DNA from: Halobellus sp. MBLA0158
GTDB taxonomy: Archaea; Halobacteriota; Halobacteria; Halobacteriales; Haloferacaceae
Assembly: GCF_041477585.1 (NCBI RefSeq)
Contig: NZ_JBGNYA010000001.1
Span: forward strand, 2,666,001 to 2,730,000
Direction of reading: 5' to 3'
DNA length: 64,000 nt
Positions 1-64,000 of this stretch are shown piece by piece. How positions within the stretch are numbered: the first letter of the stretch is position 1; every line of letters begins with the position of its first letter. The position numbers and the translations under genes were made by a program. Under the pieces are notes generated by a model, which worked only from the letters and a program-made list of their open reading frames with translations, did no database searches and was not told the origin of the DNA.

Positions 1-2
1 AC

Positions 3-212
3 GTCCTCGACGCCCTCAGCGACCGGCTCGGCTCGGAGGCCGACAGCCGCTTCTACGCGGAGATGCTCGCGGCCATCTCGCGAGAGGCGCGGTCGGTAGG
101 AGAGATCGCCCGGGAGGTCAACGCCGACCCCGACCGCGTGGCGCGCGCGCTCGAACGCCTCGAAGAACAGGGCCTGGTCGCTCGCGACGGCGCGGAGTGG
201 CGGATCGCGTGA
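3..212 (+). CDS. C-terminal end of a helix-turn-helix protein (5' end outside window)
   Basis: The reading frame is open from the window edge to the TGA at 210-212 and gives 69 residues. The last about 45 residues, from EMLAAISREARSVGEIAREV to LVARDGAEWRIA, look like a winged-helix module: a helix, a turn after SVGEIAREVNADPDRV, a recognition helix RVARALERLEEQG and a short wing. This is a common C-terminal module of haloarchaeal regulators and DNA-binding ATPases. The N-terminal part that would define the family is missing, so no function is assigned. Confidence 0.6.
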   Translation, partial: VLDALSDRLGSEADSRFYAEMLAAISREARSVGEIAREVNADPDRVARALERLEEQGLVARDGAEWRIA

Positions 213-236
213 CCCCGACGGCTTCCCCGCGCCCGC

Positions 237-902
237 TCAGGACACGTCGAGGTCCGGGAACCGCTCGGGGAAGGACTCGATCAGGGAACTGATCCCGCGT
301 CGGATCCGACCGCTGGCGGCCGACGTCGAGATGTCGAGCGCGTCGGCGACCGCCGCAAGATCGGTCTCCTGTGGGTGCTCGAAGTAGCCCATCTCGTACG
401 CCGTCGCCAGCGCCGCCTGCTGCTTGTCGGTGAGCCTCGTCGACGCCGACCGCTCGTCGAAGGAGACGCGGTACAGCTCCAGGATGTCGAACTCGAAGGA
501 GCGGTCGTCCGCGACCTCCCACACGGACTGCAGCGACCCCCGGTCGGGGAGCTGCCATCGTTCGACCCAGCCCCCCTCGTGCTGGAACGCTTCGAGCGCG
601 AACCCGCCGTGCTCGACGACGGCCGGACCCAAGAGCAGCGTGTCGGCGGTGAACTCGACGCTGTAGACCGGCTGATTCTCGTAGTCCGCGACCTGTCGGT
701 GGGCCGTGACGGTGTGGTCGGCCGCCAGGTAGGCCTCGAAGGCCGCCGGGTCGTCGGCGTCCGTAGTGAAGAAGTGCTGTCCGTGGACCGGGTCGGTGCT
801 CACGTCCTGCAACACCCGGATGTCCGCGTCCGGGAGCGCCCGGATCACGTCGGCCAGCGCCATATCCGGGTGCGAGAAGTGGACCTTCGCGATGACGGTC
901 AT
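237..902 (-). CDS. Bat-like (bacterio-opsin activator type) HTH transcription regulator
   Basis: The 221-residue protein starts MTVIAKVHFSHPDMAL at the ATG ending at 902; a TTG nine bases upstream is a less likely start. The first about 150 residues form the sensor-like N-terminal region typical of haloarchaeal Bat paralogues. Residues about 160-215, from LTDKQQAALATAYEMGYFEH to SLIESFP, match the HTH_10 domain with its conserved aromatic and PR/H-rich pattern. Family members are one-component regulators of bop, redox or metabolic genes; the target here cannot be read. The gene converges on the partial HTH gene at the window edge, with a 24-bp gap. Confidence 0.85.
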   Translation of the reverse strand: MTVIAKVHFSHPDMALADVIRALPDADIRVLQDVSTDPVHGQHFFTTDADDPAAFEAYLAADHTVTAHRQVADYENQPVYSVEFTADTLLLGPAVVEHGGFALEAFQHEGGWVERWQLPDRGSLQSVWEVADDRSFEFDILELYRVSFDERSASTRLTDKQQAALATAYEMGYFEHPQETDLAAVADALDISTSAASGRIRRGISSLIESFPERFPDLDVS

Positions 903-997
903 ACCGGCCAAACGCGGTCGAGCGGGAAAATCCCCACTCTCGTCGGCGGTCCCGCCGGTCGCGGGCCCCCCTCTATCTCGGTCGGCGACCGGCGCGA

Positions 998-1525
998 TCA
1001 GATCTCCCGGGTCAGACCGTCCCGCAGGTCCCGGCCGAAGTAGTGGCCCAGGAGCGACGCGAGCAGGCCGCTGGCGACGCCGACGCCCGCGATGGCGAGC
1101 CCGTAGTCCGCCAGAACGCTCACCGCGACCGGCGCGAAGACGCTCGTGAGCGTCCCGAGGACGAACGCAGCCCCCGACGCGAGCGCGCCCGCGATCCCGA
1201 CTTCGAGGTAGCGGCTCCGCGAGCCGCCGAGGCCGACCGCGAACGCCGCGGCGAAGAGACCGAGGAACCGCCCGAGCGCGCCCACAATCGGGATCGCGCC
1301 GCCGACGAAGGTCCCGGCGAGCAGGAGCGCGAGAACGACCAGGAACGAGCGGGCCGAGACCGTGGGACCGCCCGGAAGCAGGCGTCGGAGCCGCCCGCCG
1401 GACGCCGACGCGGCGTCTGATTCGGAGCGGGCGGATCCGGTCGCTCCGCTCTCGGTGTCCTCGTCGTCGAGGAGCGAGGCGGGATCGACCCGCTCCCGTT
1501 CCACTCCGTCCTTCGAGCGTTGCAT
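998..1525 (-). CDS. Small integral membrane protein (DUF456-like)
   Basis: The 175-residue protein begins MQRSKDGVERERVDP at 1525. Its first about 55 residues are polar and acidic. Four to five hydrophobic segments follow, with glycine-rich joins such as GTFVGGAIPIVGALGRFLGL and LADYGLAIAGVGVASGLLAS. The Gly/Pro/Ala-rich helices with GGAIPIVGALGRFLG resemble the DUF456 group of membrane proteins, a family without known function. A longer open frame on this strand runs back through gatD; it is an antisense shadow, and the start near the 3' end of that frame is the credible one. It lies divergent to gatD across a promoter region. Confidence 0.7.
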   Translation of the reverse strand: MQRSKDGVERERVDPASLLDDEDTESGATGSARSESDAASASGGRLRRLLPGGPTVSARSFLVVLALLLAGTFVGGAIPIVGALGRFLGLFAAAFAVGLGGSRSRYLEVGIAGALASGAAFVLGTLTSVFAPVAVSVLADYGLAIAGVGVASGLLASLLGHYFGRDLRDGLTREI

Positions 1526-1732
1526 ACCGTACGGTAACGGGCGCCGAACCCTGACTCTTGCGCCGAGGGTCGACGTCAGAGACGGCGGATCCAATCTTCG
1601 GAAGCGGTGGCTCCCGAGGCGACGGATGGCGAACAGCCGGCGCGACGCGAACGCGCCCCCGTCGATGCGCCGGACATCCGCGTTCCGACGGGGGGTAGCC
1701 GTCAAACCACGCCGGCGCTGGTCCCGGCTTCG

Positions 1733-1740
1733 TATATAAG
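1733..1740 (+). promoter_or_regulatory. TATA box of gatD
   Basis: TATATAAG at 1733-1740 is a near-consensus archaeal TATA element. Transcription would start near 1763, leaving a leader of about 60 nt before the gatD ATG at 1823. The next gene to the left points the other way. Confidence 0.55.
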
Positions 1741-1822
1741 ATCTCCCCCGGAACCGGAGGCGACGAAGTCGCTGCGGCCGCGAACGAATGGATTCAAGTC
1801 CGCGCCCCGGATACGGGAGCGT

Positions 1823-3076
1823 ATGAACCCCGGAGACCGCGTCCGCGTCGAGCGCGCGGGCGTCACGAACGAGGGCGTCCTGATGCCCTCTTCGACCCCC
1901 GATCACCTCGTCGTGAAGCTCGACGGCGGGTACAACGTCGGGATCGAGCGCGCGGACGCCGACGTGGAGGTGCTGGAATCGGACGCCTACGACATCGAGT
2001 CCGCACAGGAGGAGTCGGACGCCTCCGAGATCTCCTTCGACGACGACCTCCCGACGGTCTCGCTCATCTCGACCGGCGGGACGATCGCCTCGACCGTCGA
2101 CTACCGCACTGGGGCGGTGACGGCCCAGTTCGACGCCGAGGACGTCCTCCGGGCGGTCCCGGACCTCGCGGGGCGCGCCAACTACCGCGGGCGGGTCGTC
2201 ACGAACATCCTCTCGGAGAACATGACGCCCGGCGTCTGGCAGGACCTCGCAGAGGTCGTCGCCGACGAGATCCGCGCGGGCGCCGACGGCGTCGTCGTGA
2301 TGCACGGCACCGACACGATGCAGTTCTCCGCGTCGGCGCTGTCGTACATGCTCGACACGCCGGTCCCGATCGTCTTCACGGGGAGCCAGCGGTCGGCCGA
2401 CCGCCCCTCCTCGGACAACGTGATGAACGCCGTCTGCGCCGTCGAGGCCGCGAAGTCCGACGCCGCGGAGGTGCTCGTCTGTATGCACGCTTCGACCTCC
2501 GACGACGACTGCGCGCTCCACCGCGGCACGCGCGTCCGGAAGAACCACACCTCTCGTCGAGACGCCTTCGAGACGGTCGGCGCCGAGCCGATCGGGTACG
2601 TCGACTACGACGCCGAGGAAGTCGAGTTCCGCCGCGACGTCGCCGAGCGCGGCGAGACCGAACTCGGAGTCCGGACGGACCTCAACGAGAACGTCGACCT
2701 GCTGAAGTTCACGCCGGGGATGGACCTCGACCGCTACGCGGCGATGCTCGAAGACGCGGATCTGGACGGCCTCGTCGTCGAGGGGACGGGGCTCGGCCAC
2801 GTCCACACGGACCTGATCCCGACGCTCTCGTCGCTCGTCGACGACGGCGTCGTCGTCGCGATGACGAGCCAGTGTCTGGAGGGCCGCGTCTGCGACCGCG
2901 TCTACGACACCGGTCGCGACCTCCTCGACGCGGGCGTCGTCGAGGCCGGCGACACCCTCCCCGGGACGGCGAAGGTGAAACTGATGTGGGCGCTCGCGAA
3001 CCGCGACGATCCCGAGACGGCGATGAGGCGGTCGCTCGCCGGCGAACTCCAGGAGCGCTCGGTCCCCTGGACGTAG
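1823..3076 (+). CDS. gatD: Glutamyl-tRNA(Gln) amidotransferase subunit D
   Basis: This 417-residue protein is the amidohydrolase subunit of the archaeal GatDE complex. GatDE releases ammonia from Gln or Asn to convert Glu-tRNA(Gln) to Gln-tRNA(Gln), because archaea lack GlnRS. The N-terminal about 80 residues (MNPGDRVRVERAG...) are the small beta-barrel domain that precedes the asparaginase-like domain in GatD. The asparaginase motifs follow: VSLISTGGTIAST (nucleophilic Thr) and VVMHGTDTMQFSASALS (second Thr/Asp motif). Length is normal for the family. The ATG at 1823 is preferred over upstream frames because the usual GatD N-terminus starts here. gatE is not adjacent in the window. Confidence 0.95.
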   Translation: MNPGDRVRVERAGVTNEGVLMPSSTPDHLVVKLDGGYNVGIERADADVEVLESDAYDIESAQEESDASEISFDDDLPTVSLISTGGTIASTVDYRTGAVTAQFDAEDVLRAVPDLAGRANYRGRVVTNILSENMTPGVWQDLAEVVADEIRAGADGVVVMHGTDTMQFSASALSYMLDTPVPIVFTGSQRSADRPSSDNVMNAVCAVEAAKSDAAEVLVCMHASTSDDDCALHRGTRVRKNHTSRRDAFETVGAEPIGYVDYDAEEVEFRRDVAERGETELGVRTDLNENVDLLKFTPGMDLDRYAAMLEDADLDGLVVEGTGLGHVHTDLIPTLSSLVDDGVVVAMTSQCLEGRVCDRVYDTGRDLLDAGVVEAGDTLPGTAKVKLMWALANRDDPETAMRRSLAGELQERSVPWT

Positions 3077-3085
3077 ATCGGACTC

Positions 3086-3397
3086 GTGAGCGCCCGTGAC
3101 TCCGGCGGACGGACGGCCGGCGACGACGGTCGGAGCGACGGCGCGGACGCGGAGGCGAGCGCCGACCCGGCGTTCGACTGCGGCGACTGCGGCCGCGCGT
3201 TCCACACCGAGGACCTCCTCGTGCTCCACCGCGGCGTCAGGCACCCGAACGCCCTCGACGCGGCCGATCAGGAGGCCTACCGCGAGGCCTACGCGGCCGA
3301 GGAGCGCGAGATCCGCTCGTTCCGCCTCCGGGCGCTGGCCGTGCTCGTGTTGCTGTACTTCGGCTTTCTCTTCCTCTACGTGATCTATGCGTCCTGA
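3086..3397 (+). CDS. C2H2 zinc-finger protein with one membrane helix
   Basis: The protein has 103 residues from a GTG start at 3086, nine bases after gatD. After a 30-residue acidic Gly/Ala linker comes a single finger, FDCGDCGRAFHTEDLLVLHR with a following GVRH, giving Cys-x2-Cys and His-x4-His ligands. A C-terminal hydrophobic helix (ALAVLVLLYFGFLFLYVIYA) ends the protein. This is a small haloarchaeal membrane-anchored zinc finger of unknown function. Its stop overlaps the start of the next gene by 11 bp, so the two are probably co-translated. Confidence 0.8.
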   Translation: MSARDSGGRTAGDDGRSDGADAEASADPAFDCGDCGRAFHTEDLLVLHRGVRHPNALDAADQEAYREAYAAEEREIRSFRLRALAVLVLLYFGFLFLYVIYAS

Positions 3398-4874
3398 AGA
3401 TCAGTCGGAGCGTCGGCCCGCCGGCGGCACCGCCGAGGTCCGTCGCGGGCTCGGGGCGCTGCTCCTCGCGGTCGCTATCGGCGCGGTCGGACTGACGCTC
3501 TTCGTCCGCGGCGTCGCCGCCAGCAACGCCGCCGTCGGGCTCTCGGAGGCCTCCCGCGACGCGCTCGCGGTCCCGCGCTGGCTGTACGTCGCGACCGGCG
3601 GCGCCGCGATCGGCGCCTCGGCCCTGCTCGCGGGGTTCGTGACCGACCGCCGTTTCGTCCGACGCATCCACGACTGGCGGCGGGACGTCGGCGCCGAGCG
3701 CGCGCGACGCGTCGGTCGGGGCGCGCTCGGTCTCCTCGGCATCGTGCTTCTCGTCCTCGTCGTCCACCGCGGACTCGCGGGCCCGCAGCTCGCGACGATC
3801 AACCTCGCGGTCGTCGTCGTCTTCGCCGGGGGGCGCGCGGGCCTGACGATGGCGACCTACGCGCTCGGGAACGCCTGGCCGGCGCTGAATCCGTTTCGGA
3901 CGCTCACGGCGCCGCTCCCGACAGGCATCGTCGACTACCCCGAGCGCCTCGGCCGCTGGCCGGCCGTCGCGGGGTTCCTGGTCCTGATCTGGATCGAGAC
4001 CACGGCGGGCGTCACGAACGACCCGCGGCGCCTCGCCTTCGCCGTCGCCGGCTACGGCCTCGTCGCCGTCGCGGGCGCAGTCGTCTTCGGCCGCGACGCG
4101 TGGTTCGAGAACGCCGATCCGGTCTCGGCGTTCCTCCGGTTCTACGGCCGCGTCGCGCCGCTCGCGTGGGAGGCGGGTCGACTCAGGCTCGCCCTGCCCG
4201 CGATGCGGCTCGTGGGACGATCGTCCGAGGAAGCGAGAGGACACGAGGCCGGCTCCGACGACCGGCTCGTGACCGGGCTCTCCGACGTCGCGTTCGCGGT
4301 GGCGCTCGTCTGGGAGCTCACCTTCAGCGGCTTCGTCACGACCGAGCAGGGCGCGAGCGCGATTCGTGCAGTCGTCGGGCTCGGCCTCCCCGCGATCACA
4401 GTTTATGTGATCCTGTTCCTCGGTGGCTTCGGCGTCTTTTACGGCGCGTTCCGACTCGCTGGGCGGGTCGCCGCGGAGCGGCTCCTGACCACCCGAACGC
4501 CCCGAGAGCTCGCGGTCGCGTTCGCGCCCTCGCTCGTCGTCATCGCGGCCGGCTACCACCTGGCGCACTACTTCGCGTTCTTCCTCTCGCTTTCGCCCTC
4601 GCTGGGTCAGGTCCTCGCGTCGCCGCTGTCGGCGCCGACGAACCCCGTCGTCCTCACGCTCCCCGCGTGGGTGTCGGCGCTGAACATCGCCTTCGTGCTC
4701 GGCGGTCACCTGGTCGCCATCTGGGTCGCCCACTCGACGGCCTACCGGCTCTTTCCCAGCCGGCTCCAGGCGATCCGGAGCCAGTACCCCTTCGTCTTCG
4801 TGATGATCGGGTACACGGCCCTGAGCCTGTGGCTGATCTCGCTTCCGACGACGACGCCCGCGTTCCTCGGGTGA
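3387..4874 (+). CDS. Multi-pass membrane protein, unknown function
   Basis: The protein has 495 residues and about twelve hydrophobic segments, for example RGLGALLLAVAIGAVGLTLF, LGLLGIVLLVLVVHRG and ITVYVILFLGGFGVFYGAF. Histidines lie within or beside helices near the C-terminus (SLVVIAAGYHLAHYFAFFLS and FVLGGHLVAIWVAHS), which would suit heme or metal binding, though no known motif decides it. It overlaps the zinc-finger gene by 11 bp, so the pair is likely one operon, probably following gatD. I do not recognise the family. Confidence 0.75.
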   Translation: MRPEDQSERRPAGGTAEVRRGLGALLLAVAIGAVGLTLFVRGVAASNAAVGLSEASRDALAVPRWLYVATGGAAIGASALLAGFVTDRRFVRRIHDWRRDVGAERARRVGRGALGLLGIVLLVLVVHRGLAGPQLATINLAVVVVFAGGRAGLTMATYALGNAWPALNPFRTLTAPLPTGIVDYPERLGRWPAVAGFLVLIWIETTAGVTNDPRRLAFAVAGYGLVAVAGAVVFGRDAWFENADPVSAFLRFYGRVAPLAWEAGRLRLALPAMRLVGRSSEEARGHEAGSDDRLVTGLSDVAFAVALVWELTFSGFVTTEQGASAIRAVVGLGLPAITVYVILFLGGFGVFYGAFRLAGRVAAERLLTTRTPRELAVAFAPSLVVIAAGYHLAHYFAFFLSLSPSLGQVLASPLSAPTNPVVLTLPAWVSALNIAFVLGGHLVAIWVAHSTAYRLFPSRLQAIRSQYPFVFVMIGYTALSLWLISLPTTTPAFLG

Positions 4875-4965
4875 AGGGCGTCGGGCGGTGGGGAGAACGG
4901 AGAACGGAGAACGGAAAAAAGAGCGCAAAGCATTTGTCGTCGTCGGACCCACTCCGAGCGGTGGG

Positions 4966-6270
4966 ATGCTGCTGGCAGGGACCGTCGTCGCCGATCCGGA
5001 GACCGTCTACGAGGAGGGCGCGGTCGTCGTCGCCGACGATCGCATCGCGGCCGTCGGTCTCCGAGCCGAGGTCGAAGACGCCTACCCCGACCACGCGGTC
5101 CGGGAGTTCGATCTCCTCGCGCCGGGGCTCGTCGGCGGCCACGTCCACTCGGTCCAGAGCCTCGGGCGGGGCATCGCCGACGACACCGCCCTCCTGGAGT
5201 GGCTCTTCGAACACGTCCTGCCGATGGAGGCCGGACTCGGCGAGCGGGAGATGCGCGTCGCCGCGGAACTCGGCTACCTGGAACTGCTGGAGAGCGGCAC
5301 GACGACCGCGATCGACCACCTCTCGGTCCGCCACGCCGACGCCGCCTTCGAGGCCGCGATCGATCTCGGGATCCGCGGCCGGATGGGGAAGGTCCTGATG
5401 GACAAGCGCGCGCCCGAGGGCCTCCAAGAGGACACCGACGCCGCCCTCGACGAGACCGAGCGCCTCGTGCAGGCGTACCACGGCGCCGCCGACGGTCGGA
5501 TCGGGTACGCCGTCACGCCGCGATTCGCCGTGAGCTGCACGGAGGCGTGCCTGCGCGGCGCCCGCGAGATCGCCGATCGGTACGACGGCGTCCGGATCCA
5601 CACCCACGCCAGCGAGAACGAAGAGGAGGTCGAGACCGTCCGCGAGGACACGGGAATGCGGAACATCGCGTGGCTCGACGAGGTCGGGCTGACGGGCGAC
5701 GACGTCGTGCTCGCCCACTGCGTCCACACGACAGAGCGCGAGCGCGACATCCTCGAACGGACGGGGACCCACGTCACGTACTGCCCGTCGTCGAACATGA
5801 AGCTCGCCTCCGGGATCGCGCCGGTCGTCGACTACCTCGACCGCGGGATCGACGTGGCGCTCGGCAACGACGGCCCGCCCTGCAACAACACGCTCGATCC
5901 CTTCACCGAGATGCGACAGGCCAGCCTGCTCCAGAAGGTCGACCGCCTGGATCCGGAGGCGACGCCCGCGCAGGTCGTCTTCGAGATGGCGACGCTCGGC
6001 GGCGCCCGCGCCGCGGGGTTCGAGAAGGTGGGTGCGCTCCGCGAGGGTTGGACGGCGGACGTCATCGCGCTCGACACCGACCTCACGCGCGCGACGCCGC
6101 TGCACGACCCCCTCTCGCACCTGGTCTTTGCGGCCCACGGCGACGACGTGACGTTCACGATGGTCGACGGCGAGGTCGTCTACGACGCGGCGTTCGGCGG
6201 CCTCCAGACCGGCGATGCCGACGCGATCCGCCGGCGGGCGCGGGAAGTCGCCGCCGACCTGCGCGAGTGA
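4966..6270 (+). CDS. Amidohydrolase of the S-adenosylhomocysteine/methylthioadenosine/5'-deoxyadenosine deaminase type
   Basis: The 434-residue protein starts MLLAGTVVADPETVYEEGA at the ATG 4966; the open frame upstream is rich in non-coding repeats. Metal and substrate motifs of the TrzN/MtaD-like amidohydrolases are present: GHVHSVQSLGRG near residue 49 (first HxH), HTHASENEEEVE (third His), VVLAHCVHTTERE (fourth His) and LGNDGPPCNN (catalytic Asp). The small beta-sandwich domain is split between the N- and C-terminus, as in the family. The likely role is deamination of an adenosine-like SAM by-product in salvage; the exact substrate cannot be told by eye. Confidence 0.82.
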   Translation: MLLAGTVVADPETVYEEGAVVVADDRIAAVGLRAEVEDAYPDHAVREFDLLAPGLVGGHVHSVQSLGRGIADDTALLEWLFEHVLPMEAGLGEREMRVAAELGYLELLESGTTTAIDHLSVRHADAAFEAAIDLGIRGRMGKVLMDKRAPEGLQEDTDAALDETERLVQAYHGAADGRIGYAVTPRFAVSCTEACLRGAREIADRYDGVRIHTHASENEEEVETVREDTGMRNIAWLDEVGLTGDDVVLAHCVHTTERERDILERTGTHVTYCPSSNMKLASGIAPVVDYLDRGIDVALGNDGPPCNNTLDPFTEMRQASLLQKVDRLDPEATPAQVVFEMATLGGARAAGFEKVGALREGWTADVIALDTDLTRATPLHDPLSHLVFAAHGDDVTFTMVDGEVVYDAAFGGLQTGDADAIRRRAREVAADLRE

Positions 6271-6288
6271 GCGAGTCGCGAGTCGCTC

Positions 6289-7380
6289 TCAGCAGGATTC
6301 GACCGGGTCGTACGCGACGCGGTACCCGTCGTCGGTCCGGGTCACGTCCTCGACGGTCCTGAACAGGATCTCCCGCTCCTGCCGTGTCCGGACCGGGAAG
6401 TCGTAGTGTGCGGCCTCGTAGCCGAACGTCTCGCCGTCGGCGCGGCGCTCCTCGACGAAGTCGCGGTGGGCCTCCAGCCGATCGGTCGCGACCCGCTCGG
6501 ATCGCTCCGGGAGGTCGGCGACGCGCTCGTCTAACGCCGCGAGGATGTCGGCGTCGAGTTCGTAGCCGACGGAGTCGCGGCCGGCGACCATCGCCGCCAG
6601 CGCGGTCGTCCCGGTGCCCAGGAACGGATCGAGGACGGTGTCCCCGTAGACCGAGTACATACAGACCAGCCGGTAGGGGATCTCGAAGGGGAACGCCGCC
6701 GTGCGGTCGCGCGCCGCGTCGGTGTCGTTCGGGGCCGCCGAGGCGGTCGGGGCGGTATCGCCGCCCTGCGCCCGCGCCTGTCGCGCGCCCCGCACGTCGG
6801 TCCAGACGTCCGAGAACCACCGGTTCCGCTCCTCCCAGAAGTACGCCGACTCGTAGCGGCGCGTCTCGCCCGGATCGAACGCGCGCCTCGCGGGGCCGTT
6901 CCGGAAGAGGAGGACGTGTTCGTGTTCGAGCGTCACGTAGGCGTTCGGCGGGACCATCCCGCTGCCCATGAACTTCGCCGCGCCGTTCGTCGGCTTCCGC
7001 CACAGCACGTCCGGGAGCGGGTCGAACCCGAGCGACTCGAACGCGTCGAGCACCCGCGCGTGGTTCGGATACACCCGAAAGCGGTCCCCGAGGCTCCGGG
7101 TCGCGTCGCCGACGACGACGGCCGCGATGCCGCCCGGCCGGAGCGCGCGGGCGATCTCCCGCCAGACGGCGTCGAGTACGTCGTGCATCGCCTCGAACGC
7201 CCGCTCGCCGTCGGCGGCGTCCAGGGCCGACGCGACCGCGTCGGACTGCGCCGCGAACTGCTCGTCCCACAGCTCGATCATCGGATACGGCGGCGAGGTC
7301 ACGACCAGGTCGACGGCGTCGTCGGCGACCGCCGACATCGCGCCCGCGTCGCCGACGACCGTGCGGTGGCGAGTCTCCAC
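6289..7380 (-). CDS. DNA methyltransferase, beta class (possibly the CTAG-type Zim enzyme)
   Basis: In this 363-residue protein the catalytic motif TSPPYPM (about residues 29-35) precedes the SAM-binding motif DPFLGTGTTALAAM (about 232). That is the beta-class order of N4-cytosine and N6-adenine methyltransferases. Target recognition would lie between them. SPPY is commoner in N4-cytosine enzymes. Haloarchaea carry a conserved chromosomal orphan enzyme, Zim, ascribed to CTAG methylation; the TSPPYPMIELWDE start looks like it, but I recall this rather than having compared sequences. No restriction enzyme gene is adjacent, so it is an orphan. It converges on the amidohydrolase. Confidence 0.85.
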   Translation of the reverse strand: METRHRTVVGDAGAMSAVADDAVDLVVTSPPYPMIELWDEQFAAQSDAVASALDAADGERAFEAMHDVLDAVWREIARALRPGGIAAVVVGDATRSLGDRFRVYPNHARVLDAFESLGFDPLPDVLWRKPTNGAAKFMGSGMVPPNAYVTLEHEHVLLFRNGPARRAFDPGETRRYESAYFWEERNRWFSDVWTDVRGARQARAQGGDTAPTASAAPNDTDAARDRTAAFPFEIPYRLVCMYSVYGDTVLDPFLGTGTTALAAMVAGRDSVGYELDADILAALDERVADLPERSERVATDRLEAHRDFVEERRADGETFGYEAAHYDFPVRTRQEREILFRTVEDVTRTDDGYRVAYDPVESC

Positions 7381-7432
7381 GACCCGTAGGTGTGACGGCG
7401 GGCTTGTATAGGTACTGTCGGCACCGAGGCGG

Positions 7433-9394
7433 TCACTCGGCGAACTCGACGCCGGTGATCTCGAAGCGGGCGCCGCCCGCCTCGCTGTCTGTCAACGCGA
7501 CCTCCCAGCCGTGGGCCGTTGCGATCCGCCGGACGATCGCGAGCCCGAAGCCGGTGCCCCTCGTCGCGGTGGAGTAGCCGCTCTCGAAGACGCGCTCGCG
7601 CTCGTCGGGCGGGATGCCGGGGCCGTCGTCGGCGACGTAGAATCCCGGGTCGTCTTCGATGTCCCCGACCGTCACCGTCACGCCGGTATCGACGCGCTCC
7701 GAGGCGTCGTCGGCCGACGGCTGACCGCCCGTGGAACCGTGTTCCGCGGCGTTTCGAAAGAGGTTCTCGAGGAGGTGTCGGAGCCGAGTCCGATCGGCTC
7801 TGATCGTGCGCTCGGTCTCGACTCGGAGCGTCGCCTCGGCGGTGTCGACGTTCCGCCAGCACGCTTCGACGACCGCCGGGATCGAGACGGGCTCGTACTC
7901 CCCGACGGAGTCGCCCTCCCGCGCGAGCGCGAGCACGTCCTCGATCAGTTCCCGCATCCGCTCGTGGGCCTGCGCGGCGGTGTCGAGGTGTTCCAGGTCG
8001 TCCGTCTCGACCGCCAGCTCCAGCGAGCCCGCGGCGACGTTCAGCGGATTCCGGAGGTCGTGTGAGATCAGGCTGATGACTTCCTCCAACCGCTCGTTCT
8101 GGCATTCGAGCGCGGCCTGTTGGTCCAGCTGGTCCAGCACCGCCTCCGCGTGGTGAAGGAGCGTTTCGACCAGGGCCTGATCGGACTCGTCGAAGGCCCC
8201 CGCCTCGGCCTCGCCGACGGTGAGCGTCCCGTGGGAGCCGATCGGGAGGTACATCGCCGATCGGTGGCCCCCCCGATCGATCCCGTCGTCGCGGTCGGAG
8301 ATGTCGTCGAAGCGGCGGGCCTCTCTCGTCTCGAACACCTCCCCCGGGAGCCCCTCACCGACCCGATAGGCGGGGCGTTCGCCCATTTCCTCGCGGACGG
8401 CCTCGGTGATCACGACGGGCCGCAACAGCCCGTCGTCGTAGTAGCGGACGACCGTGTGCGGGTACTCGAAGACCTCATCGAGCGTCTCGGCCAGAATCCG
8501 TGCGATCTCCTCCCGGTCGTCGGCGCGGACGAGCTTTCGCGCGGCCACCTGGAGCGACTCGAACCGCTCGACGAGCGCGTTCAGTCGCTCCTCGCGCTCC
8601 TCACGCTCGGTGACGTCGACCGCGATGCCGAGCACCGTTCGCGTGTCGGTCTCGCTGAAGGTGTAGGGGAACAGCCGCGTCTCGAAGAGGTGGACGTCGT
8701 CGTCGTCCGACGCCGAAAGCGGCATCGCCGGGAGCTGCTTCGGCTCGCCGGTTTCGAGTACCGTCTGGAGGTGCTCGCGGAACCACGCGGCGCCGTCCGA
8801 GCCGAGCACCGCCTCCAGCCGCGCGCCCTCGATCTCCTCGACGGTGGTGTCGTGGAACCGCGCCAGCGACTCGTTCGCCATCGAGTAGGTGCCGTCTTCC
8901 GTGACGACATACAGGAGGTGCGGGAGCGCGTCGATGATCTCCCGGAGCCGCCGCTCGCTCCGCTCGACGCGCCGGCGAGACCGGTCGTGTTCGACCGCGT
9001 TCGCGACGCGGTTCGCCAGCACGGCGTACTGGTCGGTCCCGGTCTCCTTCTGGAGGTAGTCGGTGACGCCCGCCGAGATCGCCTCGCTCGCGATCTCCTC
9101 GGAGCCCTTGCCCGTGAAGAGGATGAACGGGAGGTTCGGGTCACGCTCGCGGACGTCTTCGAGGAAGTCGATCCCGTTCCGGCCGGGCATATCGTAGTCG
9201 GAGACGACGCAGTCGAAGCGGCGCTCGTCGAGGCGCGCACAGCCCTCCTCGGCGTCCGTCGCGGTCTCGACGGTGATGCGGTCGTCCGCGCGCTCCAGGA
9301 ACTCCGCGGCGAGATCTGCGAGCCCCGGATCGTCGTCGACGTGGAGGACGCGGATCGCTCCGGCGACCCCGTTCGAGACCTTCCCCCCTACCAT
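7433..9394 (-). CDS. Hybrid sensor histidine kinase: receiver-PAS-GAF-HisKA-HATPase
   Basis: A protein of about 653 residues; residue numbers below count from the GTG one codon upstream. A receiver domain (about 14-130) has the acidic pocket HVDDDPG, phosphoacceptor D67 in VVSDYDMPG and K97 in LFTGKGSEE. A PAS domain follows (about 150-265, PHLLYVVTEDGTYSMANESL), then a GAF domain (about 280-425). The HisKA box SLISHDLRNPLN has phosphorylatable H446, and the HATPase shows LENLFRNAAEHG, ADDGPGIP and TGFGLAIVRRI. No membrane segment is seen, so it is cytoplasmic. A receiver in front of the kinase is common in haloarchaea. The cognate regulator is not adjacent. Confidence 0.92.
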   Translation of the reverse strand: MVGGKVSNGVAGAIRVLHVDDDPGLADLAAEFLERADDRITVETATDAEEGCARLDERRFDCVVSDYDMPGRNGIDFLEDVRERDPNLPFILFTGKGSEEIASEAISAGVTDYLQKETGTDQYAVLANRVANAVEHDRSRRRVERSERRLREIIDALPHLLYVVTEDGTYSMANESLARFHDTTVEEIEGARLEAVLGSDGAAWFREHLQTVLETGEPKQLPAMPLSASDDDDVHLFETRLFPYTFSETDTRTVLGIAVDVTEREEREERLNALVERFESLQVAARKLVRADDREEIARILAETLDEVFEYPHTVVRYYDDGLLRPVVITEAVREEMGERPAYRVGEGLPGEVFETREARRFDDISDRDDGIDRGGHRSAMYLPIGSHGTLTVGEAEAGAFDESDQALVETLLHHAEAVLDQLDQQAALECQNERLEEVISLISHDLRNPLNVAAGSLELAVETDDLEHLDTAAQAHERMRELIEDVLALAREGDSVGEYEPVSIPAVVEACWRNVDTAEATLRVETERTIRADRTRLRHLLENLFRNAAEHGSTGGQPSADDASERVDTGVTVTVGDIEDDPGFYVADDGPGIPPDERERVFESGYSTATRGTGFGLAIVRRIATAHGWEVALTDSEAGGARFEITGVEFAE

Positions 9395-9517
9395 CACGAG
9401 TTACACATCGCGGGGCGCGCTAAGGTTTTGCGGTGAAATATCATTTAGGATACGGAACGAGGTCGACAGCGGCGGTGATCCGTCCGAGCCGCCGCCCGCG
9501 TTCGATTCAGGTTGCGC

Positions 9518-11209
9518 TCAATCGGCGCTGGCGCCGGTGCCAGACGCTCGCTCCGTGTCGAACCGCGCCACCTGTTCGTGGAGTTCCCGTCCGGAGTGGC
9601 TCACCTGTTGGGCCATCTCCGAGACCTCCTCTATCGCCGACGACTGCTGTTCGACGCCGGCCGAAATCTGGTTTATCGAACTGGCGATCTCCTCCGACAT
9701 CGCGGAGGTGTCCTCGACGACGACGCTCACTTCCTCGGCTTCGGTGGCCTGTGACTGGACCGCCTCGCTGATCTCGTTCACGCCGTCGCTGGCCCGATCC
9801 ACCGCCTCGTCGATGTCGTCGAGCGTCTCGACGACCGCCTCGACCGCCTCGGCGCCGTCTGTGATCTCCGAGGTCGTCTCGTCGATCCGGTCGGCGACGG
9901 TCGTCGTCCGCTCCTGTGTCTCTTCGATGATCGCCGTGATCTCTTCGGTCCGCTCTTGGGACTCTTCGGCCAGCGACTTGATCTCGTCGGCGACGACGGC
10001 GAACCCGTCGCCGTCGCCGTTCCCGTTCGAACTGACGCGTGCGGCCTCGATGTTGGCGTTCAGCGCCAGGAGGTTCGTCTCGTCGGTGATGTCGGAGATG
10101 AGCTCGGAGATCTCGCCGATCTCGTCCATCTGTGCCTCCAGCGCGTCGATGTCGTCTTCGATCCGGTCGGCGGCCTCCACCGCGTTCTGTATCTGCGCTA
10201 TCGCGGTCGTCGCCTCCTCGACGCCCTCCGAGGTCAGCGACGCCGCCCGCTGGGACTGGTCGTTGACCTCGTCGGCCGAGGCGCTGACCTCCTCGACCGA
10301 CGCCGAGAGGTTGGAGATGTTCGCGCTGGCCCGCTCTGCCTTCTCCGCGAGGTCCTCGGTCCCGTTCACGATCTCGCTGCTGGACGCTTCGATCTCCTGG
10401 ATGGAGGCGGTGACCTCCTCGCTCGTGCCGCTCAGTTCCTCGCTGGTCGAGGCCAGCTCGTCGGCGACGGAGGCGATCTCCTCGATCATCCCCTCCAGCT
10501 CGGACGCCATCTCGTTGAGGCTGTCGGTGACTTCGAGCAGGTCGTCGCTGACGAACTCCGCTTCGCCCACGGAGGCCCGAGCGTCGAGGTTGCCGTTCTC
10601 GATCGCGCCCATCGTCGACTGGAGCTCGCCGACGAGCTCCCGGAGTTCCTCCTGCTCCAGGGCGTCTTCGGTCCGGTCGTGGATCATCTCGACGACGGCC
10701 TCCAGGTCACCGTCGTCGTCGTAGACGGGGGCCGCGCTGAACTCGATGTGACGGTCCTTCCCGTCGGCGTCCTTCATCACGCTCTCGTCGGCGTAGAGCG
10801 TGTAGCCCACGTCGTCGATCCGGGGCACGCCGTACGCCTCGTCCGTCGTCTCGGGCGCGTCGACGACCTTGTCCGCGAGCGTCTTCGACCGCCGGCCGTC
10901 GTGGTAGAACGCCGGACCGGAACAGCCGTGTTCGCGGGCGAGCCGCCGCGCGTCGTCCTGGCTCTCGCCGGTCAGCTGTTCGAGGGCGCGGTTCCAGTGG
11001 ACGACGTCGCCGTCGGCGTCCAGGACGAAGATGGGCGTGTCGATGTGATTGAGAATCGCGTGAAACCCGACGTCGAAGCTATCGGCTCTGCCGACGTCGC
11101 CGCTTTTTCCGGCCCCGGCCGGCGATTCGGACTGTTTCCCTGCGTTGCCGACGCCCTCGGACTTCACTCCCAGAAGGCTCGAACCCCCGATCAGCGAAAA
11201 CACGTTCAT
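9518..11209 (-). CDS. Soluble methyl-accepting transducer (PAS + MCP signalling domain)
   Basis: The protein has 563 residues. After a 45-residue linker comes a PAS domain (about 48-165: AILNHIDTPIFVLDADGD, then HWNRALEQLTGES). A long Glu/Asp/Ser coiled coil follows. The MCP cytoplasmic hairpin has its conserved tip FAVVADEIKSLAEESQERTE, and methylation helices lie on both sides. There is no transmembrane segment or HAMP domain, so this is a cytoplasmic haloarchaeal transducer (Htr) that would signal through CheW/CheA. The PAS domain may bind a cofactor or redox ligand, which is unproven. Upstream DNA is strikingly AT-rich and holds its promoter. Confidence 0.92.
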   Translation of the reverse strand: MNVFSLIGGSSLLGVKSEGVGNAGKQSESPAGAGKSGDVGRADSFDVGFHAILNHIDTPIFVLDADGDVVHWNRALEQLTGESQDDARRLAREHGCSGPAFYHDGRRSKTLADKVVDAPETTDEAYGVPRIDDVGYTLYADESVMKDADGKDRHIEFSAAPVYDDDGDLEAVVEMIHDRTEDALEQEELRELVGELQSTMGAIENGNLDARASVGEAEFVSDDLLEVTDSLNEMASELEGMIEEIASVADELASTSEELSGTSEEVTASIQEIEASSSEIVNGTEDLAEKAERASANISNLSASVEEVSASADEVNDQSQRAASLTSEGVEEATTAIAQIQNAVEAADRIEDDIDALEAQMDEIGEISELISDITDETNLLALNANIEAARVSSNGNGDGDGFAVVADEIKSLAEESQERTEEITAIIEETQERTTTVADRIDETTSEITDGAEAVEAVVETLDDIDEAVDRASDGVNEISEAVQSQATEAEEVSVVVEDTSAMSEEIASSINQISAGVEQQSSAIEEVSEMAQQVSHSGRELHEQVARFDTERASGTGASAD

Positions 11210-11541
11210 ACGGCCGATAGATTCATAATTCCCCTATTAAAATACCGCGCTCGTGTTTTCATATCTGATATTCGCATCGGGTATTAGTTCTGTATATTGC
11301 CTAATATAGTCATTGTCGGCGTAAAGAGTGCGTTTTGTCACGCAGCATTTAATTATCTAATTTTATATCACCAACGTCGCTCGATGTTCGTTCCTGCGAG
11401 ACTCTTCTACTGTGGTTGGAGTGTTCGCTGGGGGTGGCTCTCCCATCAGGTATAGTCCAGATAGATCTAGGTTGACCTGACTCGTGGTGGATTCACTACG
11501 TTCGGTGCCACAGCCGGAACGGGACAGTAGAAAAATCTGAG
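11210..11541. other. AT-rich intergenic stretch, chromosome side of the tRNA-Glu element
   Basis: These 332 bp are much richer in A+T than the genes around them. I see no credible reading frame. The part next to the transducer gene has several TATA-like runs reading toward that gene on the minus strand, such as the AT run around 11,240 and 11,360-11,370, and probably holds its promoter. A decamer GGTGGATTCA (11,486-11,495) recurs near the other end of the element beside the integrase (about 22,247), which might be an integrase arm site. Confidence 0.4.
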
Positions 11542-11610
<69 letters not shown>

Positions 11611-11857
11611 CGAGTTTCGCACACTCAGTAGCCCGAACCGTCCGAAATCGACTTCTTATCAGCCGTGGTCATTAGGTTAAACAAGTCGAAGGTATATAAA
11701 ACCCACTATCTTGGCGGTTAGCCAACGTACGCTCAAGCATACAAGATATGAGTAGTACCTCAATTATGATAATATAAGGAATATACGGTACTGAATGCCC
11801 GAGGGTTGATTATACTGAATCAGATTGCGATGAGGCCGGGGAAAGACAGAAATCTCG

Positions 11858-12067
11858 TTAGGACTCACTTTCACGGAACGACCGACCCGTATCGAAGCTC
11901 GTGAGATCGTCAATCCGCCGTTCCAAATTCTCGACCTCCTCCTGTAACTCCTCGGTATCCTCGTTGGTCGAAGCCAGTTGGTCTTTCAGCCCTTGGAGGC
12001 GCGTCTCTTTGCTTTCCTCGTCTACCTCAGCCTTCCGAACGTATTCGCTCTCCTCGATCCCGTACAC
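11858..12067 (-). CDS. Short coiled-coil protein, possibly a 5'-truncated remnant
   Basis: 69 residues from a GTG start. The middle (KDQLASTNEDTEELQEEVEN) is a heptad-like coiled coil, very acidic. Reading further upstream in frame gives KPSEFSESDV before a TGA about 36 bases upstream of the GTG, so the conserved-looking sequence runs past the nominal start. That suggests the 3' end of a larger gene whose front was lost, or a small gene with an unusual start. Function unknown. Confidence 0.4.
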   Translation of the reverse strand: MYGIEESEYVRKAEVDEESKETRLQGLKDQLASTNEDTEELQEEVENLERRIDDLTSFDTGRSFRESES

Positions 12068-12104
12068 GTCGCTCTCGCTGAATTCTGAGGGCTTAGTTCA
12101 CTTG

Positions 12105-12857
12105 TTATGGAGAAGTTTCACTAATTGAATCAAAAACATCATCCACATCTATACTGTGAGCCGTTCTTGTTTCGAAGACGAATACCTCGTATTCTCGACC
12201 TAATGGGTCTTCCTCATTTCCAAATCGATCTTTATATCGTACGTAAAAGCCTAATCTGAATGAACTTACCCCTTCCTCAATTAGGTGTGCAATCATAGTA
12301 TCAAGAGATTCGTATCCGGGTGGAGTATCTCCTTCTGATAGACCGACCCACGGGCTACATCTAAATTCAACCCGTCCTTCGTTGGGATGAAGGATGCTAA
12401 TATCCCCTGAATTGTCCCCGGAACGTTTCATCGGGTTTTCATAAGTATGAATCTGAAAATCGTGATCGTCACCGCGTGCTTCTGCTTCTACATATAGCGT
12501 TAAATTTTGAGCAACGCCTTCTCCACTATTCGCAAGTTTCAGTCTCGCCTCGGAATCCGACAAATTATATCGAAAATCAAAAGGGCCGACAAGGTATGGA
12601 GTATAGCGAGATTTTGCCAAGCGGGTCTGTTCTTTCTGAACCTCCATTTGTCCCTCGATAATCTTGTTCTGCCGATAATATATGATTATTAGGAGAATTG
12701 TGAGAATAGCATTTACACCAACACCAACAGATGATACAAACTCGCTGTCGGACGCCACGGTAATCAATAGATACGTGAATACTATTCCCGCTAACAGAAC
12801 TCCCCCGAGTAGGAGTGAATTGATTAATTTTGAACGACTTGGAAGTCTTCTCCCCAT
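12105..12857 (-). CDS. Two-helix membrane-anchored protein, unknown function
   Basis: 250 residues. Two N-terminal hydrophobic helices (about 11-35 LINSLLLGGVLLAGIVFTYL and 41-62 VGVGVNAILTILLIIIYY) are followed by a short polar coil (QNKIIEGQMEVQKEQTRLAK) and a C-terminal beta-rich domain of about 160 residues with no motif I know. Codon use and base content are distinctly AT-rich compared with the host. It lies 128 bp downstream of the restriction-methylation gene on the same strand. Such small membrane partners occur beside archaeal defence genes, but a shared role here is only a guess. Confidence 0.65.
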   Translation of the reverse strand: MGRRLPSRSKLINSLLLGGVLLAGIVFTYLLITVASDSEFVSSVGVGVNAILTILLIIIYYRQNKIIEGQMEVQKEQTRLAKSRYTPYLVGPFDFRYNLSDSEARLKLANSGEGVAQNLTLYVEAEARGDDHDFQIHTYENPMKRSGDNSGDISILHPNEGRVEFRCSPWVGLSEGDTPPGYESLDTMIAHLIEEGVSSFRLGFYVRYKDRFGNEEDPLGREYEVFVFETRTAHSIDVDDVFDSISETSP

Positions 12858-12985
12858 CTATCAGTTGTTTCTGAGTAGCAGATTATAAAGAAGTCCGGGT
12901 GGAGGAGTTATAATGTGATGAGGCGGCGTAGTCAGACCGTATTGACGTAGTCCACCAACTCGTACTTGTCCCACGGCTCGGCGAC

Positions 12986-15900
12986 TCAGTACACTCGGAA
13001 CGTCTCTAAGAAGTCCTCAATCACATCCTGTTCCTCAGCCGTAATCCCGAACATATCATAGACGACTTCATTTACCATTTCCTCCAGTACCTCGGTATTA
13101 GTAGCCGCCACCTCATCGCAATCATCATCGAGACGGCTCAGCAGTTCTTCTACGCCGTCGTCGCTTCGGGGGATGGGAATGGTCATTTCTTCGCCGCTCT
13201 TGACTTTGCGGCCATCTACGGCGGCGTGAACGTACTCGGCGCGGCGCTTCCGGGCTTCGCGGTCGTCGGAGTACATCGCCGGGTCGTTGATTACGTCCGA
13301 CCGGCCTGCCTGCACCGTGAAGTCGCCCTCTACGTCGCCCTGTACTTCGGCATTGACTGGATACCGGCGTGTCTGCCATTCGTAGGTGATGTAATCGAGT
13401 TCACCGCTGTAGTTCCCGAGATACGCTTCAGGAAATCGCTCAGTTTTGGCATCTGTATCTAACGCTGTAGTGATTGCAGATACGGACTCTCGAATCTCAT
13501 CTCGGTCTTCGTCGTCGCCCCACGTAATCGGAAGAGGAGTGAGATAGTTCGTGGTGTACTTGTAGTATCCATCGACCTTCAGCGCCGTGTAATGCTTGAG
13601 GTAGAAGTCCAACGCATTGGAGTTCAAGAGCGCGGCGAACGTATCTGTCCGGCTCTTGAACTCATCTTCGAGTTGCACACCGTATGCGGCCTTGAAGAAC
13701 CAAGTCCCGACCTCGTCCAGCATAAACGTCGCTTCTGCCGCGATTTCAGGGCAGATGAGTTTCGGGTCTTCAAATCGCGTCATACTCTTGGGATACCCGA
13801 ATCCGTACCAGTCTCCCCGATTTTCAAACCGCCCTCCCTCGCGGCTTTCTAATGTATCCCGATGCTCCGTCAGATACGACCACGTCAAGGGTAACTCATT
13901 CTCCAACCTCTTCTGACTGATTAGATTCGAGGTGAGATTCCCGTCGTCGTCTCGGTCGAGCGTGTACGGAACGATTGCGTGTTCTCCAGACCAATCCCCA
14001 CGCCATCGGTTAATGTCACGACCCTGTAACCACGGTCGTAGCGTATCTGTTTCAACCTCGTACTCTCGGCTCTCTCCTTTCGGAACAACTGTGACCGTGC
14101 TACCTGTATCGTCGGCAGAAATTCGGTCGGCATCAATCGGCGTGACGAGGAACACGTCGTTCGCGCTGGTCTGTGTTCCAGCAAAAACCGAGTCCGTCAC
14201 ATCCCCCACACTCGCGTCACTTGCCTCGTCCATCTTGTGAATGATATTCAGTTCCTCCGGCGGCATCAGCGCCCAATATCCGTCATCCAAGTCACCCTGT
14301 GGATGATCGAAAACGTTGATGAACTCGTCTTCATATCCGGGGTCGTCACGGTGCTGACGGACTGATTCGAGAATTGCTGTATCGAGGCTCCGGTTCGTGG
14401 GTTCTTTCGTATCACCCTTCACACGCACACACCGGATTTCATTCTCTTTTCGCTCGTTCGCGTCCGGTTCGTCTTCAAGGATGACGATAGCCGGGTAATT
14501 CTTCGCATCCTCGAAGACACCCGAGTCGCGGAAGTCGTACACCTCGTTGATTCGGCTTTCACGCAACAACACACGTCGAAGCCCCTCGCCGTAGTCCGTA
14601 GTCATAAACTGATTCGGAGTGATATACCCGAGTTTTCCCGTATCCTCAGATAACCACTCAAGACCACGCTCATAGAACGGGCCGTAAATATCGTAGTTCC
14701 CGGTTGTGGACTCGTACAATTGGTTCATCATCCGCTTCTGACTATCCGGGAGATTTTGGATACGGACGTAGGGAGGGTTGCCCACGACGTAGTCGTACTC
14801 CATATAATTCTTCACCACGAGGGCCAGCACCGTGTCCTCGAACATCTTGAACAGTCGCCCGTCGTTGTGTTCCTCCTTGAGGTAGCGAACGTTTTCGAGC
14901 ATATCGTCCACGTAGGGTGCGAAGAACTCCTCCACACCGGAGTATTCCCGCTCCGTGTGGTAGTTGATCCGTTCCGCGAGGCCGCTCTGGTACGTCCAGT
15001 CGAAGTCGTCGCCGAACTCCTCCGCGAGGGCCATATGGTCCTTTACCGTGTCCAGCACGCCTTGGAGAGCCGCGAAATACTCCCCGAAGTTCCCCACACC
15101 CGTCTCTAACTGTATCGTGTCGAACAGCGGCATCCGAACACGACGGACGAGGAACCCGTCTTCCGTTTCGGCGGCTTCGTCCTCGTCAACCTCTACGGGA
15201 AGGGGAACAGGAATCCGAACGTCCTGCTCGTCTTCGGTCATCGCGTCGAACGTCATCTGTCGTGAGCCATCCTCACCGAGATCTGCCCCGGTCAGTTCGC
15301 GCTCGTTTCGGAGGGTATCTGTCCGATAGATCGGGAGCCGGCGGATGGTGTAATTGGGATGGCTCTTTTTCGCTTTGCGGTACGCCGGGAGAATCGCGAC
15401 GACGAAGCGAATCTGTGCCATCAGGACGGCAAACGGGTGAACATCGAGGCCGACTATCCGAGGTCGCGTACAGAGGTCTTGGAGGTGTTCCTTCCAGTCC
15501 GGGTCGTCCTCGTAACGTTCTACGTCCGTCAGATACCGCTCGACAGCTTCGACAAGGAATGTTCCGGACCCACAGGCCGGGTCGATGAGGCGCTGGTTCG
15601 AGACGCCGCGTTCGTACCCGACGCCGTCCATAATGTAGTCGATAACCGGCTGAGGGGTGTAGAACTCCCCGAGTGCCTTCCGCGTCTCCGGATCGAAGTA
15701 CCGCTGATAGAGATCCCCGAGAAGGTCGCCTTCTACGTCGGCGAAGTCGAACCGGAGAACGTTGAAGAACAGCTCGGCGACGGCGCGGCTGAATCGGTTG
15801 CGTGTCGCTTCGCTGATTCGGGTGATTCCACCTTCATCGCCGCGGCCTCGGGCTACGGCCCTGAACTGACTCGCTCCCGTCTCGTGGTGCCGAGAGATCT

Positions 15901-16909
15901 CCTCCTTGTATCCGTCGGTCCACCACACGAAAATGTCGTCTTGGAACAGCCCTTCGACCAACTGCTCCTGCATATCGTCGATGAGGTTATCCGCCGCGAC
16001 GGGGAACGCATCGAGATTGATGCTTTGTCCGAACCCCTGCAATCCTCGGAAGTACTCGTCCATCCCTTCGTAGCCGGTGTCGGCGAAGAAGTCGTGGTCC
16101 TCCGTGGCTTTGGCGAGGAGTAGACGCGCGAGGAGGGCGTGGCCGCTTTCGAGACAGAACATAAAGTCCCGAAGGGACTGATTCCCGTCGATGAACGGCT
16201 CCCACGAGTTCGGAACCTCGTCGGGTTCGCTCGCGTAGGTCGCCTCCCAGAAGTCGTAGGCTCCCTTCACGAACTTCGCCTCTCGATCATCGCGGAGTTC
16301 TTCGAGGAGGTCCATCATCCCCGTCACGAGGTCAGCGAACGGACTACCCTCTTCGAGGCGGAAGGTGTCGAAGAAGTGTTCCTGTCCGAGTGCCGCTTGT
16401 GCGTCGAGTGGGATGGGATCGAGATCTTCGAGGAACTGATTCACGTCCTCTGGGTTCGTGAGATCGAACTCCCGCTTTTGGAGTGCGCTTACGAGATCGC
16501 GGGCTTCACTCTCGGTGACAGCTCCCATCGACAGTACGATGAGCGGACGGTCCTCACCACGCTGATAGAGACGCAGTTCCTCTCCGTTCGTCAAGACCCC
16601 GTATTCTGCCCGGAGGTAATCCATATAGTGGAATAACTGCGATTCGTGGGGCGGCAAATCGCGTCCGGTCGTCTTGAACTCGTAGACCGCTGTCACGGCT
16701 TCGTTGGAGTCGAGCGTGATGTAGTCGGGACGGCGGTCATCGGGGAGAGTGAACTCACTCCGGAGATCTGTTCCCGTTCCCTCGTAGTCGAGCGCGTCAT
16801 AGAACCCGTATTCGAGGAATAGGTTCTCCACATCGCGCTCGCTCATATCTCCGTCCGTTTGTTGGGCAATCGAATGAAGGGAGTCGTGGAGAGCGGAGGA
16901 GTCTGCCAT
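12986..16909 (-). CDS. Single-chain restriction-modification enzyme (type IIG, Eco57I-like)
   Basis: 1,307 residues from ATG 16,909; an in-frame ATG seven codons upstream (16,930) is possible. The N-terminal nuclease has a PD-(D/E)xK signature: D62 in RRPDYITLDSNE, then E77 and K79 in VYEFKTTG. A helical linker follows. The gamma-class adenine methyltransferase core has SAM motif I DPACGSGTF at 443-451 and catalytic NPPY at 711-714. The last about 300 residues form a target-recognition region (NSNALDFYLKHYTALKVDGY, then YLTPLPI), as in TaqI/Eco57I types. One protein would therefore recognise, methylate and cut DNA. It is the main cargo of the element and faces left toward the membrane protein gene. 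Seventeen further codons stay open in frame after the stop. Confidence 0.9.
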   Translation of the reverse strand: MADSSALHDSLHSIAQQTDGDMSERDVENLFLEYGFYDALDYEGTGTDLRSEFTLPDDRRPDYITLDSNEAVTAVYEFKTTGRDLPPHESQLFHYMDYLRAEYGVLTNGEELRLYQRGEDRPLIVLSMGAVTESEARDLVSALQKREFDLTNPEDVNQFLEDLDPIPLDAQAALGQEHFFDTFRLEEGSPFADLVTGMMDLLEELRDDREAKFVKGAYDFWEATYASEPDEVPNSWEPFIDGNQSLRDFMFCLESGHALLARLLLAKATEDHDFFADTGYEGMDEYFRGLQGFGQSINLDAFPVAADNLIDDMQEQLVEGLFQDDIFVWWTDGYKEEISRHHETGASQFRAVARGRGDEGGITRISEATRNRFSRAVAELFFNVLRFDFADVEGDLLGDLYQRYFDPETRKALGEFYTPQPVIDYIMDGVGYERGVSNQRLIDPACGSGTFLVEAVERYLTDVERYEDDPDWKEHLQDLCTRPRIVGLDVHPFAVLMAQIRFVVAILPAYRKAKKSHPNYTIRRLPIYRTDTLRNERELTGADLGEDGSRQMTFDAMTEDEQDVRIPVPLPVEVDEDEAAETEDGFLVRRVRMPLFDTIQLETGVGNFGEYFAALQGVLDTVKDHMALAEEFGDDFDWTYQSGLAERINYHTEREYSGVEEFFAPYVDDMLENVRYLKEEHNDGRLFKMFEDTVLALVVKNYMEYDYVVGNPPYVRIQNLPDSQKRMMNQLYESTTGNYDIYGPFYERGLEWLSEDTGKLGYITPNQFMTTDYGEGLRRVLLRESRINEVYDFRDSGVFEDAKNYPAIVILEDEPDANERKENEIRCVRVKGDTKEPTNRSLDTAILESVRQHRDDPGYEDEFINVFDHPQGDLDDGYWALMPPEELNIIHKMDEASDASVGDVTDSVFAGTQTSANDVFLVTPIDADRISADDTGSTVTVVPKGESREYEVETDTLRPWLQGRDINRWRGDWSGEHAIVPYTLDRDDDGNLTSNLISQKRLENELPLTWSYLTEHRDTLESREGGRFENRGDWYGFGYPKSMTRFEDPKLICPEIAAEATFMLDEVGTWFFKAAYGVQLEDEFKSRTDTFAALLNSNALDFYLKHYTALKVDGYYKYTTNYLTPLPITWGDDEDRDEIRESVSAITTALDTDAKTERFPEAYLGNYSGELDYITYEWQTRRYPVNAEVQGDVEGDFTVQAGRSDVINDPAMYSDDREARKRRAEYVHAAVDGRKVKSGEEMTIPIPRSDDGVEELLSRLDDDCDEVAATNTEVLEEMVNEVVYDMFGITAEEQDVIEDFLETFRVY

Positions 16910-17212
16910 TACGACCTTCGATGAAAGCACGCATCAAAAAGATAGGTGAGTAACCTTTCCGAAACCATCGCTTCTTAGCATAGAGTTGGAGACACAACTC
17001 CGGGGTTCGACTGTGGAAGACCACTCTCTATTTTTGGAATTACCCCGAACTAATGTCCACGCTGTCTCCGGATTATCGGTATCTATATGATACTGTACCG
17101 CGTCTGATAGAGTGAGGAGATTTTGCTGAGCGGTTTCGTTTGTAGTTCCAACTTCGGGTAGTGATTATTCTCCCGATAGGACTCAAGTGAAGCTTCTCCG
17201 CATCTGACAATA

Positions 17213-17842
17213 ATGGCACTACAAACAGAACCAGCGGTAAGCAACGAATCTGGTCATCCTTACGCGGGATTGGAGAATGCAGACACGAATTACGCTACTT
17301 GGTTTGATCCGAGAGACGTAGAGCAAACCGAGGAGTTCGAGAGTGATTCCGACTGGCGTAGAACTCGTAAACGTCTCTACTGGAAGCACCAAGACGCCCA
17401 ACATCGAGGCTATCAGAATGGCAAGAAGCGGGGGAACAAACGGTTCCAGACGTACCAATCAAATCAGCACCTGAGCCGCGCCTTCAGTAACGTCCTTGAG
17501 TTGACGGAGTCAGAGAAGATCGAAGCAGAGAGATGGTTCCGATGGCTAAACTTTGACAAGATCGGTCAAGATCTACGAGTGGTTGGTTTCGCTGTGTGTA
17601 TGTATATCGTTGAGTGCGACGAGCGTGATGAGCGTAGGGGAGACCCAAATTCGAAACACGAGTGGCCTCCCGAATTTCTGCGGTACTACGAGACACTCCC
17701 CGCCGAGTTGAAACGACGGTTCCCCAAAGTGTATGGAAAGGTGAGTTACCGGATTCGCTCGTGGTCAATCGGAGAAGACGAACCGGCGAGCGAGAATATG
17801 GACAAGTACGAGATGTACGATGCTCAGTTCTGGAGGAAATGA
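17213..17842 (+). CDS. Hypothetical protein of the tRNA-Glu element
   Basis: 209 residues starting MALQTEPAVSNESGHPYAGL. The middle is basic and helical (KRLYWKHQDAQHRGYQNGKK, GNKRFQTYQSN), then LTESEKIEAERWFRWLNFDK. This could fit a nucleic-acid-binding or regulatory protein. No catalytic motif is visible and I do not recognise the family. It reads away from the restriction gene, and the 300 bp between them must hold divergent promoters. Coding quality looks genuine: no internal low-complexity and balanced acidic/basic content. Confidence 0.6.
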   Translation: MALQTEPAVSNESGHPYAGLENADTNYATWFDPRDVEQTEEFESDSDWRRTRKRLYWKHQDAQHRGYQNGKKRGNKRFQTYQSNQHLSRAFSNVLELTESEKIEAERWFRWLNFDKIGQDLRVVGFAVCMYIVECDERDERRGDPNSKHEWPPEFLRYYETLPAELKRRFPKVYGKVSYRIRSWSIGEDEPASENMDKYEMYDAQFWRK

Positions 17843-17857
17843 AGGAGGGGGAGGAGG

Positions 17858-17871
17858 GGGTATATATACCC
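17858..17871. promoter_or_regulatory. Perfect 14-bp palindrome GGGTATATATACCC
   Basis: It lies 16 bp after the stop of the 209-residue gene and follows a purine-rich GGAGG-like run. It could act as an operator over a TATA element or as part of a transcript end. The sequence is exactly self-complementary. Confidence 0.45.
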
Positions 17872-17947
17872 GTTACCATTCCATAGAGTGAGGCGGGTTG
17901 CGAACGGCGAGTGAGCATCCCTCCCGATTCTCGAAGGAATGGATCTC

Positions 17948-18520
17948 CGAGGTTAAATGCGATGAGGGGTGGTTAGTGGGTAAGTGACTTAGAAGCGAGA
18001 ACTAATCCACGTTGAGTAAAATCGAGAGCTAAACCGCGAGGTCAATTCTCTGAGGTTAAATGCGATGACGCCACGTTTGGAACAGAGATCAAAAGAGAGG
18101 ACTAAAACTCGGTGGGTTACTTCTTGAACTACATCGTACTGAAACAGTATATAAATCCACAAGAACTAATCCGCCGTATTCTCCGGTAAGAGATCTCGGA
18201 GATATAATTCTCCGATTAAAATTGATTACCTCCATTCATACTGCCTGTCCCGTCTAATTCTTTCTCTCCTGAGTTCTGCCGCTTAAGCTACCCTCAATTC
18301 CCACCTCTCAGAGAAAATTTCTCGCGGCGACTTACTGAATACCCGCGCGCGTTCGCCCGACCGTGTGCTAACCGGGGCGGGCGCGCGACGAAGTGCTGTA
18401 CTACTGTGAACTAATCCGCCGAGGTTCAGCGCGATGAGCCGGTGCTTGAACTACAGCCGGTAGATCTCTGAGAATCGAAATCGGCGTTATCCTGTTACAC
18501 CCCCGCCTCATCGCACTCCA
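17948..18520. repeat. Dispersed repeats with core GAGGTTAAATGCGATGAG
   Basis: Copies: 17,948-17,967 (CGAGGTTAAATGCGATGAGG), 18,051-18,070 (TGAGGTTAAATGCGATGACG), 18,420-18,439 (CGAGGTTCAGCGCGATGAGC), and on the other strand 18,501-18,520 (core TGCGATGAGGCG). A companion motif GAACTAATCCGCC occurs at 18,163-18,175 and 18,408-18,420, where it abuts the third copy, with a weaker copy near 17,999. Spacings are about 100, 370 and 80 bp. The element also has GCGATGAGGC at 11,827 and a near match at 12,915 outside genes. Confidence 0.55.
18196..18215. promoter_or_regulatory. Inverted repeat TCGGAGA-TATAAT-TCTCCGA
   Basis: Two perfect 7-base arms flank TATAAT. Another TCTCCG half-site lies just upstream at about 18,179. 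The layout suggests a dimeric repressor site covering a TATA box; which gene it controls is unclear because no gene starts within 350 bp to the right. Confidence 0.4.
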
Positions 18521-18584
18521 AATTAGGTTGTAGCTCTGTGTCTTGGAATCGGTACGAGTATCTCACTCCCGATGAGCCGACCTC

Positions 18585-18851
18585 TCACGATGACCGCTCA
18601 CTCGGGAACCACACCAGAGAGTTCCCAACCATCTTTGCGTCCACGTCGCCCTCATCGCGTAGCCGACGGAGACGGTAATCTGCGTTGCGCCGTGTACATC
18701 CGACTGCTTCCGCGACCTCCTGCGTTGACGCCGGCTGTTGCTCGCGGACAGCTTCGAGGAAAGCCTCATCGGGATACTTCTCTCGTCCATCGCTCGCCTC
18801 ATCGCCCATATACGCGAGAAGGAGACGACGTGTATTAGATCTTTCCCACAT
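18585..18851 (-). CDS. Winged-helix DNA-binding regulator
   Basis: 88 residues starting MWERSNTRRLLLAYMGDEAS. Residues about 29-75 form a winged helix: FLEAVREQQPASTQEVAEAV, recognition helix GCTRRNADYRLRRLRDEG, and a wing DVDAKMVGNSLVWF. It resembles small ArsR/MarR-like and 'HTH domain' proteins of haloarchaeal plasmids. Its start codon lies inside a palindrome, and a second similar palindrome lies 13 bp upstream, so it probably controls itself and the divergent SWIM gene. Confidence 0.78.
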   Translation of the reverse strand: MWERSNTRRLLLAYMGDEASDGREKYPDEAFLEAVREQQPASTQEVAEAVGCTRRNADYRLRRLRDEGDVDAKMVGNSLVWFPSERSS

Positions 18852-18857
18852 AGGAAA
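18842..18857. promoter_or_regulatory. Operator-like palindrome over the regulator start codon
   Basis: TTTCCCACATAGGAAA: arms TTTCC and GGAAA around a 6-bp centre that contains the start codon (CAT at 18,849-18,851 on the plus strand). It pairs with the palindrome at 18,870-18,883, and both fit TTCCxAxxxxGGAA-like half-sites. The DNA between them is AT-rich (AATTATAAG), a likely TATA element. Confidence 0.5.
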
Positions 18858-18869
18858 TTATAAGTCATC

Positions 18870-18883
18870 TTCCTGCGTAGGAA
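18870..18883. promoter_or_regulatory. Second operator-like palindrome upstream of the regulator
   Basis: TTCCTGCGTAGGAA: arms TTCCT and AGGAA around GCGT. It lies 12 bp from the first palindrome on the far side of the AT-rich TATA-like core. Together the pair brackets the intergenic promoter between the regulator and the rightward SWIM gene. Confidence 0.5.
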
Positions 18884-18978
18884 AAGTCGAGAAGGTCGCC
18901 GTCCCTTGGGGCGTAGTTCCGTGAAAACGCCCGGCGTTGCACCGCCGGACGATGGCCTTCTATGGAGTTAGAACGCCA

Positions 18979-19509
18979 ATGGAAGATAGCACGACGACGG
19001 CTGATAAGCGCATCGCTGAGCAACTAAACTACGGCGCGAAAACAGCGAAGCGGGTTACGTGGGAGGCGTGGGAGTTCTCGATTGAAGCGCCTCACCTCGT
19101 CAGAGTGACGAACGCGAGTTACGGGTGTGAGAAAGACGAACACAGTTACCTCGTTGGTGCCGAGGATCGCGACGGGCTACTCGTTCCGGCAGAGTGTGAG
19201 TGCCCGGCGGATATGTACAACGAGGAGTATGACTGCAAGCACAAAGTCGCTCTCGCGACTATTGGTGGACCTCTCGTTCTACGAGCCGCTGTTGACCTCC
19301 CGACTCCGGGGGTTGAGGGCCGCAAGACTACCTCGCACACGTTGAAGGACAAGCTCCGAGCCGATGGTGGGGCGATCTCCGAGGAATCACGCGAGGACGG
19401 CGCGAGCGTCATCGGAGACGAACGCGAAGAGTGTGACTGTGCAGAACTCTCGGGTGATTTTCCGTGCTTTCGGTGCTTTATAAGTGGGGAGAAGATGCTC
19501 CCCGAGTAG
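18979..19509 (+). CDS. SWIM zinc-finger protein
   Basis: 176 residues from ATG 18,979 (MEDSTTTADKRIAEQLNYGA); an ATG at 18,952 is also in frame. The SWIM signature is ECECPADMYNEEYDCKHKVA at about 83-102, with ligands Cys-x-Cys...Cys-x-His. A preceding strand region (LVRVTNASYGCEKDEHSYLV) is typical. A second Cys cluster ends the protein (ECDCAELSGDFPCFRCF). SWIM proteins bind DNA or proteins, and haloarchaea have many on plasmids and elements. It is divergent from the winged-helix gene, sharing its palindromic control region. Confidence 0.82.
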   Translation: MEDSTTTADKRIAEQLNYGAKTAKRVTWEAWEFSIEAPHLVRVTNASYGCEKDEHSYLVGAEDRDGLLVPAECECPADMYNEEYDCKHKVALATIGGPLVLRAAVDLPTPGVEGRKTTSHTLKDKLRADGGAISEESREDGASVIGDEREECDCAELSGDFPCFRCFISGEKMLPE

Positions 19510-19519
19510 ACCGCTCGTT

Positions 19520-20179
19520 TTACGCGAGGCTATATTCGGAGATTCCGTGATCGGAAAGGTGGTATCTCCGAGCGTTTGGCCTCAATTCAATTTTGTCGTA
19601 AGAATCCGGCTTGTCAAATTCACTTTCCTCTACCGCATCCACTACCTCGTTGAGTTTCGATCTACGCTCTCTCGCTCGTCCTCGGCGGATGTACTCTTCC
19701 AGTTCTTTTGGCTCTTCGTCAACTGCTTCTGCGATTACTTCTCGGAGAGTCTCCCCGTCTTCATTTGTCGGTGGAGGGCCATCGGCAACTGCAGTACCAT
19801 CTCCGCTGGACGTACCATCCATCGCATCTATATGGCTAATAGCCCGTTCACACTCATCTTGAACCGCAGGAGCGAAGTCATCACCCATTACAAACTCATC
19901 GTCACGTTGTCGGATGATGTACCAATCAGGGCCATCATCAGGCACAAAGCTCTCGATAACTGGATCTTCATCGGTATTCCCAACACTGGTTTCGAGATTA
20001 CAGGATAGGTCTATCCCCATCTCATCAATTGCCTTACCAATGTCTCTTTGGGTGAGGTAAGGTCCTTCAGAGCGAGTCTTAACCCAGTGATGGGCGGCGA
20101 GGACTGCCACCTGATCGTTAATACTATCCTCTGTCTGGTGTCGTGATTTGTAATCGTTGACGAGATCGCGGAAGCTCAC
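19520..20179 (-). CDS. Hypothetical protein of the tRNA-Glu element
   Basis: 219 residues from a GTG start (SFRDLVNDYKSRHQTEDSIN). The N-terminal about 75 residues look like a helical DNA-binding or regulatory domain (QVAVLAAHHWVKTRSEGPYL, TQRDIGKAIDEMG, reminiscent of a winged helix). A disordered linker (TSSGDGTAVADGPPPTNEDG) and a C-terminal charged helix follow. It converges tail to tail with the SWIM gene, 10 bp apart. I do not recognise a family. Confidence 0.6.
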   Translation of the reverse strand: MSFRDLVNDYKSRHQTEDSINDQVAVLAAHHWVKTRSEGPYLTQRDIGKAIDEMGIDLSCNLETSVGNTDEDPVIESFVPDDGPDWYIIRQRDDEFVMGDDFAPAVQDECERAISHIDAMDGTSSGDGTAVADGPPPTNEDGETLREVIAEAVDEEPKELEEYIRRGRARERRSKLNEVVDAVEESEFDKPDSYDKIELRPNARRYHLSDHGISEYSLA

Positions 20180-20619
20180 GGATGGAAGGGGCCGACTTCT
20201 GAGTACTGCACCTTCCGGCAGTAAGATTTACATCGAACCCTACGAATTGTCGGCTGTCGTCACGAAGGTTCAGACTCCTGTCGGAAGGGATTGTGCGAAC
20301 CTGCTGGCACAGGTTCGAATCAATTCCACTTTCCTGAGAGTAGGACATACTTACCTTGGCCTACCCTATGGTATATTCTCTAAACTTAAAAATGGTGGGT
20401 TACTAATAATTACATAATGGTTGTTGGGTCTGTGTTTAAGTGGGCCTAAATTCACTCAAGAGCCATAATCCAAAATCTGATTATTCAGGTAATTAAATGT
20501 AATTGCCACTTCCTGCCGGCCTAATATTGTCATCCGAACCTCATAGCTACCAAAATCTTCCAATCCGCTTTCATCCAGCAATAGAGAAGATAGACGATAA
20601 TCAGGATCGCTACCGGGGA
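20180..20619. other. AT-rich gene-free stretch with one hairpin
   Basis: 440 bp with no convincing gene; the small frames present lack starts, domain features or codon bias. A perfect 8-bp hairpin at 20,296-20,317 has arms CGAACCTG and CAGGTTCG and loop CTGGCA. The following GGTTCGAATC is reminiscent of a tRNA T-loop. AT-rich DNA around 20,375-20,420 may hold promoters. Confidence 0.35.
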
Positions 20620-21042
20620 TTATCCATTCAGATTACGCTCGGTAAATTCGTTCTCGACAAGCGTCTGAATCCCACTCTCCTCGACGGACTGGAGATACCG
20701 CAACTGGTCGTCGGTTAGTTCCGAGACTGCAAAGCTCGCCGCCTCATCGCACTCCATCTCGATCTCCTCAAACGCGCCCAACTCCTCGAAGATGCGGAGA
20801 CGGATGTACCGACCGACTGTCTTGCTTCGTCGGGAGAACGTGTCGTGGAGATCAAGGAGTTCCTCTACGGGCGCATCAGGAACGGGTTTCTCCTCGGGGA
20901 TAGCCACGGAGACAAGCCCGAGTCCTTCCGTGAGGATCTCCACCTCGATGAGGTCGCGGATCTCCTCGTCGTCAGTCTCCCGGTGCAAGTCGATGAGCGC
21001 GGCGATGAGGGGCGTGCCGGATGGGAAGTGGTTTTCGTCCAT
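20620..21042 (-). CDS. Hypothetical acidic protein next to the integrase
   Basis: 140 residues (MDENHFPSGTPLIAALIDLH). Predominantly helical and strongly acidic, with DDEEIRDLIEVEILTEGLGL and LTDDQLRYLQSVEESGIQTL. The 3-bp gap to the integrase stop, same strand, suggests co-transcription with it. It could be a recombination directionality factor or modulator by position only; there is no sequence proof. GAT-GAG codon pairs are more frequent than in host genes. Confidence 0.6.
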   Translation of the reverse strand: MDENHFPSGTPLIAALIDLHRETDDEEIRDLIEVEILTEGLGLVSVAIPEEKPVPDAPVEELLDLHDTFSRRSKTVGRYIRLRIFEELGAFEEIEMECDEAASFAVSELTDDQLRYLQSVEESGIQTLVENEFTERNLNG

Positions 21043-21045
21043 TCG

Positions 21046-22152
21046 TTATCCCATCCGTTCGAGTGCTTCCTGTCGGTGTTCCACCGGGACGTTGTCGTAC
21101 TGCATCGTTGTTTGCTCGCTCTTGTGTCGGAGTTGGGCCTTCGTCGCGGCGAGATCTCGCTCGTGCGTCATCGCGGTGCCCACGGAATGACGGCACGCGT
21201 ACCAGCTCATCTTACGATTCTCGGTCGGTATCCCTGCCTCATCGCAGAGCTTCACGAGGAGACGGCGAAGGCTGTGTGACTGATACGGGTTCCCCTCTCG
21301 GGTGAGCCACAGTTCCTCGCGTCCATCGTATCGGTCGTACTGCTCGCGTTCATCGAGCCACCGTTGCAGTCCGTCAGCGGTTCGGTCGGTAAGCCCGACT
21401 ACCCAATTCCCCTCGTTCTTCGCTGAGTCTTCTTTCGGGATTCGGAGTACGCCGTTCTCCACGTCAACCCACGATACCTTCGCGCGTTCGACCTCGATGG
21501 GTCGAAGCCCGGCATCGAGACTCGTCCAGACTAACGAGGTGAACTTCCAGCCGTTAGCGCGCTCCCAATCATCGGGCGTGACCTCGGCCTTCGGCTTCCC
21601 GAACCGCTGTGCGAGGTGAGCCTTCCACCGGGTACGCTCCTCGGGAGAGAGGCTACTGTAGTGTGGGATCGAACCGTACTGTAGCGCGGCCTCGCGGATC
21701 TTCTTTCGCTCCTCGATGGTGAGGTATTCGCGGGGGCCGCCGCTACTGGAGTTGCTGAAGGACCGCTCGGACTCCCACTCGTCGGCGTTCTTCTCGTGCG
21801 CGAGCCATTTGTAGTACCGCTTGATCGCCTTCTGCGTGTTCGCCTTGTGGGTCGCAGAGTCGTCGGTGTAGAGCAGTTCCTTCATATACTCATCCGCGTG
21901 TTCGTGTGTGAGCGTCAGCGTGTAGCCGCCTTCTTGCTCCCACGCCCACCGGCAGAACTGATCGGTCCGGTACGCGGTGTTGGTGATCGTGTCCCGACTG
22001 TACCCTTCGGCCATCTCCGGATCTTTCCCGAGGTAGATGAGCCAGCGGATGAACTCCGCGCGGTGGTTCCGATAGTCGATGAGTTCCTTCTCGCTGAGGA
22101 CACCTCGACTGTGTCGGGTGGTTACGGGGAAATCTTGGGGTTCAAATCCCAT
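21046..22152 (-). CDS. Tyrosine recombinase (integrase) of the tRNA-Glu element
   Basis: 368 residues. A SAM-like core-binding domain spans about 25-125 (RHDF-like helices around HEHADEYMKELL). The catalytic domain has R217 in LDAGLRPIEV, the R321-H322 pair in WYACRHSVGT, H343 in LRHKSEQTTMQYDN and nucleophile Y352. The first His of the HxxR box is replaced by Tyr (Y318). It reads away from tRNA-Glu, 150 bp from it. A TATA-like CTTAAAAC sits about 24 bp before the ATG, predicting a leaderless mRNA. It would cut and join at the 69-bp repeat. Confidence 0.92.
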   Translation of the reverse strand: MGFEPQDFPVTTRHSRGVLSEKELIDYRNHRAEFIRWLIYLGKDPEMAEGYSRDTITNTAYRTDQFCRWAWEQEGGYTLTLTHEHADEYMKELLYTDDSATHKANTQKAIKRYYKWLAHEKNADEWESERSFSNSSSGGPREYLTIEERKKIREAALQYGSIPHYSSLSPEERTRWKAHLAQRFGKPKAEVTPDDWERANGWKFTSLVWTSLDAGLRPIEVERAKVSWVDVENGVLRIPKEDSAKNEGNWVVGLTDRTADGLQRWLDEREQYDRYDGREELWLTREGNPYQSHSLRRLLVKLCDEAGIPTENRKMSWYACRHSVGTAMTHERDLAATKAQLRHKSEQTTMQYDNVPVEHRQEALERMG

Positions 22153-22172
22153 CAGAAAACCCCCTCAAACAG

Positions 22173-22180
22173 TTTTAAGC
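22173..22180 (-). promoter_or_regulatory. TATA box of the integrase
   Basis: CTTAAAAC on the minus strand, centred about 24 bp upstream of the ATG at 22,152. The spacing fits a leaderless transcript, the usual haloarchaeal arrangement. Confidence 0.45.
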
Positions 22181-22301
22181 CTGACAGATCCCCGAATCGC
22201 ACGACTGCGCGGGGGTAACGGTTCAATCGAATCGACTTGGCTTTTGGTGGATTCATCGGTTTTCTCCACCACGGCTGAATTCAGACGGTAGAAGGCCTCT
22301 T

Positions 22302-22377
<76 letters not shown>

Positions 22378-22483
22378 CCGCATCACTACGTCGCGGTCAG
22401 ACCTGTTTAAATATTCCGTTACGGAAGCGGTACGGCACGGTTTCGCGCACGTCTCGGGGGTGGGCGCGTTCACCTCCGCGCTC

Positions 22484-24463
22484 TCATTTCCCCTCGAATT
22501 CGGGCTCGTGATCGCCCATAAACGCGGTCATCCCCGTCATCAGATCGTCGGTGTCGAAGAGCAGCCCGAACGACTGCGCCTCGACGTCGAGCCCGGCGTC
22601 GACGTCGTCCCAGCCGCGGTGCATCGCGCGCTTTGTGTACCGCTGGGCGATCGGCGGCCCGGCGGCGAGGTCCCGCGCCAGCTCGAAGGCGCGCTCTTCG
22701 AACTCGGCGTTCGGAACGGCCTCGGTGACGAAGCCGTACTCGACCATCGTCTCGGCGTCGTAGCGGTCGGCGGTGAAGATGATCTCCTTGGCGCGGCCCA
22801 TCCCGACGATCCGCGGCAGCCGAACGGTGCCGCCCCAGCCGGGGAGCAAGCCGAGGTCGTATTCGGGCTGGCCGAACTCCGAGCGCTCGGAGGCGATTCT
22901 GAGGTCCGCACCCATCGCGAGTTCCATCCCGCCGCCGAGGCAGTAGCCGTCGATGCCGGCGACGACCGGAAGCTCCGCGGATTCGAGCCGCCCCATCGTC
23001 TCTTGGCCCTTCCGGGAGAGGTCCGCGGCGGTGTTGACGTCGCCGACGCCGCCGGCCATCGATTGGATGTCCGCGCCCGCCGAAAAGGCGCGGTCGCCGG
23101 CGCCGGTGACGAGAATCGCTCGGACCGCGTCGTCGGCCTCGAAGCGCTCGACGACGTCCGCGAGGTCGTCGAGGAGTTCTCCGGTGATCGTGTTCATCCG
23201 GTGGGGCCGGTCCAGCCGGACGTGGCCGACGCGCTCGCGGACCTCCACCGTCAGCGTCTCGTAGTCGTATCCGTCGTCGGCGTCGCCGTCGCCGCCCGCG
23301 TGGAACCGCTCGCCCGCGTCAGCGAGCTCGCGCAGGTACGAGACGGGCTCGTAGCGCTCGGCGCCGGTCGCCTCGTAGCGGGCGTCGAGCACGTCGAGCA
23401 GGTCGCCGAGCCCCGCCTCGTCGACCATCTTCGCGGGGCCGTCGGACCACCGGCCGCCGAGCTTGACCGCGGTGTCGATGGCCTCGGGGTCGGCGACGCC
23501 CTCGCTCACGAGCCCCGCGACCTCGTTCGCGAGCACGGCGAGCAGGCGGTCGGCGACGTCGTCGCGGGTCTGGTCGGACGGCACCTGCGCGCCATCGCCG
23601 TCGGCGTAGTCGTAGAAGCCCGCGCCCGTCTTCTTGCCGAGGTCGCCGGCCTCGACCTTCGATTCGAGCACGGGCGCCGGGCGGTAGCGCTCGCCGAGTT
23701 CCTCGTGCATATAGTCGAGGACGTGGTAGCCGACGTCGATCCCGACCTGGTCTGCGAGCTCGAAGGCGCCCATCGGCAGGCCGAGCCCGTACTTCGCCGT
23801 CGAGTCGACCTCGGCGACGGTGGCCTCGTCGGTCTCGACGAGCCACGCGGCCTCGTTCATCAGCGGCACCAGGATGCGATTGACGATGAAGCCCGGGCTG
23901 TCCTTGCGGACCCGGACGGGGGTCTTGCCCATCTCGACCGCGAGGTCCTCGATCAGTTCCAGGGTCGACTCGTCGGTCGCGTCGCCGGCGATGACCTCGA
24001 CGAGCTCCATCCGGACGGGCGGATTGAAAAAGTGCATCCCGCAGAAGCGCTCGGGGCGCTCTGTCACCGCGGCGAGTTCGGTGACAGAGAGGCTGGAGGT
24101 GTTCGTCGCGAAGACCGTCCGGTCGGGCGCGGCGGCTTCGAGGTCGTCGTAGACGTCCTTCTTGATCGCCATCTTCTCCGGGACGGCCTCGATGACGACG
24201 TCCGCGTCGTCGACGGCGGCCGCGAGGTCGACGTGGCCCGAGACCCGATCGAGCGCCGCGTCGGCGTCCGCCCGCTCGATCTGGCCCTGCTCTGTGAGTT
24301 TGTCGAGGGACCACTCGATGCTCTCGATCCCGTCGTCGACGAGCTCGGATTCGATGTCGCGGAGGCGGACCTCGAACCCCGCGAGGGCGGCGACCTCCGC
24401 GATTCCGTGGCCCATACTGCCCGCGCCGAGAACCGTGATGACGTTGACGTCTTCGATCTCCAT
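22484..24463 (-). CDS. 3-hydroxyacyl-CoA dehydrogenase / enoyl-CoA hydratase fusion
   Basis: 659 residues from ATG 24,463 (MEIEDVNVITVLGAGSMGHG). The NAD-binding Rossmann motif VLGAGSMGHGIAEVAALAG is at about 10-28. HADH motifs follow (VFATNTSSLSVTELA, CGMHFFNPPVRMELVEV), then the helical C-domain (GFIVNRILVPLMNEA). From about residue 400 an enoyl-CoA hydratase fold begins (VRLDRPHRMNTITGELLDDL) with oxyanion-hole stretches RAFSAGADIQSM and GYCLGGGMELAMGADLRIAS. Both middle steps of beta-oxidation are thus in one chain, with HADH first, as in many haloarchaea. Not in an operon with its neighbours. Confidence 0.93.
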   Translation of the reverse strand: MEIEDVNVITVLGAGSMGHGIAEVAALAGFEVRLRDIESELVDDGIESIEWSLDKLTEQGQIERADADAALDRVSGHVDLAAAVDDADVVIEAVPEKMAIKKDVYDDLEAAAPDRTVFATNTSSLSVTELAAVTERPERFCGMHFFNPPVRMELVEVIAGDATDESTLELIEDLAVEMGKTPVRVRKDSPGFIVNRILVPLMNEAAWLVETDEATVAEVDSTAKYGLGLPMGAFELADQVGIDVGYHVLDYMHEELGERYRPAPVLESKVEAGDLGKKTGAGFYDYADGDGAQVPSDQTRDDVADRLLAVLANEVAGLVSEGVADPEAIDTAVKLGGRWSDGPAKMVDEAGLGDLLDVLDARYEATGAERYEPVSYLRELADAGERFHAGGDGDADDGYDYETLTVEVRERVGHVRLDRPHRMNTITGELLDDLADVVERFEADDAVRAILVTGAGDRAFSAGADIQSMAGGVGDVNTAADLSRKGQETMGRLESAELPVVAGIDGYCLGGGMELAMGADLRIASERSEFGQPEYDLGLLPGWGGTVRLPRIVGMGRAKEIIFTADRYDAETMVEYGFVTEAVPNAEFEERAFELARDLAAGPPIAQRYTKRAMHRGWDDVDAGLDVEAQSFGLLFDTDDLMTGMTAFMGDHEPEFEGK

Positions 24464-24604
24464 ACGTCGTCGTGGGCGGCGTCGCGTTTCAACGTTTCTT
24501 TGACTCGGAAAAGAAACGTGAGAGGCGTTTATTTCTCTCCGTTCTGCTTGCCGAACGTCGTCGACGGAAGTGGGACTCGGCGGTGACAGTGACCGCACTC
24601 AGTA

Positions 24605-25168
24605 TCAATCGACCGCGCGCCAGAGGTATCGACTCGCGTAGCTCCGGTACGGCCGCCACCGCTCGGCGTGGTCGACCATCGCCGTGCGGTCGCCGTCCGC
24701 GAAGCCGTAGAGTTCGGCCATCCCCGCGCGGATACCGAGGTCCTCGACGGGGAAGACGTCGGGACGGCCGAGCACGAAGATGAGGTACATCTTCGCGGTC
24801 CAGGTCCCGACCCCGCGGATCTCGGTCAGTGTCGCGATCACCGCCTCGTCGTCGGCGTCGGCGAGCCCTTCGCGCGTCAGGTCGCGCTCGCGGAACGCCT
24901 CGGCGACGTTGCGGACGTACTCGATCTTCTGTCGGGAGAGGCCGACGTCTCGGAGGGTCGCCTCGTCGGCGCCGAGCACGCCGCTGGGAGTCACTTCGAC
25001 GCGGTCGAACAGGCGCTCGCGGATCGCCGCCGCGGAGTCGGTCGAGAGTTGTTGGTTCACGATCGCGACCACGAGGCGCTCGAACTCGTCGTCGGCCGTG
25101 CCGATCGGCAGGTCGCCGTGGCGGTCGACGAGCGATCCCAGTTTCGGATCGGAGCGTACCGGATCCAT
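24605..25168 (-). CDS. DNA-3-methyladenine glycosylase (AlkA-like, HhH-GPD)
   Basis: 187 residues from ATG 25,168 (MDPVRSDPKLGSLVDRHGDL); the longer frame upstream is antisense to the GNAT gene. The helix-hairpin-helix is LTEIRGVGTWTAKMYLIFVL at about 117-136, followed by the catalytic Asp in VFPVEDLGIRAG. The N-terminal half has the FERLVVAIVNQQLS signature of the superfamily. It removes alkylated bases in base excision repair. It is shorter than E. coli AlkA because the N-terminal beta domain is absent, as is usual in archaea. Confidence 0.88.
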   Translation of the reverse strand: MDPVRSDPKLGSLVDRHGDLPIGTADDEFERLVVAIVNQQLSTDSAAAIRERLFDRVEVTPSGVLGADEATLRDVGLSRQKIEYVRNVAEAFRERDLTREGLADADDEAVIATLTEIRGVGTWTAKMYLIFVLGRPDVFPVEDLGIRAGMAELYGFADGDRTAMVDHAERWRPYRSYASRYLWRAVD

Positions 25169-25245
25169 CGGCCGAACGTGAGGCGGCCGCGGTGAAAGCG
25201 TCGTCGCTCGCCGGCGGGGGAGAGAGCGGAAGGGGACGGATCCGA

Positions 25246-25255
25246 CGATATATCC
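25246..25255 (+). promoter_or_regulatory. TATA box of the GNAT gene
   Basis: CGATATATCC, centred about 29 bp before the ATG at 25,280, predicts an almost leaderless transcript. Confidence 0.45.
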
Positions 25256-25279
25256 GTCTCCCGGGCGAACGCGGCGTCT

Positions 25280-25930
25280 ATGGGCGAACCGGACGGATCG
25301 GAGGGGTCCGGCAGGGACGACCGCGAGCCGACGGTCGCGATCGAGCGCCCCGACGTCTCCGAAGTCGATGCGCTGGTCGATCTGTGGATCGCGCTCGCGA
25401 CCGGCCAGCGCGCCCACGACTCGCATCTCCTGCCCGAGGCGAACCGGGCGACCGTCCGCGACACGCTGGCGCGGCATGCCGTCACCGGCGGTGTGCAGGT
25501 GGCGCGCCGCGACGGCGAGATCGTCGGCTTCGTCACGTTCGGCCCCGAGGAGGGTGCCTACGAACAGGACGTGACGCGCGGCGTCGTCCGCAACGTCTAC
25601 GTCCGCCCCGCGTACCGGGGCGAGGGGATCGGCGCCGAACTGATGGACGTCGCCGAGTCCGCCCTGGAGTCGGCCGGCGCGACGGTGGTCTCCCTGGAGG
25701 CGATGGCGGCGAACGAGCGCGCTCGCGCGTTCTACCGGGAGCGGGGGTACGCGCCGCACCGGATCCAATTCGAGAAGGCGGTCGGAGCCGAGGGAGCCGA
25801 CCCGGACGGCGAAACCGACACCGACAGTCGGGCGTCCGACTCGGAATCGGATTCGGACGCGGGCTCGGCCCCGCCCCCGTCTCCGAATCCGGCCGCCGAG
25901 GAAAACGACACACACTCAAAGGAGGACTGA
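25280..25930 (+). CDS. GNAT-family N-acetyltransferase with acidic tail
   Basis: 216 residues. The acetyl-CoA site is VVRNVYVRPAYRGEGIGAEL at about 109-128 (Q/R-x2-G-x-G/A loop RGEGIG), preceded by beta strands GGVQVARRDGEIVGFVTFGP and followed by AMAANERARAFYRERGYAPH. The last about 45 residues are a low-complexity acidic Asp/Ser tail, unusual for the fold but common in haloarchaea. The substrate is unknown. It ends 14 bp before tRNA-Thr and appears to be the last chromosomal protein gene before the prophage. Confidence 0.85.
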   Translation: MGEPDGSEGSGRDDREPTVAIERPDVSEVDALVDLWIALATGQRAHDSHLLPEANRATVRDTLARHAVTGGVQVARRDGEIVGFVTFGPEEGAYEQDVTRGVVRNVYVRPAYRGEGIGAELMDVAESALESAGATVVSLEAMAANERARAFYRERGYAPHRIQFEKAVGAEGADPDGETDTDSRASDSESDSDAGSAPPPSPNPAAEENDTHSKED

Positions 25931-25944
25931 GTAGGTCCGCCCGC

Positions 25945-26018
25945 GCCAGGGGAGCATGGGCGGTTCATGCACTCGACTTGTAATCGAGACTTCGTGGGTT
26001 CAAATCCCACCCCTGGCT
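25945..26018 (+). tRNA. tRNA-Thr (anticodon UGU), likely prophage attachment gene
   Basis: 74 nt. Acceptor GCCAGGG pairs with CCCTGGC, discriminator T. The anticodon stem CTCGA/TCGAG holds loop CTTGTAA, anticodon TGT. The T-arm is GTGGG-TTCAAAT-CCCAC. CCA is not encoded. Prophage-like genes start within 100 bp of its 3' end, so it is the probable integration site, but no second copy of its 3' end is present up to 64,000. The 93 bp between the tRNA and the first prophage gene show nothing clear. Confidence 0.93.
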
Positions 26019-26111
26019 CGTAACAAATTGTTTACACATCTATCGGCGTGACACTGTCGCGCCGGCGCCGTCACTGAGCACTTCTCCGAGTTCTCGGGAG
26101 GTGACGGCCTG

Positions 26112-26336
26112 ATGAACCCCGACCGCCCACTCCGGGGCGATGGGGACGTTGGTGTCGAGGTGACGAAAGGTTGCGGCTGTCTCAGCTGCACCGACGACGC
26201 TGTCGCGGTGATCAGGCATCCCGAATACGGCCGGCGGACGGTCTGTGGCGCGCACATCAACGGGTACGACGTCGTGGAGTGGCTGGTCGCGCGCGACGAG
26301 ATCGACGGCGACCAGGAGGTGACTACCGGTGACTGA
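26112..26336 (+). CDS. Small Cys/His prophage protein
   Basis: 74 residues from ATG 26,112. It contains GCGCLSCTDDAVAVIRH and VCGAHINGYDVVEWL, a Cys-x-Cys-x2-Cys...Cys-x2-His arrangement compatible with one zinc site. First gene of the prophage; it overlaps the next start by 8 bp. Function unknown. Confidence 0.65.
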   Translation: MNPDRPLRGDGDVGVEVTKGCGCLSCTDDAVAVIRHPEYGRRTVCGAHINGYDVVEWLVARDEIDGDQEVTTGD

Positions 26337-26847
26337 CGGCGCCGACGTCACCGCGGAGGACGCCCTCCAGGTCGCTCAGCGCGCGCTCGCGAAGGTCAAC
26401 GATCTCGAAGGCGAACTTGAGGAGCTGCGCGCCGAGCACGAGGGGACCGTCGAGGAGTTGACCGCGCTCCGGTTGCGGACCTCCGAGTACAGCACCGACC
26501 GTCCCTACGACCAACTCACGCGCGACGAGAAGATCGGGATGGTCCGCGAGCACGCCTTCGAGAAGGCTGACGACGCGACGAACGGTCGCGCGCGGCTCGT
26601 CTGGGATGATATCAAGTGGTCCGTATTCGACGGCGAGCCCTCGCGTGGGCACTGCTACGACCTCCTGCGTCTCGCCGCCGGTACCGACGAGAACAGCCAG
26701 CGCGACATCCACGACGGCGCCGTCGGTTTTCGCTACCGCGACCCCGACGACGGGACGATCCACCTCGCCGTCGACGCGGATCTGGCGAAACGCCACCGGC
26801 AGTCTTTCGCCGCGAATAAGACGCGCTCCGAATCGGGGGTGCGCTAA
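26329..26847 (+). CDS. Prophage protein with N-terminal coiled coil
   Basis: 172 residues from a GTG start inside the previous gene's end (TDGADVTAEDALQVAQ). Residues about 9-45 are a coiled coil (VAQRALAKVNDLEGELEELR). A helical C-terminal domain (YDQLTRDEKIGMVREHAFEK to HCYDLLRLAAGTDENSQRDI) could be a winged helix. By position it may be a repressor-like or replication regulator upstream of MCM. Unrecognised family. Confidence 0.65.
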   Translation: MTDGADVTAEDALQVAQRALAKVNDLEGELEELRAEHEGTVEELTALRLRTSEYSTDRPYDQLTRDEKIGMVREHAFEKADDATNGRARLVWDDIKWSVFDGEPSRGHCYDLLRLAAGTDENSQRDIHDGAVGFRYRDPDDGTIHLAVDADLAKRHRQSFAANKTRSESGVR

Positions 26848-27026
26848 CCGTGTCTCATCTCGGTGGAAAACCACCTCCGATTGAATTAGGGTAAAATTCG
26901 GTTGTGTTGAGGGCTGTAAGCAACGGTTCGGTAGCCGTGGGTACGTCGTCTCCGGCGTCGTCTCGGCGTCGGTATCGGCGGGCTGACGGCCACCAGATCG
27001 TCTTATTCGCGGCGAAAAACGAGACG

Positions 27027-29168
27027 ATGCACGACACCCACGCCGGGGCAGATTCCCTGGCCACGGACAACCCGATCGCACAGTTTGCCCGGTTTTACCG
27101 GCGCTACTACCACGACGAGGTGGGGCGGCTCGCCCAGCGGTACCCATCGGAACAGCGGGCGATCCACGTCGACTATGGCGACCTGTTTGCATTCGACCGG
27201 GGGCTCGCAGAAGACTGGCTCACGAAGCCAGACGAGACCCACCCGCTCGCTGACGAGGCCCTGCTTGAGGTCGATCTCCCGGCGGACGTCGCTCTCAATC
27301 GTGACGACGCGCCAGCTGTGGAGGCGCGCCTCATCGAGCTCCCGGATGATCGCGTGTACTACCCCGGCGGCTACAGCCCGAGTGATATGCCGGGCGAGTA
27401 CGTCGGGATCCGCGGCGAGGTCGCGATGGCGACCGATGTCTACCCCAAGATCACCGACGCCGCCTTCGAGTGCCAGCGCTGCGGGACGATGACCTACATC
27501 CTGCAGGATGACGGCTACCAGGAACCTCACGAGTGCCAAGGCTGTGAGCGGAAGGGCCCGTTCCTAATCGACTTCGATCAGTCGGCCTTCGTCGACGCCC
27601 AGACGCTGCGGATCCAGGAGCCACCGTCGGTCGCTGGCGGCGAGGGCGCGACGATCGACGTCTTCGTCGAGGAAGATCTCGCCGGCCGCGCGGACACGGG
27701 CGACGAGGTCATCTTCTACGGGACACTCCATCTCCGCCAGACGGACGAGGATTCGGCGAAGTTCACGACCTATCTCGACGCTCGTGCCGTGGAGTTCGAG
27801 GAATCCTCGTCGGAGGATCTCGACATCACAGCCGAAGAGCGCGATCGGATCCACGCGCTTGCCGAGGGTGAAGAGGGTGACCCGCTTGCCCTGGCTGCCG
27901 AGGCCTTGGTCCCGAAGATCCGAGGGTACGATCACGTCAAGAAGGCGGCCATCCTCCAGCTCGTCGGCGGCGTCCACGTCCAGTACGACGACGGCTCTAC
28001 TGACCGCGGCGACATCCATATGCTGCTCGTCGGCGACCCCTCAACGGGCAAGTCCGAACTCGTCGACGCCGTCGAACGCGTCGCCCCACGGGCGGCCGCG
28101 GTCTCGGCCTCGAACACGGGCAAGGCCGGGATGACTGCCAGCGCCGTCCGCGAGGATTTCGGTGAGGCCGAGTGGACGCTCAAGCCCGGCGCGTTCGCCA
28201 AAGCAAACGGTGGGATGGTCTGTGTCGAGGAGCTCGATGACCTCGACGCAGAGAAGCGCGCGGCGATGCTGGAGCCGATGAGCAAACAGTCGATCGCCGT
28301 CTCGAAGGCGGGAATCAACACGAAACTGCAGACGCGCGTGGGTGTGATCGCAGCGGCCAACCCGAAGCACGGCCGCTTCGATCGCTACGAACCCGTCTCC
28401 GAACAGTTCGTGTTCGGCTCGGCCCTGATGAGTCGGTTTGATCTGCTGTTCACATTCGTCGATGAGCCCGACCCGGACGAAGACGAGGAGATCGCAGCCC
28501 ACATCGCCAGCCATCGGCGCCAGGGGAAGCTCGCGATGCGCGATGGAGCATCGTCGGCCGTGGATACGGACGCCATTAACGAATCGCCTGCCCGACTGAC
28601 GACCGATGAGTTGGAGGCTGATGACGGTGGCCTCCTGCGGAAGTGGGTCGCTCTCGCCTCACGAGCGCCGGCGCCGATCGAAGACGAAGACGCTCTCGAA
28701 GAAGCCCGCGAGCGCTTCGTCACGCTGCGGGGCGCAAACGGATACGACGCCGACGACCCAGTGCCGGTGACGTGGCGATCCTGGGAAGCCGTCCTGCGGA
28801 TCGCTGAGGCTGCCGCGAAGTTCGAGTTCTCCGAGACGATCGAGTCACGTCACTTTGAGATCGCGACCGAGCTCGCCGGCCAGTCGATGCAGGATATCGG
28901 GAAGAACGAAGAGGGAGAACTGGATGCGGACGTCGTCGAGACGGGCACCTCCAAAACACAGCAGGACCGCAAGAAGACGCTGGAGAAGCTCATCCGCGGG
29001 CTCGGTGACGAGGGCGAGGCCGTTGCCTTCGACGAGCTCTACGAGGAGGCTGCCGAGCACGACATCGATCAGGACACCGTCGACGAGGAGATCCAGCAGA
29101 TGAAGGATCGCGGCTGGGTGATCGAACCGAAGATGGGCGAGTCGGTCAAGTGGCTCGGGAGGCGGTAG
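27027..29168 (+). CDS. mcm: Virus-borne MCM replicative helicase
   Basis: 713 residues from ATG 27,027 (MHDTHAGADSLATDNPIAQF); the open frame upstream reads through Ser/Arg-rich non-coding sequence. The N-terminal MCM domain has zinc ligands C149, C152, C170 and C173. The AAA+ core follows: Walker A GDPSTGKS at 336-343, Walker B as VCVEEL with E401-E402 in place of the usual Asp-Glu, sensor-1 N445 in IAAANPKHGR, and arginine-finger SRFD at 469-472. A winged-helix C-terminus ends the chain. It would unwind virus DNA as a hexamer. It is the only recognisable replication protein, so polymerase and primase would come from the host. Confidence 0.93.
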   Translation: MHDTHAGADSLATDNPIAQFARFYRRYYHDEVGRLAQRYPSEQRAIHVDYGDLFAFDRGLAEDWLTKPDETHPLADEALLEVDLPADVALNRDDAPAVEARLIELPDDRVYYPGGYSPSDMPGEYVGIRGEVAMATDVYPKITDAAFECQRCGTMTYILQDDGYQEPHECQGCERKGPFLIDFDQSAFVDAQTLRIQEPPSVAGGEGATIDVFVEEDLAGRADTGDEVIFYGTLHLRQTDEDSAKFTTYLDARAVEFEESSSEDLDITAEERDRIHALAEGEEGDPLALAAEALVPKIRGYDHVKKAAILQLVGGVHVQYDDGSTDRGDIHMLLVGDPSTGKSELVDAVERVAPRAAAVSASNTGKAGMTASAVREDFGEAEWTLKPGAFAKANGGMVCVEELDDLDAEKRAAMLEPMSKQSIAVSKAGINTKLQTRVGVIAAANPKHGRFDRYEPVSEQFVFGSALMSRFDLLFTFVDEPDPDEDEEIAAHIASHRRQGKLAMRDGASSAVDTDAINESPARLTTDELEADDGGLLRKWVALASRAPAPIEDEDALEEARERFVTLRGANGYDADDPVPVTWRSWEAVLRIAEAAAKFEFSETIESRHFEIATELAGQSMQDIGKNEEGELDADVVETGTSKTQQDRKKTLEKLIRGLGDEGEAVAFDELYEEAAEHDIDQDTVDEEIQQMKDRGWVIEPKMGESVKWLGRR

Positions 29169-29169
29169 A

Positions 29170-29592
29170 ATGTCCGATAGCGCACTCCCGCCCGAGGGCT
29201 CGAAACGCCACTACCGGCGTGTCCTCGGCGTGATCCACAAGAATACGGGCCACGGGCGTCGGCCGATGTACGCCTCGCACGCACTGTGGACGAAACTCGG
29301 TGAATTCGCACTGAGCCGCTCGGAGGCCCGCTCGGCACTGAAGGCGGCGCGCGAGAACGACGCCGTGATCCGATGGAAGGATGGCGAGGGTCAACTCCGC
29401 TACGGGCTCACCCCCGACGGCGTCGATGAACTCCCCGACGCAACGATGCCGATCTACACGCCCGAGGACGTCGACGCGCTCCAGGCCGTGATCGAGAGGG
29501 AAGCCTCGCGCCCCGAGCACGATCAGAATCAGGACGTGATCGGCTGGGCGAACCAACACCTGCAGGCGATTCGGGAGGGCAGCGATGACTGA
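29170..29592 (+). CDS. Prophage winged-helix-like protein
   Basis: 140 residues, one base after the MCM stop. It has helices RRVLGVIHKNTGHGRRPMYA and SRSEARSALKAARENDAVIR followed by WKDGEGQLRYGLTPDGVDEL, a helix-helix-wing pattern. It probably binds DNA or MCM. It overlaps the next gene by 8 bp, so it is part of the replication operon. Confidence 0.65.
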   Translation: MSDSALPPEGSKRHYRRVLGVIHKNTGHGRRPMYASHALWTKLGEFALSRSEARSALKAARENDAVIRWKDGEGQLRYGLTPDGVDELPDATMPIYTPEDVDALQAVIEREASRPEHDQNQDVIGWANQHLQAIREGSDD

Positions 29593-30184
29593 AACCCAGA
29601 CCACCGTCAGCACCGACCACGTCGGGCCGATCATCTTCGGCCACGAGACCGCCCGCGATCAACTGCTCTCGGAGGGCCTCGTCGCGACGTTCCGTACCGG
29701 CGAGCGGACGACCGGCGAGACACACGCCCGCTGGGAGCGCACCGGCGAGAAGAAAGCCGACGTCATCGTTCGCCGGGTGTGCGAAACGGACCTCCACGAT
29801 ACGGAGGATTTGCCGTACTTCACCTTCGAAACGCTGGCGAAGTGGAGTGGCTTCGGCACGCCGGACGCGTGGCTGGAGGCGATCCGCGAAGTCCACGGCG
29901 ACGTCACGGAGGGCGTGATCTACGAGGTTGAACTCGTCGAGAACGAACTCCTCGCCTGCGTATCGTGTGAACAGCCGGCGCCGTACTGCGTCTGCGAGGG
30001 CGGGACGTGTCCCAACTGTCACGGGAAGGGCTTCATCATCAACTGCGTCGACGACCTCTGCCACGCGAAGGGCAGCTGTATGCACGGCGACAACAAGCCG
30101 TGTCCGCGGTGTTCGGACGGTCGTGTGTACCCGAAGCGCGTGCCGATCGACGATCTGGATCAGTCGGATGGGGGTGAGCCGTAG
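29585..30184 (+). CDS. ASCH/PUA-like protein with C-terminal zinc ribbons
   Basis: 199 residues. The N-terminal about 120 residues follow the ASCH layout: IFGHETARDQLLSEGLVATF, then RTGERTTGETHARW, a charged strand KADVIVRRVCETDL, helices TFETLAKWSGFGTPDAWLEA and the closing strand GVIYEVELVE. The C-terminal part carries about ten cysteines in CxxC pairs (ACVSCEQPAPYCVC, CPNCHGKGF, CPRCSDGRV), suggesting two zinc sites. ASCH folds bind RNA or modified nucleotides. Between MCM and the methyltransferases it may recognise modified nucleic acid, which is inference. Confidence 0.65.
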   Translation: MTETQTTVSTDHVGPIIFGHETARDQLLSEGLVATFRTGERTTGETHARWERTGEKKADVIVRRVCETDLHDTEDLPYFTFETLAKWSGFGTPDAWLEAIREVHGDVTEGVIYEVELVENELLACVSCEQPAPYCVCEGGTCPNCHGKGFIINCVDDLCHAKGSCMHGDNKPCPRCSDGRVYPKRVPIDDLDQSDGGEP

Positions 30185-31030
30185 ATGGCGCTTTCAGCGT
30201 TCCCTTACCCGGGCGGGAAAACAACGTACCACCAGGAGATCCTCAAGTACTTCCCGGACCACCGCCGGTACGTCGAGCCGTTCGGCGGCTCGGCGGCTGT
30301 ACTGCTGAACAAGCCGACGAGCTACATCGAGGTCTACAATGACCTCGACGATGACGTGGTCCACTTTTTCGAGGTCCTTCGCGATCGTCGCGACGAGCTC
30401 GAAGCGTGGCTGTCGAACGTCCCGTACTCCCGGTCGGTGTACGAGAAGTGGGTCAGCGAGTTCTACGACGGCTACCGTCCCAGCGATGACGTCGAAAGAG
30501 CGGGAAAGTGGTTCTACCTTCGGTTCTCGCAATTCAACGGCTCGCTGGACCGCCGCAACGGATTCAAGACGGGCGGGAAGCGCAACGAAGCCCGCTCGTT
30601 CCGCGGGAGCATCGACGATCTCGACACGATCGCCGCGCGACTCCAGGAAGTCACGATCGAGTGCCAGCCGTACCAGGACGTGCTCGACCGCTACGACCAC
30701 CCGGACACGCTGTTCTACCTGGATCCACCGTACTACCAGACGAACAGCGATCGCGACCACTACCGCGTCGGCGGCGACTTCGATCACGAACGCTTCGTCG
30801 ACGAACTCCGCGATCGCGACGGGTGCTGGATCGTGTCCTATGGTGAACTCCCGCCCGGGCTGGAGGACCTCGCGACGACCGTTGAGACATACAGAGCGAT
30901 GTACTCGATGTCCTACGACGACGAGCGGAGCGAAGCCACGGAAACGCTCGCGATGAACTTCGATCCTGACGAGGAGCCGGAGTTCGTCCCAGCGAGACAG
31001 TCGCGTCTTACCACGGGAGGCAACCGATGA
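30185..31030 (+). CDS. DNA adenine-N6 methyltransferase, Dam/D12 class
   Basis: 281 residues. Alpha-class order: SAM motif FPYPGGKTTYHQ (about 6-17) and VEPFGGSAAVLLNKP, then catalytic DPPYYQT in TLFYLDPPYYQTNSD. The middle (FYLRFSQFNGSLDRRNGFKT) is the helical target-recognition region. It would methylate adenine in virus DNA, as protection from restriction or as a timing mark. There is no partner nuclease. It overlaps the next gene by 4 bp (ATGA). Confidence 0.92.
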   Translation: MALSAFPYPGGKTTYHQEILKYFPDHRRYVEPFGGSAAVLLNKPTSYIEVYNDLDDDVVHFFEVLRDRRDELEAWLSNVPYSRSVYEKWVSEFYDGYRPSDDVERAGKWFYLRFSQFNGSLDRRNGFKTGGKRNEARSFRGSIDDLDTIAARLQEVTIECQPYQDVLDRYDHPDTLFYLDPPYYQTNSDRDHYRVGGDFDHERFVDELRDRDGCWIVSYGELPPGLEDLATTVETYRAMYSMSYDDERSEATETLAMNFDPDEEPEFVPARQSRLTTGGNR

Positions 31031-31689
31031 GCGACCTCACCGACTTCGGCGGCGGTGTCGAACAGCCCGACGACCACGACGACCACACCGACGATGCAAG
31101 TGAAACCGCGGGGCGGAGCTACCCGAACGGCCGCTGTCCAGCCATCGCCGTCGGCTCCCGAAAGCGGTGCCGCGCCCCCGTCTCACGGATGAAAGCCGCC
31201 GGCGAGTTCTGCGGGACCCACGGCCGCCAACGGGACCCGTGGACGATCCACGATGACCCCGAGAAGCTGATCCTCATCACAGGCGAGCTGGACGCGCTGT
31301 CGCTGGCCGACCTCAATCCCGACGGGGTCGACTTCGATCTCGACCGGATCCGCCAGGCCGTCGCGGCGGTCACAGACGACATCCCGGCCTCGGACCTTCT
31401 CCCGGACGAGCTCCACGTCACCGAGTCGGGGCTGTGGATCCCGCCCGCACTCCGGTCGTTCACGTCCCAGGTGGTGTTCCGGACGCCGCGCTCGACAATC
31501 CAGCACTTCGAGTCGGGCAGTGGTGGCCTCGATGCCTACTACGGGCTAATCGACGAATCGGACTTCGGTCCCGCCGACGAGTTCCGCGACCCGAAGAACC
31601 CGGAACTCGCTCCGGACCGCGTGTCAATCAAGCCGCAGGGCGAGGAGTCACTGACGTTCTCCGTCGATCTGGAGGGCGACGATGAGTAA
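31027..31689 (+). CDS. Prophage protein with zinc-binding N-terminus, unknown
   Basis: 220 residues. After an acidic His/Asp-rich leader come CPAIAVGSRKRCRAPV and GEFCGTHG, a Cys-x10-Cys...Cys-x2-His set like small 'CxxxxxxxC-CGxH' domains seen near restriction and methylase genes. The rest is acidic and helical without motifs. It overlaps both neighbours, within the methyltransferase operon. Confidence 0.6.
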   Translation: MSDLTDFGGGVEQPDDHDDHTDDASETAGRSYPNGRCPAIAVGSRKRCRAPVSRMKAAGEFCGTHGRQRDPWTIHDDPEKLILITGELDALSLADLNPDGVDFDLDRIRQAVAAVTDDIPASDLLPDELHVTESGLWIPPALRSFTSQVVFRTPRSTIQHFESGSGGLDAYYGLIDESDFGPADEFRDPKNPELAPDRVSIKPQGEESLTFSVDLEGDDE

Positions 31690-32272
31690 CGACCACATCG
31701 GCGCCGGTGCCCAGGCCACGCCGGAGCCGCTGATCATCCCGCTCGAAGAGTGTCACACTGATGCGGCGAAACGTCTCTGGAGTGAACGCTTCGAGTGCGA
31801 TGACGAGAAGGCCGACAAGTGGCTGTACAACGCCCGCATCGACACCGACTACGTCACGCAGGGCTTCGTCGCGGTCGACCGCACCCAGGTCGTCGGATTC
31901 GGAATTGCGGCTGTCGGCTCCGCCGAGTATGCGAACAACTACGTCGGCGACGCCCTCGATCTCGACGTTCCGGATCCGACCGGAATCCTCCACATCTTAG
32001 TCGTCGACGCGGACTACGAGGGCCAGGGCATCGGGACGGAGCTCGTGAAGTGCCGGCTGCAGTGGCTCGCGACCACGGACGCCGAAACGGTGATCGGGAC
32101 GGCCTGGCACCGCGAGACCCACCACGACAGCCGCGCACTCTTCGCGAAGTTCGGCTTCGAGCGGGTCGCGACGATCGAAGAGTACTACCTGAAAACACAC
32201 GGCCACACCGACTGTCCGGATTGCGAGGCCGAGTGCCGCTGTGATGCGAGTGTCTGGAGGCGAGACCAATGA
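31682..32272 (+). CDS. GNAT acetyltransferase with C-terminal zinc ribbon
   Basis: 196 residues. The acetyl-CoA motif is TGILHILVVDADYEGQGIGT followed by ELVKCRLQW (about 100-128), and the AHDSRALFAKFGFERVATIE-like segment closes the fold. The extra C-terminus CPDCEAECRCDASVWRRDQ has four Cys and could bind zinc. Placement between two DNA methyltransferases is unusual; it might acetylate a modified base, a host protein or a toxin. Substrate unproven. Confidence 0.78.
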   Translation: MSNDHIGAGAQATPEPLIIPLEECHTDAAKRLWSERFECDDEKADKWLYNARIDTDYVTQGFVAVDRTQVVGFGIAAVGSAEYANNYVGDALDLDVPDPTGILHILVVDADYEGQGIGTELVKCRLQWLATTDAETVIGTAWHRETHHDSRALFAKFGFERVATIEEYYLKTHGHTDCPDCEAECRCDASVWRRDQ

Positions 32273-34140
32273 GCGACGACACGATCTACGGCGTTGATTT
32301 GTTCTGCGGCGCCGGCGGCTTCAGCGAGGGCCTCCAGCAGGCCAGTACGGACCTCGGCGTCGACGTCGAACTGGCGGCGATCAACCACTGGGAGCCCGCT
32401 GTCCAGACCCACGAGGCGAACCACCCCGACGCCCACCAGTACCACTCGAAGATCGAGCAACTCCACCCGCCGAACGTCGCCGAGGAACTCGCCGGTGAGG
32501 CTGACCCGGACATCGACCTACTCGTCGGCGGGCCCGAATGCACGCACTTCTCGCGAGCCCGCGGCGGCAAACCCGTCTCCGAACAAAAGCGGATGAGCCC
32601 GTGGCAGATCCTCGACTGGCTCGAAAAGCTCCGCGTCGACGCGTTCATCATCGAGAACGTGCCTGAGATCCAGGACTGGGGCCCGGTCGACGACGAGGGC
32701 CAGCCCGTGCGCGACGGCTCGATCTTCGATGCGTGGGTGAACGCGCTCAACCAGCTCGGGTATGCCGTCGACTGGACCGAACTCGTCGCCGCCGACTACG
32801 GCGACCCGACCTCGCGTCAGCGGTTCTTCATCATCGGGCGCAAGCACGGCCGTGTCACGTTCCCCGAGCCAACTCACAGCGACGAGCGCGAAGAGCTCCC
32901 GGACTACCGGACGGCCGCGGAGATTATCGACTGGTCGGATCTCGGCGGCTCGATCTGGACGCGCGACCTCGACGACGGCCGCAAGACGCCCCCGAAGCAC
33001 TCCACGATGCAACGGATTGCGGAGGGCCTCCGCCGGCACTGCGGCGACGCCCTGGATCCGTTCGCTGACGTCCTCGAAACGCTGGGGCGTGAGGAGATTC
33101 GACAGCTCAGATCGGAGCGCGTCGTCCCGGCACACCACGCCGCGACCGTCGCCGATGCCGTCGACGAGCCGTTCCTGGTGCCGGTCGGAGGTGCCACGAC
33201 GGCGACGCCGTGGATCCAGAAGCACAAGAAAAACAGCCCGTCGCAGGACGTCGCGACGCCGTTGCACACGATCCACGCGAACGGGAACCACTTCGCCCTC
33301 GGAACGGCGACGACACACCTGCTCCGCCAGCAGGACGGCGCTCACCCAGTCGACATCCGCGAATCACCGGTCCCGACGATCGCGACGCGAGGCGGCCACG
33401 CGATCGTGACGACCGAGACGGTGCCACTCATCGAGCCGAAGAACGGCCGGCATCGAGGGCTCCACAGCAACCCGCTATATCCGGCGGCCGCCCGGCCGAT
33501 CCACACGATCACGGCGGACCCGCGGGCGAAAATCGTCTGCCCGTCGCTGATCCGCTACTCCCACGGCGGCGCGACGCTGGACCTCGACGAGCCGATGCCG
33601 ACGATCGCGACCGAGCGCGGCGGCGTCTTCGCGCTCGCAGCGCCGTATCTCTGCCCGCTGTACAACGGCCGCGAGGGCCAACGCCCACGGACCCGCGCGG
33701 TCGACCGGCCGCTGATGACGGTCACAGCCTCGAAGAGTCCGGCCGCGGTCACGACGCCGCTCGTCCAGCCGTTCCTCGACGACTACGAGGGCCCGCCGAA
33801 GGCCCTCGACGAGCCGCTCGGCACGATCACGAGTCGCGACCGGTTTGCCTTGGTGATTCCCGAGCTGTGGCCGTGGGGTATCGATATCCGCTATCGGATG
33901 CTCCAGCCCGCCGAACTCAAGCAGGCGCAGGGCTTCCCAGCGGACTACGAGCTCGTCGGCACCAAGACCGACCGGACCAAGCAAATCGGTAACGCGGTTC
34001 CGGTCGGGCTCGCGAAAGCGCTGTGCAAGCACGTGCTGACTGCCGAGGATCCGAGCCTCGCGACTTACGGCGGCGGGCTGGCTGACGATCCGGACGCCGA
34101 CATCCCGTCCTACGAGGAGGTGAGCGCGACCGATGACTGA
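32269..34140 (+). CDS. DNA cytosine-C5 methyltransferase with repeated target-recognition region
   Basis: 623 residues. Motif I GVDLFCGAGGFSEG (about 8-20), motif IV GGPECTHFS with nucleophile C91 (the usual Pro-Pro-Cys reads Pro-Glu-Cys), motif VI IIENVPEI (about 127-134), motif VIII QRFFIIGRK. The final motifs (YRMLQPAELKQAQGFPADY, then TKQIGNAVPVGLAKAL) close the fold. The chain is about 200 residues longer than a minimal enzyme because about 300-550 hold six tandem units of the type PxxTIxxxxxFALVxPxL. It overlaps its neighbours by 4 and 8 bp. Likely protects virus DNA. Confidence 0.93.
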   Translation: MSDDTIYGVDLFCGAGGFSEGLQQASTDLGVDVELAAINHWEPAVQTHEANHPDAHQYHSKIEQLHPPNVAEELAGEADPDIDLLVGGPECTHFSRARGGKPVSEQKRMSPWQILDWLEKLRVDAFIIENVPEIQDWGPVDDEGQPVRDGSIFDAWVNALNQLGYAVDWTELVAADYGDPTSRQRFFIIGRKHGRVTFPEPTHSDEREELPDYRTAAEIIDWSDLGGSIWTRDLDDGRKTPPKHSTMQRIAEGLRRHCGDALDPFADVLETLGREEIRQLRSERVVPAHHAATVADAVDEPFLVPVGGATTATPWIQKHKKNSPSQDVATPLHTIHANGNHFALGTATTHLLRQQDGAHPVDIRESPVPTIATRGGHAIVTTETVPLIEPKNGRHRGLHSNPLYPAAARPIHTITADPRAKIVCPSLIRYSHGGATLDLDEPMPTIATERGGVFALAAPYLCPLYNGREGQRPRTRAVDRPLMTVTASKSPAAVTTPLVQPFLDDYEGPPKALDEPLGTITSRDRFALVIPELWPWGIDIRYRMLQPAELKQAQGFPADYELVGTKTDRTKQIGNAVPVGLAKALCKHVLTAEDPSLATYGGGLADDPDADIPSYEEVSATDD

Positions 34141-34852
34141 CGAGACACCATCACTCGGGGCGATCGTCGAGGACCGCGAACACGGCTCGGAGGCGATCGT
34201 GATCAACACACCGAGTACTACCGCCGACGAGTGGCACGTCCAGGGCCGCGGCACCGTCGCCGCGGACAACCCCACGTACCCGGCCGGCGACCCGGTCGTC
34301 GTGGTCCTCCACCGGCCGGCCTACGAAGAGCACTTCCCGCTGTATTCCGGTGGCCGGCCGCTGCTCTTGGACGACCTGTTCGTCCGCGACATCAACCACT
34401 ACGCGTTCCCGGCATCTCGACTCGAAACCACGGGGCGCGTTGACACACCCACCGTGCCGATCGAGGCGATCCGGCCGTCGCCGTACCACGCCCGGTCGTT
34501 CGACGCCGAGGCAAACCGCGCGTTCATCGACGACATCGCCGAGGCGGGTGAGCCACCAGGGCCACCACTGGTTCGTGTGCGCTCCCACGACCCGCTCGAT
34601 CTCGAACTCCTCAATGGTCACAAGCGCACGTGGGCCGCGGCAGTCGCCGGCCTTGATGAGATCCCAGTCTGGGCGATCTACCAGCTCGGCGATGTTGAGG
34701 CCGCCCGCGCCTGGGCGAACCGGCATCTCGACGAGTACACGGGCCGCCAGCGGCGCCTCGCCGAACAGCGCCTCCGCGACCGACTCGGGGCCCACGTCGC
34801 GACCGACATCATCGCCGACCACACGGGAGGGACAGCCCACGCCGATGACTGA
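34133..34852 (+). CDS. ParB-like nuclease-domain protein
   Basis: 239 residues. The ParB N-domain core is at about 105-190: VPIEAIRPSPYHARSFDAEA, then FIDDIAEAGEPPGPPLVRVR, and LELLNGHKRTWAAAVAGLDE, matching the strand-helix pattern ending in the GxxRxxAA loop (here NGHKRTWAAA). Alone, without ParA, such proteins act as nucleases, CTP-switch DNA binders or methylase partners. The N-terminal 100 residues are a beta-rich domain (GAIVEDREHGSEAIVINTPS). It directly follows the Dcm-type gene. Confidence 0.75.
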   Translation: MTDETPSLGAIVEDREHGSEAIVINTPSTTADEWHVQGRGTVAADNPTYPAGDPVVVVLHRPAYEEHFPLYSGGRPLLLDDLFVRDINHYAFPASRLETTGRVDTPTVPIEAIRPSPYHARSFDAEANRAFIDDIAEAGEPPGPPLVRVRSHDPLDLELLNGHKRTWAAAVAGLDEIPVWAIYQLGDVEAARAWANRHLDEYTGRQRRLAEQRLRDRLGAHVATDIIADHTGGTAHADD

Positions 34853-35099
34853 TGCCGACAGCGACACGCCGCTTGTCCCTGAGCGACTCCACGGAGCCCC
34901 GCCTGCATCGCTCCTCGTCTACATCGCCCTCGACAACACCGACCGTCCGTTGACAACATCACAAGTCGCAGCGCACACAGGACTTGCCGAGCGGACGGTA
35001 CGCGAAGCGATCGAGCGCTTGCGGGAGCGCGGTATCGTAAGAACGTACACGCCGGGGCCACGCAACCCAAACGCACCCCGGCACCGTCTCCAGGTCTGA
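34845..35099 (+). CDS. Small winged-helix regulator
   Basis: 84 residues (MTDADSDTPLVPERLHGAPP). Helix-turn-helix LTTSQVAAHTGLAERTVREA followed by IERLRERGIVRTYTPGPRNP is a clear winged helix. It overlaps the ParB-like gene by 8 bp and ends the left operon; a promoter follows. Confidence 0.75.
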   Translation: MTDADSDTPLVPERLHGAPPASLLVYIALDNTDRPLTTSQVAAHTGLAERTVREAIERLRERGIVRTYTPGPRNPNAPRHRLQV

Positions 35100-35149
35100 C
35101 CCCCTACCCTGCGTCGGCGATAACCGCCAGGCTCGTGGCACTTTTCTCC

Positions 35150-35157
35150 CTATAAGA
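35150..35157 (+). promoter_or_regulatory. TATA box of the second early operon
   Basis: CTATAAGA in an AT-richer patch, about 39 bp before the GTG at 35,192. The preceding gene ended at 35,099, so transcription probably restarts here. Confidence 0.5.
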
Positions 35158-35191
35158 AGATTACCCCACTGTACACTCCTCTCAGACGGTC

Positions 35192-35788
35192 GTGACCAAC
35201 CCGAGAGTGGGGCCACAACCCCCTCTCCGTCCCGATCGACACCCGATCACACACCTCGTTTCCGCACCCGTGCATCCAACCTATCAAGAGCGCGTGCTGA
35301 ACGCGCCGGACGTCTGTCAGAACTGCCTGCGACTCGTCCGCGAAGAGCGCCAGCCACGCGATCCGGACCGTACACGCTCGGACGTCACGGTCCGGGAGTC
35401 GCGGTGGTCGCGCCGTAAGGACACCACCGAAGTTGCCTTCGGCCCCGCCGAGACGGTCACCGCCCAGAAGGGGATCTTCTGTGACTGCGGCGTCGAGGGG
35501 TCGTTCGTCCGGGTCTGGAACGACCACGAGGTCGGTCGCGACCGCTTCCGCGAGCTCCTGAAACGACTCGTCCACTCGCTTGAACACAAGGGCGTCTCCC
35601 TCGATCGCGAGGCGACCGTCCGCCACGCCCTGGCCGCCTTCGGGCGCCTGCCTGAGGAGGCAGTCGGCCCGCACCGCCCCGACGTGAGCGTCGACGACGC
35701 GCTCGCTGAGGGTATCCGCTACGGCCTCGCCCGCGCCGAAGTCCAGGCCCGGACGGAGACGACCGACGAGTCGTCGCCACCTGCGTAA
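35192..35788 (+). CDS. Prophage zinc-binding protein, unknown
   Basis: 198 residues from a GTG start. Cys pairs CQNCLRLV (about 42-49) and FCDCGVEGSF (about 96-105) are about 55 residues apart, enough for one zinc ribbon split by an insert. The C-terminal half is helical (DRFRELLKRLVHSLEHKGVS, VRHALAAFGRLPEE). This looks like a protein common in haloviruses, without known function. It has its own promoter upstream. Confidence 0.65.
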   Translation: MTNPRVGPQPPLRPDRHPITHLVSAPVHPTYQERVLNAPDVCQNCLRLVREERQPRDPDRTRSDVTVRESRWSRRKDTTEVAFGPAETVTAQKGIFCDCGVEGSFVRVWNDHEVGRDRFRELLKRLVHSLEHKGVSLDREATVRHALAAFGRLPEEAVGPHRPDVSVDDALAEGIRYGLARAEVQARTETTDESSPPA

Positions 35789-35790
35789 CG

Positions 35791-36033
35791 ATGTCCGTCG
35801 ATCAGTCCACTTCGATGGCGTCCACGTCGCGTAGCGCCGCGACCACGCCCGGCGAGTTCGTGATCGCCCCGCACGGCGACCGCCTCGTCCTGGCTGAGAT
35901 CGTCGACGTCGAGCCGCGGCCCACCTTTCCCAACCCCGAACGGGAGGTGCTGACGGTCCGCGTCGACGGAACGGACACGACGATACAGGTGCTGGCGAGC
36001 GACGCCGAGCCCGCTACGGATGATGCCCTATGA
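35791..36033 (+). CDS. Small beta-rich prophage protein
   Basis: 80 residues. After a Ser/Thr-rich start, strands GEFVIAPHGDRLVLAEIVDV and REVLTVRVDGTDTTIQVLAS suggest a small barrel. It overlaps the membrane protein gene after it by 4 bp. Unknown function. Confidence 0.55.
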   Translation: MSVDQSTSMASTSRSAATTPGEFVIAPHGDRLVLAEIVDVEPRPTFPNPEREVLTVRVDGTDTTIQVLASDAEPATDDAL

Positions 36034-36365
36034 CAACCACACATCGATCTCCGCGGCCACGGCCGTGGTACACACCGGACGCACTGATCGACGACTACAA
36101 GAACAGTCTCAGAGATGGCGGTGACTTGCGGATGTACCGTTCGCTCAAGGTGGTCCGCTCGATCATCGTCAACCTCGGGATCATCGGTCTGGCAGTCTAC
36201 TCGCTGATGCTTGGGGCGGCACCGACGGTCGTCGGGACGCTCGCGTTGCTGACGCTCGCAGGCTACAACGGCTTGGAGATGAGCGACTACGCCGCTCTCG
36301 TGCAAGCCTACAACGAGATCCAAAGCGAAGACAGCGGGAGTGATGGCGGCGGTGATGCCGGATGA
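36030..36365 (+). CDS. Small membrane protein (possible holin-like)
   Basis: 111 residues. Two hydrophobic helices at about 45-62 (SIIVNLGIIGLAVYSLML) and 65-82 (APTVVGTLALLTLAGY), polar N-terminus, acidic Gly/Asp C-terminus. Size and topology suit a holin, but no endolysin is adjacent. It is followed by a second tiny membrane protein with a 4-bp overlap, a pairing sometimes seen for holin and antiholin. Unproven. Confidence 0.6.
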   Translation: MTTTHRSPRPRPWYTPDALIDDYKNSLRDGGDLRMYRSLKVVRSIIVNLGIIGLAVYSLMLGAAPTVVGTLALLTLAGYNGLEMSDYAALVQAYNEIQSEDSGSDGGGDAG

Positions 36366-36544
36366 CGCCGCTCGAATGGGTGCTCGTGGGTGTCGTCTTG
36401 ACGGCCGTCCCGTCGACGGACCTCGCCGCGATCGCAGTCGCGTGGCTCGCAAAGAAGGCGGGGCTGAAACCCTCGGACATCCGGAAGTACAACGCCGCGA
36501 CGAGTGACGGCGACGACTCCGACACCCACGACAGCGATGGGTGA
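36362..36544 (+). CDS. Tiny membrane protein
   Basis: 60 residues with one N-terminal helix (LEWVLVGVVLTAVPSTDLAA), an amphipathic segment (VAWLAKKAGLKPSDIRKY) and an acidic tail (SDGDDSDTHDSDG). Overlaps both neighbours, so it is part of a tightly packed operon with the preceding membrane protein. Confidence 0.6.
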   Translation: MTPLEWVLVGVVLTAVPSTDLAAIAVAWLAKKAGLKPSDIRKYNAATSDGDDSDTHDSDG

Positions 36545-36785
36545 CGCCGCCGCGGACACCGACCGCGTCGAGGCTCTCGCGGAAGGCGCGGACCCACCGC
36601 CGATCGAACAGCCGGCGGCCGCGGTCACGCTCGGCGATCTGGACGCCGTCCTCCAGGAGGTCGTCGACGCGATCCCCGACGATGCCGACGCAGCTTATGC
36701 CGCGGGGAAGGCCGACGCCGCCCGCCACTACGAACAAGCGCTGAAACACCGCCTCGGACTCGACGACGCTGATCACCGTGACTGA
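36537..36785 (+). CDS. Small acidic helical prophage protein
   Basis: 82 residues from ATG 36,537, inside the end of the previous gene. Two helices LGDLDAVLQEVVDAIPDDAD and AAYAAGKADAARHYEQALKH may form a hairpin. Overlaps the phosphoesterase gene by 8 bp. Unknown. Confidence 0.55.
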   Translation: MGDAAADTDRVEALAEGADPPPIEQPAAAVTLGDLDAVLQEVVDAIPDDADAAYAAGKADAARHYEQALKHRLGLDDADHRD

Positions 36786-38220
36786 CGAGACTCCAGTACC
36801 AGCGCCGGATCTCACCGACCGCCAGCGCGAGTGGCTCGCCGCACTACCGGCGCCGACGCTGGAGGCGTGGGGTGAGGCCGCCGACGCGACGAAGACCGGC
36901 GCCGAGTCCGCCCGCGACCGCCTGAACGAACTGCCCGGCATCGACGTCGAAAAGCGCGAGGGCCAGTGGCAGAACGTCGGTCCATACAGTCTGGACGCGG
37001 CGTCTGAGGATGGTGACGACTCCGAAGCTGATGACGCCCCAGATGCCGATGATGACACTACCCTTCCGGAGTTAGACTCCCACCAGGCAACGGTCATCCG
37101 CACGCTCCCGGCATCCATCGAGGAGATCGACGACGCGGTCGAGGATCTCGACGGGCACGCTGCGCTCGATCTTCTCCGGGATGACGGCGTCACGATCCGC
37201 TACGATGAGGCGGCCGGGAAGTACTACCTCGCCGACGAGCGGAGTGAACAGCTCCGATCGCAAACACACCTGTCGCTCTCGGCGAAGACAAAGAAAGCGA
37301 AGGCGGCGCTCCGCGAGGAACAGGCGCTGCTGGACCGCCTTCCCGACACGACGCCGCTGTCGATCGACGGCTTCGAACCGGATCCGGACAAGGAGACGAT
37401 GGTCGCCGCGATCAGCGACCTCCACTTCGGCGACATCGTCAAAGATGACCGCGGGCGACTGACCTACGATCGTGACATCGTCCACGAGGCCGTCGAGACG
37501 TTCGCCGCCAAGGTCCTCAAGCACAAACAGCAGTGGGGCGCGGAGTTCGACGAGTGTGTCATCCCGATCCTGGGAGACATCGCGACCGGGACCGAGATCT
37601 ACGACACACAGAAGACCGAAATCGAGTCACTACTCGCCCAGCAGATCAAGGACGGCGCGCAGGCACTGACGACACTCGTCGCGACGCTCCGAGAGCACTT
37701 CGAGGCCGTCCGCGTGTACGCCGTTGTCGGGAACCACGGCTTCCAGTCCGCGAGTGCGGCCCGCGGCTCGAACACAGACCTGACGTGCTACTACTGGATG
37801 CGGGACGCACTCCGACGCGAGGGCTACGACGACGTCGAGATTACGATCGGCGAGCACAGCCACCACCTCAACTTCGAGATCCGCGACTGGCGCGTCCACA
37901 TCCGGCACGGCCAAGACTCCCAGCAGCAGGTCGACGAGACGGCACGCTCGGAAGCCGACTGGCGGGGGTGGCGCGACAAGCACAAGTTCGACCTGGCGAT
38001 CCGCGGGCATCATCACGTCCCGTCGTTGCACTGGGTGCTCAACCGCTACCCGGTCGTCTCGCTCCCGAGTCCGAAGCCCGGCGGGGAGTTCGCCGACCGG
38101 ATTGGGAGTCCCGACGCCTCAGCGCCGGCGGATCACGTCACCGAACGGAAGCTCGGCTACTGCTTCGGGGTGAGCGAAGAGCGCCGGATCACCGACTCGC
38201 GGATGACCGACGCCGGATGA
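36778..38220 (+). CDS. Calcineurin-like metallophosphoesterase with N-terminal HTH modules
   Basis: 480 residues from a GTG start. About 1-195 contain two helix-turn-helix-like repeats separated by an acidic linker (LTDRQREWLAALPAPTLEAW; LDSHQATVIRTLPASIEEID). The phosphoesterase core follows: ISDLHFGDIV (D, H ligands), PILGDIATG (GD), VVGNHGF (GNH), IRHGQDS and the final IRGHHHVPSL (GHxH). These are the dimetal ligands of Mre11/MPP enzymes. A nuclease or nucleotide phosphatase in virus replication is likely. The next small gene starts in its stop codon (ATGA). Confidence 0.85.
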   Translation: MTDETPVPAPDLTDRQREWLAALPAPTLEAWGEAADATKTGAESARDRLNELPGIDVEKREGQWQNVGPYSLDAASEDGDDSEADDAPDADDDTTLPELDSHQATVIRTLPASIEEIDDAVEDLDGHAALDLLRDDGVTIRYDEAAGKYYLADERSEQLRSQTHLSLSAKTKKAKAALREEQALLDRLPDTTPLSIDGFEPDPDKETMVAAISDLHFGDIVKDDRGRLTYDRDIVHEAVETFAAKVLKHKQQWGAEFDECVIPILGDIATGTEIYDTQKTEIESLLAQQIKDGAQALTTLVATLREHFEAVRVYAVVGNHGFQSASAARGSNTDLTCYYWMRDALRREGYDDVEITIGEHSHHLNFEIRDWRVHIRHGQDSQQQVDETARSEADWRGWRDKHKFDLAIRGHHHVPSLHWVLNRYPVVSLPSPKPGGEFADRIGSPDASAPADHVTERKLGYCFGVSEERRITDSRMTDAG

Positions 38221-38324
38221 CCCAACACAGTTACGTCGAGCGGAAGGTTCGCGGCCGGGAGTTTGAGGAGGACGTCCCGTGGCGCGACCTATTCGATCTT
38301 GACGAGCACGACTCCGGACCGTAG
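38217..38324 (+). CDS. Very small prophage protein before tRNA-Tyr
   Basis: 35 residues (MTQHSYVERKVRGREFEEDV), starting in an ATGA overlap with the phosphoesterase. Its TAG stop lies within the first bases of tRNA-Tyr. The overlap with the upstream gene supports translation. Function unknown. Confidence 0.5.
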   Translation: MTQHSYVERKVRGREFEEDVPWRDLFDLDEHDSGP

Positions 38325-38387
38325 CGCAGTGGATGACGCGCTCGGCTGTAAACCGAGAGGACGCAGGTTCGATTCCTGTCGGTCCGA
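38315..38387 (+). tRNA. Virus-borne tRNA-Tyr (anticodon GUA)
   Basis: 73 nt. Acceptor CGGACCG pairs with CGGTCCG; C1-G72 is the archaeal tyrosine identity pair. T8-A9 precede a D-arm. Anticodon stem CTCGG/CCGAG with loop CTGTAAA, anticodon GTA. T-arm GCAGG-TTCGATT-CCTGT. No intron and no encoded CCA. It lies inside the prophage between protein genes on the same strand. Confidence 0.9.
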
Positions 38388-38501
38388 TTTGAGGCGTGGG
38401 TTGATTGCGGCGAGAACGGGCGGGATGGTCAAGTCCTGTGCCACCGTCCGGACGGGAGCCTGATCACTCTCGACCGCCGTCAGCAGGACCGATCGCCTCG
38501 T

Positions 38502-38574
38502 GGACTCGTAGCGCAACTGGGAGCGCACCGTCCTGAAGAGGCGGCGTGTCTCGGTTCAAGTCCGAGCGAGTCCA
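38502..38574 (+). tRNA. Virus-borne tRNA-Phe (anticodon GAA)
   Basis: 73 nt. Acceptor GGACTCG pairs with CGAGTCC, discriminator A. D-arm GCGC...GCGC. Anticodon stem CCGTC/GGCGG with one T-G pair, loop CTGAAGA, anticodon GAA. Variable loop CGTGT, T-arm CTCGG-TTCAAGT-CCGAG. Found 114 bp after tRNA-Tyr; both aromatic tRNAs likely share one transcript. Confidence 0.88.
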
Positions 38575-38581
38575 CTTCTCG

Positions 38582-38683
38582 ATGCAACGCCGACCGCACC
38601 GCGCACCGGGCCCGATGATCCAGCAGTGCCCGGACTGCGGCCGACTGGTCCACGATCGCGACGAGTGCGACTGCGATGGGTGA
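38582..38683 (+). CDS. Tiny zinc-ribbon protein
   Basis: 33 residues: MQRRPHRAPGPMIQQCPDCG, then RLVHDRDECDCDG. Cys pairs CPDC and CDC could form one zinc site. It starts 8 bases after tRNA-Phe and overlaps the next tiny gene by 8 bp, which supports expression. Confidence 0.45.
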   Translation: MQRRPHRAPGPMIQQCPDCGRLVHDRDECDCDG

Positions 38684-38831
38684 ATCCAAACAGCTCCTGA
38701 CGCATCGCTGTCCGGCCTGCGCGTGGGCTGGCAAGCCCGACATCGACCAGTGTCCACGGTGCGGCCACGATCTCGTCACCTACGACGTCACACTCGCCGA
38801 TGATGCACCAACCAGTCCCGATCAGCGATAA
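38676..38831 (+). CDS. Small zinc-ribbon protein
   Basis: 51 residues. HRCPACAWAG and DQCPRCGHDL give two CPxC knuckles 14 residues apart, a standard zinc ribbon. The tail (ADDAPTSPDQR) is polar. Overlap with the previous tiny gene suggests translational coupling. Confidence 0.6.
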   Translation: MGESKQLLTHRCPACAWAGKPDIDQCPRCGHDLVTYDVTLADDAPTSPDQR

Positions 38832-38834
38832 TCC

Positions 38835-38996
38835 GTGGGCCACGACGTCGCCGTCGACAGCGTCACGCCCGACTGCGTCGCGTACGTGCCGGATTCGCGG
38901 TTCGACGAGGACAATTTGCTGATCGAATACGATCCGAGCAACGGCGATGCCTGGCTCGCGAGCGACGAGCCGTGTCACCTGCGGCAGTGGGCCTGA
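38835..38996 (+). CDS. Small prophage protein
   Basis: 53 residues from GTG 38,835: GHDVAVDSVTPDCVAYVPDS, then RFDEDNLLIEYDPSNGDAWL. Probably a compact beta fold with two Cys. Sits between the zinc ribbon and the next gene with gaps of 3 and 4 bp. Weakly supported but well placed. Confidence 0.5.
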   Translation: MGHDVAVDSVTPDCVAYVPDSRFDEDNLLIEYDPSNGDAWLASDEPCHLRQWA

Positions 38997-39000
38997 GACG

Positions 39001-39258
39001 ATGAGCGATCGCAAGAACATCCCCGTCGACGAGGCCATCTTCGAGCGCCTGAAAGCACAGAAGGGCGAGGACGACACCTGGAACGACGTCGGAGCCCGCG
39101 CCGCCGACGCCCTGGAAGCCGACGCAGACGGCGATACAGGTGCTGAGGATGGATGCACACAGACTGCACGCATCCCGACCGAGCAGGTCGAAGAAATCGC
39201 CCGGATGGCGGGCGTGAAAGCGGCCGACGAAGTCGAAGATCGCCTGACGGGGCGATGA
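39001..39258 (+). CDS. Small antitoxin-like protein
   Basis: 85 residues. The start SDRKNIPVDEAIFERLKAQK, then GEDDTWNDV, resembles the haloarchaeal VapB-like group in which a short strand and helix bind DNA. The C-terminus is helical (IPTEQVEEIARMAGVKAADE). No toxin gene is adjacent, so it may be a stand-alone regulator of the late operon that begins next. Confidence 0.6.
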   Translation: MSDRKNIPVDEAIFERLKAQKGEDDTWNDVGARAADALEADADGDTGAEDGCTQTARIPTEQVEEIARMAGVKAADEVEDRLTGR

Positions 39259-39348
39259 ACACAGTTTGCATACACCGGCCACATCTCGCACGGTCTGACA
39301 CACTGAAACGGACGACGCTGTCGACGTCCCGCTCGCTCTTGCAGGCTA

Positions 39349-39360
39349 CTTAAAGTATAA
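39349..39360 (+). promoter_or_regulatory. Late promoter before the terminase genes
   Basis: CTTAAAGTATAA, a TATA element in AT-rich DNA, lies about 40 bp before the small terminase ATG at 39,396. No other strong TATA appears until the rhomboid gene, so most of the 20-kb virion operon may depend on it. Confidence 0.5.
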
Positions 39361-39395
39361 GTAACACTCCGGCAACACCCGACAGGACTTCCACG

Positions 39396-40139
39396 ATGTC
39401 TACCCGCGAATACCGAGTCACGCTCGCGCTCAAGTACCACCATCTCGACAATCTCTCACCCAAGGAGATTCGGGACCGGTTCGAGCGGGAAGGCGTCGGC
39501 GACTACGCCGTCTCGACGATCCGCGACTACCTCAACGAGGCACCGGCCGACGAAATCCTCGAACAGATCGAACAGCAGCACGCCAACGTCCGCCTGCAGT
39601 CAGCCGAGCGCTACGAGCAGCTCTACCAGCGGGCCCGCAAGGCTGAACACGAGGCGACGCGAGACGAGCCGATTCAGGCGGTCGTCCCACGGATGGATAC
39701 CGTCGGGCAGAACGAAGAGCCACTCCGCGTCGCCGACTGGAAGCGCGTCCCGCCCGATGACGACCGCCGCCCCGAGTGGGCTGACGAGCGCGACACGATC
39801 GTCGTCTTCGTCGACGACGTCCGGCACCTCGAAGCCGGTCAAGAGTATCCTGTCGGCGCCCGACGGGCGGGCCAACCCGCTCGCCCCGGCACCCAACCTG
39901 AGTACCGGAAGGCAACAGTCGGCGTCGAGCGCGACGTCGACGATCCGAAGGGTCAGGCGATGGCTCGGCAGGAACAGGCGAAGTACCAGGAGCAGAAGGG
40001 CGACGTTCTCGGGATCTACTCGACTGACGTCAACCTGAGCGTCGACGGCGAGGTCGAAACGATCCACAAACTCGGCGAGTCCGAGCGCGAGCTCGCGCTC
40101 AAAACGCTGCGGGAGATGCAGGAGGCCGAATCCGAATGA
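39396..40139 (+). CDS. Terminase small subunit (TerS)
   Basis: 247 residues. The N-terminal HTH (ALKYHHLDNLSPKEIRDRFE, then VSTIRDYLNEAPADEILEQI) binds packaging DNA in the family. A helical oligomerisation region with Gln/Glu-rich helices follows (EQQHANVRLQSAERYEQLYQ). The assignment rests on this HTH and on its position directly before TerL with a 4-bp overlap. The C-terminal about 60 residues (VDGEVETIHKLGESERELAL) may contact TerL. Confidence 0.75.
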   Translation: MSTREYRVTLALKYHHLDNLSPKEIRDRFEREGVGDYAVSTIRDYLNEAPADEILEQIEQQHANVRLQSAERYEQLYQRARKAEHEATRDEPIQAVVPRMDTVGQNEEPLRVADWKRVPPDDDRRPEWADERDTIVVFVDDVRHLEAGQEYPVGARRAGQPARPGTQPEYRKATVGVERDVDDPKGQAMARQEQAKYQEQKGDVLGIYSTDVNLSVDGEVETIHKLGESERELALKTLREMQEAESE

Positions 40140-41758
40140 GTGCGACCAACGCCGGCGACGACGTCGACGTCAACGAGGACATCGCCGACATCGTCAGCGG
40201 GCGGGATCTCGAAGGCAAGCGAGCGCTGCTGAACCCGTGGGATCCCGAGACGCCGACCACGCTCCTTGATGCCGCGAACGAGGTGTGTCGCGGCTATATG
40301 CGTGGCGAGCGCGACGGCTACCACTTGCTCGGCGAGCACCACGGCGAGTGGCTGCGCCTCCTGGACGACGAACGAAAGCTCGTCCTGAACTGCCACCGGG
40401 ACGGACTGAAGACGACGATCGTCCTCTGTTATCTCGCCCTCCGCCTGGAGTACGACGCCGGCTTCCGCGTCATCTGGGCGATGAACAACAAGGGGATGAC
40501 GAAGAAGAAGACAGACCTGGAGTTCAACCGGGTCGTCGAACGCAACCCCTGGCTCACGAACCTGCAGAAAGACCAGCGCGTCGCCGACACGATCGAGCTC
40601 AAGGACTTCCCGAACGGGTCGACGCTGACGGCGACGTGGCTCGATGGCGGGATCGACGGCGACCGGGCGCATCTGCTCGTCCTGGACGACCTCATCAAGG
40701 CCCGCGGCGACGGGAGTCCCAAAGACGTCCGCGAGTGGATCGAGGGGACCGCGCTCCCGATGGTCAAGGACGGCGGCCGCACCGTGATGATCGGGACGCG
40801 GAAGCGACAGGACGATCTCTACCAGCACTACCGCTCGGTGCCGGCGTTCTCCGTCGCGGAGTACCCGGCGATCCTGGAGTACTGGGAAGACGGCAACGCG
40901 ACCGCACCCGACCTTGAGGATCGCCGCCCACCGACGGAGTACTATACCGAGGTCCAGGATCCGTGGCACGAGGGCCGCACGATGCAGGTGCTGTGGCCCG
41001 AGGCGCGAGGGCCCGAGTGGCTCCGCGAGAAGCGTGACGAGATGGCGGACTTCCGCTTCTGGCGGGAGTACTGTCTCACGTTCATCGGCGCCTCGGGCAA
41101 CCTCGTCGACGCCGACGCCGTCAACCGCGACGTCAACGACGGCGGGTGCTCGATTCGGGGGCGTAACCCACCGTCGAAGTATCGCGCCGGACGACGCGAA
41201 TCGATCGTCGTCAGCCACGACCCGGCGAACAGTCCGACCGGCGACGACTGTGCGTTCACGGTCTGGTTGCGCCGGCGTGGTGGCGAGCGCGTCCTGCTCG
41301 ATGCGCGGTCCGAGCCCGGCCTGTCGCCCTCGCAGGTCAAGAGCCAATTGCTGGCCTACGACCGGCGGTTCGACCCGGCGGCGATCGTGATCGAGTCCAA
41401 CGGCATCCAGGGCTACATCGTCGAGGATGCGATCGAGTTCGATTCGCAACTGGCCGCGAAGGTGACCGGTCTCGATACCGGCTCGCAGAAACACTCCTGG
41501 GAGAACGGGATCCCACGCCTGCGGACTCTCGTCGAGAACGGCCGGCTCCACTTCTACCGTGATCACGCCCCGACCGAGGAGTTCATCACGGCGATGGAGT
41601 CGCTCGAACTCGACGACGGCCGGCTGGAGGGCCACACGCCGGACCTGATCGCGGCGTGGTATATGGCCGAGAAGGGCTTCCGCCGGCTCGAAGAGATGGG
41701 CGCGGTCGACGCCGACGACGGCGACGACGAAGACACGACTGGTGTTTCCTTACTATGA
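40136..41758 (+). CDS. Terminase large subunit (TerL)
   Basis: 540 residues. The ATPase has a deviant Walker A, CHRDGLKTT at 86-94, and Walker B HLLVLDDLI with D184-D185. The RNase H-like nuclease has acidic residues in VVSHDPANSPTGDD, IVIESNGIQG and HTPDLIAAWYMAE. It cuts concatemers and pumps DNA into proheads with TerS. It starts in an ATGA overlap with TerS. The length is usual for siphovirus terminases. Confidence 0.9.
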   Translation: MSATNAGDDVDVNEDIADIVSGRDLEGKRALLNPWDPETPTTLLDAANEVCRGYMRGERDGYHLLGEHHGEWLRLLDDERKLVLNCHRDGLKTTIVLCYLALRLEYDAGFRVIWAMNNKGMTKKKTDLEFNRVVERNPWLTNLQKDQRVADTIELKDFPNGSTLTATWLDGGIDGDRAHLLVLDDLIKARGDGSPKDVREWIEGTALPMVKDGGRTVMIGTRKRQDDLYQHYRSVPAFSVAEYPAILEYWEDGNATAPDLEDRRPPTEYYTEVQDPWHEGRTMQVLWPEARGPEWLREKRDEMADFRFWREYCLTFIGASGNLVDADAVNRDVNDGGCSIRGRNPPSKYRAGRRESIVVSHDPANSPTGDDCAFTVWLRRRGGERVLLDARSEPGLSPSQVKSQLLAYDRRFDPAAIVIESNGIQGYIVEDAIEFDSQLAAKVTGLDTGSQKHSWENGIPRLRTLVENGRLHFYRDHAPTEEFITAMESLELDDGRLEGHTPDLIAAWYMAEKGFRRLEEMGAVDADDGDDEDTTGVSLL

Positions 41759-41865
41759 GATCGACGCGACAGACTTGCCGCGAGTGCAACGCCCAGCTCC
41801 AGTCCTCCCGCGAGAAGGCGCGTGGTGTCTGCGACGGGTGTGAGCGGACGGAGGCACAAAAATGA
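41755..41865 (+). CDS. Tiny zinc-knuckle protein between terminase and portal
   Basis: 36 residues (MRSTRQTCRECNAQLQSSRE). CREC and CDGC knuckles separated by about 16 residues suggest one zinc. Overlaps of 4 bp at both ends (ATGA) support translation. Perhaps a packaging accessory; unknown. Confidence 0.6.
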   Translation: MRSTRQTCRECNAQLQSSREKARGVCDGCERTEAQK

Positions 41866-43697
41866 GCGGTGACGATCCCGATTCCGACACGAATGCTGAG
41901 TCGGTGTCGAAAATCGGCGTCGACGTCACCAAGATCGGTGGTGGCCTCGAAAAGGCTGACAACACTACGCAGCTCAACGAGCGCCGGATCGCGACCGATA
42001 TCGGCCGAGGGATCCAGCCGCCGTACAACCCTGGCCGGCTCGCGGCGTTTATGGAGCTCAACGAGACGCACTCGGCGGCTGTCCGCAAGAAGGCGCGGTA
42101 CGAGGTGGGCCACGGACACGACATCGTCCCACATCGAAGCGTCAGTAGCGAGGACGCCAGCGAAGAGCAATTCGAGACGGTCCGGGAGTTCTGGCACGGT
42201 TCGGACTCAAAGTGGATGGTCGGGCCGAACGGGACGGCGGCGACCACCCCCGAAGAAGTCCTCGAACAGGCCCGGATCGACTACCACGCGATCGGCTACT
42301 GTGCGATCGAGATCCTCACCCGTGCTGACGGCACACCGAGTGGGCTCGCCCACGTTCCAGCCCGGACCGTTCGCGTCCGGAAGGCCGAAACCGAGGACAA
42401 CGAGGTCGTCAAAGGTCACGGCTACGTCCAGATCCGCAACGGCCGGACGCGGTACTTCGGTGAGGCCGGCGATCGGTACGCCGACGAACCCACCTTCGTT
42501 GACAAGGAAACAGGCGAGGTCGTCACCGGCACCGCCGAGAACCTCGATAACGAGCCGGCGAACGAACTCATCTGGGTCCAGAACCCCTCTCCGCTGGCGC
42601 TGTACTACGGTGTCCCGGACTGGGTCGCCGCGACGCGGACGATCGCGGCCGACGAGGCCGCGAAGGACTACAACCATCAGTTCTTCGAGTACGACACGAT
42701 CCCGCGGTATGCGATCAAGGTCACGGGCGGCGAGCTCAAGGAGGATTCCAAACAGAACCTCCGAAACCTCTTCCAGAACCTGCAGGGGTCGTCACACCGG
42801 ACGGTCCTTCTGGAAGTCGCGAAGTTCAGCGACGGCCTCGACGACGACATTGACATCGAACTGGAGCCACTGTCGGCCTCGCGGACGCAGGATATGGACT
42901 TCGAGAACTTCCGGGAGCGCAACGAACACGAGATCGCGAAGGTTCACGAGGTGCCCCCTGTCCTGCTGAACCGCACGGAAACCTCCAACCGCTCGAACTC
43001 GAAAGAACAGGTCCAGGAGTTCGCGCTGTCGGTGATCGCGCCCGAACAGCAGAAGTTCGCAGCCCGACTGTATCAGGTGCTCCATCAGGCGGCGTTCGAC
43101 GCACCGGACTGGACGATCGAGTTCACCCTCCGCGGCGCCGAGCAGCCGAAGGACGAAGCCGACGTGGCTCGGTCGCGCGTGATGGCCTCCCGCGGTTCGA
43201 TGACTGTCGACGAGGCCCGTGCCGAAGTGGGGCTGGATCCACTTCCCGAGGAGCATCCGGTCGACGGCGACACGCTCCTCGCCAACCTCGGCAGCGATCC
43301 GATCGAGCAGGCGATGGCCGGCGATCGCCCCGACTACCTCCCGCCGGCGGAGAACCGCGTCGGCGAGCGCGCAACGGTCGACTTCACGCTCCTGGACAAG
43401 CAGGGCGTCGAGTCGATGGAGTTCGACTCCTCGAACCTTGACCAGGGCCTCTACGACCCTGAGGAAGAGGAGCTCTACATCCGCTTCGAGCGCGAGGACG
43501 GCCCTGATTCGCTGTACGTGTATCTGGACGTCCCACCCGAGGTGTGGGAAGGGCTGGTCAACGCGAGCAGCCACGGCTCGTACCACTACGACAACATCCG
43601 ACTCGACTACGCCTACGAGGAGATCACCGACAACCACAGCCGCCTGCCCGAGGGTCCGGCGCCGGATCCTGACGAGATCCCGGCCGGCATCGGCTGA
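41862..43697 (+). CDS. Portal protein with C-terminal KTSC domain
   Basis: 611 residues. The portal core (about 20-440) has helical wing/stem features: LAAFMELNETHSAAVRKKAR, LALYYGVPDWVAATRTIAAD, and the clip-side motif FRERNEHEIAKVHEVPPVLL, then NRTETSNRSNSKEQVQEFAL, characteristic of PBSX/HK97-type portals. About 500-580 add a KTSC domain: GVESMEFDSSNLDQGLYDPE, ending in VPPEVWEGLVNASSHGSYHY and NIRLDYAYEEI. The portal forms the dodecameric DNA gate. KTSC is usually a separate small domain of nucleic-acid-linked proteins; fused here it is uncommon. Confidence 0.88.
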   Translation: MSGDDPDSDTNAESVSKIGVDVTKIGGGLEKADNTTQLNERRIATDIGRGIQPPYNPGRLAAFMELNETHSAAVRKKARYEVGHGHDIVPHRSVSSEDASEEQFETVREFWHGSDSKWMVGPNGTAATTPEEVLEQARIDYHAIGYCAIEILTRADGTPSGLAHVPARTVRVRKAETEDNEVVKGHGYVQIRNGRTRYFGEAGDRYADEPTFVDKETGEVVTGTAENLDNEPANELIWVQNPSPLALYYGVPDWVAATRTIAADEAAKDYNHQFFEYDTIPRYAIKVTGGELKEDSKQNLRNLFQNLQGSSHRTVLLEVAKFSDGLDDDIDIELEPLSASRTQDMDFENFRERNEHEIAKVHEVPPVLLNRTETSNRSNSKEQVQEFALSVIAPEQQKFAARLYQVLHQAAFDAPDWTIEFTLRGAEQPKDEADVARSRVMASRGSMTVDEARAEVGLDPLPEEHPVDGDTLLANLGSDPIEQAMAGDRPDYLPPAENRVGERATVDFTLLDKQGVESMEFDSSNLDQGLYDPEEEELYIRFEREDGPDSLYVYLDVPPEVWEGLVNASSHGSYHYDNIRLDYAYEEITDNHSRLPEGPAPDPDEIPAGIG

Positions 43698-43777
43698 CCT
43701 CCGGCTGGATCCACCACACGCCGGACGCGATGACGCACCGCGGGCCGAGCCCCAGACCGCGGCGGGTTTTCTGACCG

Positions 43778-45583
43778 ATGAGTACGAACACGCAATTCAC
43801 CAAGACGGCTACGATCAAGGCCGTCGACGAAGACGAACGAACAGCCACAGCGGCGGTGCTCGTCCCTGGTGAACTCGATCATCAGGGTGATTTCTTCCGG
43901 GCGCCGGCGATCGAGCGCTTCTACAGCGACGACGTCGACACGGGGGTGATGCACGCGGCGTTCCCCGACGACGCCGCCACGTTGGAGCGCTCGGAGATCA
44001 TCGACGAGCCGGAAACGATCGGCGACGAAGAGTTCCCCGCCGGCACGTGGGTCGCCACGCGCCGGTACGAAGACGACGATCTCTGGGCACTCGTCAAGGA
44101 TGGTGTTCTGACGGGGTTCTCGATCGGCGGCGATATCGCCGACGGCGAGGAGTTGGACTCGGTCCCCGACGACGTCACCGTGCCCGACGAAGTACCGGCG
44201 GATGTCGCCGACGGCCCGGTCACGGACCTGATCGACGGCACCACGAACGAGATCAGCGACGTCGATCTCCCGGCGGTCCCACGGGCGACCTACAAGGACC
44301 GCGACCTGGGGAAGTCAGTCCTCGACGAAGTCGACGGCGAAGAGGAGTTCGTCGAGGTGATGACCAACCAGCGGGGCCACTCCGAGGACGACGCCCGCCG
44401 CCTGTATGCGTATCTGGTTGACGTCCGCGAGGGCGAAAAGACCGTCACCAAGCAGCAGACGGTCGGCGTCGACGTGTTTCGGGTGACTCCTGCCGATGGC
44501 GACGCGACGGGCTACGACGGCGAGTTGCTGGGGATGGGTGTCGATTTCCCGGAACACGATGTCTACGTCGACTGGCGAAACCAGGCGTTCCCTGATGAAC
44601 TCGACAACGCCCACGTGTCCATCTACGGCAGTGTAGAGGATCTCGAACAGGCGACCGGCAACGTCACCGAGTCGCTTGGCACGGTCGAGAGCGCCACCGA
44701 GAATCTCGCGGAACTAGCCAAGGGGATTCGAGAAGCGGCCGATGAGGAGGGGCGGCATCCTGAGGTTGAAAATGCTATGAGCAACGCGAACCCCACCGAT
44801 GGCGAATCGACTGACAAACAGACGCCTGCCGATGGCTCGGCTGACGAGCCGGATGATGCCACGAAGTGGCGACGGATCAAGTCGTGGCTGATGGGTGCCG
44901 ATGACGGTCGTCCTACGCCCGAGGACCCAGCCACTGCGGAAACAACGAAAGCGACGTCCGATGACGGGGCGGCCGTCTCGACACTTGAGAAGGAGCTGAC
45001 GCCCGAACAGGCTACGATCGTCGCCGACGCGGTCGGGGAGTTCGTCGACGCGCACGGCGACGCCACCGTCGGCGAGTTCCGCGACTGGTTCTGGGAGATG
45101 GAGTGGGCCGACGAACTCGATCCCGACCAGATCGTCGCGCTCAGCAGCGCCTTCGAGGAGTGGTACGACGAGATGGCTGCCGATGCGCAGATCGTCACCC
45201 AGGAATTCGCAGACTGGGTCGACGAGCAGAGCGATGGCGAGATCGATCTACACAAACACGCCACCGCCGGCGATACGGCGGACGAGCAGATGCCCGAAGA
45301 CACCGACAAAAACGAGGCCCCGCCGTGGGCCGCCGAACTCACCGAGAAAGTCGAATCGATCGAGAAGCGAGTCTCCGAGATAGAGGAGGACGGCGACGCC
45401 GAGAAGTCGCTGGAGGATGCCCCCGAATGGGCGTCCAACCTGGCCGAGAAGGTCGACGACCTCGACGAGCGCGTTGAGGCGATCTCCAAGCAGTCCGGCC
45501 ACAGCCAGCAGCTCGGTAAGACTGAGGAGGAGACGGAGAAGAACGGCGGGTTCACGCTGGACCCGCGGAAGGCGAGGCGGTGA
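43778..45583 (+). CDS. Prohead protease (XkdF-like) fused to a long acidic scaffold region
   Basis: 601 residues. About 1-130 match the XkdF-type S78 protease: PGELDHQGDFFRAPAIERF, likely catalytic H59 in VMHAAF and S115 in LTGFSIGGDI. After a variable middle there is a long acidic, helical C-terminal region ending in coiled coils (WAAELTEKVESIEKRVSEIE; WASNLAEKVDDLDERVEAIS), which suits a scaffold. Capsid maturation in HK97-like viruses needs both; here they seem to share one chain. The capsid gene starts 6 bp downstream. A frame for a separate internal scaffold start (MSNANPTDGE) exists near 44,777. Confidence 0.78.
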   Translation: MSTNTQFTKTATIKAVDEDERTATAAVLVPGELDHQGDFFRAPAIERFYSDDVDTGVMHAAFPDDAATLERSEIIDEPETIGDEEFPAGTWVATRRYEDDDLWALVKDGVLTGFSIGGDIADGEELDSVPDDVTVPDEVPADVADGPVTDLIDGTTNEISDVDLPAVPRATYKDRDLGKSVLDEVDGEEEFVEVMTNQRGHSEDDARRLYAYLVDVREGEKTVTKQQTVGVDVFRVTPADGDATGYDGELLGMGVDFPEHDVYVDWRNQAFPDELDNAHVSIYGSVEDLEQATGNVTESLGTVESATENLAELAKGIREAADEEGRHPEVENAMSNANPTDGESTDKQTPADGSADEPDDATKWRRIKSWLMGADDGRPTPEDPATAETTKATSDDGAAVSTLEKELTPEQATIVADAVGEFVDAHGDATVGEFRDWFWEMEWADELDPDQIVALSSAFEEWYDEMAADAQIVTQEFADWVDEQSDGEIDLHKHATAGDTADEQMPEDTDKNEAPPWAAELTEKVESIEKRVSEIEEDGDAEKSLEDAPEWASNLAEKVDDLDERVEAISKQSGHSQQLGKTEEETEKNGGFTLDPRKARR

Positions 45584-45589
45584 TTTTCG

Positions 45590-46546
45590 ATGACTAACGC
45601 TTCCATTCAGCGAACGCGCGACAAGAACGAAGAGGCACTGGAGAAGCTCGACACGACCACGATGTCCGGCGGCGTGCTGCCGCGGGACCTCTTTCAGGAG
45701 TTCTACCAGAAGGTAGTCGACTCCGCGGCGATGCTGGAGGGCGCTCGCACCGAGGACCTCCCGCGGCCGCAGATGGACCTCCCGCGGATCTCGGTCGGCT
45801 CGCGGATGCGCCGCGGCGCCAACGAGGGCGACGGTGACGCTGGCTCGGCGACGGTCAACACCGACGCCGTCAGTATGGACACCAACAAGGGCACCCTCGC
45901 GTACGACCTCACTCGCGAGGCCGTCGACGACACGGTCGACAACGTCGACGAGATCGTCCTGGATATGCTGGCGCGACAGTTCGCGGTCGACACCCAGGAC
46001 CTCGGCATCAACGGCGACGAGTCCAGCGGCGATGCGTTCCTCCAGCAGCACGACGGCTGGCTGAAGATCCTCTCGAACGCGGCGGACACCAACACCTACG
46101 ATCACACGGACACCAACGGCAACGCCCAGCCGATCAACACGGATCTCTTCAACCAGATGATCCAGGCGATGCCGAACAAGTACCTCCGTTCGGATCGCTT
46201 CGAGCCGGTGTTCTACGCCAACGAGAACCAGGTCCAGGCCTACCGGATGCAGCTGACCGAGCGCGAGGACCCGCTCGGGTCGGCGGTCATCTTCGGCGAC
46301 GATGACATCACGCCGTTCAGCTACCGCGTCGAGGGCATCGCCGCCTGGCCCGAGGACACGGTCGTCTTCACCCACCCCGAGAACTTCATCTACGGGCTCT
46401 ACGACGAGGTGGAGATCCGCGTCCTCACCGAGACGGACAAGGTCGCCGAGAACGACCTCTTCGCCCGCTACTTCATGCGGGTTCGCGACGACTTCGCGAT
46501 CGAGGACGAAGAGGGCGCTGTCCTCGGAACCGGGATCCAGACCTGA
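45590..46546 (+). CDS. Major capsid protein (HK97 fold)
   Basis: 318 residues. An N-terminal arm (about 1-45) is followed by the E-loop/P-domain pattern: PQMDLPRISVGSRMRRGANE, TREAVDDTVDNVDEIVLDML, then A-domain strands FEPVFYANENQVQAYRMQLT and FSYRVEGIAAWPEDTVVFTH, PENFIYGLYDEVEIRVL. This order, the position after the protease, and the absence of other candidates support the call. Strong acidic bias fits salt adaptation. Confidence 0.88.
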   Translation: MTNASIQRTRDKNEEALEKLDTTTMSGGVLPRDLFQEFYQKVVDSAAMLEGARTEDLPRPQMDLPRISVGSRMRRGANEGDGDAGSATVNTDAVSMDTNKGTLAYDLTREAVDDTVDNVDEIVLDMLARQFAVDTQDLGINGDESSGDAFLQQHDGWLKILSNAADTNTYDHTDTNGNAQPINTDLFNQMIQAMPNKYLRSDRFEPVFYANENQVQAYRMQLTEREDPLGSAVIFGDDDITPFSYRVEGIAAWPEDTVVFTHPENFIYGLYDEVEIRVLTETDKVAENDLFARYFMRVRDDFAIEDEEGAVLGTGIQT

Positions 46547-46556
46547 GGAGGCATCA

Positions 46557-46928
46557 ATGGCAACAACTAACGAGCAGGTACGCCGGCGCTACGAGGACGG
46601 CAAGTACCTCAACGACGGCGCTGTCGAGAACACCGACACGGACAGCCCAGCCAATGGCGCCGATACGGTGGTCACCGAGGACACCGACGTCCACATCGTC
46701 GACACCGACGGCACGAACACGGTCGATCTCTCGAACATCGAAGCGGCCGGTCGGACGGTCCGGATCGTCCACAACGGCGGTGCGAACACCCCGACAGTGA
46801 CGTTCGACGCCGCGGACTTCGTCGGGAGTGCGCCCGGTGATCTCACGAGCGCCGGCGCGACCGTGACCGTCCAGAACATCAACGGGAACGCCGACGGCTG
46901 GGTCGAAGTCAGCACCGGGAGTGCCTAA
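46557..46928 (+). CDS. Probable capsid decoration protein
   Basis: 123 residues from ATG 46,557 (MATTNEQVRRRYEDGKYLND). Beta-rich: VVTEDTDVHIVDTDGTNTVD, RTVRIVHNGGANTPTVTFDA, ATVTVQNINGNADGWVEVST. Small beta proteins directly after the capsid gene are often decoration or stabilising proteins. A GGAGG-like site lies in the 10-bp gap. Function inferred from position. Confidence 0.6.
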   Translation: MATTNEQVRRRYEDGKYLNDGAVENTDTDSPANGADTVVTEDTDVHIVDTDGTNTVDLSNIEAAGRTVRIVHNGGANTPTVTFDAADFVGSAPGDLTSAGATVTVQNINGNADGWVEVSTGSA

Positions 46929-46930
46929 CG

Positions 46931-47407
46931 ATGCCACGCGTTCGCTACACGGCTGACGGCGGGCACTACCGCACCAACGGGGTCGGCTTCGATCCTGGCG
47001 ACGTCCGTGATGTCGGCCCCGATCTCGCGGAGTATCTGTGTGACCGCGACGACTTCGAGCGCGTCGATGAGCCCAGCAGCGATGCGGCGGCCGACGGCGC
47101 TGGATCCGAGGCAGCCGCCGACGCTTCCGAATCGGAGGGGGAGAAGTCACCCGACGAACCCGAGGGCGAGGCCTCGGAGGCAGCAGCCGAGTCGGATGAG
47201 ACGGAGGCCAGCGACGACGAGGCCAGCAGTGATGCGTTCGACGCCGACACGTTCCTCGACCGAAACGTCGGACCCGTCACCGACGACATCAGCGCCGGCG
47301 AGGCGGACGAACATCTGGACGCCCTCGCCGAGCAGGCCGACCGCGTCACGGTCACCGACGCGATCGGCGAGCGCCGCGCCGAACTCGACACGCAGGCCCA
47401 GGAGTAA
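46931..47407 (+). CDS. Virion-associated acidic linker protein
   Basis: 158 residues. A short N-domain (MPRVRYTADGGHYRTNGVGF) precedes a long Glu/Ser/Ala low-complexity stretch (about 52-105) and a C-terminal helix (ADEHLDALAEQADRVTVTDA). It lies between the decoration and connector genes. N-domains of this form occur in small head-completion proteins. Uncertain. Confidence 0.55.
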   Translation: MPRVRYTADGGHYRTNGVGFDPGDVRDVGPDLAEYLCDRDDFERVDEPSSDAAADGAGSEAAADASESEGEKSPDEPEGEASEAAAESDETEASDDEASSDAFDADTFLDRNVGPVTDDISAGEADEHLDALAEQADRVTVTDAIGERRAELDTQAQE

Positions 47408-47413
47408 GCGCCG

Positions 47414-48166
47414 ATGGCCCAAAACCAGGGGTACTGTACGCTGGAGGACGTCCGCCGAGCCTTACGGAAGGCCTCGCTGCCGGGCGATCTCTCCCAGGAT
47501 AACCAGATCGCCGTCGACGCGATCGTCTCCCAAACCGAGGAACTCGAAAAGACGTACCACCGCCACTGGTACGCCCCGACCGGCGCAGACATCCTGTCCG
47601 AAGCGTCGACGGTCGACATCCCGACCGAGCCGAAGTCCCGCGATGACGAGGAGTCGATCCCGACCGGCGGTGCTATGGCTGTCGACGCGGATCCAACGCC
47701 GAAGCTCTATCAGGGTACCTATACAGGGATCGATCTGGCGCGCCGTGATGCGAAGGCGGTCGAGCAGCTGCTCGTCCGCGACAGTGACGGCGGGTACACC
47801 GACTGGGTCTCCAGCACCGACTACTCTGGAGGCACCTGGCCCAACGCGGTCGGCGAGGATTACTACCTCCGTGTGAACAACGGCGGGCAGTCGATCCTGT
47901 ATCTCGATACCGAGAACTTTCGCGAGGCAGACGACGATGACGACTACTACCTGGACTCGTTCGTCAACGCCGTCTATGTGACGTTTTCGTACGGTCACGA
48001 AGGCATCCCGCGGAACGTCCGGCGGGCGGTCGCGTTGCGCGCTGGTGCGGAGTTCGCAGAAGAGGCGACGATCCAGATCCCGGAAAACGCGACCGTCTAC
48101 AACGTCGAAACGCAGGCCGAAAAGATGCGCGAACGGGCCGACGAACTCCTCGATATCTATCGCTGA
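47414..48166 (+). CDS. Head-tail connector (adaptor)
   Basis: 250 residues. The start YCTLEDVRRALRKASLPGDL with a helical bundle (IAVDAIVSQTEELEKTYHRH) is the pattern of gp6/gp15-like adaptors that bind under the portal. A beta insertion (LYQGTYTGIDLARRDAKAVE) and a final helix follow (RAVALRAGAEFAEEATIQIP). Position between capsid and tail genes agrees. It overlaps the next gene by one base. Confidence 0.7.
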   Translation: MAQNQGYCTLEDVRRALRKASLPGDLSQDNQIAVDAIVSQTEELEKTYHRHWYAPTGADILSEASTVDIPTEPKSRDDEESIPTGGAMAVDADPTPKLYQGTYTGIDLARRDAKAVEQLLVRDSDGGYTDWVSSTDYSGGTWPNAVGEDYYLRVNNGGQSILYLDTENFREADDDDDYYLDSFVNAVYVTFSYGHEGIPRNVRRAVALRAGAEFAEEATIQIPENATVYNVETQAEKMRERADELLDIYR

Positions 48167-48627
48167 TGGCCGAGCTTGAGTCGGAGTTTGAGAACAAACT
48201 CTATGAGGCTCTTTTAGATGATGCTGAACGCAGGGCCCGCGAGGAACTCGCTCCCGAACTCAAGCGAAAAGCCAACGAACTACTGACTCGCTACGGCCAA
48301 CGGCACGACTACGACGTCGGCACGCTCACCGAGGCCGCTCGCGTTGAAGTCGCACGCACTGCGGACGCCATTCGGGTCGAACTCTACTATCCCCATCCCG
48401 CGCTACTCTTCGAGCGTGGAACAGTCGACCATCCAGTTGAGGGCGACCCGCTCAGTTTCGTGTGGAGTCGCGAGGACGATCCACCCGAATGGGTTCGCGA
48501 ACAGTTCGAGCGCGAAGATGACGGCTGGCGTGTCTTCTTGCAGAAAGTCGAGGTCTCGGGGCTGCCGGAGGGTGGCTTCATCCGGGATGCGCTGAACGCG
48601 ATGCGACAGCAGCTACGGAGTTACTGA
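48166..48627 (+). CDS. Head-tail joining (neck) protein, HK97 gp10-like
   Basis: 153 residues. Helical N-half (LYEALLDDAERRAREELAPE), strands DYDVGTLTEAARVEVARTAD and VELYYPHPALLFERGTVDHP, then EVSGLPEGGFIRDALNAMRQ. The 'fully amphipathic helix, then strand pair, then R-DALN' layout is usual for minor tail or neck proteins. Assigned mostly by order. Confidence 0.6.
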   Translation: MAELESEFENKLYEALLDDAERRAREELAPELKRKANELLTRYGQRHDYDVGTLTEAARVEVARTADAIRVELYYPHPALLFERGTVDHPVEGDPLSFVWSREDDPPEWVREQFEREDDGWRVFLQKVEVSGLPEGGFIRDALNAMRQQLRSY

Positions 48628-48628
48628 T

Positions 48629-49144
48629 ATGGGATCGCCACAGGTCGACTGGACGCTTGAGCACCTCGCCAGTGTCGCGGACGCCCAGCCCGATGCCCAC
48701 CCGTTGGTGCGTGTCGATCGCGACGATGCGGAGGTGTTCGGTGCCGGCGATACAGTTGATATGTCGGCGCCAATACGGGATCGCAAGGCTGCCCTCAAGA
48801 AGGCGAACTACGTCGGGGCGACACTGGCATCATCGGAACGGTCGCCCATCGGGACGGAATACGACTACCGTGTCGACGACGTTGTCCGGGTTCGGGTTGA
48901 GGGACTCCACCACTCCGAGTGGGGCCACATCGACCCGACCGGCGGCAAGGGCGTTTTGTTCTCAGATCTGGTCAACACGATTCAGAACGCGATCGACAGT
49001 CAGGCGGCCTTCCCGCAGGTGGCGGTGCCCGACACGCAGTACACGCACCTGCTAATTACGAACGATGACCCACAGTCGGCCGAGTACGCGGATTTCTACC
49101 GCTACTCGTTCGACATCGAGTTTTCAGGATACGCAGACAGATGA
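48629..49144 (+). CDS. Tail terminator / completion-like protein
   Basis: 171 residues. Strands VRVRVEGLHHSEWGHIDPTG and YSFDIEFSGYADR surround a helix (LFSDLVNTIQNAIDSQ), the alpha-beta arrangement of tail terminators (lambda gpU-like). It lies just before the tail tube gene. Assigned by order and general fold. Confidence 0.6.
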   Translation: MGSPQVDWTLEHLASVADAQPDAHPLVRVDRDDAEVFGAGDTVDMSAPIRDRKAALKKANYVGATLASSERSPIGTEYDYRVDDVVRVRVEGLHHSEWGHIDPTGGKGVLFSDLVNTIQNAIDSQAAFPQVAVPDTQYTHLLITNDDPQSAEYADFYRYSFDIEFSGYADR

Positions 49145-49181
49145 TTCACACACCAATTCACACCACAACGAGGTATCGTAG

Positions 49182-50087
49182 ATGACTGGCGCTGGTAGTG
49201 CGACGGTCGCGTTCGGTCTCGAAGACGGCTTCGGCGGGTCGGTCATCGACACAGGGTCAGACGGGAACCCGGACTACTTCCTCCCGTTCAAGAACCCGAG
49301 CGTCGAGGAGTTGTCGCTGGACAACGCCCTCCAGCGCGAACGTGACCCAGGCGACGTCGAACCGGACGGCTCGCTCGCCCAGAACTTCGAAGGCGGGATC
49401 AACATCACCGGCGAACTCGCCGAGCCGCCGAAGTGGCACGATCTCGTATTCAACGATGGCGGGACCGGGTTCATCCCGGGACGAATGCCATCGGCGAAGT
49501 TCTTCTTTGGCATCGACTACCTTGACGGCACCGCCGAGTGGACCGCCGAGCAGGCGATCACAACCGACGCGACGATCAACTGGCAGCAGGGCCAGCCGCC
49601 GACCGTCGACTGGACACTGATCTACGGGAATGCGTCGTCAGGCACGTCGATCACGCCCTCGAACATCCAGAAGCCTGCCCTCGGCGATATGTACGCCTTC
49701 CACGGCCTGGACCTGACAATCGACGGGGCGTCGGTCTCGAAGCTTCAGTCGGCGTCGCTGTCGATCCCGACGAACGCGCGGTTCCATCGCGACGATACGC
49801 GCCACCCCGCGGATGCTGTGATCGGAGCCGTGAACCCCACACTCTCCGTTCAAGCGATCATCTCCGGCGTCTCGAATCTGGAGGCAGCCCTTGGCGGCTC
49901 AACGCCGGTCTCGATGCTGTCTGAAGTGTCGGGCTCGATGGCGTTCACGAGCGGCAACGGCGACACCGTCACCTACAACCTCGGCGGGATGAAGCCGGCC
50001 AACTACTCGTGGGATCAACTGATCAACACAGACGGCGACGCCCAGGATCCCACCGAGTTCCACGTCTCATCGCTGGGGGTGGCCTGA
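49182..50087 (+). CDS. Major tail (tube) protein
   Basis: 301 residues, rich in beta strands: GSATVAFGLEDGFGGSVIDT, INITGELAEPPKWHDLVFND, ATINWQQGQPPTVDWTLIYG, and a second similar half (NPTLSVQAIISGVSNLEAAL, GDTVTYNLGGMKPANYSWDQ). The two-domain beta pattern may be two tube folds. Directly upstream of the G/GT chaperone and tape measure, where the tube gene is expected. Confidence 0.8.
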   Translation: MTGAGSATVAFGLEDGFGGSVIDTGSDGNPDYFLPFKNPSVEELSLDNALQRERDPGDVEPDGSLAQNFEGGINITGELAEPPKWHDLVFNDGGTGFIPGRMPSAKFFFGIDYLDGTAEWTAEQAITTDATINWQQGQPPTVDWTLIYGNASSGTSITPSNIQKPALGDMYAFHGLDLTIDGASVSKLQSASLSIPTNARFHRDDTRHPADAVIGAVNPTLSVQAIISGVSNLEAALGGSTPVSMLSEVSGSMAFTSGNGDTVTYNLGGMKPANYSWDQLINTDGDAQDPTEFHVSSLGVA

Positions 50088-50088
50088 G

Positions 50089-50649
50089 ATGCCCCTCCGA
50101 AAGAAGACGATCGATTTCGACGAGGAGATCAAACGCCTCGAATCGCGGCGGGAAGAACTCCTCGAACAAGCGGCCACCCTGGAGTCCGGCAATCCCGAAC
50201 TCCAGCGGCTCCAGTCCGAAGGCCAGACGATCGACGATCGTCTTGCCGGCGTCCGCTGGGCGCGTGATGAGGCCTTCGACGACTCCGCGGTCTCAGTCTG
50301 GGACGAAGACGTCGATGAGATCATCCTCGGCGGCCTGACCGGCCGCGAGTACGGGAAGGTCGAGGATGAACTCGGATCGGCCGCCAGCGAGCGCGGCGTG
50401 TCGCTGGCGAACGGGACGGCCCGGATCTACCTCGTCGCCCGCGGGACCGTCTCGGCTCCGTACGTCGACGGCTACGACGAGACTGAGGAACTGGCTGCGA
50501 CGGGGGAGCTTCCCAGGCAGTTCCTCGCCTGGGCCGAGGCCCACATCGACGACCTCAGCACGGTTGGAGGGTCCGAGGGAAACGAGAAGCCTTTCTCCGC
50601 TGCGCTCGCGGAGAAGCGTCGGACGATGTCGGCCGACGAACAGAGCTAA
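50089..50649 (+). CDS. Tail assembly chaperone G (zero-frame product)
   Basis: 186 residues. N-terminal helical pair (EEIKRLESRREELLEQAATL), then TIDDRLAGVRWARDEAFDDS, DVDEIILGGLTGREYGKVED and WAEAHIDDLSTVGGSEG. Its last about 21 residues come after a slippery site and are polar. By position, between tail tube and tape measure, and with the frameshift cassette, this is the G protein that coats the tape measure during tail assembly. Confidence 0.85.
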   Translation: MPLRKKTIDFDEEIKRLESRREELLEQAATLESGNPELQRLQSEGQTIDDRLAGVRWARDEAFDDSAVSVWDEDVDEIILGGLTGREYGKVEDELGSAASERGVSLANGTARIYLVARGTVSAPYVDGYDETEELAATGELPRQFLAWAEAHIDDLSTVGGSEGNEKPFSAALAEKRRTMSADEQS

Positions 50650-50786
50650 ACTGGTATCTCACTGTCGCCGCCCTCCACGGGCACGCCCCACGCGATGCGC
50701 AAGAGTGGCCGCTCGCTGACCTCCGACGCCTCGCACTGGCGCACGAACTGACGATCGCTAAACAGCACCCGTTCACCGATGTCTGA
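50089..50786 (+). CDS. Tail assembly chaperone GT, made by programmed -1 frameshift
   Basis: The zero frame runs to codon 165 (AAC at 50,581-50,583) and then continues in the -1 frame for about 67 more residues to the TGA at 50,784-50,786. Total about 232 residues. The T part reads ...ELNWYLTVAALHGHAPRDAQ, then EWPLADLRRLALAHELTIAK and QHPFTDV. Its last codons overlap the tape measure start (ATGTCTGA). Only this frame is free of stops here. It is the expected T domain that links the chaperone to the tape measure. Confidence 0.85.
50577..50615 (+). promoter_or_regulatory. Programmed -1 frameshift signal: slippery heptamer plus hairpin
   Basis: GGGAAAC at 50,577-50,583 is read G GGA AAC in the zero frame, the canonical X XXY YYZ form (lambda uses GGGAAAG). 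After a 9-nt spacer an 8-bp perfect hairpin follows: TTCTCCGC at 50,593-50,600, loop TGCGCTC, GCGGAGAA at 50,608-50,615. The open -1 frame begins well upstream and runs to the tape measure start. Confidence 0.88.
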
Positions 50787-52029
50787 ATTCTCAACAACCG
50801 CGGCCCTGGAAACCGTCGTCGACGAGCGATCGCTCAGCGCCGCGGAGCAGACGATCACTGACCGACTGGGCGATGTCACGGTTCGGGTCGACGCACGGCC
50901 ACAGGCATCTGCTGACGGAGGTCAACAAACGACCCAGCAATTGGGTCGGGCTCCACAGCAGGGGCCGTCTGTGACGGGCGGTACGACGGCGTCCGAACCC
51001 GAGGGCGTTTCAAATATCCTCACTGCGCAGCTCGAGGTCCAGGAAGGGATCTACGAACTCGTCGAGGATATCGCAGATCAACAGGACGGTGGCCTGCTCG
51101 GCGGTACCGATATCTTCCAGACGCTCACCGAGACTGGCGCCGGTGCCGCAGGCGAGGTCGCAGGCGAATCTGCGGGTGCCGTCGCCGACGTCGTCGGGAG
51201 CGCTGCAGGCCCTGCGCTCGGTAGCGTGATCGGTGAGTCGCTGCGGAGTCTCTTTCCCGGTGGCGATGGTGGCTCCGTCGAGCTCACAAAACCCGGTTGG
51301 GTGCCGCTCGAAGTCACACGGCCCAGTTGGACGCCGTTGGCTGTTGATCGCCCTGAGTGGATACCGCTGTCGGTCGATGAGCCTGCCTGGAGTGTCACCG
51401 TCAGCGAGCCCAGCTGGAAGGTCGAGGTGGCGCGGCCGGACTGGAAAATCCCCGTAGCAAAGACGGGCCAGTCGATCAGCATTCAGCGGCCGGACTGGCT
51501 CGGATCGCTCACGGGAGGCCAACCGGACCAGTCATCCGGCGGTCAGACAGTCATCCGCCAAACGCGGTCGACGGGGAGACAGACCGGCACCGCTGACGTC
51601 CCAGGAAAGGGGCTCGCTGAAAGCGTCATTGAAGGCGCTGGAAAGGGGGGTGCTGCTGGAGCTGGCCTCGGTGTTGCGTTGGGCTTCGCAGGCGGACCAT
51701 TCGCTCCATTGTCAGTCCCAACTGGTGGCGTGGTCGGCGGCGCAGCCGGCGGCATCATCGGCGGCACAGCCGGCGCGATCGGCTACTTCGACCGGCGGTT
51801 CGAGGCAACGGGTGGCGGGCGATCGTCCGCAAGGCCAGTCACGAACGAGATCTCGATCGAGAACCGCCCGCGGTATGAGATCCGTGTCGACGGTCCCGAT
51901 CGGAATGAAATCCGACGCGCAGTTGAAGATGCACAACGCGACAACCTCCGCGAGCTGGAAAGTCGTCTCGATGATGTTGAACAACGCCTGGACCGGATGA
52001 AACGCGCTTTCGAGAGCGGGACGCTGTGA
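50779..52029 (+). CDS. Tape measure protein with Trp-repeat region
   Basis: 416 residues. N-terminal helices (LSAAEQTITDRLGDVTVRVD) precede a Gln/Gly-rich segment, then VSNILTAQLEVQEGIYELVE and a Gly/Ala-rich hydrophobic stretch (EVAGESAGAVADVVGSAAGP). Residues 171-240 form seven Pro-x-Trp units, and a second Gly-rich hydrophobic region (about 290-340, GAGLGVALGFAGG) suits membrane insertion. The C-terminus is a coiled coil (LRELESRLDDVEQRLDRMKR). Short for a tape measure; at about 0.15 nm per residue it predicts a tail of roughly 60 nm. It starts within the T-frame stop. Confidence 0.78.
   Translation: MSEFSTTAALETVVDERSLSAAEQTITDRLGDVTVRVDARPQASADGGQQTTQQLGRAPQQGPSVTGGTTASEPEGVSNILTAQLEVQEGIYELVEDIADQQDGGLLGGTDIFQTLTETGAGAAGEVAGESAGAVADVVGSAAGPALGSVIGESLRSLFPGGDGGSVELTKPGWVPLEVTRPSWTPLAVDRPEWIPLSVDEPAWSVTVSEPSWKVEVARPDWKIPVAKTGQSISIQRPDWLGSLTGGQPDQSSGGQTVIRQTRSTGRQTGTADVPGKGLAESVIEGAGKGGAAGAGLGVALGFAGGPFAPLSVPTGGVVGGAAGGIIGGTAGAIGYFDRRFEATGGGRSSARPVTNEISIENRPRYEIRVDGPDRNEIRRAVEDAQRDNLRELESRLDDVEQRLDRMKRAFESGTL
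51289..51498 (+). repeat. Seven Pro-x-Trp repeats encoded in the tape measure gene
   Basis: In protein terms residues 171-240: KPGWVPLEVT, RPSWTPLAVD, RPEWIPLSVD, EPAWSVTVSE, PSWKVEVA, RPDWKIPVAK and a last RPDW after TGQSISIQ. The unit is about ten residues with Pro-x-Trp fixed and alternating hydrophobic positions. Confidence 0.8.
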
Positions 52030-52037
52030 CGCTGTAG

Positions 52038-52646
52038 TCACGGTGTATGCAGCAGTCGGATGTGGCCAGCGGCCAGCCCCAGGACCGCTCCAGTAAAGTG
52101 CGCCAGCAATGCGCTGCCTGGCGCGCTCCACTCGACAGTGAGCCACGTCGCGATGATCGCTACCACGATGATCACGACCCGAGCGGACAGATTCAGCCAG
52201 CCAGTCACAACCTGCGAGATCGAGTTCGACGTCAGCACGTAGCCGACCAGCGCGAACGCGGCGCCACTGGATCCTAACACCGCTAGCGGCGTGCCCATCG
52301 CGTAAGCGACGACCACCTGGACGGCACCGGCAATTGCACCGGTCGCCACGAAGAACAGGTGGAACCGGATCGCTGTCGTCGACCACACGACGATCCCGCC
52401 AGCGAGCGCGATCATCACGGCGTTCGCGAAGAGATGCCCTGGGCCGAGGTGTGCGTAGACACTCGTCACCAGTGCCCACGGCCGACTTTCGATAGGGATC
52501 GCGAGGACGAACAGTCGCCCCAGTCCGACGATCGTTGCAGCCCACGTCGCGACCGAGACGAGCGTCATCACGCCGAGCGTCTGGACAACGGGGTTGCGGA
52601 CGATCGCTCCAACCATCGTCTCGTCAGCGGGCGATTCGGCGGCCAT
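52038..52646 (-). CDS. Rhomboid-family intramembrane serine protease
   Basis: 202 residues with six hydrophobic helices. The rhomboid signature is complete: GHLFANA with H71 and N75, catalytic S127 in LGSSGAAFALVGY (GxSG), and H183 in AHFTGAVLGLAAGH. It cleaves transmembrane helices of other proteins. It lies on the minus strand between the tape measure and the next tail gene, 8 bp from the tape measure stop, and should have its own promoter (TATA-like TTTTACGC near 52,670). An unexpected passenger gene in a virion operon. Confidence 0.88.
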   Translation of the reverse strand: MAAESPADETMVGAIVRNPVVQTLGVMTLVSVATWAATIVGLGRLFVLAIPIESRPWALVTSVYAHLGPGHLFANAVMIALAGGIVVWSTTAIRFHLFFVATGAIAGAVQVVVAYAMGTPLAVLGSSGAAFALVGYVLTSNSISQVVTGWLNLSARVVIIVVAIIATWLTVEWSAPGSALLAHFTGAVLGLAAGHIRLLHTP

Positions 52647-52709
52647 ATGCAGACCTCGGAAGCGTCGTAGCGTAAAACCACTGCCACGGACACATCAGAT
52701 TTCATACGA

Positions 52710-53324
52710 ATGGTAGAACGACTGAGTGGTGCTGTACTCGAGATCACGGCCTCCATCGCCGGCACTGACCGGACTGGTATCTTCGAACTTCGGAAAGACT
52801 TCGAGCCAGAACCGGAACTCACCCGCCGATTCGTCGTCGGACCAGTAGGTGAGATCGGCGCCCGCCTGCTCAATATCCCGACCAACGAGGGTGGAAAACG
52901 CCGTCCGTACACCATCGATGCTGGCGGCGGAAAGCTGGCCTACACCTTCCGTGTCTCGCTCTCTGAGACGCCCCATAACAGCTCCTACCTGCAGATGGGT
53001 GACACGGGTGACGAGACACAACTCACCGTCGGTGACGCGACCGGCCAGTCAGCGAGAGATCAACTCGATGTCTTCCTCGAATACGCAACCGAAGCTACGA
53101 CCGACTCCGTCTCGCCGGCGACACTCCACATCGGCCACCACCACGACGGGACGTACTCGGAATCCGGCGATCCAGGGCTGTATGAGTCGCCACGTACCGT
53201 CTATATCCCTGAGACACGAGTCGTAGGATCCTCCGAAGAACCCTCCTCTGTCGATCTGTCGGTGACGTGCGTCCTCGCCGGTTCGCTCGATGAGGCAACC
53301 GACGCCGCTCAGCAACTCGGATGA
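52710..53324 (+). CDS. Tail protein after the tape measure (Dit-like position)
   Basis: 204 residues, mostly beta: LSGAVLEITASIAGTDRTGI, GKLAYTFRVSLSETPHNSSY, DETQLTVGDATGQSARDQLD and SVDLSVTCVLAGSLDEATDA. A His pair (HIGHHHDGT) is present. Siphoviruses place distal tail and tail-tip genes here. Assigned by position; no motif. It overlaps the next gene by 4 bp. Confidence 0.55.
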   Translation: MVERLSGAVLEITASIAGTDRTGIFELRKDFEPEPELTRRFVVGPVGEIGARLLNIPTNEGGKRRPYTIDAGGGKLAYTFRVSLSETPHNSSYLQMGDTGDETQLTVGDATGQSARDQLDVFLEYATEATTDSVSPATLHIGHHHDGTYSESGDPGLYESPRTVYIPETRVVGSSEEPSSVDLSVTCVLAGSLDEATDAAQQLG

Positions 53325-54481
53325 CTATGACCTGGAGACTCTACCGGCTCATCGTTCGCAACGAGAGTGTTCTCCGTCGCGGACGTGGTCTGGAACGGAA
53401 CACGGCCGCGATCTCAAAGCTCACCGGACAATCAACATCGGAACCCATCTCACTGGCGCCAGGTGAGATCCGCTTCGAGTTCCTCCGGTCTGGCAAGCTC
53501 GCCGCAAAGCTCGCCCGCGAAGCCGAGGAACTGTTCGACGCCCAGGGGTACGAACACGTCCCGCTGTTCTCGACAGCCAGTGAAACGAAGACGGACGGTT
53601 ACTACGTCCTCAAATCGGCCGACGAGCGGCCGCTTGATCCGGCATCGGAACGAGTTCATCGCATCGACGGCGTCCTCCGTCACGCAGGCACTCGGCAATC
53701 CCACCTGCGCACCGTCGAGATCACCGTCGACACCGTCGACAATCCACTCGGTACGACCGAAGAGGCCTACGTCGGTGTGCCGGCGACGGCAACCCTGACG
53801 CGCTGGTACGACTACTCGGGCCACACACTCACCCAGGCGACACCTGCCCAGACCGTCGCGACCGAGTATGGCGATGTCGAACTCTACGACGTCGCGTCAG
53901 CACCTTCGACGACGTCGGCGGCATTGACCTACGATCTCCCCTACGCCGACCAAGGCGCGGCCGACGTCCGTGTGTGGGACGATCGTGAGACCGACCTCGC
54001 CTCGAAGACCGACGCGGAGGGCATCGTCCAGTGGGGGCGCGTCTTCACGAGCTCACACGAGTACCAGGGTCGGCCGATCGTCTCGAATGCTCGCCTGCGC
54101 GTGCTGTTCGATCCGGATCCCACGGCCCAGCCGGGACTGCAGGCCGAGCGTTGGGATGCGGCGAACAGCCAGTGGAGTGCTGTCGCGCTCGCGCCGAACG
54201 GCAACCCCGACGGGTGGGCGCTCATCGACGCGGACGTCGTCACGATCGGCCCCGCGGCCGTGGACGCCCAGCTGCTGTTCCGTGCCGATGACGGCACCGA
54301 GGCGCCGCTCAACGCGCGGCTCTCGCGTGGCGACGACGTCCTCTTGTTCGAGTCGCCGCCGAACGCCAGCGACCAGACGCCCGTCACTCTCCAAGACCTC
54401 GTCAGCCCGATTGCCTCCGACCGGCTGCAGACGGCCGGGGAGTCTCTGGGGCTTCGCGCGAGAGAGGAGGTGCGGCGATAG
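53321..54481 (+). CDS. Tail tip/baseplate-like protein
   Basis: 386 residues. N-terminal basic-helical part (LYRLIVRNESVLRRGRGLER), central strands (HLRTVEITVDTVDNPLGTTE), a Thr-rich beta region (LTRWYDYSGHTLTQATPAQT) and a C-terminal beta domain (LLFRADDGTEAPLNARLSRG). Joins directly to the giant tail gene. Probable distal tail or baseplate component by order. Confidence 0.55.
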   Translation: MTMTWRLYRLIVRNESVLRRGRGLERNTAAISKLTGQSTSEPISLAPGEIRFEFLRSGKLAAKLAREAEELFDAQGYEHVPLFSTASETKTDGYYVLKSADERPLDPASERVHRIDGVLRHAGTRQSHLRTVEITVDTVDNPLGTTEEAYVGVPATATLTRWYDYSGHTLTQATPAQTVATEYGDVELYDVASAPSTTSAALTYDLPYADQGAADVRVWDDRETDLASKTDAEGIVQWGRVFTSSHEYQGRPIVSNARLRVLFDPDPTAQPGLQAERWDAANSQWSAVALAPNGNPDGWALIDADVVTIGPAAVDAQLLFRADDGTEAPLNARLSRGDDVLLFESPPNASDQTPVTLQDLVSPIASDRLQTAGESLGLRAREEVRR

Positions 54482-57400
54482 ATGACGACCGAGACGTTCA
54501 CCTCCGATACCGATTGGACGATTCCGGACAGCGTCGATACGGTGCAGATTGTCTGCCGTGGTGGTGCGGGCGGCGATGGATCGACGAGTGGCGGCTACTC
54601 TACGTCATCGGCTGCCGGTGGCGACGGTGGAACCGTTACCGCCGAACTGGACGTCACGTCCTACTCAACGCTATATATCCGAATCGGAGGGGGTGGCGGC
54701 GGGCCAAGTATCAACTTCGGCGACGCAGCCGGCGGCAACGGCGGCAACTACGCGTCGGTTCGCGCCGGGGGCACGGCATTTACCGATACCAAACTCCTCG
54801 CGGGGGGCGGGGGCGGCGGCGGGGCTGCCTGGGTGTCTGATGGTGATTGGTCGCCCGAAACCGGATCGGGTGCGGGTGGCGACGGGGGCGCGTCGCCAAC
54901 CGCCGGAGCGGATGCGACTACCCCGCGGCTGGATCCGACCGCACAAGGCGGCACCGCCGATGCCACTGGGTCAGGAAGTGGCGGTAATGGCGGATCAGTA
55001 GATGTCGCAGTTGACGGCGGCCACGACGTCCGCGCCGCGGGTGGTGGGGGCGGCGGCGGGTACTACGGGGGCGCCGGCGGTGAGGCGACGCAAGGCGGCC
55101 CAACCGTCGGTGAGAACAGCGGTGGAGCAGGTGGCGGCGGTGGCGCAAACTACGTGACTGGCTCCGCGACCAACGTCTCCCAGACGACTGGCACCAGCAC
55201 CGACGTAGCACAAGTCGAAATCACGTATACCGATCGAGTTGATGATCTCCAAGCTACCGGTGACCAAGGTGACGCAGTGCTGTCGTGGTCTGCAGTGTCT
55301 GAGACTGATGGTTATCGAGTTCTGCGGTCAGAAACCTCATCCCCTGGTGCTGGTAGCTTCACCCAGATCGCGGATCTCGCTCCGGGAACGACCTCGTATA
55401 CAGACACGGACGCCGAGGTCGGCGAGTTCTACTATTACTACCGAATCGAGACGTACGACTCGTTGGATTCACGGCAGTCGAACGAAGCCAGTCTCGAAGT
55501 CGTCTTGGCTGACACGCAGATTGATGAGGCGCGACGCGTCGCTGCGGCCGACATTGAGCTGACGTGGTCAAAGGCCGACGCCAAATCAAGCGGTGGATGG
55601 GAAATTTACCGTGCGACCTCATCGGGCACACTCGGTTCTCAGGTCTTTTCCACGACAGATCCTTCGGTCTCGTCGTATACGGATACAGTTCCGGATAGTG
55701 AGGGATCCTACTTCTATACGCTTCGACGGTATACTGATACCGCCGAATCCGATAGCGATCAAATCGGTGGTCCAATACCCGACTCGCCGTCTGATGTGGC
55801 AGTCACGTCGACGGCACCGGAGCAACTCTCGATATCGTGGACTGACAACGCGACGACCGAAGACAGCTATCGTGTGTTCACCTCTCGCGATGGCGGTGCG
55901 ACGTGGACACAGCAGAGCAGTCTGCCGGCAGACTCTGAGTCGGAGACAATCAGCGGCCTGCTCAACGGCGAGGAGTATACGATCCGCGTCGATGCGTACA
56001 CCGGGATCAGCGCCGGTAGCACTGCGGTCGGGACGACAGAGATCCCGGATGTCGGCCAGCCCACGCTCGATAATGGCGTTGAGGATGAGATCACAGCGAC
56101 GTGGAGTGACGTCCTCAACTACGGCTCCTACGACGTCCAACTTCGGGAAAGCATCAACCCGCTGGTCGTGGGGAGCACGGGAACAGAAACCCTCGCAAGC
56201 GATCAGCAGTCCAGCTGGGTGGAGTGGGAAGATGGTGGCGAGCTGGTTATCGACGACGGAGTCTCGCTGTCGCTAACCGAGAGTGAGTCCGTAACCGTTC
56301 CTGAGAGTGATACAAACTACACGTTCGGCGGACTCGAGGACGGTGAAAAGTACGTTGTTCGCATCCGGACGCGAACTGAGCACCGGACTGGAGCGTGGAC
56401 TGATCCGGTCGCGGTCACGACGGCCTTCCCAACGCCCGCGAACGTAAGCGTCGTCTCGACGTCGTCGACAACCGCGACAGTCGGCTGGGACGATCAGGCT
56501 GACAACGAGGACGGCTTTCGTGCGTACGTCGCCGAGAAGCGCTTTGGATCCTTCGGGACGGACCAACTGTACGAGACGCTGGAAGCCAACGTTGAGCAGG
56601 TGACACTCGATTTACGTCCCGACACGACCTACCGCGTGACGATCGAGGCGTTCACCGAGGACGCGACAGTCGATGCGTCGACGACGCTGACGACCGACCC
56701 GCCAGCGGTCTCCACCGGTGCCGCCGGTCGTGTGCCAGCGCAGGGCCCCTACCTTGAGGTCGACCACCCGAGCAACGGCCGGACCCTCACGCCCTCGATC
56801 GTCGGCGAGGTTGCTCCTCCGCGAGCCCTGATGGAACTGCCGACGACGCGCGTCCCGGTCGCCGGCGACAAGTGGACCGACGACACCTGGATCGGGGCCG
56901 ACTGCCGGCTGTGGATCGACGGCCATCGCCAGCCGGTCGAGTCGCTGGTCCGCCCCGTCCAGACGCCCGAGGGCGCCGAGTTAGAACTCCGCGGCGGGGA
57001 GGCGCTGCTCAAGCGGGTCGAAAAGAGTGTCATCGAGCAGGAGGCGGACAGCTTCGTTCGTGATCTCCTGCAGACCGAGGCGTCGGGAATCGCCCAGACC
57101 GTCGACGACCCGCAGTCGACGATCTCCTCGGACACGTTCGTCCAGGGGGCCGATACCGACACGGAGTGGACCGATCGGATCCCGGCGGCACCGTTCGGCG
57201 ACTCTGATCCACGGATGATCACCCCCAGTGGAGAGCTCGGGACCGATCGGATCGCCGCCTTCCAGGAGGCCGAAAGCGAGTTCACCATCAGATCAGGCAC
57301 GAGTCTTCTCGCCGGCGATCCGCTGTCCCACGGCGAGGGACTCAACATTTCGTCGCCCGGTGACTCCGTCAAATTCAATTTCCTTAGCGATCTCGACAAC

Positions 57401-58891
57401 CACCTCGAATACCCGATTCCGGCCAGCCGAAGTGAGTTCGCTGTCCGTGTTGGGTACTTAGGCGATACTCATCCCGGATTCGAGCTCAAGGTCGACGGTA
57501 CCGTCATCGAGACCGTCGTTGCCGACGCGCCGATCTTCGGGAACCAGGACACCCAGACGCTGGAGTTAGAGTGGACCGATATCGGCGGATCTGATGCTCT
57601 CGGTGACCTCGCTGCTGGCGATCACTCCCTAACGATCGAGATCACCGAGGCAGCCTCAGACGGCTCAGCACTGACCGTCGACTGCGGCACGATCTTCGAT
57701 TCGGACTGGACCTCACGAACCGACGAGACGCTCACGAGTGGCGAGCCCGTCTCCTATCCGCGTCTCCATCCCGATGCGATCGACGTCATCACCGACGATG
57801 CGGAGACCATTCGGCAGGTCGTCGGTGGGGAAGCCACCTCGACGTGGAACAACACGCTGCGGAACCAGGCGATCGCGATCAGCAACGACCAGGGTGCTAA
57901 CTGGATCGAGGCGACAAACTCTGAGAGAGTCGAGGGTTCCTTCCAGTCCGGGACGACAAACATCCGCGCCCGATTCACGCTCTCGAACTACGCGACGTCG
58001 TCGTCGACAGAGCCCAAGTACAACGAAGGCCAGACGGTCGACCTCTACGATCTGTACGCCGACCTCGACGACGCGCCGATCCTCGTCGATCAGGTCTTCG
58101 ACGGCAAACTCAAGACCGTCATCACGGAAGTCGCAGACTTCGCAGATGCGTTCTGGGAGGTTCAGTGGGACGAGGCGGCTGGCTCCCAATCCGTCGAGTG
58201 GACGTTCCCCAACCTGCGGACTGCCGAGGGCGACGCGTCACTCATCAACTTCGAGACGTCCGTCGACGAGACCAGCATCACGGAGAAGGCCGTCGTCTAT
58301 GGTACGAGCCAGACCGTTCGCGACGAGTCCGTGACGCTCCAGCACGACACCGCTGTTGCGCTTGAGGAGCAGTACAATCAGCCCGCGGAAATCACCGTCC
58401 GGAGTGCGCCGGACGGAGCCACGACCTACGAGCGCGGGACTGACTACACCTACGACCCACAGCCCGGTGAGGTAACGGCGCTGTCGACCGGCTCAATCAG
58501 TGACGGTGAGACGGTGCTCGTGGACTACGTGACGCGTGTCCGAGGCACCTACTCGCTGCCGAGCTGGGATGGCGATGAGACAGTTGCCCGGACGAAGCCG
58601 GTTCCAGCCGCAACCACGGACCGATCGGCAGAGACCGCGGCCCGAATTTTGGTCCAGCAGACGTCCGAGCCGATCCACTCCGCGTCGGTGACGATCGAGG
58701 AACTACCCGTCCAGTGGGGGCTCGTCGAGATGGTGTCGTTCGTTGAGTTACCGACCGACGAGACCTACGAAATCTACTCGATCGAGCAGGGCGAGGGCAC
58801 GCTTCAGTTGCAACTCGGCACGCGTGATACCGTCACCGAGGTCGTCGACGACCTGCAGAGTCGGTTGGAGGCGACGGCGGCGAAAGTCTGA
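54482..58891 (+). CDS. Giant tail-tip/fibre protein: Gly-rich domain plus fibronectin III repeats
   Basis: 1,469 residues. About 15-240 form a glycine-rich domain (runs such as GGGGGGPSINFGDAAGGNGG and AGGGGGGGYYGGAGGEA) of the kind seen in phage receptor-binding proteins. About 245-745 contain five or six fibronectin type III-like repeats, each ending in an S-Y-T-D-T or equivalent strand pair (VLSWSAVSETDGYRVLRSET; ISWTDNATTEDSYRVFTSRD; VGWDDQADNEDGFRAYVAEK). The last about 700 residues are beta-rich, include LELRGGEALLKRVEKSVIEQ, and may be the baseplate hub. This is the largest virion protein and the likely host-contact element. Confidence 0.8.
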   Translation: MTTETFTSDTDWTIPDSVDTVQIVCRGGAGGDGSTSGGYSTSSAAGGDGGTVTAELDVTSYSTLYIRIGGGGGGPSINFGDAAGGNGGNYASVRAGGTAFTDTKLLAGGGGGGGAAWVSDGDWSPETGSGAGGDGGASPTAGADATTPRLDPTAQGGTADATGSGSGGNGGSVDVAVDGGHDVRAAGGGGGGGYYGGAGGEATQGGPTVGENSGGAGGGGGANYVTGSATNVSQTTGTSTDVAQVEITYTDRVDDLQATGDQGDAVLSWSAVSETDGYRVLRSETSSPGAGSFTQIADLAPGTTSYTDTDAEVGEFYYYYRIETYDSLDSRQSNEASLEVVLADTQIDEARRVAAADIELTWSKADAKSSGGWEIYRATSSGTLGSQVFSTTDPSVSSYTDTVPDSEGSYFYTLRRYTDTAESDSDQIGGPIPDSPSDVAVTSTAPEQLSISWTDNATTEDSYRVFTSRDGGATWTQQSSLPADSESETISGLLNGEEYTIRVDAYTGISAGSTAVGTTEIPDVGQPTLDNGVEDEITATWSDVLNYGSYDVQLRESINPLVVGSTGTETLASDQQSSWVEWEDGGELVIDDGVSLSLTESESVTVPESDTNYTFGGLEDGEKYVVRIRTRTEHRTGAWTDPVAVTTAFPTPANVSVVSTSSTTATVGWDDQADNEDGFRAYVAEKRFGSFGTDQLYETLEANVEQVTLDLRPDTTYRVTIEAFTEDATVDASTTLTTDPPAVSTGAAGRVPAQGPYLEVDHPSNGRTLTPSIVGEVAPPRALMELPTTRVPVAGDKWTDDTWIGADCRLWIDGHRQPVESLVRPVQTPEGAELELRGGEALLKRVEKSVIEQEADSFVRDLLQTEASGIAQTVDDPQSTISSDTFVQGADTDTEWTDRIPAAPFGDSDPRMITPSGELGTDRIAAFQEAESEFTIRSGTSLLAGDPLSHGEGLNISSPGDSVKFNFLSDLDNHLEYPIPASRSEFAVRVGYLGDTHPGFELKVDGTVIETVVADAPIFGNQDTQTLELEWTDIGGSDALGDLAAGDHSLTIEITEAASDGSALTVDCGTIFDSDWTSRTDETLTSGEPVSYPRLHPDAIDVITDDAETIRQVVGGEATSTWNNTLRNQAIAISNDQGANWIEATNSERVEGSFQSGTTNIRARFTLSNYATSSSTEPKYNEGQTVDLYDLYADLDDAPILVDQVFDGKLKTVITEVADFADAFWEVQWDEAAGSQSVEWTFPNLRTAEGDASLINFETSVDETSITEKAVVYGTSQTVRDESVTLQHDTAVALEEQYNQPAEITVRSAPDGATTYERGTDYTYDPQPGEVTALSTGSISDGETVLVDYVTRVRGTYSLPSWDGDETVARTKPVPAATTDRSAETAARILVQQTSEPIHSASVTIEELPVQWGLVEMVSFVELPTDETYEIYSIEQGEGTLQLQLGTRDTVTEVVDDLQSRLEATAAKV

Positions 58892-58909
58892 GACGCAGGC
58901 GAAAAGTCG

Positions 58910-59317
58910 ATGACGTCCGCGGGCACCGAGATCCAGAGTCCGCACGGACTGCTCTTGGAGGCCACTATGGTACAAAAACAATCCACGACCGACCGCACCG
59001 ACCAACCAATCGACACCGACGGCGAGATCATAGCGAAAGCCTACACACCCGGGAACCCGATCGTCTCACTCAATATTGAGGCGACGGCGGACGCAAGCTA
59101 TGCGCTCGACGTCGCTCCCGAGGTCGACGACTCGAATCCACCGACGGACGAGTCGGCCTGGTTCGACGCCGAGGAGACGTACGACCAAGCCGACGAGCCG
59201 GATCCGCAGGACATCCGCGATACGTTCATCGCCGGCGACGGCTGGCTCCGCATCCGCGTGACTGACCCTGCAGCCGACGGGGAGACGGCCGACGTCACGA
59301 TCCAGCAGGCACACTAA
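58910..59317 (+). CDS. Tail-associated protein
   Basis: 135 residues from ATG 58,910; an ATG at 58,967 (MVQKQSTTDRTDQP) is an alternative start. Strands NPIVSLNIEATADASYALDV and DGWLRIRVTDPAADGETADV. Small beta protein after the giant tail gene. By position a fibre or tip accessory. An AGGAGG-like site follows its stop, before the next tiny gene. Confidence 0.6.
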   Translation: MTSAGTEIQSPHGLLLEATMVQKQSTTDRTDQPIDTDGEIIAKAYTPGNPIVSLNIEATADASYALDVAPEVDDSNPPTDESAWFDAEETYDQADEPDPQDIRDTFIAGDGWLRIRVTDPAADGETADVTIQQAH

Positions 59318-59330
59318 CAGGAGGCACACG

Positions 59331-59444
59331 ATGGGAATACTCAGAAGACTGAGGGAATGGCGCGAACGGAAGGACGGCACGCTCGAAGGCCCAGCGATCG
59401 AGACGGACGAGATCGTGCTGGAAGATAGTTCAGGAGGTAACTAA
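59331..59444 (+). CDS. Tiny tail-region protein
   Basis: 37 residues: MGILRRLREWRERKDGTLEG, then PAIETDEIVLEDSSGGN. A purine-rich ribosome-binding site (GGAGGC) lies 10 bases before the ATG. Its stop is immediately followed by the start of the next gene. Basic N-terminus, acidic C-terminus. Unknown. Confidence 0.55.
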   Translation: MGILRRLREWRERKDGTLEGPAIETDEIVLEDSSGGN

Positions 59445-60050
59445 ATGACGAAAGTCAAACTCGTCAACGAGAACGGTGTCATCAAAGGAATAGATCCGGA
59501 TACTGGTAATGAGGTCCCGATCGAGTTCGCAGACGGAGTCTTCGATTCGATCAGTGCAAACGAGGTAACGAACGGAAACCTAAGACAGAAAACCGTCACG
59601 ACGGGCACCGTCACACAAGCGGGCGATATCCTTAGTATATCTGTCCCTGGCACGGACTTTGACGCCTACCGATTAAAGATCCCAACGCTTGATGTTGACG
59701 CTGGATCGGCGGAAGCCCAACTCGCTATGCGGATCAATCAGGACTCAGGCCCTAACTATGAGTATCTCTCAACGACTGGCGATACGCATTGGGAATTTGC
59801 GCAAAATCCTGAAAACGTCTCGGGATATTTACAGTTCCCGGCAACTTGGACGGCAGATCAAGTGGACTATGTTGTGACACACGCCATCGGCACGCGAGAC
59901 GGCGATTACGGGAGTTTAGTCTATGTTGGGGACCCGCAACACCCCCCGCTGTCAACAATTGAGATCAGCGAGTCGGGCACATTTGACAATGGACTGCCCA
60001 ATACAGTCCGGGAGATCAAATATGCCCTTGTGGGGCTGGAGGTCGTCTAA
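59445..60050 (+). CDS. Fibre-like or receptor-binding accessory protein
   Basis: 201 residues. MTKVKLVNENGVIKGIDPDT is followed by beta strands (RLKIPTLDVDAGSAEAQLAM; YVVTHAIGTRDGDYGSLVYV; VREIKYALVGLEVV). Base composition is clearly more AT-rich than the tail genes before it, with AT-ending codons. That suggests recent exchange at the fibre locus, as is typical for host-range genes. Function inferred by position. Confidence 0.6.
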   Translation: MTKVKLVNENGVIKGIDPDTGNEVPIEFADGVFDSISANEVTNGNLRQKTVTTGTVTQAGDILSISVPGTDFDAYRLKIPTLDVDAGSAEAQLAMRINQDSGPNYEYLSTTGDTHWEFAQNPENVSGYLQFPATWTADQVDYVVTHAIGTRDGDYGSLVYVGDPQHPPLSTIEISESGTFDNGLPNTVREIKYALVGLEVV

Positions 60051-60232
60051 TGACGCTGATTAAGCGCGTTGCGGATGACGAGTATCGGCTTATCGGCTCT
60101 GACGGACAGACAATCACGACCTACGAGACGACAAAAATGGTCCATCCAGATGATTGGATAGCAGACGCCCGTAACGCAGGGGAGGCAGTTTACGGCCCCT
60201 ATGATTGGGAGTATGTAGATGATCGACAGTGA
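60050..60232 (+). CDS. Small tail-end protein
   Basis: 60 residues (MTLIKRVADDEYRLIGSDGQ). A short beta-rich start (TYETTKMVHPDDWIADARNA) and an acidic end. It overlaps the fibre-like gene by one base and shares its AT-rich composition; last plus-strand gene of the late operon. Confidence 0.55.
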   Translation: MTLIKRVADDEYRLIGSDGQTITTYETTKMVHPDDWIADARNAGEAVYGPYDWEYVDDRQ

Positions 60233-60312
60233 CGTGAGCCTGAGCACTGTTTCTCCAGCGAGCGCCTGAAAGAAAGATCGCGAAAAAAGATACGCAGACC
60301 GACCAGTCGTGA

Positions 60313-61065
60313 CTACGTCGAGTGGATCGCGTCCAACTGCCGAGCCGTGTTCGTCCCGTTACGGCCGATATACACCTCGCTGGTACTCGGCTGGGCCCAC
60401 CCCATTAGCTGCATCAGGGGGAGCATCTCCAGCCCCCGAGACGCGTGATACGTCGCGGCCGTCGCGCGCAACGTGTGCGGGGAGACATCGGCGGGGCCGA
60501 GCCGCTCGGCCTCCTCGGCGGCCCGCTTCACCCTGCGGTTCAGCGCGTTCGAGCCGACCTCGACGCGGTTGTACTCGTCCGACGCAAAGTAGCGCTCGAT
60601 GAACAACTCGGCCCTCGCGTCGAACCCGAAGTACACCTCGCGGGCGGCCGCCTCCGTCTTCGGCGTCCACATCCATTCGAGCGCCTCGTCCATCGTCAGC
60701 TCGTCGGCGATCTCGACGCGCTGTTTCGCGAGCTGTTGGCAGTAGCCGCAGACCTCTCCATCGATGCCCTTCGAGCAGGGCTGGTGCGAGGGGATGCGGA
60801 TCATCTTCTGCCGCCAGTCGATCCACTCCTCGGTGAGGTGTGCGAGTTCACCACGCCGGAGCCCGAGTCGGCCGAGCGTGTAGACGATGAACGTCGGATC
60901 CGGCTCGTAGTAGTACTCGCTGCGGGAAAGGGTCCGCGCGCCCTCCATCAAGAGCTCAAACTCCATATCCGAGAGGGCGTCTTCCTTCGAGTGCCGGACT
61001 GACGAGCCTGCCCGGCCGGCGGCGTGGATCGGGTTCTGAGTGTTCTGGCGACGGTGCGTACTCAT
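60313..61065 (-). CDS. Prophage tyrosine recombinase with zinc-knuckle insert, lacking the usual N-domain
   Basis: 250 residues. Catalytic residues are all present: R70 in LGLRRGELAHL, H197 and R200 in SPHTLRATAATYH, W223 in LMGWAQPSTSEVYIG and Y232. The usual about 90-residue core-binding (SAM-like) domain is missing; only about 45 residues precede the catalytic domain. Between the first strands lies H94-x2-C97 and C106-x2-C109 (HQPCSKGIDGEVCGYC), probably a small zinc knuckle. It reads leftward, opposite to the late genes, with gene-poor DNA at its start. Confidence 0.85.
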   Translation of the reverse strand: MSTHRRQNTQNPIHAAGRAGSSVRHSKEDALSDMEFELLMEGARTLSRSEYYYEPDPTFIVYTLGRLGLRRGELAHLTEEWIDWRQKMIRIPSHQPCSKGIDGEVCGYCQQLAKQRVEIADELTMDEALEWMWTPKTEAAAREVYFGFDARAELFIERYFASDEYNRVEVGSNALNRRVKRAAEEAERLGPADVSPHTLRATAATYHASRGLEMLPLMQLMGWAQPSTSEVYIGRNGTNTARQLDAIHST

Positions 61066-61372
61066 CGCGACCGCCTCCGCGACCGCGGGCGATCGGTGGC
61101 AATACGACTAAACGTGTCGGGAATCGTAGTACCCATTGGCTTTCTCCTGGAAAGCCAGCGTCCGGGCCTCTACCCCGGGCGTCCTCTAATTTCGTGAGCG
61201 ACGCGGCTGGCTTTCTACGCCCCCTATGGGGTGGGTTCGAATAAGTATTGGGACGATAGGCAGTTTCGGATCCGAGCCTTAACCAACGTCCAGGCAGTAC
61301 TGGGGTAGTTCGTTGGTTAAGTCGCCCCGATGACCCGCTGACGCTTCGAGCCGAGGCGAGGGCCTCCCGACG
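61066..61372. other. Gene-poor region beside the prophage integrase with two perfect hairpins
   Basis: 307 bp. Hairpin 1 at 61,137-61,157: TGGCTTTC, loop TCCTG, GAAAGCCA; the arm TGGCTTTCT recurs at about 61,208. Hairpin 2 at 61,278-61,321: 11-base arms CTTAACCAACG and CGTTGGTTAAG around 22 bases with an AGTACT centre. These could be integrase arm sites, an operator for the start of the 61,373 gene, or part of the attachment site. No match to the tRNA-Thr 3' end is visible here. Confidence 0.5.
61278..61321. repeat. 11-bp inverted repeat CTTAACCAACG / CGTTGGTTAAG
   Basis: Perfect arms at 61,278-61,288 and 61,311-61,321, spaced by 22 bases. It lies 213 bp from the integrase start and 52 bp from the next gene's ATG. 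Arms this long in GC-rich DNA are unlikely by chance. Confidence 0.6.
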
Positions 61373-61978
61373 ATGGCTTTTGAATCGATCACCATCCCCA
61401 CGGCAGTCGCATCGCTCGCCGCAGCCGCGCTCGCTGTGCTCGTCGCGTACCTCCGCGGCCGGACGAAGAAGGCCCGTAACGCGATCATTGATCTCGAAAC
61501 AGCGTTTCGGGAGTTCATCCGCGAGGAGCTCGACCTCGTCGGCGTCAGTCCGGCGCAGGCGGAGCTCTCTCGTGCTGAGTTGGAGTCGGCCCTGACCAGC
61601 GCGCTCGATGGCTATCACCCGACCGAAGACAGCCCCGTCGACGTCCGGGTGTGGGATGGTCGTCACTTCGCGCCGGCGCCCGAGGCGTTGGACTCACTCG
61701 CAACGATCGGGCGCGTTCTGGAGACGATGCCATATCGGCCAGCACGCTTCGACTGTGAGAACTTCGCCGGCTTCTACTGGTCTTTTGCCCCGCTCATATT
61801 TGGCGTGAACACGGTCGCGCTCGTGAATGATACGAGCGCAGGCCACGCCTACAATCTGATCGTCGACGCAGAGGGTGGTATCCACGTCTACGAGCCGCAG
61901 GATGCTGTCTTTCTGGAGCTCGGCGAGACCTACAACGACGTCACCTACAGCCTTGCGCACGGTGAAGTGACGTTCTGA
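61373..61978 (+). CDS. Papain-like-fold protein with an N-terminal membrane helix (candidate peptidase)
   Basis: 201 residues. One hydrophobic helix at about 8-27 (IPTAVASLAAAALAVLVAYL) is followed by a helix with LETAFREFIREELDLVGVSP. The C-terminal domain has C128 in RFDCENFAGFYWSFAP, H158 in SAGHAYNLIVD and E174 in HVYEPQD. This Cys-His-acid order and spacing resemble the papain-like domain of MOA-lectin-related proteins. It could be a lysis or maturation peptidase. Assignment by motif only. Confidence 0.55.
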   Translation: MAFESITIPTAVASLAAAALAVLVAYLRGRTKKARNAIIDLETAFREFIREELDLVGVSPAQAELSRAELESALTSALDGYHPTEDSPVDVRVWDGRHFAPAPEALDSLATIGRVLETMPYRPARFDCENFAGFYWSFAPLIFGVNTVALVNDTSAGHAYNLIVDAEGGIHVYEPQDAVFLELGETYNDVTYSLAHGEVTF

Positions 61979-62049
61979 CGAAGACTCATTTTACCGAATC
62001 AGTTGGGAAGCTGTGATATGCTTTTATGCACCGATAGCGTGCAATTTCT

Positions 62050-62136
62050 GTGCTGTTCCCCTACAACGTGGATACGATCATCGTCGCAGTCCTCGCTGCA
62101 GGCGCCTATCTGGTGTATAAACTCTGGTTCGAGTAA
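62050..62136 (+). CDS. Possible tiny membrane peptide
   Basis: 28 residues from a GTG: LFPYNVDTIIVAVLAAGAYL, then VYKLWFE. One clean transmembrane helix and short polar ends. No start evidence beyond GTG and location after the papain-like gene. May be chance. Confidence 0.3.
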   Translation: MLFPYNVDTIIVAVLAAGAYLVYKLWFE

Positions 62137-62147
62137 TCATCACACCA

Positions 62148-62357
62148 TCAGTCCAGTGGTGTGTCACCCAGATACCCCGACTGCTTGGTGAAATGGCCCT
62201 CGGGGCAGCGCTTGATGGTGCGCCACTTTGCGCCCGTCTCCTCGATGACCTCACAACCACACAGCGGACAGTGTTCGCCATCGAAAAGCGGACCGTATTC
62301 GGGATCGTGAGCAGTCTTCGGCACGACGTGTGATACCAGCCAAGCGGGGATAATCAC
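62148..62357 (-). CDS. Small zinc-finger protein
   Basis: 69 residues from a GTG. GEHCPLCGCEVIEETGAKWR and TIKRCPEGHFTKQ give Cys-x2-Cys ... Cys-x3-His, one zinc site. Minus strand, alone. Composition is still typical of the mobile region. Unknown function. Confidence 0.55.
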   Translation of the reverse strand: MIIPAWLVSHVVPKTAHDPEYGPLFDGEHCPLCGCEVIEETGAKWRTIKRCPEGHFTKQSGYLGDTPLD

Positions 62358-62837
62358 TGGGGACGGCGTGCTGTTCGCAGATGCGATGGCCCGACCGGCA
62401 TCTATATATCACCGGTCGCTGACGTCGCAAGTGGATACGTTCGACCGGCGTATCCTCATTCAATTTGGCCGTCGCTCGTCGCAAGACGGGCTACGGTTTT
62501 GGGAACGAGTCCAGAGCCGCTGCGCTCGCGCGTCGTAGTGAGCTTCAGGTATCGGGGCAAAGTACATAACCATCGCCCAAAATGTTCCCGTAGGACACGC
62601 CGGCCGTGCCCTACAGGCGGTCACTCGTCGATGCTCCGGACGGTGGCCCCAGCCACGATCATCACGAGGACCAGCCCTTCACGAATACCTGCCAAGGCGA
62701 GGGCGGTCCCGCAGACCGTGATCACGGCCAGCAGGTGTGTCCTATGGAATTTCTATCACGACGCGTGAGCGTCGCACGTGTGTGGTAGAGACGCACACAT
62801 AAGCCTTCTTTCGGTTCCACGGTTCTCACACGCGCAG
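62358..62837. other. Gene-poor stretch
   Basis: 480 bp. A TATA-like TCTATATATCA lies at 62,401-62,411 and could serve the leftward zinc-finger gene poorly or a rightward transcript. A 33-codon minus-strand frame near 62,625-62,730 encodes one hydrophobic helix but lacks any start support. I see nothing firm. Confidence 0.3.
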
Positions 62838-62912
62838 TCAGTCGATCTCGTGTTCGTATCTCACCTCCTGATATTTCTGAAACGCCTCGTCGGGCGTCGG
62901 CCTCGCGGCCAT
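62838..62912 (-). CDS. Possible 24-residue protein with good promoter spacing
   Basis: MAARPTPDEAFQKYQEVRYE plus HEID. On its strand a TATA-like TTTAAGTA lies about 26 bp before the ATG, the spacing of a leaderless haloarchaeal gene. The short amphipathic helix could be real, or a remnant of a longer gene. Only the promoter geometry argues for it. Confidence 0.35.
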   Translation of the reverse strand: MAARPTPDEAFQKYQEVRYEHEID

Positions 62913-63120
62913 ATTGATGAGGCCGCGTTGGGTACTTAAACGACCGTTACACTGCCACGCGGAGGGTACCGGTGAAACAGGACTACTCCCATTGCGTCTG
63001 AGACTATTTCCGTAATCGGTTGCCGTCCAGCCGCAGATAGCCATTCTACTGCTCCGTTTCATCAATATGTCTCTGAAAAGATACAATATTGTTATACGTG
63101 GCAGGATATGACGTTGAGAT

Positions 63121-63339
63121 ATGACTGAGTACGCTGCATCGGTTCTCGAAAACGCCAAACATCGTGATGGCGACCCTGAAGAGGCCCTTGAGCGCCTTCA
63201 CGAACTGGCCGCGGAAGCCGATCTCAACCCAGATGAGCTGCGGTCGCGATACGAATGCTCACCAGAAGCCTATCGACGAACCAAGCCGAAGACTTCGGAT
63301 GATGACGACGATTCCGCGCTAACCGAAGATCTCGCTTGA
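63121..63339 (+). CDS. Antitoxin of a PIN-type toxin-antitoxin pair
   Basis: 72 residues (MTEYAASVLENAKHRDGDPE). Helical (EALERLHELAAEADLNPDEL), with a short middle (RSRYECSPEAYRRTKP) and an acidic tail. It precedes the PIN gene by 15 bp on the same strand, the usual antitoxin-first order. AT-rich DNA with TATA-like runs lies just upstream. Confidence 0.65.
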   Translation: MTEYAASVLENAKHRDGDPEEALERLHELAAEADLNPDELRSRYECSPEAYRRTKPKTSDDDDDSALTEDLA

Positions 63340-63354
63340 TCGTGTGTCTCGCGG

Positions 63355-63861
63355 ATGGACGTCTTCGATTCTAATATCTGGTTACACGGATGCTTGTTCC
63401 CCGACTCCGAGCCTGCCACACTCGTCACTGAAGCAACGCGCGGCGAGCGAAAGGTAACTGTCTCCCCATACATCTACAACGAGGTTCTGTTCCGATTTCA
63501 TCACCCGCGTGGGAGATACGACTCTGACTATGCAGACGAGGCTGCGAACCATTTTACCGACATCATCTACAACCAGCCAAATATCACGTGCCCATCACAA
63601 GAGCAAGTCGCGGACGTCGACCTGCAAGACGTCCGATCGCACCCAGCGCACCGGCTCCTCGCGCGGATTCTATCGATTGAAGTGAAAGACGCGCCGGTCA
63701 TCGCGGATGCGTGGGGGCTCGGCCGACAAGTAGACCTCTACACGTGCGACGCGAAGTTTGCTGACTGTGCGCCATCCAAGCACGGAGCTAATTTGGTTTC
63801 AATTCACCACGTGATGCCGCCAGAATCAGAAGACACGATGCCGCCAGGCCCTGATTGGTAG
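63355..63861 (+). CDS. PIN-domain toxin (VapC-like ribonuclease)
   Basis: 168 residues. Conserved acids of the PIN fold: D5 in MDVFDSNIWL, E43 in IYNEVLFRF, D112 in KDAPVIADAWGL with D118, and D132 in LYTCDAKFA. The fold binds Mg and cleaves RNA, often tRNA or rRNA, to stall growth until neutralised. Stabilises mobile DNA or halts infected cells. Last complete gene of the window. Confidence 0.8.
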   Translation: MDVFDSNIWLHGCLFPDSEPATLVTEATRGERKVTVSPYIYNEVLFRFHHPRGRYDSDYADEAANHFTDIIYNQPNITCPSQEQVADVDLQDVRSHPAHRLLARILSIEVKDAPVIADAWGLGRQVDLYTCDAKFADCAPSKHGANLVSIHHVMPPESEDTMPPGPDW

Positions 63862-63891
63862 ATATTCGGGAACGGTTCAAGCAAGAGTTGG

Positions 63892-64000
63892 CTACAGCCA
63901 CCGCGCTTGCAGCTCGCGCTCGACCTGCTCGCGTCCGTGCGTGTCGATGTAGTCGCCAGCCTTCGGCCGAGAGCAGTCGCGCAGCTCCATTACCGGCGCG
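63892..64000 (-). CDS. C-terminal part of a minus-strand gene (5' end outside window)
   Basis: 36 in-frame residues before a TAG whose complement is at 63,892-63,894: APVMELRDCSRPKAGDYIDT, then HGREQVERELQARWL. An internal ATG exists, so a 32-residue gene is an alternative, but the reading frame is open to the window edge. Family not recognisable. It converges on the PIN gene. Confidence 0.4.
   Translation of the reverse strand, partial: APVMELRDCSRPKAGDYIDTHGREQVERELQARWL

Follow-up and report, generated by a model that had tools for sequence, protein, structure and literature searches.

Background

In phage lambda, the tail assembly chaperones G and GT reportedly arise by a programmed frameshift, as described by Levin in 1993 and by Xu, Hendrix and Duda in 2004. 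For Archaea, a 2021 review lists one reported -1 programmed frameshift, in a Saccharolobus fucosidase, with virus cases additionally drawn from genome analysis (PMC8211752). Among haloarchaeal viruses, a G/T -1 frameshift is predicted in HCTV-1, HCTV-2, HCTV-5 and HVTV-1 (Sencilo 2013 and Pietila 2013, as reviewed in PMC5009743 and PMC8211752), a -1 slip at G GGA AAT is predicted upstream of the tape measure gene of Hardycor1 (HrrHc1_110/115; PMC7911831), and HF1-group myoviruses are thought to use a +1 shift (PMC7230728). The principle is therefore already known for other halovirus groups (PMC5009743, PMC8211752, PMC7911831), and the mechanism is not new. For BJ1, CGphi46 or the provirus family considered here, our literature search, with most subscription papers outside its reach, found no description of a frameshift.

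Here we analyze a G/T locus in Halobellus sp. MBLA0158. The window, i.e. the whole stretch of DNA that was analyzed, comprises 64,000 nt (contig NZ_JBGNYA010000001.1, positions 2,666,001-2,730,000) of a 3.29-Mb genome, and all coordinates below are those of the window. Comparison with related loci indicates that the gene very probably undergoes a programmed -1 ribosomal frameshift and encodes the G/T tail assembly chaperone of a BJ1-like tailed haloarchaeal provirus.

The provirus and its tail genes

A tailed provirus spans roughly 26 kb to 61 kb of the window and encodes an MCM helicase, two DNA methyltransferases, terminase, portal, protease, HK97-type capsid, tail tube and integrase. A tRNA-Thr(TGT) (25945-26019) lies at its left end and a tyrosine integrase (60313-61065) at its right end, where no second tRNA-Thr copy of at least 13 bp was found. 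The two viral methyltransferases (30185-31030 and 32269-34140) are a D12-class adenine and a C-5 cytosine enzyme, and just upstream of the terminase region the provirus carries tRNA-Tyr(GTA) and tRNA-Phe(GAA) (38315-38575), in addition to copies elsewhere in the host genome. Another integrated element, unrelated to the provirus and ~10.8 kb long (11542-22377), stands out by its low GC content (0.49-0.59, vs about 0.70 upstream and 0.67 downstream). At one end it has an intact tRNA-Glu(TTC) (22303-22377) and, at the other, an exact but partial copy of that gene (11543-11613).

Within the provirus, three tail genes follow one another on the forward strand. The first (49182-50087) encodes the tail tube, or major tail, protein of 301 aa (Pfam Phage_tube_2 PF18906, E 5.5e-12; phrog_18409, E 1.4e-90), which shares 38.8% identity with BJ1 gp60. 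The second (50089-50649) encodes G, the zero-frame tail assembly chaperone candidate of 186 aa (phrog_19457, E 1.8e-27), for which we found 34 haloarchaeal viral relatives. The third is an ORF of 416 aa (50779-52029), probably a short tape measure protein to judge from its position, a match to phrog_32118 (E 2.1e-31) and a weak match to the tape measure family phrog_167 (E 0.0014). An earlier reading of the window, made from the sequence only, had located this gene between those for the tail tube and the tape measure, and these matches on either side agree with it; among relatives, the tube gene lies upstream of G in 28 of 30. The same reading had the -1 frame ending exactly in the tape measure start codon, which needs correction, as the T stop (TGA, 50784-50786) lies beyond the downstream ATG (50779-50781) and the two genes overlap by 8 nt.

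AlphaFold2 modeled G with a mean pLDDT of 91.8. No chaperone family was matched by G in Pfam, and no solved fold in a PDB fold search; its fold matches in BFVD were unnamed viral proteins, plus one weak match to an annotated TAC (E 0.085, though with a probability of 0.98). A chaperone role for G and GT is suggested by the gene order and by the frameshift itself.

The slip site and its conservation

The heptamer GGGAAAC (50577-50583, forward strand) lies near the 3' end of the G ORF and is read in phase as G GGA AAC, its single in-phase occurrence among 6,313 codon positions in 17 provirus genes. The -1 frame contains no stop from 50487 until the TGA at 50784-50786, so that T, the -1-frame extension (50583-50786), has 67 codons plus stop past the shift, and the predicted GT protein has 165 + 67 = 232 aa. 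The sequence-only reading had given the same phase, about the same open length and the same sizes for G and GT, all of which we recovered. The phrog_19457 match covers G residues 1-165 and stops with the codon that immediately precedes the predicted shift.

Relatives were collected with a protein search using G against 391 genomes of the same class, of which 33, the window's own included, had a match; one further relative came from viral contigs and two loci from a profile search, and the isolates BJ1 and CGphi46 were found through their tail tube protein and a divergent G. Searching phage records with the window G by tblastn gave no match, nor did a scan of viral contigs with the tube protein. 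Two candidates (L032, L033) were rejected, as their similarity is confined to the surroundings of a WAEAHIDD motif, in bacterial proteins that appear transglutaminase-like by inspection, and several weak matches (G109, G125, G158, L088-L092) were left uncounted, covering G partially and falling for the most part within long ORFs unrelated to it.

An in-phase slippery heptamer is present in 34/34 relatives, with no case of loss: 32 carry GGGAAAC, one GGGAAAT (L020) and one AAAAAAC, although three of the loci are near-duplicates and the relatives share ancestry, so that these are not independent events. In the first 30 that were read (28 GGGAAAC, one GGGAAAT, one AAAAAAC, all in phase) the heptamer lies 33-96 nt before the G stop; both loci from the profile search have GGGAAAC, and the isolated viruses BJ1 and CGphi46 have both the heptamer and a homologous T frame. 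Over the same set, G identity to the window drops to about 20-30%. Heptamer and open -1 frame, two of the features whose conservation the sequence-only reading had proposed to compare, are thus kept throughout.

The codons used at the site are unusual for these genes. Of the 329 glycine codons found elsewhere in the relatives' G genes, GGA accounts for 31 (~9%), but it is the codon at 27/27 glycine slip sites of the non-redundant set. The codon before the slip glycine encodes any of eight amino acids (E, G, V, A, S, P, K, Q), and its last base always fits the heptamer. A naive product of codon frequencies is ~4e-40, a value that ignores shared ancestry and gives the direction only. By these counts, the codon pattern at the slip site is beyond what amino-acid conservation alone explains.

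Two relatives show local peculiarities. One (L011) carries a tandem pair of overlapping slip sites, both in phase, at 1980-1992 (GGGAAAGGGAAAC). In another (L009), the G gene carries an exact tandem duplication of 30 residues directly before the slip site (EDQRISTVANLPVHYLIWAEARIGELTGMG), which is missing in the otherwise near-identical L007.

T as a probable coding extension of G

T peptides of the relatives are homologous and align with the consensus RG....D....DY....A...GH.P........RDLE, which includes one invariant glycine, and their similarity begins near the slip site. Beyond the G stop, where a single frame is read, third codon positions differ more often than second ones in 8/8 close pairs, several of which have a sequence in common. 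Modeled alone by AlphaFold2, T reached a mean pLDDT of 87.4 with three main helices; it had no PHROG match above noise and no match in a PDB fold search. Taken together, the alignments and substitution patterns indicate that T is under protein-level constraint and a genuine coding part.

We considered whether T could instead be a separate small gene with its own start, translated by re-initiation or leaky coupling, with the heptamer incidental. Overlapping genes are frequent in tailed-virus operons, and in some relatives a GTG lies in the T frame, about 40-50 nt upstream of the heptamer; however, no ATG, GTG or TTG occurs anywhere in the T frame of the window, nor in that of many relatives, and the T frame of five relatives (L010, L021, L022, L024, L029) is open from only 0-3 nt upstream of the heptamer and therefore leaves no room for an upstream start. 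A separate gene would also leave unexplained why the heptamer is conserved through a rare codon choice, and we consider this reading very improbable. Slightly less probable still is that the open -1 frame reflects chance or decay in a defective provirus, by a frameshift mutation or sequencing error. Proviruses do decay, and in GC-rich DNA frames stay open by chance, but the same arrangement in 34 relatives, two of them isolated viruses, contradicts this reading, as do the protein-level conservation and predicted fold of T. Slippage during transcription would be expected to yield an identical fusion protein, but three G and three A are runs too short for polymerase slippage and the conservation tracks codon phase (X XXY YYZ), leaving this the least probable origin of T, with a chance close to nil.

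Downstream structure and other candidate stimulators

In the window, the heptamer is followed by a 9-nt spacer (GAGAAGCCT) and a hairpin (50593-50615, forward strand), whose exact 8-bp stem pairs TTCTCCGC (50593-50600) with GCGGAGAA (50608-50615) across a 7-nt loop, precisely as the sequence-only reading described it. Perfect stems of at least 8 bp at that spacing occur at ~0.26% of provirus control positions and at 0.41% of positions in the relatives' loci. Conservation of the stem, which that reading had likewise proposed to compare, failed to appear: among 27 non-redundant relatives, none has a perfect stem of at least 6 bp in the same spacing range. The mean folding-energy (MFE) percentile of the relatives' 40-nt downstream windows is 0.39, the mean dinucleotide-shuffle z of downstream folding is -0.8, and long perfect stems are no commoner in relatives than in controls; we rejected the hairpin as a conserved element on these three measures. 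The 3' arm GCGGAGAA falls in the codons of a T motif, RGEAS, and a G motif, LAEKR; both motifs are also seen in relatives that lack the 5' arm. Strong folds different from this hairpin, and particular to each locus, occur in a few relatives (L011, L013, L017, L020, L024, L028, L030). The hairpin may be a local stimulator of slippage in this provirus, but the element is not defined by it. Of the "complete cassette" claimed by the earlier reading, the heptamer, the open frame and the stem do exist, but with the stem unconserved the role given to the hairpin was overstated.

Upstream of the heptamer, Shine-Dalgarno-like stimulators showed no enrichment (mean percentile 0.44 vs synonymous shuffles). 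As neither a conserved downstream stem nor such enrichment is seen, the heptamer alone, with an Asn tRNA in the A site at G GGA AAY, may set the G:GT ratio in the BJ1-like family, a reading that we offer tentatively and consider somewhat less likely than not.

Proposed mechanism

Given a conserved slip signal, a T that is coding and the order of the genes, we infer that ribosomes slip here, and that they do so as the exception. The majority of ribosomes would terminate at the G stop and release the 186-aa G. In a minority, tRNA-Gly on GGA and tRNA-Asn on AAC would move back together by one base onto GGG AAA (tandem slippage), and the slipped ribosomes would read 67 more codons to yield GT of 232 aa. 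That haloarchaeal ribosomes use a lambda-like slip was an inference of the sequence-only reading, and it gains support from the heptamer and -1 frame in every relative together with a T that is conserved and, in the window, start-less. If the division of labor is that of lambda, as reviewed in PMC5009743, the tape measure protein would be covered by the G part, and the T part would bring in tail-tube subunits.

The host encodes tRNA-Asn(GUU), tRNA-Gly(UCC, CCC, GCC) and both tRNA-Lys(UUU) and tRNA-Lys(CUU). An Asn tRNA in the A site of the slip is also used at many eukaryotic viral sites. The preference for AAY may reflect firm pairing of the host tRNA-Lys(CUU) with AAG, which would make AAG a poor slip codon. 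HCTV-5 is reported to use G_GGA_AAG (PMC5009743), and avoidance of AAG is accordingly no rule for haloviruses.

Comparison with known systems

As in lambda, G is preceded by the tail tube gene and followed by the probable tape measure gene, the predicted -1 shift falls at G GGA AAN near the 3' end of G, and T would be reached through it. Unlike in lambda, the A-site codon is AAC (Asn) rather than AAG, the host is archaeal, and the provirus G has no Pfam-level relation to known chaperone families. Mature lambda virions contain neither G nor GT. Among haloviruses, HCTV-1 has a G_GGA_AAC identical to that of the provirus (reviewed in PMC5009743 and PMC8211752), and HCTV-1, HCTV-2, HCTV-5 and HVTV-1 are viruses distinct from the BJ1-like group. 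Unlike HCTV-5, none of the 34 relatives has AAG as its sole A-site codon. The slip site of Hardycor1, another halovirus, differs from that of the provirus in its last base, and its GGGAAAT recurs in L020.

Close counterparts are found in the Graaviviridae, where BJ1 gp61 and CGphi46 HALG_00051 have the same gene order, a GGGAAAC that is in phase and 79 nt away from the G stop, and a homologous T. The provirus shares with both isolates the G/T arrangement and a tube protein of 38-39% identity, and carries a tyrosine integrase. In the records of BJ1 and CGphi46 T is unannotated, and these records, as well as gene models such as PHROG 19457, miss the T domain. What appears to be new, from the comparison of genomes made here, is the near-invariance of the slip site across the BJ1-like family, along with the unannotated T of BJ1 and CGphi46. 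A slip site so strongly conserved, in a family that includes these two isolates, offers a clean test of haloarchaeal frameshifting and of the signals that it requires.
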